Shown here: positions 1-23,515 of the stretch, piece after piece | How positions within the stretch are numbered: position 1 is the first letter of the stretch | Layout: the number at the start of each line of letters is the position of its first letter | Origin: a virus | Direction: 5' to 3' (one strand) | Length of the DNA stretch: 23,515 nt | IMG/VR virus record: IMGVR_UViG_3300032820_000124 | Span: 1 to 23,515 of that record | Made by a program: the position numbers and the translations under genes | Notes under the pieces: generated by a model | Database searches by the model: none | What the model was told of the DNA's origin: nothing | Seen by the model: the letters and a program-made list of their open reading frames with translations, nothing else

Positions 1-3000
1 CGCTGAATTAATTGATCCAGCTCCAGTAACAGTTGACATTGTGACTGTTGGATTTTGAGTATATCCTGAACCAGTATCAACTACTACAACATTTGAAACA
101 TATCCATTAGCAACTAAGACTGTCATCTTAGTATTACTTCCAGCTAATCCACTTACTGAATTCGTTTGCGCATTTGGATTTGCCCAAATCAAACAACCAT
201 TGACAAATGCTCCGGCTCCACTAGTAGCAATAGTTTTATTATTTGCGTTCGTTTTAATGGTAACAGAAGAAACGTTCTTTGATGTATTACCATCCAAGTG
301 AGTGACAGCCGAAACAATACCATAAACACCACTATTATTTGCATTCGTATCTGAAGCTACGTTACACATTACAGCTTCACCAACAACAAATGCTGCGGGG
401 TTACTACTGTCAACTGTATATCCACCATTGGCACTTGATATTGTAGTAGAATTTGAATTAACATTCATTGTCAATTCAACATGAACGTTTGCTGTTGCAG
501 TATTTGTAGTTCCACCACTTGTTATCGTTGCAGTATATGCCGATGACATAACATTCGTATAGCCAGAACCTTTAGTTGTTATTGAAAAATCTGAATTTGC
601 AAGTCCACCATTGTCAACATAATTTTCGACAGAAATTAAATTTAAGCGATCGATATCGATAACTGGTGATACATGAGAATTAGAAGATTTCATCTCTGCT
701 CTAATTCTAAAAGATCCATTAGTATATGCAAGTACTCTTTTTCTATCTGTTAATTCATAGTTTTGATCTGGACTAAATTTAACATAGGCTGCAGATCCTT
801 CAGTACCATCAGCTAATGTAAATGTTCCATTAGATGCTGCATATTTCCATTGTACTTCTGTATCACTAAAATCTATAGTAGAAGTTCCAACTTTGATTAC
901 ATCTGCCATTACGTTTGCTGTATTACCTGCGGCAGAATTTGCAGCGGTAATAAATTTTGCAAAGTTATTACTACTTCCTCCACCTATATCGAAATCAGCT
1001 CTTTGCATATTGAACATTACATACTTATTTGGATCTGCTTCCCAAACTCCTGCGTTTTGTGGTTTATAAAAAGAACCAACAAATGAAGGTTTGGATATTT
1101 TGGCAATAGACCCTGTAGATGTTTTTCCTTCTTCTGCCATGTGCACTTTATAATCTGTACTATTTGATGTAAGTACTAATGCATATTCATCAGGCGTCAA
1201 GAAAACAGGAGAATCAAAAGTAAATGTTGTTCGTGTAGTTGTGTTTGCAACCGCGGCGTTTGCCGTAGTTGAAGCCTGTACTCTATCTGGATTTAATGAA
1301 ACTTCACTAAATGGGATTACTTTAGAAGCACTTGGAAATCCGTTAACTATTGGTCGTAGTTGTAATTTAATTGGAAGATTAGTATCTTTTGAATAAAAAT
1401 TTAAAGTAACATTTCTTAAGAACAATCCTTTTGGAAATGCATTTGGATCAACATGAAATGTTTGACATAATGGATTAACCCAATTTGATTTTTCTGTTGA
1501 ACGTGAAGTAGTATCTCTGACAATTGCTATGTCATTAGGAAGTTCTCTTTGATTTATAGTTTCTCTTGTTGAAATTAATAACTGTTCACGGTTCTGTAAA
1601 ATTCCCTTTGTTACAAATGTTGATTCTGATGCGGTGACAGTAGCTTCGACATTATTAAATGCATTGTCTGTAATTCTAAGAAGTTTATTTCCTGATCTCC
1701 AAGTCGCATCTGGAAGATGGAATTCTCCTGCAATCTGGCCGGAGTCATCAGTTTGCATAATACCGTTAGCTACACTAACTTCATAGTGTACTCTCGTTGA
1801 AACGTTTGCTGTTGCGGTACTTGTTAATCCTTCTACATTATTCGCTACAGTAAATACGTGAGTAGCATCACCAATGGTTCCTGTTCCAAATGATTCACGT
1901 TGACCCTCTGGAAGAGAATTCGCTGATCCATATCGAGCGGAATCTGTAGAAGAAGTATTTCCTGTTATGTTTGAAAGAAAAACTGTAGCAGTATTATTAG
2001 TCGTATTAGAAGAGAACATAACTGTTCCATAATTATTTGCTCCATCTTTAAGTGTTTCACCTACTTGAAATGTTCCATTAACAGTAATAAGTGCTAATTT
2101 ACTTGCTGGTCTTATATTTGTAGACACATCAGTTTCACTAAAATATACATAAACATTAGTAAGTGGTTGTAATCCTGTTGCTGCGAATTGAATAACTTGT
2201 CCTCTTACATACGGCACAACTGTTGTATCAACAACCTTATTACCTATTGTTTTAAGAAGTGATTCTGGTGGAGTATTGGCACTAATTCCAACTCTTGATT
2301 TGGAATCCTTCATCTCCGATGTACTTCTATTTGCCTTGCCTGTCTTGCCTACTTTATCTACACCAGTTTGTGGTTGTTCGGTTACTTGTTTCCCTGTCCA
2401 GTTAGTACTCCAATCATCATATTGAGAACCAAATCCTGTTCTACCAGTAGATGGACTTAATGCCCAATTATCATTCTGACTTTCTAAGTTTGTTGTAACA
2501 TCAGGTCTTACTCCTTGTGAAAACCATGTATCAGAAACAGGATATGTTTTTATTCCACCAATCCAGTTTGTAATATTGAAAGGATTAAGAGCTTGAGTAG
2601 AACTTGAAAGTGGTTGTACAATAAAATCCACATCTGAATATGGAAGAGTTACCAAGTCACCCGTCTTTGTTACATTATTACTATATCCTAAACTATATGA
2701 AAGTCGATGGTTATCATAATAAAAACCCGGCCTCATTTCTTTCTTTGCATATTCTACTGAAATGTTATAATCATCATTCATTACATCACCTACAGAGTGG
2801 CCACTAAAAGAATCAACCAATATACCATTCTTAAATGATGTTCCTGTTGGATTAAATAAAGAATCTCTTGCAGCAGTAGTAGAAAAGTCTCTTGAAGCCG
2901 TTTCTTTTTCTAATATAGTCAACGCAGTATAATATTCTATTCTTTCAATCCTCTTTTCCAATTTACCAATATCTCTCATGGTAAATCGTTTGTTGTCAAT

Positions 3001-6000
3001 ATATCGTGTAGTGATATCAGTAAGATTAAAAGTATATGCCGGTATGCTCAATGAATACAATGTCATCGAATCTTCATCATCTGTAGGTGCTACTGGATTA
3101 AGGCCGGATTCCCCTCTAAGTACCTTGAATTTTCTATCTTTAGTAAGTGCTATTTTATCTACTCTTGACAAATAATAACTGAAAGATGAGGTAATTGTAC
3201 CATCTGGATCAGGAGTTGGAATTCCTTCAATTGCCAATGTAGCGTTCATATCATTATCTGCATTTTCCCTTCGTGGGCGTATATCGATACAATCTCTCAG
3301 AGAAACCATTTCTCCTGTAGTAGGACTAGTAAAATCTGGAATTACGCCATAATTAAACGTTAAGGTACTTGCAGCATCTACTTTATTATAAGACCCTGAT
3401 GTTGGATAAGAATCTACAGAGTGATAACCTTCACCACCATCCCAATCAAAGTAATCACACACAACCATAATTTTACCTGCGGGTCCCGGCTGGCCAGCTT
3501 TTAACTTAATAGTAGCATGATCATAAAAGTTATCTTTTTGTCCCGATTCAAATGTGTATCTACTGGTAATATTATTAGCCGATGCTACCATCATTGCCGC
3601 TGTAACGTGGATAAATGGTTGTCCTGAATCTACAACTTTTACCAAATTAAATGCATCCGAAACAGGAATAGAGTCCGTTCCGGTTTGTGTTTGATTTGGA
3701 GTTTCAAAATAAAACTGTCCACCCGCTACAGAAGTTGTGGGTACTGCGGGAGATCCAGTAGTCGCAATAATAGCTGATCCGTTTCCTGAAACCAATGTTT
3801 TTGTTCTTGGCCCCGGCTCTTTCTTTACAGAAGAACTTTCTACAGTATAAATAATATCTGCTACAAAAACAGCGCTGGTGTTACAATATATGTCTACTGA
3901 TTGTCTTGTACCATTAATTGTAACTGGCCTAATTGTTGTACCTGCATCATTAACTGCTCCTAAGTCAAGATAATTTCCTGTTGTCATTAATCTTGCTTCG
4001 GTTGCTGTTGCACTTGGAATTGTGGCAGTAGAAGAAACAGCATTAATAAATGTTTGAGCAGCATTGGGAGTCTTAACAACTACAATGAAATTTTCTTTTG
4101 CATTAGTTGTAGATATAGTACCACTACTAGGCATAAACCGATAATTAGGATTAGATAATGTAATAGTTAATTTTCCGGCCGAGTCCGATGAAAGGGCTTT
4201 CTCAACTTTCTTAAACGAGTAACTAACTGTATTACCTGTTCCTGAAGTTTCTTTAATTGGACTTTGAGGTAACGGAAAGACTAGAGTATTTTTATCTGTA
4301 TTAGATAAGAGTGTATTTCCTGAAGTACTACTATTATATTTTCCACTATCTGCAATATCGGCGTGTGTATTAATAGTAGGAGGCGCGGCTAATGTTGAAG
4401 TAATTATACTTTCTGCATCTTTAATTTTGAAATCTATATCGTAGGTAGTGTTAGCTATAGTTGCTTGAGTCAATACAGTATTGGCCACAACAAAATTCCC
4501 TGAATCCATCAACAATACTTTATCACCAGCAGTTCCTGTGGCGTCTTCCAAAAGAATTATATCACCTGCACTTGTACCAGCAGTCGATGACTCACAAGTA
4601 ACAAAATTGACAACAGAATAATAATCATCAATAATTCTAACATCACTTGAAACATCAATTCCACTTGTTGTATTAACTGTAATACTTGCACCTGTATATG
4701 CATCATTAACATAAGAAGTAGAATCAGCATTTAATTGAACTACTCTTGTATTAGCATCTTGAGTCTCAACTGTACCTGTGATATTATTTGAAGTATTAAC
4801 ATCCCAAAGATATAGTCTGTAATTAGAATGATTTGTGTCCGCGTATGATGAATTTCCAGAACTAGTATCCCAATCCATACTGCGAACTCTTGCAGTTCCA
4901 ACTTGAGTTGCCGCGTATGTGGTATTATTAGTTAAGTTAATCGAGGCAAAAGGAACTGAATGTATTTGACAAACTTCAGAAGCACCGACATCAAATAAAC
5001 TACTGGCAGTATCAACTACAAGATAGTTTCCTATTTCTGAGGTCATACTATAATCAGTAACAGATTCAGTATCCCTACCTTTATCTACATCAAGATATTG
5101 TGTATCAATACTCTCATATTCATAACCTTTTACATAAGCCTTACCTGCATCCATACCAGCAGAAATTTCAGACTCGTTGTAAATTATCGCATCACCTGTA
5201 TTTGTAGGAAGAGTTGTTTGTACTGTTAATCTTGTATTATTAGCAATTGCTGTAATAGTTGAAGTCACAGTATTAGATCCAAGATAAATCTCATCTCCTA
5301 CATCTACTTCAGTTAGGAAAAGAGTATTATTTCCATGTACTGTAGTACCATCAACACCTGATGCCACAGTTAACCCTGAAATTCCTCTATGAATTTTTAG
5401 ATCTAAATTAAATGGAGTGATTGTATAGTCACCAGACTCATCAAATGTTCGCCTTGCCAAAGTTTTTTCAAGTTCCCCATACATGGGATACTTAACTTCT
5501 TCATTTTTAATACCACTTATAACTTTTAACAGCTGAATAAAATTTTCATCTGCAAGTTGTAAAACTGGATCTGTTGAGGTAAGGGCTTTGTTTTTTAGAG
5601 CTAATTCAATCTTATATCTTGCAGCACCTGGTGCAGCATAGTTATAAGTACCTGAAGCTGGATCAAGTAACAGAGGATCATCATCACTTGTTTTTGTTGA
5701 TTCTGTAATTTCTAATCCAACACGTCCAGAAGGAGTTTTGGAATAGGCATCCATGATTATAGTGTTTGCGGGAGTAAAGAGGAAGAATCCACCAACATAA
5801 AATACGCCTGTATCGACACTAACAACTGAACCATTACCAGTAGCTCCAGTAAGACCGGATGCTCCAGCTGCACTAACAACTGTTGCTTGTACTGCTCCGG
5901 CCGCGATTGTTTCTCCGTCATCGAAAGTATCACCTGACAAATAATGGAACATTAACGTAGGTTGAGTACTTGAGGTGGCTGCCTGCGAAGCCACGACACG

Positions 6001-6321
6001 TGCACGGGCATTGGAAGTTGCACCAGTAATAGTAGTTCCGGAAAAAGAAGCGGCATTAATATTAACTCCCGATTCCTGAGTTTCTAGTTTAAGAGATTTA
6101 ACTTCAGTATCTAAAGTTACTTCTCCACCAAAAACTTTACTACCATCCTTAAACATGTGCTGACCATACCTCTCAATTTGTTTTTGAAGTATGGTCTGTA
6201 GTTGTGTTACTTCTCTTGCCTGTACTGCATACCCTGGTCTAAAAAGAATACGATAATAATTCGTTGACTCGTCATAATCATCATAATACGGCGTAACATT
6301 GAAATTTGTAGAAAGTGGCAT
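1..6321 (-). CDS. DUF4815-type giant virion structural protein, probably tail-fibre or baseplate-peripheral (C-terminus beyond the left edge)
   Basis: The frame runs without a stop from ATG at 6321 to base 1, giving at least 2107 residues. The start follows a strong ribosome site (AGAGGA, 7 bases upstream) and lies 25 bases after the gp8 stop. Residues 1-65 (MPLSTNFNVTPYYDDYDES, then RILFRPGYAVQAREVTQLQT) and residues 173-240 (VFYVGGFF, SGRVGLEITES, NYAAPGAARYKIEL) match the DUF4815 family of marine T4-like phages as I remember it. Later landmarks are a helical stretch at about 1108-1148 (RFTMRDIGKLEKRIERIEYY), a conserved Trp-rich part near 1250-1300, and CQTFHVDPNAFPKGLFLRNV from about residue 1617. 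Glycine-rich beta modules ending in GSGYTQNP lie near the left edge. Its place after gp8 and its length suggest a fibre or fibre-attachment role. That role is inferred; family membership is fairly certain. Confidence 0.9.
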   Translation of the reverse strand, partial: MPLSTNFNVTPYYDDYDESTNYYRILFRPGYAVQAREVTQLQTILQKQIERYGQHMFKDGSKVFGGEVTLDTEVKSLKLETQESGVNINAASFSGTTITGATSNARARVVASQAATSSTQPTLMFHYLSGDTFDDGETIAAGAVQATVVSAAGASGLTGATGNGSVVSVDTGVFYVGGFFLFTPANTIIMDAYSKTPSGRVGLEITESTKTSDDDPLLLDPASGTYNYAAPGAARYKIELALKNKALTSTDPVLQLADENFIQLLKVISGIKNEEVKYPMYGELEKTLARRTFDESGDYTITPFNLDLKIHRGISGLTVASGVDGTTVHGNNTLFLTEVDVGDEIYLGSNTVTSTITAIANNTRLTVQTTLPTNTGDAIIYNESEISAGMDAGKAYVKGYEYESIDTQYLDVDKGRDTESVTDYSMTSEIGNYLVVDTASSLFDVGASEVCQIHSVPFASINLTNNTTYAATQVGTARVRSMDWDTSSGNSSYADTNHSNYRLYLWDVNTSNNITGTVETQDANTRVVQLNADSTSYVNDAYTGASITVNTTSGIDVSSDVRIIDDYYSVVNFVTCESSTAGTSAGDIILLEDATGTAGDKVLLMDSGNFVVANTVLTQATIANTTYDIDFKIKDAESIITSTLAAPPTINTHADIADSGKYNSSTSGNTLLSNTDKNTLVFPLPQSPIKETSGTGNTVSYSFKKVEKALSSDSAGKLTITLSNPNYRFMPSSGTISTTNAKENFIVVVKTPNAAQTFINAVSSTATIPSATATEARLMTTGNYLDLGAVNDAGTTIRPVTINGTRQSVDIYCNTSAVFVADIIYTVESSSVKKEPGPRTKTLVSGNGSAIIATTGSPAVPTTSVAGGQFYFETPNQTQTGTDSIPVSDAFNLVKVVDSGQPFIHVTAAMMVASANNITSRYTFESGQKDNFYDHATIKLKAGQPGPAGKIMVVCDYFDWDGGEGYHSVDSYPTSGSYNKVDAASTLTFNYGVIPDFTSPTTGEMVSLRDCIDIRPRRENADNDMNATLAIEGIPTPDPDGTITSSFSYYLSRVDKIALTKDRKFKVLRGESGLNPVAPTDDEDSMTLYSLSIPAYTFNLTDITTRYIDNKRFTMRDIGKLEKRIERIEYYTALTILEKETASRDFSTTAARDSLFNPTGTSFKNGILVDSFSGHSVGDVMNDDYNISVEYAKKEMRPGFYYDNHRLSYSLGYSNNVTKTGDLVTLPYSDVDFIVQPLSSSTQALNPFNITNWIGGIKTYPVSDTWFSQGVRPDVTTNLESQNDNWALSPSTGRTGFGSQYDDWSTNWTGKQVTEQPQTGVDKVGKTGKANRSTSEMKDSKSRVGISANTPPESLLKTIGNKVVDTTVVPYVRGQVIQFAATGLQPLTNVYVYFSETDVSTNIRPASKLALITVNGTFQVGETLKDGANNYGTVMFSSNTTNNTATVFLSNITGNTSSTDSARYGSANSLPEGQRESFGTGTIGDATHVFTVANNVEGLTSTATANVSTRVHYEVSVANGIMQTDDSGQIAGEFHLPDATWRSGNKLLRITDNAFNNVEATVTASESTFVTKGILQNREQLLISTRETINQRELPNDIAIVRDTTSRSTEKSNWVNPLCQTFHVDPNAFPKGLFLRNVTLNFYSKDTNLPIKLQLRPIVNGFPSASKVIPFSEVSLNPDRVQASTTANAAVANTTTRTTFTFDSPVFLTPDEYALVLTSNSTDYKVHMAEEGKTSTGSIAKISKPSFVGSFYKPQNAGVWEADPNKYVMFNMQRADFDIGGGSSNNFAKFITAANSAAGNTANVMADVIKVGTSTIDFSDTEVQWKYAASNGTFTLADGTEGSAAYVKFSPDQNYELTDRKRVLAYTNGSFRIRAEMKSSNSHVSPVIDIDRLNLISVENYVDNGGLANSDFSITTKGSGYTNVMSSAYTATITSGGTTNTATANVHVELTMNVNSNSTTISSANGGYTVDSSNPAAFVVGEAVMCNVASDTNANNSGVYGIVSAVTHLDGNTSKNVSSVTIKTNANNKTIATSGAGAFVNGCLIWANPNAQTNSVSGLAGSNTKMTVLVANGYVSNVVVVDTGSGYTQNPTVTMSTVTGAGSINSA

Positions 6322-6346
6322 TCAATCTTCCTCTAGTATAAAATGA

Positions 6347-7996
6347 TTAGAATTCAATAATTAATTTAACATCTTCTATTTGGTCATCTGCTCTTGTTAC
6401 AGGTGAACGATTTTCTATGTAGAGAACATCTCCAGAAAATTTCTCTAAATCACCACCAACTACTGCACTAGTATTTGCTGATGCTCCACCAGCTCCTGTA
6501 AAAGTTTCATTTGCTTGAAACGATCCGGCAATACCATCATATCCAGTAGTAGTGTTTGATCCCATAGTAACATCAACTAATCTTAGAGTTGTGTTATTTT
6601 TGAAGTCAACAACTTTACCAGTTGCGCCTGACTGTGATGCAGTTACAAGTTCATCTTCTGCAAATGCTGTACTGTTCCAAGATTGAACTGTTATAGTTAC
6701 ACATTGATCAATAGTTGTTGCTGTTGCAACATCACCATTGGCATACAATGGTTGAGCTAAAAGACCGATTTTACGGAAATCGTTATTTGTTGTGAAGTTT
6801 CCAGATTCTCCGTATTCCAATCGACTATTAACCATTACAAAGAATCCACCTAATTCTTCAACTGCGTCATCACCATGTCCACCACGTGGGCCGATAATTG
6901 GTGTAACGGCTCCAGAAGAACCGGCGTTTGTAATAATCGTTGCTACGGCATTACCATAATTGTTACCACCGGCAACAACCACGATATCACCAATAGTACC
7001 AGATGCGGTATTAGTGGCACGAACATTTGCTCCATGACCATCACCAGTAATAGTGATTTTAGGACCGATAGAATATCCGTCACCGTCTGCTGGAACGTTA
7101 GCACTTGCTAATGCGGGTGTCCAAGTTACAACATCAGTACCAGCTTGGAAATCGGTAATTGTTCCACCTTTACCTGTAACACCACTTGCGGAGTCTGAAG
7201 TAAAGTAAATATCGTTGTTAACGATTTGATCAGTAGCCAAACCTGTACCTGAAATTTTACAAGTAGTTGTGGTTTCTGTGTGTCCTGATTGAACTGTTCC
7301 AGTTTCGAATGTATAAGAACTTCCAGCAGTTGTAACATGAACCACTTCAATGGCTCCATTACCTGAAGTATTTGCTGCAATTTCAACATCGTATTGAAAC
7401 GAAGAATCAGTAGTATTTGCAATCGCGTTATTTGCTTTACGTACACGCTGAGTAGGTATATAACTAGGCGTTACAAATTTAAGAGCTCTTGCGGCTGAGA
7501 TCTGATACATGAACTTCCATTTATAACTATCAGCTGTTGTGATAATGGCTGTTCCTGTTCCAGTAGGTTTAGTCGTAGATGCTCCACCAGCTTGATTGTT
7601 GGCGAGACATTTATAAACATTATAGTCATCTGTCATCACGTAAAATTGTTGATCGAACAGGGCATTATTTGCATGAGTATATGCGTAATAATTTGATGCT
7701 GTCGTCCAGTTATAGCGTGGTGCTACATGACTTACATCCGTAGATCCGATTTTCTTGGCTGCAATCATATCTCTCCAATGATTGTAGACCGTATTAGAAA
7801 CGGAATCGGTAGGGGTAGGCGGGGCTGTATCATCCGCCCAGCTGGTTACTTTACCAATAAATAAGTACATATTAGTATTGAGTAACCCACTTGCATCAGT
7901 TATTGCAGCGCCAGAAGTTGTAGAAATCTCATCGAAAGCCTCTACAAACTGTTTGGCGTTATGAATTCTGAATTTATTGGTTACTATAGCAGGCAT
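6347..7996 (-). CDS. 8: Baseplate wedge protein gp8
   Basis: 549 residues; ATG with GGAGG 9 bases upstream. The N-terminal ~190 residues are typical of gp8 from marine T4-like phages: MPAIVTNKFRIHNAKQF, then YLFIGKVTSWADD, PPTPTDSV, NHWRDMIAAKKI, VAPRYNW, QFYVMTDDYNVYKCL, TGTGTAI and YKWKFMYQISAARALKFV. T4 gp8 has 334 residues. The extra length is in the C-terminal two thirds, which is glycine- and threonine-rich beta sequence with ITGDGHGANVRA and GGHGDDAVEELGGFFVMVNS, then a repeat-like module near the end (GATGKVVDF). In T4, gp8 dimerises and binds gp7 and gp10 in the outer wedge. Here it follows the giant protein in the gp7 slot, after an 85-bp gap that may hold a promoter. Family assignment is firm; the role of the extra C-terminal part is unknown. 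Confidence 0.93.
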   Translation of the reverse strand: MPAIVTNKFRIHNAKQFVEAFDEISTTSGAAITDASGLLNTNMYLFIGKVTSWADDTAPPTPTDSVSNTVYNHWRDMIAAKKIGSTDVSHVAPRYNWTTASNYYAYTHANNALFDQQFYVMTDDYNVYKCLANNQAGGASTTKPTGTGTAIITTADSYKWKFMYQISAARALKFVTPSYIPTQRVRKANNAIANTTDSSFQYDVEIAANTSGNGAIEVVHVTTAGSSYTFETGTVQSGHTETTTTCKISGTGLATDQIVNNDIYFTSDSASGVTGKGGTITDFQAGTDVVTWTPALASANVPADGDGYSIGPKITITGDGHGANVRATNTASGTIGDIVVVAGGNNYGNAVATIITNAGSSGAVTPIIGPRGGHGDDAVEELGGFFVMVNSRLEYGESGNFTTNNDFRKIGLLAQPLYANGDVATATTIDQCVTITVQSWNSTAFAEDELVTASQSGATGKVVDFKNNTTLRLVDVTMGSNTTTGYDGIAGSFQANETFTGAGGASANTSAVVGGDLEKFSGDVLYIENRSPVTRADDQIEDVKLIIEF

Positions 7997-8032
7997 TTCG
8001 GTTTTCCTCCAATTGTATTATAAGTTAAAAGT

Positions 8033-8048
8033 CAATGATTCCTCATTG
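8033..8048 (-). other. Perfect hairpin with a GGAA (GNRA-type) tetraloop in the gap before gp8
   Basis: On the minus strand CAATGA and TCATTG form a perfect 6-bp stem around GGAA, a GNRA-type loop that is stable in RNA. No U-run follows immediately, so it does not look like an intrinsic terminator. It lies just downstream of the ACTAAATA motif and about 37 bases before the gp8 start codon, so a transcript crossing the gap would carry it in the gp8 leader. Possible roles are mRNA stabilisation or a processing site; chance is not excluded for so short a stem. Confidence 0.4.
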
Positions 8049-8051
8049 TTA

Positions 8052-8059
8052 TATTTAGT
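8052..8059 (-). promoter_or_regulatory. Candidate late promoter ACTAAATA upstream of gp8
   Basis: The minus strand reads ACTAAATA, followed by TAACAATG. It matches the T4 late promoter TATAAATA at 6 of 8 positions, keeping the TAAATA core. T4 late promoters need only this one element, read by the phage sigma factor gp55 with the sliding clamp. It lies in the longest gap of the window, 55 bases before the gp8 ATG. The same octamer occurs in the second-longest gap, before gp25. The promoter role is inferred. Confidence 0.5.
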
Positions 8060-8081
8060 AGTTTTTTTAAGTTTAAATTCT

Positions 8082-11000
8082 TCAGAGTTGATATACAGAG
8101 TCGCTTACTCCACCCGGCATACATTTTCTGGTTACCTCTAAAGAAGCATCATTAGTAATAGTTTTCACCATAAAAGCTTGTGGATCTACAATTATCATTT
8201 TTGACATATCTTCCCAGAGCATATTAATATGTTCCCATTCAGGAGTTTCTAGTTCAAGTTCTCCGACTTCAGCATCTAATCCAACTACAAGGGATTGGTT
8301 GGTTTCACTCGTAACAATACTAAAACTTTCGGCATCAGGATCACCAGTCCCATACGTTCCTATTACACCGGCATGTGTACCATGTGCGGCAACAGTAGTA
8401 TCTTCTGTAGTTATCAACCATCGAAAGTTTCTAATTTGTGTTCCTAATAAATCTGCAGCAAGATCCTCATTTTGTACATGAATAATTCGCGCTTCTTCGT
8501 GTTCTATTCTTTCATCACTTTCTAATAATATACCTCCACCAGTTTCTTCAGATATAATATTTTCATTTGCAGTTTGAAATTCATCTCCCACTTTAAGTTG
8601 AGAAGTAAATTCACTTCCAGATCCAGTCATGGCCGTGGCGCCATCTGCAATGGTAACTGTTCCTTTCATCCGCGTTAATATTCTACTATATTGATATGAG
8701 GGAAGAACAGTCCAAGTTTGATGTGGTGTAAACTCTACACCATAACCTTCTATTGGTGGTTTAGATGTTTCTAATAATGATCGCGATGTTCCTGTGTTAT
8801 TAATAACTGTAACTGAACCTCCCATTCCACTATGTGCAGTACAAAAATAATATATTGTGTCTGGTGTACTACCTGTAAGAGTATATTCTACATATGCTCC
8901 GGGATTACCATGAGCAGCCGAAGAGTGCGCATATCCTGCATCTGCAAGTACTACTCCACCAGCATGAGTACCATTTGCAGTAGATGAAAGTCTAAATGGA
9001 TGAGATGACACCGTAGAAGAACTTACAACAAATCTAATAGTGACCCCTCTTTCAATAGTTAACGATGTTTGTTCTACACCATCAATAATAAATGTGGGCG
9101 TGCCTGAAGCTGTTATAACATACGTTACATATTCTTCAGTCTGAATATAATCTTTTCTATTACCATCAATGGCCCCATCGGTTTGAAGAACATCTTCCAA
9201 CAAAATGAAATCCAAAACTTCTCTTTGAAGGTTCATCATATCTAAACCCAATTCAGGAAAATCTTCATGAAGTAAATAGTTTTGATTTGTTACAGGATGT
9301 TCTAAAATTATTAATCCTGAACCATCTTCTTGTGTAAATTTATCATCAACAAACCCCAATTCGGCTGTAGCCCATTGTGAAACATAATGTGGCCTAAAGG
9401 GTTGCATACCATAAGTTGCTGTAACATACTTATCTTTATAAGTTGAAATAGTATTTAATAAATGGTTTTCTGGCGTCCAATGAATTAAATCACTCGCCGC
9501 GGATTCTGAAACATAATGTTTAGTAATGTCCGGAATTTTATTTTCCGGATGATCTAAAAGTAATCTAGGGTTCTCACTATCCCCCACAGCTTTATGAACA
9601 TCTTCCATTGCAATAAAAGTATTGTAGTCAGAATAACTGAATAAGGTTTTATTTGCTGTTCCACCCATGCCGGAATGAGCATGACAATGGTAATATAGTG
9701 TTTGCGCTGTATTTGTTGCGTGTATTTGAACAAAAGCTCCTGCATATCCTGCAGTACCGTTTTCTAATACTCCATCAGTATAAGCAGTTCCCCCTCCATG
9801 ATGACCATCAGACGTTAGAGAAAATTTAAATGGATGGCCGATATTTGTTGAATCACTATTATCAAAACGATAAACTCTACCTCCCTGTAAAGTAATTGAA
9901 AGCTGGGCTACGGGTCCATTACCATCATCGATGTCTATTAAAAAGTGGCTAGATCCTGATGCAGTTACAGTATAGATAATAGGAGTGAGATCCGGCGACG
10001 CATCTTCTAACAATATATGTTGACCCATAGAATCAACTTTATAGATGTTCTTGTCTGTGGGTTGTAACAATTCAGTAGCTTTAATATTCACGTTCTCAGT
10101 AAGTAAACGTGTTCCATCTTCAAGCTTGGTATGTGTTACACCATCTTCTTGCATCAAATGCCAGTAAGTTGTCTCATAAAGATCATATTGTATTTGTTCA
10201 ATATGATTACCGGCCTTTACTAGACCTTCTTCTATAATCGCACGCGTTGTATCTTCATGAATAAGATGAGATTCATCTTCCATTCTTAGATGATAACCCA
10301 TTGTATCATAATGTTCTGTTTCTAATTCTACTAAAGGAGCTTTTACAGATCCAAACTCTACCAACATTCTAGTACCATCTTCATATATGGTATGAGATGA
10401 ATCCTCCATTCGTAAATGCCAATGTGTACTTTCCCAAAGGTCAAATATTAAATCAAGTTCATCGTTTTGATTTAATCCATATTCATCTTCTACTGAAAAA
10501 TAAGTATTAGTTGATCCTGAACTTCCTTCTTCGATTATATACGAACCGTCCTCTGCTATAATTGCATTATAAATTATATGTGAATCAATATGTTTACAGA
10601 ATCGATTATCATGTGTAATTGGTACAGTATCTAAGGCCAATAATGCTTCATCTTCCATCATAAAACGCGTTAGGTCGTCTTCTCCGATTAAATGATTTCC
10701 TGTTGAATTATACCAAGTTTCAATAACATGAGTATCTACAATTGGAATACTCTCATATTGTCGATCCGGTCCTTGTGTATCTTCTTCAAGAGAAATAAAT
10801 CTTTGTGGGCCATTACCTTGTCCCGCAGAAGTTTCATCTAAAAGATACCCCCACCCATAAGCTCCATTGTCGTCTTCAAGGAGTATGTCACTATTGAAAC
10901 TCACATCAATGGATATTACTCCTGTCTCAGCTTCAGGAAATTGAATTGATGGATAGAGAAAAGATCCTCCACGTTCAAGTAAAATCTCAGTACCATCTTC

Positions 11001-14000
11001 ATTTAGAATTCCACCAGCAAAGGGATAATCCCAATTTGTCGCATTCGCGCGGAAGACATCTGAATATGCTATTACTTTAGATTTCAGATAATTTGATGGT
11101 TCCATCATCAAATCGGAAGCATCTTCCATAATAACATTATTTCCAGATTGTTGGTCTTCTAACTGAATATAAAGAAATCCGTCATACATGGATTGTGAAA
11201 CGGCAGAGCCATGATCTGGTGATGGAGTAATAGTATATGTGTTTGTAGTGGGCGCGGATGTAACAGTATAATTGCTATTGAATTGTTGTCCAGATTCATC
11301 CCCAGAAAATTCAATCGTATCACCAGTTTCTAATCCATGTAATGTTTCTGTAACTACATACATTGTAGAATTGGTTCGTGCTATAGACGAAATTTCTACA
11401 TAATTTTCCAGTTGAAGATTTACTTCATCGAATGTTTCCAACCTTGCATCCATCGCTTGCCACGGATGGTTTGCAGTATAAATTTCCATCTCATTATTAC
11501 TACCATAAGATTGAAATTGTGCATTTGCAACAGTAGTATTACCGAACAGAGTAATGTTGTGATATTTTCTTCCTTCATTATCAGGGCCGGCCGTTACAAT
11601 AGTTCCCAAACTATCAACATTTCCACTTGCTCCCGCATCGAACATTTCTACAGATATTTTACTTCGTATAGCCAATTCACCAAACATTATTAAGCCGGAT
11701 GGATGAGTCAATCTTTTTACTGAATTACGATAATCGTTTACATCAAAATCAGTTTTTAGAACATAAGAAAAAGCTTGGTAGTATTTGTTGTCTTGAATTT
11801 TTGGTACACCACTAAGTAATCCCGTTGTAGCAGTATAATATCCAGGATATGTTGCATAAGCACCAAGTCCTGCAGTAAGTTCGGCGTTTTGATCACCAGA
11901 AGTAGTTGAAAGATTTGGAATAGAAGAATATCCTGCACCAAAATCATAAACTTCTGCAGCTTGAATTGCACCAATTGCAATGGCGGAAACTTCAATTACA
12001 GCATTATTACCTTTTGGTGAGGTATCCATGTAAACTGCATTAGATGTTGCAAGCCATACGGATGAAACTGGCATTGATCTAATCTCACCAGCAGGTGAAG
12101 CTACTCCATTTTCAGGTAAAGTGTAACTATAGGTATTTGAAGTTAGAACAGTTATTGGCCATATTCCATTCACTTGTGCAGTTGTACATCCAGAAATTTT
12201 AACTTTGTCACCTGATCTTAAATAGTGTCCTGTATCTGTTACGGTAACTGTTTTATTTCCTGTACCACTACCTGCTGCTGTAACTTCTCGATTTATTCCC
12301 CATGTCAATGCAGAATTATAACTAATTGAATATGTGTTACCCGCGCCTACTGTTTTTGAATCTGCTACTGTGAATGATGTGGTATTTGTCCATCCTGTAA
12401 TTGTAGAGGTAGCATCATCGTGATATGTAATAGTTCCACGAACCGAGTCATTAGGAAATGTAGTACCAACTCCTGTAACTGTAGTCCCCGATTGAGCCAT
12501 AGTTCCTGTGGTGTATGTAGAAACGACATTACTATGTGCGGTAACACGTTCACCTGTTGTGGCTTCTGTATAAAATCTTGTTTCATCTTCTGCAACAAGT
12601 AGATCATCTGCTTCTGTTATAATGAATTCAACGCAATCTTCTGTTAAAAATATACCACCTCCACCTTGAGCAGATCCAACTGTAGCTGATTCAAGTAGAA
12701 GTTTTTCATGGGAATATCTGTCATTATGAAAATCTTTTTCTTCTAATAATATATGTTCTACTGTTGAACCAAAATCTTGAGTGGTAGTCATATCCACTCT
12801 AAGAGTTGTGTTGCCGTTAGCAATGTATGGATTGGCGGTAGATAAAGTTCCCTTGTCTATAAAATCAAGAACTCTTCCCCTTGCAGAATAATCATCATTA
12901 TAGAGTAAAGTGTTTTTTGTGATGTTATTTGCAAGAGCCATGTATGAAAGAGAATAGGTTTGCTTATCGGGAAGATCACCCGTACCAAGTCCAAAAATTT
13001 TCTCTGTAGCTACTCTAATAACAGTAGAATTAGTAACTGCAGTTACATTATCTGTAGCTCCATTTGCGTATGTAAGTGTAAGTACTCCAGAATTCGCATC
13101 CGGAAATGAATCTTCACTAGTTAAGGTGACTACATTACCATCTTGTGCAATTGTTCCTGAAGTAAATGAATGTAAATTTACATTAAGCAAGGCGTTAGGA
13201 GCACCTACTACATCTAATGCATTTCCTAAAGTTGGAGTATAATTATTAGCAACACTAACAGGAGGTGATGTTTCATATCCACCTCCACCTGATGTAAGTG
13301 CAAATGTATCAATTGCTCCAACATCAACAGAAGTCATATTGAGAGCACCATTACAAACAGCAATTACATCGGGTAATGCACCATGAGCATCAACCATAGT
13401 AAAAGTATTAGTTGTTACAGCGGCGGGAGTATTACCAGCTTGAAAGGTAACGCCATTATGCATATTATGTGCATCTACACCTGAACCCGCGACTGCGGCT
13501 CCCAATTTAGTAAATTTATTATTATATACTATGATGTTATCATCATTAACAAAATTCTGTACAGTCAAAGCATCTATGTCATTATCACGATAATAAGAAC
13601 CAACAGAATATAAAAATGCGGTAGTATTGGCACTAATAACTGTACCCCAATAAGTATTGCTTGCATAATCAACGGTGAATGCTTGACCCGCTCCAATTGT
13701 GTGAGTATCCCTAACTAGTAAAACAGTATTACTGGAAAATCCTGTAACAATATTAGTATTCGCGTTTGCATAAGTAAGTTTACCACCAACAATATCTATT
13801 TTTTCATTATCAGAGAGGCCCGTTGAAAGAGTAACAGTTTTTACTGATTGTGTAAGGGTTACGCCTGATGTGTTTACACTTGCGACCTTCGCAATTCTAT
13901 CTCCGGCAAGAATATGTAAGGTAGCATCATAGTTACCTGTGGAGCCATAAAGTTTTGCGGAACTTGCTTTAATTCCTGCAGAAAATGTTAGAGAAGAATT

Positions 14001-15407
14001 ACCAAACAAAGCTGTATTAGCATTGTGTCCAATAAGTGTTGATGTATAGTCTGAAGCCGCTATTTGTTTTAATTGAAAAGCAGATACGAGATCTGTATTT
14101 CTTAATATTGCACCTGTAGAAATAATTGATTGGACTTGTCCTGCCGCTCCACTTCCACCGGTTCCATCATTAATAAAGTCAACTTGATCTCCTACGGCAT
14201 ATCCATCTCCAGAATCTATAACATCAATACCCTCAACAACAGAATCTAAAATAGATGAAACTCTCGCACGTGCGCCTTGGCCTCCACCACCAGCAACATG
14301 AATTTCATCACCGACTACATAGTTGGTTCCACCAACATCTACAGTAACAGTTTGTAAAATTCCTGATGTGACTGCTTCTGCATATAATCCATCTATATCA
14401 GTTTCGGATGTAATTACTTCAGCGGGCTTGAAATAAAACAATACTCCGTCAACAACGCCCTGCACAACATCTGATAATGTTAATTCAGTAACTTCAAGAG
14501 CTCCCGCAAAAGAAGTAAGTTGTTTTTCCACCATAGCGGTACACTTGGAAAGTGCACCCGTGATTCTTCTACCAGTGAATAAATTAATATTATTTGCACC
14601 GGCTGTTATAATTTTAATTGATTTATCAAGTGCCCATTTCCCATCAGATAGTTTCAATAGATCTGTTTTGGGATAATAAAATTCTATATCTTCTTTATTA
14701 AACAATGATTGAAATAACCAACTAAAAGAAGCCTCATTTCCTTTTGACCTATAGACCTGCTTCATTCTTTTAAGAAGTTGTCGTCTATCTGTAACTGCTG
14801 TCGTTGGAATATTTGTATAAAATTCTTTTTTCCATGCATCTTCAATAAGACCAATAGATGTAGTATCAATATCTTGGTCTAAAGATAATTCTCTTATTGC
14901 TGCGGCGGGTGCTTTTGAACGAAAAGAATCTACTGAGGCTGTGGGGAATATTCCATCAACAATACCATTTGCTAAAGTGCCGTATGAACCGGTGACACTA
15001 CCTGTAAGTTTTTCTCCGTATGTAAATCCTGCTACGCTAGAAGATTTTACAAAAGCAATAGTATTACCTTTTGTACCAGAAACAACTGCGGTTGCTCCAC
15101 TTATATTACCTGTAAGGGTTTCTCCAAGTGAGAACATGAGATTTGCATTACCGGCCGTATCACGTTCAGACTCTAATTGAAGGCGAACACCATCTTCATA
15201 TAAAAAATAGCTAGTACCATCTGATTCATCTACTAGCTTGTCATCATTGAATGTAAATGAGGTGCCAAAATAAAGTTGGTGGGATTCCATAAATTCATAG
15301 TATTTTTCTATGAATTTTTTGAACTTCGGATGTTGGGCGTTTATAAACTCTGGTAACTGAGTTTCCAATAAAACAGATACATCTTTTTTATCTTTGACTA
15401 CAGCCAC
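8082..15407 (-). CDS. Giant baseplate-wedge-associated structural protein in the gp7 slot, with two cupredoxin-like modules
   Basis: 2441 residues starting at GTG, 2 bases after the gp6 stop, and lying between gp6 and gp8 where T4 has gp7 (1032 residues). I see no clear gp7 sequence similarity, so the equivalence is positional. Residues 13-42 (LPEFINAQHPKFKKFIEKYY) resemble N-termini of marine myovirus wedge-region proteins. Residues ~91-148 hold paired SGATAVV-type beta modules. Glycine-rich modules (VVGDEIHVAGGGG, GDGYAVGDQV) follow at ~355-430. Three divergent beta repeats lie at ~525-1035. Residues ~1196-1243 (KIQDNKYYQAFSYVLKTDF, HPSGLIMFGEL) match a motif I recall from marine phage structural proteins. 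Acidic LxED repeats fill much of 1410-1805. Cupredoxin-like modules lie at 1812-1925 and 2096-2203. A GTVTIADGATAMTGSGSEF beta module is near the C-terminus. No signal peptide or membrane segment is seen. A structural role is likely; exact placement in the virion is inferred. Confidence 0.88.
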   Translation of the reverse strand: MAVVKDKKDVSVLLETQLPEFINAQHPKFKKFIEKYYEFMESHQLYFGTSFTFNDDKLVDESDGTSYFLYEDGVRLQLESERDTAGNANLMFSLGETLTGNISGATAVVSGTKGNTIAFVKSSSVAGFTYGEKLTGSVTGSYGTLANGIVDGIFPTASVDSFRSKAPAAAIRELSLDQDIDTTSIGLIEDAWKKEFYTNIPTTAVTDRRQLLKRMKQVYRSKGNEASFSWLFQSLFNKEDIEFYYPKTDLLKLSDGKWALDKSIKIITAGANNINLFTGRRITGALSKCTAMVEKQLTSFAGALEVTELTLSDVVQGVVDGVLFYFKPAEVITSETDIDGLYAEAVTSGILQTVTVDVGGTNYVVGDEIHVAGGGGQGARARVSSILDSVVEGIDVIDSGDGYAVGDQVDFINDGTGGSGAAGQVQSIISTGAILRNTDLVSAFQLKQIAASDYTSTLIGHNANTALFGNSSLTFSAGIKASSAKLYGSTGNYDATLHILAGDRIAKVASVNTSGVTLTQSVKTVTLSTGLSDNEKIDIVGGKLTYANANTNIVTGFSSNTVLLVRDTHTIGAGQAFTVDYASNTYWGTVISANTTAFLYSVGSYYRDNDIDALTVQNFVNDDNIIVYNNKFTKLGAAVAGSGVDAHNMHNGVTFQAGNTPAAVTTNTFTMVDAHGALPDVIAVCNGALNMTSVDVGAIDTFALTSGGGGYETSPPVSVANNYTPTLGNALDVVGAPNALLNVNLHSFTSGTIAQDGNVVTLTSEDSFPDANSGVLTLTYANGATDNVTAVTNSTVIRVATEKIFGLGTGDLPDKQTYSLSYMALANNITKNTLLYNDDYSARGRVLDFIDKGTLSTANPYIANGNTTLRVDMTTTQDFGSTVEHILLEEKDFHNDRYSHEKLLLESATVGSAQGGGGIFLTEDCVEFIITEADDLLVAEDETRFYTEATTGERVTAHSNVVSTYTTGTMAQSGTTVTGVGTTFPNDSVRGTITYHDDATSTITGWTNTTSFTVADSKTVGAGNTYSISYNSALTWGINREVTAAGSGTGNKTVTVTDTGHYLRSGDKVKISGCTTAQVNGIWPITVLTSNTYSYTLPENGVASPAGEIRSMPVSSVWLATSNAVYMDTSPKGNNAVIEVSAIAIGAIQAAEVYDFGAGYSSIPNLSTTSGDQNAELTAGLGAYATYPGYYTATTGLLSGVPKIQDNKYYQAFSYVLKTDFDVNDYRNSVKRLTHPSGLIMFGELAIRSKISVEMFDAGASGNVDSLGTIVTAGPDNEGRKYHNITLFGNTTVANAQFQSYGSNNEMEIYTANHPWQAMDARLETFDEVNLQLENYVEISSIARTNSTMYVVTETLHGLETGDTIEFSGDESGQQFNSNYTVTSAPTTNTYTITPSPDHGSAVSQSMYDGFLYIQLEDQQSGNNVIMEDASDLMMEPSNYLKSKVIAYSDVFRANATNWDYPFAGGILNEDGTEILLERGGSFLYPSIQFPEAETGVISIDVSFNSDILLEDDNGAYGWGYLLDETSAGQGNGPQRFISLEEDTQGPDRQYESIPIVDTHVIETWYNSTGNHLIGEDDLTRFMMEDEALLALDTVPITHDNRFCKHIDSHIIYNAIIAEDGSYIIEEGSSGSTNTYFSVEDEYGLNQNDELDLIFDLWESTHWHLRMEDSSHTIYEDGTRMLVEFGSVKAPLVELETEHYDTMGYHLRMEDESHLIHEDTTRAIIEEGLVKAGNHIEQIQYDLYETTYWHLMQEDGVTHTKLEDGTRLLTENVNIKATELLQPTDKNIYKVDSMGQHILLEDASPDLTPIIYTVTASGSSHFLIDIDDGNGPVAQLSITLQGGRVYRFDNSDSTNIGHPFKFSLTSDGHHGGGTAYTDGVLENGTAGYAGAFVQIHATNTAQTLYYHCHAHSGMGGTANKTLFSYSDYNTFIAMEDVHKAVGDSENPRLLLDHPENKIPDITKHYVSESAASDLIHWTPENHLLNTISTYKDKYVTATYGMQPFRPHYVSQWATAELGFVDDKFTQEDGSGLIILEHPVTNQNYLLHEDFPELGLDMMNLQREVLDFILLEDVLQTDGAIDGNRKDYIQTEEYVTYVITASGTPTFIIDGVEQTSLTIERGVTIRFVVSSSTVSSHPFRLSSTANGTHAGGVVLADAGYAHSSAAHGNPGAYVEYTLTGSTPDTIYYFCTAHSGMGGSVTVINNTGTSRSLLETSKPPIEGYGVEFTPHQTWTVLPSYQYSRILTRMKGTVTIADGATAMTGSGSEFTSQLKVGDEFQTANENIISEETGGGILLESDERIEHEEARIIHVQNEDLAADLLGTQIRNFRWLITTEDTTVAAHGTHAGVIGTYGTGDPDAESFSIVTSETNQSLVVGLDAEVGELELETPEWEHINMLWEDMSKMIIVDPQAFMVKTITNDASLEVTRKCMPGGVSDSVYQL
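8799..9122 (-). other. Cupredoxin-like module 2 in the giant protein (residues ~2096-2203)
   Basis: This module runs from YVITASGTPTFII to SVTVIN. It has the cupredoxin order of elements: a strand followed by LTIERGVTIRFVV, then SHPF with His2136, an internal loop ANGTHAGG, and finally YYFCTAHSGMGG with Cys2189, His2192 and Met2195. The C-x2-H-x2-M spacing is that of amicyanin. The first His precedes the Cys by 53 residues, longer than in amicyanin. All four residues of a type 1 copper site are present. Copper binding is inferred and could have been lost, leaving only a structural or adhesive fold. Confidence 0.6.
9633..9974 (-). other. Cupredoxin-like module 1 in the giant protein (residues ~1812-1925)
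   Basis: This module runs from YTVTASGSSHFLIDI to GGTANKTLF. LSITLQGGRVYRFDNSDS is followed by GHPFKFS with His1858, the loop SDGHHGGG, and YYHCHAHSGMGG with Cys1908, His1911 and Met1914. Cys comes 50 residues after the first His. It is clearly paralogous to module 2, with shared HPF, DG/NG-H-GG, GA-V and YY-C-AHSGMGG. From memory, similar modules ending in YYYC-x2-HS-x-MGG recur in marine cyanophage structural proteins. The fold is likely; metal occupancy is unproven. Confidence 0.62.
9993..10691 (-). repeat. Acidic 'LxED' tandem protein repeats in the giant protein (residues ~1573-1805)
   Basis: The clearest units begin at residues 1665 (LRMEDSSHTIYEDGTRMLVE), 1707 (LRMEDESHLIHEDTTRAIIE), 1751 (LMQEDGVTHTKLEDGTRLLT) and 1798 (ILLEDASPD), so the period is 42, 44 and 47 residues. 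Each pairs H-L-x-x-E-D with a second E-D-x-T-R about 10 residues later. Looser units extend upstream to 1573 (LIGEDDLTRFMMED). Single copies are scattered from residue ~67 (FLYEDGVRLQLE) to the C-terminal region (GGGILLESDERIEHEEARI). Clustered acidic residues could bind divalent cations or stabilise a beta-solenoid; neither is shown by sequence. Confidence 0.65.
12300..13840 (-). repeat. Three divergent copies of a ~70-residue beta-rich module in the giant protein
   Basis: The copies lie at about 13641-13840, 12940-13165 and 12300-12513. Shared landmarks include LTYANANTNIVTGFSSNTV then TIGAGQAFTVDY (copy 1), LTYANGATDNVTAVTNSTV then KQTYSLSY (copy 2), and ITYHDDATSTITGWTNTTS then TVGAGNTYSISY (copy 3). 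Copies 2 and 3 also share openings (SGTIAQDG, TGTMAQSG). The alternation of small polar and hydrophobic residues suggests a beta-sandwich. The duplications are old: alignment is obvious in protein but I see no long identical DNA. Confidence 0.6.
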
Positions 15408-15421
15408 GTTTAATACCCAGT
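15405..15421 (-). promoter_or_regulatory. GTG start of the giant gene with only a weak ribosome site
   Basis: The minus strand reads ACTGGGTATTAAACGTG. The gp6 stop TAA is followed by AC and then GTG. Only GGG about 9 bases upstream resembles a Shine-Dalgarno sequence, whereas most genes here have GGAG, AGGA or AAGGAG. The next in-frame Met is about 40 residues later, inside the conserved N-terminal motif, so GTG is the best start. Reinitiation by ribosomes finishing gp6 would explain how the gene is translated. Confidence 0.6.
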
Positions 15422-17287
15422 TGAGAGAGTTGTACCATCAGTAGTTGCTATAGTGCCTTCGACATACGTACCTGTTCCAGCATCATCCAACATTGTAATA
15501 GTAATATCATCTGATTCGATTAAGATAATTTGTTCTCTGAGAGGATTAACATCTGATGAAGATGGTGTAACAAAAAACTCTAATGGTGTAGTATTTCCAG
15601 TAGTTTCAGAACCTACAGAGATTGGTTTATAATCTTTAAGTTCCATTTTTCCGGTGAGGTAAGTCATTGTTCCTACATTATTATTAACAATGATTCGATC
15701 TTCTCCTGAAGTTCTATACACTTCAAGAGTTCCATTATTATCTTGTAATCTACATTCATCCCATAATGTATTTGCAGAATCGTAATATCCAAATACTCCA
15801 CTAGTTACTGCACCCCAAAAAGTATTTGAGGGGTGATAGACCTGATTAGAAAATGGTAGAGTATAGGCTCCACTCGATCCCAATAATGGATAAAGTAATC
15901 TTTTTAGTTGAAGGGAAGTTTGATTACTTTTAACGGAAATTTCTGCTTCATCAATTGCTTGAATTAATTTTGAATATCTAAATCCTTTGTCAAAGTTTTT
16001 TAAATTGGTATCTCCAAAATCTGTAACTGCGGTGGTTACTGTTGATTTAAGTACTGATGCACTATTTGTAGTTTTACCGGAATCATATTTAACTGTACTA
16101 CTAACCTTTAAATACATATAATCCGGATCTACAACTTCTGGAGTAATTCCAACAATATTTCTTTTTGCCAATATTTCATCTTGAACGAACTTTTTAGAAG
16201 CTTCTGAAAGAACTGTTCCGGATGTTGGTTTAATAGCTACATAAACTTTTCCATAAATTGGGGGATCTGCATCTTCTCCACCCCAAGCAACAACTGCTTG
16301 TGCATCACCATAATCTCTTTTAACTAAAGCTACATAATCATGAATTGTGACACATCGATTTTGAGCATCGAAATTTTTGGGTGCATTGAATTTAATCTCA
16401 TCAATATCTGCGGGTACAGCTCCGCCTGAAGCGGAAGAGGTGGTTTCTATTTTTACATTAGAATATCCACCAACATCAGTCACAACCGAAAATGCTTTAG
16501 CTCCATTAGTCGCATCAGCATCACAAGTTAAACTTGACAATATAACAATATTTCCATTTGCTAATATTTTTCCTAATATTCCATCACCAAATTGAACTTC
16601 AAATTTCCCATCTTCGATTTCATCTATAAAATAAACTGTTGAAATAGAGTTTACAGTAGTGATATCAGTAGCTTCTGTATATACTACTGTTTCGGAATCA
16701 CTAGCAGATACTTGAACAGAAACTTCTAAAGTACTTATATCTGTATTTGCATTAGGAAGAATATATTTTTGATCTGGATCACCTGTATTTGCTGTATATC
16801 TAAATGTTGAAGGTATCCCCTGGTTAAGATCTATACTATCTACAGTATAAACACCATTGGCATTAATGTTTACTGAATGAGAATTAGAAGTACACCAAAT
16901 ATATGATATACCCGATACTTCACCCTGAAATTGTGTATTTTTGGGAATACTTATAGAAGGAGGAGAGCCGGTTGGAGTAATAGTAAGTGTAACTGCGGCC
17001 AATGATCCTTGTGCAGAACGGGGCCGATAACCAAGATGTTTTGCTCTTGCTACAACAGAATTTCTAAGAGAAGCGGAATCTAAGAACATCTCATTAGCAA
17101 TCATATTTGCATAATATGAATTATAATGAGTATTATATGCCATTATGTCAAGGAGAACATCAAAAGAAGAACCTTTAAAATTATATCCTACAAAATCAGA
17201 TTGACTTGTTAAAAATCCTGTGAGATTTTCTTTAATTTTTGCGAAGTCTAATTCTGATATATTAAGTTTACCCGCTGAGCTTGCCAT
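15410..17287 (-). CDS. 6: Baseplate wedge protein gp6
   Basis: 625 residues, close to T4 gp6 (660). The ATG lies 3 bases after the gp25 stop, with AGAGGA 8 bases upstream, so translation is probably coupled. The N-terminus has the family core: ISELDFAKIKENLTGFLTSQ, then SFDVLLDIMAYNTHYNSYYA, ANEMFLDSASLRNSVVARAK and LGYRPRSAQG (to about residue 94). A J-like baseplate region follows (FEVQFGDGILGKILANGNIV; NRCVTIHDYVALVKRDYGDA). The C-terminal part has VDPDYMYLKVSSTVKYDSGK and KNFDKGFRYSKLIQAIDEAE. In T4, gp6 dimers form the continuous ring that ties the six wedges together and whose rearrangement triggers contraction; gp25 and gp53 bind it. The gene order 25-6-(7 slot)-8 supports the call. 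Confidence 0.95.
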   Translation of the reverse strand: MASSAGKLNISELDFAKIKENLTGFLTSQSDFVGYNFKGSSFDVLLDIMAYNTHYNSYYANMIANEMFLDSASLRNSVVARAKHLGYRPRSAQGSLAAVTLTITPTGSPPSISIPKNTQFQGEVSGISYIWCTSNSHSVNINANGVYTVDSIDLNQGIPSTFRYTANTGDPDQKYILPNANTDISTLEVSVQVSASDSETVVYTEATDITTVNSISTVYFIDEIEDGKFEVQFGDGILGKILANGNIVILSSLTCDADATNGAKAFSVVTDVGGYSNVKIETTSSASGGAVPADIDEIKFNAPKNFDAQNRCVTIHDYVALVKRDYGDAQAVVAWGGEDADPPIYGKVYVAIKPTSGTVLSEASKKFVQDEILAKRNIVGITPEVVDPDYMYLKVSSTVKYDSGKTTNSASVLKSTVTTAVTDFGDTNLKNFDKGFRYSKLIQAIDEAEISVKSNQTSLQLKRLLYPLLGSSGAYTLPFSNQVYHPSNTFWGAVTSGVFGYYDSANTLWDECRLQDNNGTLEVYRTSGEDRIIVNNNVGTMTYLTGKMELKDYKPISVGSETTGNTTPLEFFVTPSSSDVNPLREQIILIESDDITITMLDDAGTGTYVEGTIATTDGTTLSTGY

Positions 17288-17290
17288 GTG

Positions 17291-17683
17291 TTATGTCCTC
17301 TGTAAATAGACTTCTAGTGTCGTTTCTTGTATATCATTATCTGGCATATAAATTATAATTACTTCATATGCGTTTTCATCTTCTTTGGCTTTTACAGTTA
17401 TATTTGCTATTTTTGCTCTAGGTTCATATTTCTCTATAGTATGTTTAATTGTCTTTTCTAACCTAGAAGTTGTAAGCTTACTGAAATTTTCAAATAAAAG
17501 AATTCCAATTCCACTATCTATGCTTGGTTGAAATAGTCTTTCATTTGCATTCGTACTTAATAGGTTTTTTATAGACCTACTAATAGCTGTTGATTTTTTG
17601 ATAGTAGACAAATCTCCATGAGCTGGATGTTTTGTAAAATCCATGTCAAAATCAACGTAATCTTTTCCGTATGTAGTAGCCAT
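17291..17683 (-). CDS. 25: Baseplate wedge protein gp25
   Basis: 130 residues, nearly the T4 gp25 length (132). It belongs to the gp25/TssE family shared by contractile phage tails, R-type pyocins and type VI secretion. The diagnostic EPR motif is at residues 87-89 (KYEPRAKI). Other family features are AISRSIKNLLSTNANERLF at 34-51, IDSGIGILLFEN at 55-66, and a C-terminal strand (LEVYLQRT). In T4, gp25 binds the gp6 dimer and contacts the sheath-initiating end, linking wedge to sheath. The gene follows the second-longest gap of the window, which carries ACTAAATA, so it may begin a transcript through gp6 and the giant gene. The ribosome site is weak (AAGAG). Confidence 0.96.
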   Translation of the reverse strand: MATTYGKDYVDFDMDFTKHPAHGDLSTIKKSTAISRSIKNLLSTNANERLFQPSIDSGIGILLFENFSKLTTSRLEKTIKHTIEKYEPRAKIANITVKAKEDENAYEVIIIYMPDNDIQETTLEVYLQRT

Positions 17684-17696
17684 ATCTTGCTCTTAA

Positions 17697-17704
17697 TATT
17701 TAGT
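17697..17704 (-). promoter_or_regulatory. Candidate late promoter ACTAAATA upstream of gp25
   Basis: The minus strand reads TTAACTAAATATTAAGAGC in the 47-bp gap between the 691-residue gene and gp25. The octamer is identical to the one before gp8 and matches T4 late TATAAATA at 6 of 8 positions. It ends 13 bases before the gp25 ATG, so a transcript started from it would have a leader of only a few bases. That is short, which leaves room for doubt. Confidence 0.45.
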
Positions 17705-17730
17705 TAAATTAAAATAATAGTGAAATCGGT

Positions 17731-19806
17731 TTATCTGAATAACATTGAAGCTAGTTTATCTCCAGTACTCTTATCTTTCCATTCGTCTTTGTCAGAACCG
17801 CCAACTGCTTGACCAAGTGCGGCAGCGGCATCAGCGGCCGTTGTGGAGGCTTCTGGGGCCGGCTCCTCGCTATCAAGAAGACCTAATACTAGTGCTAATA
17901 AATCTATTGGGTTTTTACTACCCCCTCCTGCAATAAGTTTATCCCCCTCTGTACCGACAAATAATAGTCCTGCCGCATATCCTAAATCTGGAATTCCTTT
18001 TGCAGATTTAAGTTCGGCCACTATTCCGTCATTACCCCCACTTTGATTAGGAATGTAAAGGGCATACACACCTGCAGATGGTAATGTTATTTGAAAAAAT
18101 TTTAAAAACTCGTCAATAAGATCAATCAAATATTGTAAAAATGCTTCAACCTGTTTAATCATATCAATCATGTCTTGAATAAAACTTGCCGAATCTGAAA
18201 TCATCCCCTTTAATTGTAATACAAAATTTTCTAATAGTTGAAAAAATTCACCCCAGCCAGGAACAATATCTTTAATTTGAATTCCTCCAAAATCGGGCGG
18301 AGTTGAAGCTGGGAGAATCATTAACTTTTCCATTGCAACTATTGCTACCTTTGGATATATCCTTAGATCTTTTGGTAATTCTGTAGTATCACCACCCTTG
18401 AAAACATAATTAGGAAACACATCATCTCCTGTAGTTCCACTAGTTCCTCTTTGTTCCATCTCCACAACCATATCACCAGAAATCCAGGGGTTTAATCCAT
18501 CAAGATTTCTAATTGGATTTAATATTACTTCCATATCAATCCATCTTTCAACTTCATTCATATTATAATCCGTCATAGTAGTTGATATAAATCCCTCATC
18601 ATCTGTATCTGCTACCGCTTTTCTTCCTATCATAACTGTTGGAACTACAGAACCTTCAACGATCTCCGCAATTTCCCCCATACTACTATATATTTTTCCT
18701 CCTATAATATCACCCACTACAAACGATTGATACTTAGTATCAACTTGAGTCAATTTAACTGTAACTTGATTTGGAGTAATAATCTGTTCTAATGAATCTA
18801 ATAAATTTTGACCGGTGTTGGGTGCAAATTCAGGAATATCAGAAAACATTTGAGAGAACTTATTAAAAACTTCAACAAATTCTTGAAAATCTCCAGAGGC
18901 AATAATAATTGCTATTGCTCCAGACCCACCGTCAAATTCTGTATTTCCTAAAATATTAGGTTTACCTATGCTTTGTTTAGAATTAAGAGCCTTTCTTGCC
19001 GCCACATAATTTTTAACGGTTGAACCATCTTCACTTGCTTTACCTTTATCGAATAATTCTAATCCAAAATCTTTTTTAGGGTCCCATCCTGTATAAGCAT
19101 TACCATCAGTATCATATACTATTACCCCCGCTTTCGGTGCAGCAGAAACCTCTCCCAATAATTTATATCTGGGAACATCACCCTCATCATCAAATGCTTT
19201 TGTAAATTCCGTAATTACTTCTTTTACTGTAAATTGGGGGAACTTACTTGCTCCACCCTCATTCGGACTCCTAAGAGGATCTAGTAATGGATTGTCTCTA
19301 TCATATCCACCAGGAATTAGTTTTCTAGGAGAAGCATAATGTGGTTTTGCCACTCCCTCATTAATCTGTGCTAATGTGGGGACAGGATCACCAGGCTGAG
19401 AATCTTTCCATTGTTCTGTCTTGCTATCTTTCATTTCCCATATTAGTTCTCCGGCCTTGTTTCTTAATTGTTCAAAACCATAATTATATTTTTGTTTTGG
19501 TGATACATTTCCTTCATAATAAGGATCAACATATAAGTACCAATAACCAGCTTCTTTTAAATCTTGAATTTGTTTAAGTACTTCATCTGCTAAAGCCTCC
19601 AATGCTACTAAAAGGGGATTAATATTTTGAAGTGTGGCTAAAAGTTTGACCACTTCCATTCCAGCACTAGCAAGAGAAAGAGTACTTTTAACAGTTTCAG
19701 CAAGAGTAGTGGCTGCGGCCGCTAACGATGCAATATCCCCCGCCTTCGCAATCTGATGGGGTTTCCATTCGGCCTTCGCCGTTAATAGTGCACTAAATTC
19801 AGCCAT
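17731..19806 (-). CDS. Unrecognised probable virion structural protein, 691 residues
   Basis: The family is not recognised. The ATG lies inside the end of the upstream 60-residue gene (8-base overlap) with AAGGA 8 bases before it. Residues ~20-80 are Ala/Leu-rich and helical (IASLAAAATTLAETVKSTLS, then VALEALADEVLKQIQDLKEA). The middle is mixed alpha/beta with many Pro, Gly and Asp. Residues ~375-480 look beta-rich (VVGDIIGGKIYSS, GSVVPTVMIGRKAV). Residues ~518-575 are long amphipathic helices with heptad-like Ile/Leu/Phe spacing (VEAFLQYLIDLIDEFLKFFQ), and GVYALYIPNQSGG follows. No membrane segment or signal peptide is evident; the hydrophobic helices look like oligomerisation surfaces. Its place in a coupled block beside spike and wedge genes suggests a virion part, perhaps hub or inner baseplate. 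Confidence 0.75.
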   Translation of the reverse strand: MAEFSALLTAKAEWKPHQIAKAGDIASLAAAATTLAETVKSTLSLASAGMEVVKLLATLQNINPLLVALEALADEVLKQIQDLKEAGYWYLYVDPYYEGNVSPKQKYNYGFEQLRNKAGELIWEMKDSKTEQWKDSQPGDPVPTLAQINEGVAKPHYASPRKLIPGGYDRDNPLLDPLRSPNEGGASKFPQFTVKEVITEFTKAFDDEGDVPRYKLLGEVSAAPKAGVIVYDTDGNAYTGWDPKKDFGLELFDKGKASEDGSTVKNYVAARKALNSKQSIGKPNILGNTEFDGGSGAIAIIIASGDFQEFVEVFNKFSQMFSDIPEFAPNTGQNLLDSLEQIITPNQVTVKLTQVDTKYQSFVVGDIIGGKIYSSMGEIAEIVEGSVVPTVMIGRKAVADTDDEGFISTTMTDYNMNEVERWIDMEVILNPIRNLDGLNPWISGDMVVEMEQRGTSGTTGDDVFPNYVFKGGDTTELPKDLRIYPKVAIVAMEKLMILPASTPPDFGGIQIKDIVPGWGEFFQLLENFVLQLKGMISDSASFIQDMIDMIKQVEAFLQYLIDLIDEFLKFFQITLPSAGVYALYIPNQSGGNDGIVAELKSAKGIPDLGYAAGLLFVGTEGDKLIAGGGSKNPIDLLALVLGLLDSEEPAPEASTTAADAAAALGQAVGGSDKDEWKDKSTGDKLASMLFR

Positions 19807-19981
19807 TTTGTTTTTCCTTTTCAGCTTTTCTAATCTTTGCCCTTAATACATTTTCCCAAGCTTGTTTTTTTATTCCCATGATCTCCGAATACATTCCAGC
19901 AAGTTGTTTAGTATTTTCTAACAATTTCTTAATATCATCTCTTCTTAATTCTGCTTCTTTCCATTTATTTTCTTCAGCCAT
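19799..19981 (-). CDS. Small charged coiled-coil protein, 60 residues
   Basis: The start ATG overlaps the upstream stop in TAATG, with AAGGAG 8 bases before it. The end overlaps the next gene by 8 bases (ATGGCTGA). This double coupling and the strong ribosome site argue it is real despite its size. The sequence is almost wholly helical and charged: MAEENKWKEAELRRDDIKKL, then a less polar centre (LAGMYSEIMGIKKQAWENVL), then a Lys/Glu-rich tail (RKAEKEKQNG). There is no Cys or known motif. It could be a small chaperone, a clamp for one of its large neighbours, or a minor virion part. Family not recognised. Confidence 0.75.
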   Translation of the reverse strand: MAEENKWKEAELRRDDIKKLLENTKQLAGMYSEIMGIKKQAWENVLRAKIRKAEKEKQNG

Positions 19982-22653
19982 TAGCTATACTCCTTTGCTC
20001 TACCATTATAAATTTCATATCTGTTTCTAGCCTTTTCTACTAAACCAACCAATTGACTTAAACTTTGAATATCTTGTATTAACTGTGTCATTAATTTAAG
20101 ATCTTTTCCTAGTAAATAATTGCAACTATTATAAATTGATCTACCATAAGGAGCATAACCACCAGTAGTATTTGCTGCGGGGACTGCAGACACATAAATC
20201 GCAGGTGGTGTACCCCTTACAGTTGATTGAGATCCAGTACGAGTTGGCTTACCAATACGTGCATCTATTTCCGCAATTCTCGCATCCAAGTTAGTTACTA
20301 AAGTACCAGAAGCAGTAGAAAATGTTACCCATTTTGCGTGACCATTTTGACTACTAAAATTATCAAAATCTGCAGCTGTTCCTCTGTTCTGTCCACTTGG
20401 TGCACCAAATCCTGCAGTACAACCATCAGCACGACTAGACATCCCAGCCGCGGAGTAGAAAGCAGTTAATGATGATTTTATGTCTGCCAATGCAGTATCA
20501 AGTGCATTTGTTCCAGTAGTTGCACAAATATAAGTATCAAAACTTGCATCATTCGCTGAACCAGAAGTCATGTGTTTAGTGGATGCTCCTTCCATGATAG
20601 GATCACGAAATTTAGCTCCACCCGCTGTAGTTCCTTGTAATTCATCTATTACTCCAGTTACAAATGCAACATCTGCATTGGCTGTACTTCCATCGGTTGT
20701 CAATTTTCTTGATACATAATTAGTTACAATAACATAGTCTGTTGGAGTTATTGCAGTTCTTCCAGCAGAAGTAAATCCGACAGTAGGGTTTGTAGTTCCA
20801 CCAGTCGAATTATGTGTAGGGCCTGTGTAATCGACATTCCACCCTCCCCGCCTAATTATCCCACTACTCACTCTATAAGTATATTCATTTGTATCAGCCG
20901 GTACACTTCCTGTAGTAGAATTAGCTGTGGGAGTAGTAATTACATCATCCAGCGGAACTATCGATTGAGATGCATTTGTACTTGCTGCTAATGTTTCATC
21001 CGCTCGTACTAATGTTACTACACTTCCCAAACCTGTTCTTGGAAATGTTGCACGTGGCTCTGCAGTATTTGGCATAGGGTGACTTGCTATAGCAGTTGCT
21101 GATCCTATCGTTGCGAGTGCTCCATTTGCTTGAGGTTCATAATAGAATTTTTCAGCGCAATCAGTACTATATCTATGTTCTGGTAAGGCTCCAGTCTCAT
21201 CTGCTCTTTTTGCATCCCATCTAACATATCTTCCAGAAGGAATATCATCTTCACCTAATCCTGTAGGTTGTGTTCCTACAATTTCACCATTATCTACTGC
21301 ATACGCTTTTTGTGTTCCTCCTATTGCTGGAAAGAATGGGTTTCGTTCTATGTAAGGATATGAAGTTCCTCCGTATTCTTTTCCTTCAGAAACCCAATCA
21401 CCTCTTGCTCCTTTTGTTAAATCATTCGTTGCATTAGCACTTCCATTATTTGGATCAAAGAAACCCATTAATCCTATAAATTGAGAAGTATTTGCATTTA
21501 ATAAATCATCTGATCCTGCATCTGTTCCACCATAACCTCCAGCGTCATCACCAACTGGCTTCCAATCTTGATTTATTACTAATCCTTCACCGACTACTTC
21601 TATCTGACAAAATATATCATCTTTTTGATATCCAAATGGTACACTATTCACAGTAAGAGTAACCGTTCCATCAGAGGTTGCAATTCCTGTATTACTAAGT
21701 CTGATTTTACTATCTGTAGTTTTTACTCCCGCGATTGTTACATTATCATCTGGAATTCCTGAACCACTAATCACATCACCATATTTAATTTTTGCGAGAT
21801 CGGTGTCTGATATTCCTGTTACTTCTATACTATTTACTGTTGTTGTGCCAATGATAGTAAATGTGTTCACATAGTCAGCATGTCTCTTTAAATAAAACTT
21901 CTGGCCGAATGCCGCTCCTAATGTAGTGTACTGAGTGTTACTACCTTGTGTCAAATGGTCTTGTAATGTCATGGTAGGTAATTCATTATATAACCCCTCA
22001 CTTTGTAATCCTACACTAGCAATGTTCGCTTTTGCAAAGTCTGCGTTCCATGTTCCGGCCTCACTTCCTACATCTTCACCCCAAGCAATTGCATTACCAA
22101 AAGCGGTATCGCTATCTGGTGTAGAATATGGAGTAATATCATCATTAATGTCTATTAATTCTCCAGTTACTCTTGACCTAACTAGATAATAATCCCGAAC
22201 ATCAGTACTAAATGTATTACTACCTTGTGTCTGTGTTCCAGCCAAACTTGTTAAATTGATAGTAAATGTTTCGCCAATATCAGTAGCCTTAATTCCCATA
22301 AAAGAAGTATTCGGTTCTGTAAGACCAAGTGCACCATTTACTGTTTGATAAGCTGGAAGGGTAAACTTTTTAATACCTTGCGTAGCACCCTTTATAGCTC
22401 CTGCTCCATAACAAATTAATCTCTGTGCGGCCAACGATTGACATACGGTGTGAAGAGACATATTCGTGGCCACTCCCGATTCATTTTTCCCTCCTGTGAA
22501 GGCTTCACATAGTGCATTTAATCGTGTTTCAGAAAATTCTCTTATTAGAGTAACAGAATTAAGGATCCCTGTTCTCGCAGATAAATGAGTAGATGGACTA
22601 TTATCCAACTCCTCTCTTGTTTCAATTATTTTTTTATCAACTGCTCCTGACAT
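19981..22653 (-). CDS. Unrecognised probable virion structural protein, 890 residues
   Basis: ATG with AGGA about 8 bases upstream, 9 bases after the previous stop; the end is coupled to the 60-residue gene. The N-terminus is helical and may be an attachment domain (VTLIREFSETRLNALCEAFT). Most of the rest is Thr/Ser/Gly/Asn-rich beta sequence. One clear module lies at ~275-338: YGDVISGSGIPDDNVTIAGV then IRLSNTGIATSDGTVTLTV, a pattern common in phage tail and fibre proteins. A helix at ~770-785 (LDARIAEIDARIGK) and C-terminal helices at 841-890 (LMTQLIQDIQSLSQLVGLVE, KARNRYEIYNGR) may oligomerise or dock. No enzymatic motif is seen. The length, composition and neighbours fit a virion protein of the baseplate or tail tip. 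Family not recognised. Confidence 0.75.
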   Translation of the reverse strand: MSGAVDKKIIETREELDNSPSTHLSARTGILNSVTLIREFSETRLNALCEAFTGGKNESGVATNMSLHTVCQSLAAQRLICYGAGAIKGATQGIKKFTLPAYQTVNGALGLTEPNTSFMGIKATDIGETFTINLTSLAGTQTQGSNTFSTDVRDYYLVRSRVTGELIDINDDITPYSTPDSDTAFGNAIAWGEDVGSEAGTWNADFAKANIASVGLQSEGLYNELPTMTLQDHLTQGSNTQYTTLGAAFGQKFYLKRHADYVNTFTIIGTTTVNSIEVTGISDTDLAKIKYGDVISGSGIPDDNVTIAGVKTTDSKIRLSNTGIATSDGTVTLTVNSVPFGYQKDDIFCQIEVVGEGLVINQDWKPVGDDAGGYGGTDAGSDDLLNANTSQFIGLMGFFDPNNGSANATNDLTKGARGDWVSEGKEYGGTSYPYIERNPFFPAIGGTQKAYAVDNGEIVGTQPTGLGEDDIPSGRYVRWDAKRADETGALPEHRYSTDCAEKFYYEPQANGALATIGSATAIASHPMPNTAEPRATFPRTGLGSVVTLVRADETLAASTNASQSIVPLDDVITTPTANSTTGSVPADTNEYTYRVSSGIIRRGGWNVDYTGPTHNSTGGTTNPTVGFTSAGRTAITPTDYVIVTNYVSRKLTTDGSTANADVAFVTGVIDELQGTTAGGAKFRDPIMEGASTKHMTSGSANDASFDTYICATTGTNALDTALADIKSSLTAFYSAAGMSSRADGCTAGFGAPSGQNRGTAADFDNFSSQNGHAKWVTFSTASGTLVTNLDARIAEIDARIGKPTRTGSQSTVRGTPPAIYVSAVPAANTTGGYAPYGRSIYNSCNYLLGKDLKLMTQLIQDIQSLSQLVGLVEKARNRYEIYNGRAKEYS

Positions 22654-22662
22654 TGTTATATC

Positions 22663-23136
22663 CTACGATAAAGGTCCTGAAAATGGTATTGGTGGTGCAC
22701 CTGGGATCAACCCACTTACTACCCATGTTTTTGTCCATGCGTCTAATATGTCTGCCAACTCTTTTGAAAAATTCATTCCCGATGGTTGTGGTGAAGAAAA
22801 TAATTGTATTAACGGCGATGTATGAGAAGGTGATACCGCCGGTGGTCCAATTTGATTTGTAGACAAATATGTTGCTGCCATAGATGTTAATGCTGATGCT
22901 ATCTGTGATCCTATTGCCGCTCCCGCTGGTAATTGTGATGCGAAAGCCTGTCCTATTGTCATTCCAGCAGGAGTGTCTATTACATTTGTTGTGGGGAATC
23001 CTCCCGCATTTTGTCCCATCTTTAAATAATTAGCAAATGCTTTTGCAATATCTTTTCCCGGCTTCATTGGATCAGCACTATGAGCTCCAAACGTTCCCAT
23101 TAATTCACTAAACAATGTTGCTTTAACTAGTGCCAT
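22663..23136 (-). CDS. Unrecognised small baseplate-region protein, 157 residues
   Basis: The start overlaps the upstream stop in TAATG, with GGGAG 9 bases before it. The N-terminus is helical (MALVKATLFSELMGTFGAHS), with KDIAKAFANYLKMGQ next. The middle is Ala/Gly-rich and moderately hydrophobic (AGMTIGQAFASQLPAGAAIG, SQIASALTSMAATYLS). The C-terminus is proline-rich (IPGAPPIPFSGPLS). The middle could pass for a membrane helix, but frequent Gly, Ser and Gln and the operon context favour a packed virion helix. It follows the spike gene directly and precedes the 890-residue gene by 9 bases. Function unknown. Confidence 0.75.
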   Translation of the reverse strand: MALVKATLFSELMGTFGAHSADPMKPGKDIAKAFANYLKMGQNAGGFPTTNVIDTPAGMTIGQAFASQLPAGAAIGSQIASALTSMAATYLSTNQIGPPAVSPSHTSPLIQLFSSPQPSGMNFSKELADILDAWTKTWVVSGLIPGAPPIPFSGPLS

Positions 23137-23515
23137 TATTCAAAACTCCCACCAACTTTTAGTGATTTTAATAAAGACAGTTTAGCAGTAGCTGGAGGCA
23201 TTGGTGGTCCTGACGGCCCTGTTCCTGTTGGATGTGTATGTTCTAATACTATATCTATTAGTTCATCCAATATCTCTTTCAATGTAGCAATTAATCCAGC
23301 AACTTTTACTTTACCTGAAGAACTTACTGTTACCTCACCCAATAATCCTTGCATAGAGGCCGAGCCTGAACTGTCTAGTTTAAGTGTCGATAATAGACTA
23401 CTCATTTGAGCACTTCCTACCACACTAGAAAAATCTATGTTTCCCAATAATGCAGTACCTGTAATACCAGTTGTTCCCAAATTAGAATTTAATTCTATAT
23501 CGCCAATAGGTTTTA
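23136..23515 (-). CDS. C-terminal part of a spike or baseplate-assembly (gpV/gp5-like) protein, cut by the right edge
   Basis: The frame is open to the window edge. A TTG at 23480 could be taken as a start, but upstream codons (KPIGDIELNSN) continue the same repetitive pattern and there is no ribosome site, so I treat this as the 3' end of a longer gene. The visible part has short beta repeats of Gly/Ser/Leu (GNIDFSSVVGSAQMSSLLST, then LLGEVTVSSSGKVKVAGL), a helix (LKEILDELIDIVLE), then HTHPTGTGPSGPP, a motif recurring in phage spike and baseplate-assembly proteins. The HxH within it resembles the iron-binding tip motif of P2 gpV-type spikes. The end overlaps the next gene in TAATG. In T4-like tails the corresponding protein is the hub/spike gp5, but the visible part cannot show whether a lysozyme domain is present. 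Confidence 0.75.
   Translation of the reverse strand, partial: KPIGDIELNSNLGTTGITGTALLGNIDFSSVVGSAQMSSLLSTLKLDSSGSASMQGLLGEVTVSSSGKVKVAGLIATLKEILDELIDIVLEHTHPTGTGPSGPPMPPATAKLSLLKSLKVGGSFE

Follow-up and report, generated by a model that had tools for sequence, protein, structure and literature searches.

Two cupredoxin modules with predicted type 1 copper sites in a gp7-position baseplate protein of a T4-like marine phage

In this study, we analyzed a stretch of viral DNA (hereafter the window), an entire IMG/VR entry of 23,515 bases whose large genes all lie on the minus strand, and found that a giant structural protein encoded within it contains two homologous cupredoxin modules, each with the complete His, Cys, His and Met set of a type 1 copper site. 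The conservation of those residues and the predicted fold around them strongly imply that both modules bind copper, and we consider a true copper-type site, as opposed to a relic, very probable. Module 1 spans residues 1812-1921 of the protein (9645..9974, minus strand; profile E 4.9e-37) and module 2 residues 2093-2204 (8796..9131, minus strand; profile E 2.6e-32). The ligand residues of module 1, all in invariant columns, are His1858 (codon 9834..9836, minus strand) and the loop C1908-x2-H1911-x2-M1914 (9666..9686, minus strand; codons 9684-9686, 9675-9677 and 9666-9668, respectively). Their counterparts in module 2, likewise invariant, are His2136 (9000..9002, minus strand) and the loop C2189-x2-H2192-x2-M2195 (8823..8843, minus strand; codons 8841-8843, 8832-8834 and 8823-8825). 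All eight positions had been proposed in an earlier sequence-only reading of this DNA and proved exact when read from the ORF translation. The same reading had noted that two diverged copies both retain the full set, which holds as well, as the modules are homologous (41% identity over 112 residues, E 5e-21) and the ligands are complete in both. A profile built from the relatives described below found exactly two copies in the window, modules 1 and 2, and the linker of about 171 residues between them (9132..9644, minus strand) had no match reported in Pfam or PHROG searches.

Judged from its gene content, the window holds the cluster of baseplate wedge genes from a T4-like marine phage. The gene order is gp25 (17291..17683, minus strand; PF04965, E 9e-10), gp6 (15410..17287, minus strand; PF21379; phrog_219, E 6e-169), the giant protein (8082..15407, minus strand; 2441 residues with a GTG start) and gp8 (6347..7996, minus strand; PF09215, E 2e-16; phrog_438, E 6e-100), the first three of which are all baseplate wedge positions, as is gp8. 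A second giant protein (1-6321, minus strand) runs off the window start, and two large proteins encoded upstream of gp25 (17731-19806, 691 residues, and 19981-22653, 890 residues) matched no PHROG family. By its place between gp6 and gp8, together with the matches that follow, the 2441-residue protein is identified as the gp7-position wedge/adaptor protein of a T4-like baseplate. It passes the cut-off of the Pfam Baseplate_wedge model PF23786 (28.8 bits against 27), it also matches PHROG baseplate wedge and structural families, and its N-terminal part resembles the corresponding gene of the phages Mosig, Melnitz and HTVC008M. The modules are thus correctly placed in a phage baseplate-region protein, as had been proposed. 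The nearest cultured phages by gp6 are the pelagiphages Mosig and HTVC008M and the Methylophilales phages Melnitz, at ~39% identity.

The giant protein contains only eight Cys residues, two of which are copper-site ligand positions. It also has many short repeats of the form hh-x-ED-G/A/S-x-x-h-h-h-E, for example LRMEDSSHTIYEDGTRMLVE, at residues about 69-80, 1410-1810 and 2024-2075; they are dense immediately before module 1 and are present between the modules too. When viral contigs were scanned with module 1 alone, only an overlapping record was returned. The record IMGVR_UViG_3300032278_000098 (26902 bp, longer than the window by about 3.4 kb) encodes both modules with 100% amino acid identity in a 2451-codon frame, and probably represents the same virus population as the window.

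Structure prediction gives, with high confidence, the cupredoxin fold that had been proposed for the two modules. The AlphaFold2 models have a mean pLDDT of 95.2 and a pTM of 0.88 for module 1 (alignment of 86 relatives), and 89.1 and 0.82 for module 2 (alignment of 85 relatives). For both, the top solved-structure match (VIA) is the type-1-Cu domain 2dv6_A, the N-terminal cupredoxin of the three-domain nitrite reductase of Hyphomicrobium denitrificans, with a Z of 10.2 (2.8 A over 103 residues) for module 1 and 9.2 (3.2 A over 103 residues) for module 2; rusticyanin, nitrite reductases (CuNiR) and laccase domains rank behind it in both cases. The ligand positions in both models are likewise those of cupredoxins: the first His stands just before a strand, the Cys is at the end of the last strand but one, and the loop leading into the final strand holds the distal His and Met. 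The margin of 2dv6_A over the rest of the VIA list is modest and middling Z values are common; the identity of the modules would not be settled by the fold by itself, but is by fold and ligands together. A beta-sandwich protein of Pithovirus LCPAC302 (BFVD A0A481Z6J5) also matches module 1 structurally (Foldseek E 1.8e-5, TM 0.62), and the fold of the module may therefore occur in giant viruses too.

Sequence comparison with known copper proteins gave weak scores and an informative register. In hhalign, the profile of the relatives aligned with amicyanin (a sequence confirmed against 1aac) at a weak E of 0.012, placing the four residues on H53, C92, H95 and M98 with the Cys-His-Met loop free of gaps. 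Plastocyanin scored better than amicyanin, although still weakly (E 9e-4), and its longer loop shifts the Met by its two extra residues. As the plastocyanin loop misplaces the Met, the amicyanin spacing is supported, and the C-x2-H-x2-M loop is indeed in register with C92, H95 and M98 of amicyanin, as the sequence-only reading had it. The Pfam profiles gave a divided outcome. Module 2 passes the cut-off of PF25489, the At5g54830-like domain, over nearly the whole model (30.0 bits against 27) and falls just below that of PF00127, Copper-bind (19.2 bits against 21.2), which both modules miss; module 1 matched neither PF25489 nor any Pfam copper model at cut-off. That the family lies below the Copper-bind cut-off is probably why it has gone unnoticed so far. 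Searches of PDB sequences, with phmmer for module 1 and with a profile of 14 relatives, returned chance antibody matches only.

That the pattern lies far outside chance expectation is shown by relatives of the modules, which were collected from viral contigs and bacterial genomes. In a set of 86 relatives, made non-redundant at the level of 80% identity, invariance was confined to the four ligand columns, and the same was found with module 2 as the reference (85 sequences) and in the 76 relatives under 70% identity, where only the four ligand columns reached 100%. Some of the patterns used in the search for relatives themselves contained ligand residues, and as a control we used the sequences with the loop TANGTH[AG]G, which is free of ligands but was itself a search pattern. 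His, Cys, His and Met were complete in 66 of 66 distinct sequences of that subset, which is less diverse (14 sequences at 80% identity) and has invariant columns other than the ligands. The same loop has a further, neighboring conserved His, for which several bacterial sequences have W, F, E or a gap instead, so conservation does not extend to every His. The suggestion that selection acts on the site is therefore borne out by invariance confined to the ligands in all three sets of 86, 85 and 76 relatives.

Cultured phages, read in about 20 phage records, gave a comparable picture. About 21 complete modules had all four ligands (further copies in Syn1 and S-RIM32, cut by the fetched stretch, were left out of the counts), and these intact modules occur in gp9 of Syn33, P-RSM4, MA01 and ACG-2014d, in gp10 of P-RSM4 and Syn33, in structural proteins of S-TIM61, Syn1, S-RIM32, S-CAM4, S-H9-1 and S-H9-2, in tail fibers of Mosig, Baldr, P-SSM2, Bellamy and P-TIM68, and in a protein of the podovirus P-SCSP2. 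Five complete modules are degenerate, with the Cys, distal His and Met all absent together; they belong to a fiber of P-RSM4, S-SSM6b and S-RS29 and to the second domain of the S-H9-1 and S-H9-2 structural protein. As these represent two kinds of protein only, they probably record two loss events. Loss of a single ligand was not seen among the modules from the about 20 phage records. The Cys is therefore not freely lost in homologs: full-length hits keep all four residues, and the five degenerate paralogs lose Cys, His and Met as a group. That single loss of a ligand was never seen in the tail proteins of many cyanophages and SAR11 phages suggests that these virions carry copper. The degenerate fiber module is in a cyanophage protein (T4-GC 345 in P-RSM4; L249:3362-4816, L252:1889-3379 and L265:877-2364), and P-RSM4 combines a fiber module that has lost the Cys, distal His and Met with intact modules in its gp9 and gp10.

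The module is widespread in marine phages. Using tblastn, module 1 matched at least 274 of 50,697 phage records, nearly all of them named as Synechococcus or Prochlorococcus phage, cyanophage, pelagiphage or Methylophilales phage, and module 2 matched 124 phage records of much the same make-up. The statement in the earlier reading that similar modules occur in marine cyanophage structural proteins was thus confirmed with both modules. Foldseek against viral models returned a virion structural protein of S-TIM5, tail fiber-like proteins of P-SSM2, and gp9 of S-H34 and S-RIM14. Cyanophages carry the same module C-terminally in gp9 and also in gp10, whereas in the pelagiphage Mosig it forms a separate gene, named tail fiber, between the gp7-like gene and gp8. 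Among contigs of bacterial genomes, L193 encodes the N-terminus of a T7-type tail fiber together with the module and L227 has it in a gp7-like protein. The database names of the relatives are only structural, hypothetical, fiber or connector. A small phage structural protein with the module, about 220-290 residues long in most cases and with an N-terminus like SDRSGFRY..LKEEWNG, was observed near head-tail genes (L164:5461-6255, L165, L166, L174, L182, L200 and L241) in contigs binned as marine bacteria.

The matches from contigs of bacterial genomes include many phage proteins alongside others that look cellular. In the L167 lipoprotein, the module stands behind cadherin and Big domains, and in Flavobacteriia and other Bacteroidota it occurs in giant surface proteins (L168, and L179 with DUF285, FG-GAP and Big domains). 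Cellular-looking lipoproteins with ACGGGGG lipoboxes were seen in SAR86, OM182 and other gammaproteobacteria, and putative exported lipoproteins end in the module in L167, L173, L185, L190, L202, L207, L208, L232 and others, with no copper genes evident next to those that were inspected. In marine Betaproteobacteria, a protein of ~330 residues, which may be cellular or viral, carries the module (L199, L215, L235, L240 and L242), with a C-terminal DUF4214 domain in L215. No copper-handling operon was evident beside five of the relatives in genome contigs, where neighborhoods were judged from ORF starts. In a poorly resolved tree of 86 modules (5 of 83 branches starred), viral and cellular sequences were intermixed, and modules 1 and 2 were not sisters and sat on long branches. 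Common to these occurrences is an accessory domain that would be exposed on the surface, in marine microbes as well as in the phages that infect them.

The explanation that we favor as a whole, and which we consider rather probable, is that the gp7-position protein carries, near its C-terminus, two copper-organized cupredoxins as accessory docking modules at the baseplate periphery. Each module would bind one copper ion, which would hold in shape both the fold and the exposed surface surrounding the distal His and Met. The module would be located on the outer part of the baseplate, to which gp9, gp10 and the fibers are attached, and could there offer a fiber or the host envelope an additional surface for docking. 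In T4, gp7 is present as one copy per wedge and six per baseplate, and each of six positions has a trimer of gp9 and one of gp10; two modules per gp7-position protein would therefore give about 12 sites per baseplate. Our main argument for such a role is one of placement. This is because the module is carried by the gp7-position protein here, by a separate gene in Mosig and by gp9 and gp10 in cyanophages, and would thus reach the same place by different routes in three phage types, which points to a role at the fiber or host side. The cellular relatives are exported lipoproteins or surface proteins that contain repeats of the cadherin, Big or FG-GAP type, a surface setting as in the phages. 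The docking role taken on its own is the least certain step, and we propose it tentatively, as possible but somewhat doubtful. Counting against this explanation is that phages assemble in the host cytoplasm, which is usually copper-poor.

Other explanations of the site would assign it a different task or none. Possibly, the metal, whether copper or another thiophilic one such as Zn or Ag, is only a staple for folding and stability in a small beta-sandwich spacer domain that contributes neither to host contact nor to redox chemistry. The presence of the module in many different structural proteins, as a generic building block, including the small proteins near the head-tail junction (L164) and a protein near the portal in S-TIM61, would fit such a staple. 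However, the paralogs in P-RSM4, S-SSM6b, S-RS29, S-H9-1 and S-H9-2 lack the ligands yet still show the fold signature. The fold thus seems not to depend on the metal, and strict retention elsewhere needs a further reason; we regard a mere staple as unlikely. A copper-loaded module might instead mimic an extracellular copper protein and dock on an outer-membrane copper receptor, comparable to the Ferrojan or Trojan horse idea for phage tails, for which iron-binding HxH sites in tail fibers and the hypothesis itself are published (PMC11705849). Azurin, an extracellular cupredoxin, was reported to bind the TonB-dependent receptor OprC (PMC6907878), which would favor such a lure, but the report is disputed, as the contact was not reproduced with functional OprC (PMC8610252). 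The hosts concerned, moreover, span cyanobacteria, SAR11 and Methylophilales, which speaks against it. We know of no receptor for these phages, and we judge the lure quite improbable.

The completeness of the ligand set could also indicate redox chemistry, with the site taking or giving an electron at the cell surface or sensing an oxidant, for example as a baseplate trigger, as electron-transfer cupredoxins use the complete type 1 set. Against that, no redox partner domain was recognized in the giant protein or the window using Pfam and PHROG, and the common loop C-T-N-H-S-G-M-G is small and polar, whereas the docking patch of amicyanin and plastocyanin is hydrophobic; such a function appears very unlikely. 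We give equally little credence to a metal-independent adhesion domain, such as one binding carbohydrate, whose ligand residues are kept for another reason. Its cellular relatives do reside in adhesin-like proteins and 4 of 14 members have weak matches to Pfam CBM_4_9 (best E 5.7e-4), but the fully displayed match (L232) is under the curated cut-off, and the positions that never change are copper ligands, with no sugar-binding patch among them. An ordinary Ig-like sandwich with a chance His, Cys, His and Met pattern was also considered, since phage tails are rich in Ig-like domains and the phmmer search with module 1 met antibodies, even if by chance; it is contradicted by the invariance of exactly the four ligands, the cupredoxins at the top of the VIA list and the amicyanin register, and is scarcely credible.

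The fold and the site of the modules are of a known kind, whereas their recurrent use as a virion module was not found in the open-access literature: titles and abstracts in PubMed Central (open access) held no description of a recurrent virion cupredoxin with an intact type 1 site. If copper is bound, phages of Synechococcus, Prochlorococcus and SAR11, which outnumber all other bacteria in the sea, have a metalloprotein cofactor at the infecting end of their tails, with a bearing on cyanophage adsorption and on trace-metal chemistry, as T4 copy numbers would imply tens of tightly bound Cu per virion. More speculatively, and with a probability that we consider low, marine phages of several lineages may use copper-loaded baseplate and fiber cupredoxins to find or open the host, and their virions may constitute an unrecognized pool of strongly bound colloidal copper in sea water, which if true would parallel, for copper, the role proposed for phage tails in iron. 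Copper binding would also bear on the annotation of hundreds of genes now named hypothetical or fiber.

Among known systems close to the modules, the C-terminal domains of cyanophage gp9 and gp10 and proteins annotated as tail fiber or virion structural (phrog_677, phrog_693, phrog_30742 and phrog_708) have a domain of the same family, and their intact copies keep all four ligands as do the modules in the window. Elsewhere the module resides in gp9, gp10 or separate fibers, whereas here two copies lie within a gp7-position protein. With amicyanin and plastocyanin (PF00127) the modules share the cupredoxin fold and the His ... Cys-x2-His-x2-Met set, with the loop length of amicyanin; they differ in having a conserved S-x-T-x-x-G-T-H-x-GG loop after the first His and in being domains inside giant tail proteins and not soluble periplasmic electron carriers. 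In fold they are nearest to the N-terminal type-1-Cu domain of 2dv6/6tfo (Z 10.2 and 9.2 for modules 1 and 2, respectively), followed by rusticyanin (Z 8.5 and 8.6), at 12-20% identity, although the former is part of an enzyme and the latter a free redox carrier. PF25489, the domain matched by module 2 and not by module 1, is named after a plant membrane protein, At5g54830. The iron-binding HxH sites of T4 gp37 and marine phage fibers likewise place metal-binding residues in tail proteins (PMC11705849), but those sites hold iron between paired His residues in a fiber trimer, whereas each module described here is a folded domain with a predicted copper site of its own.
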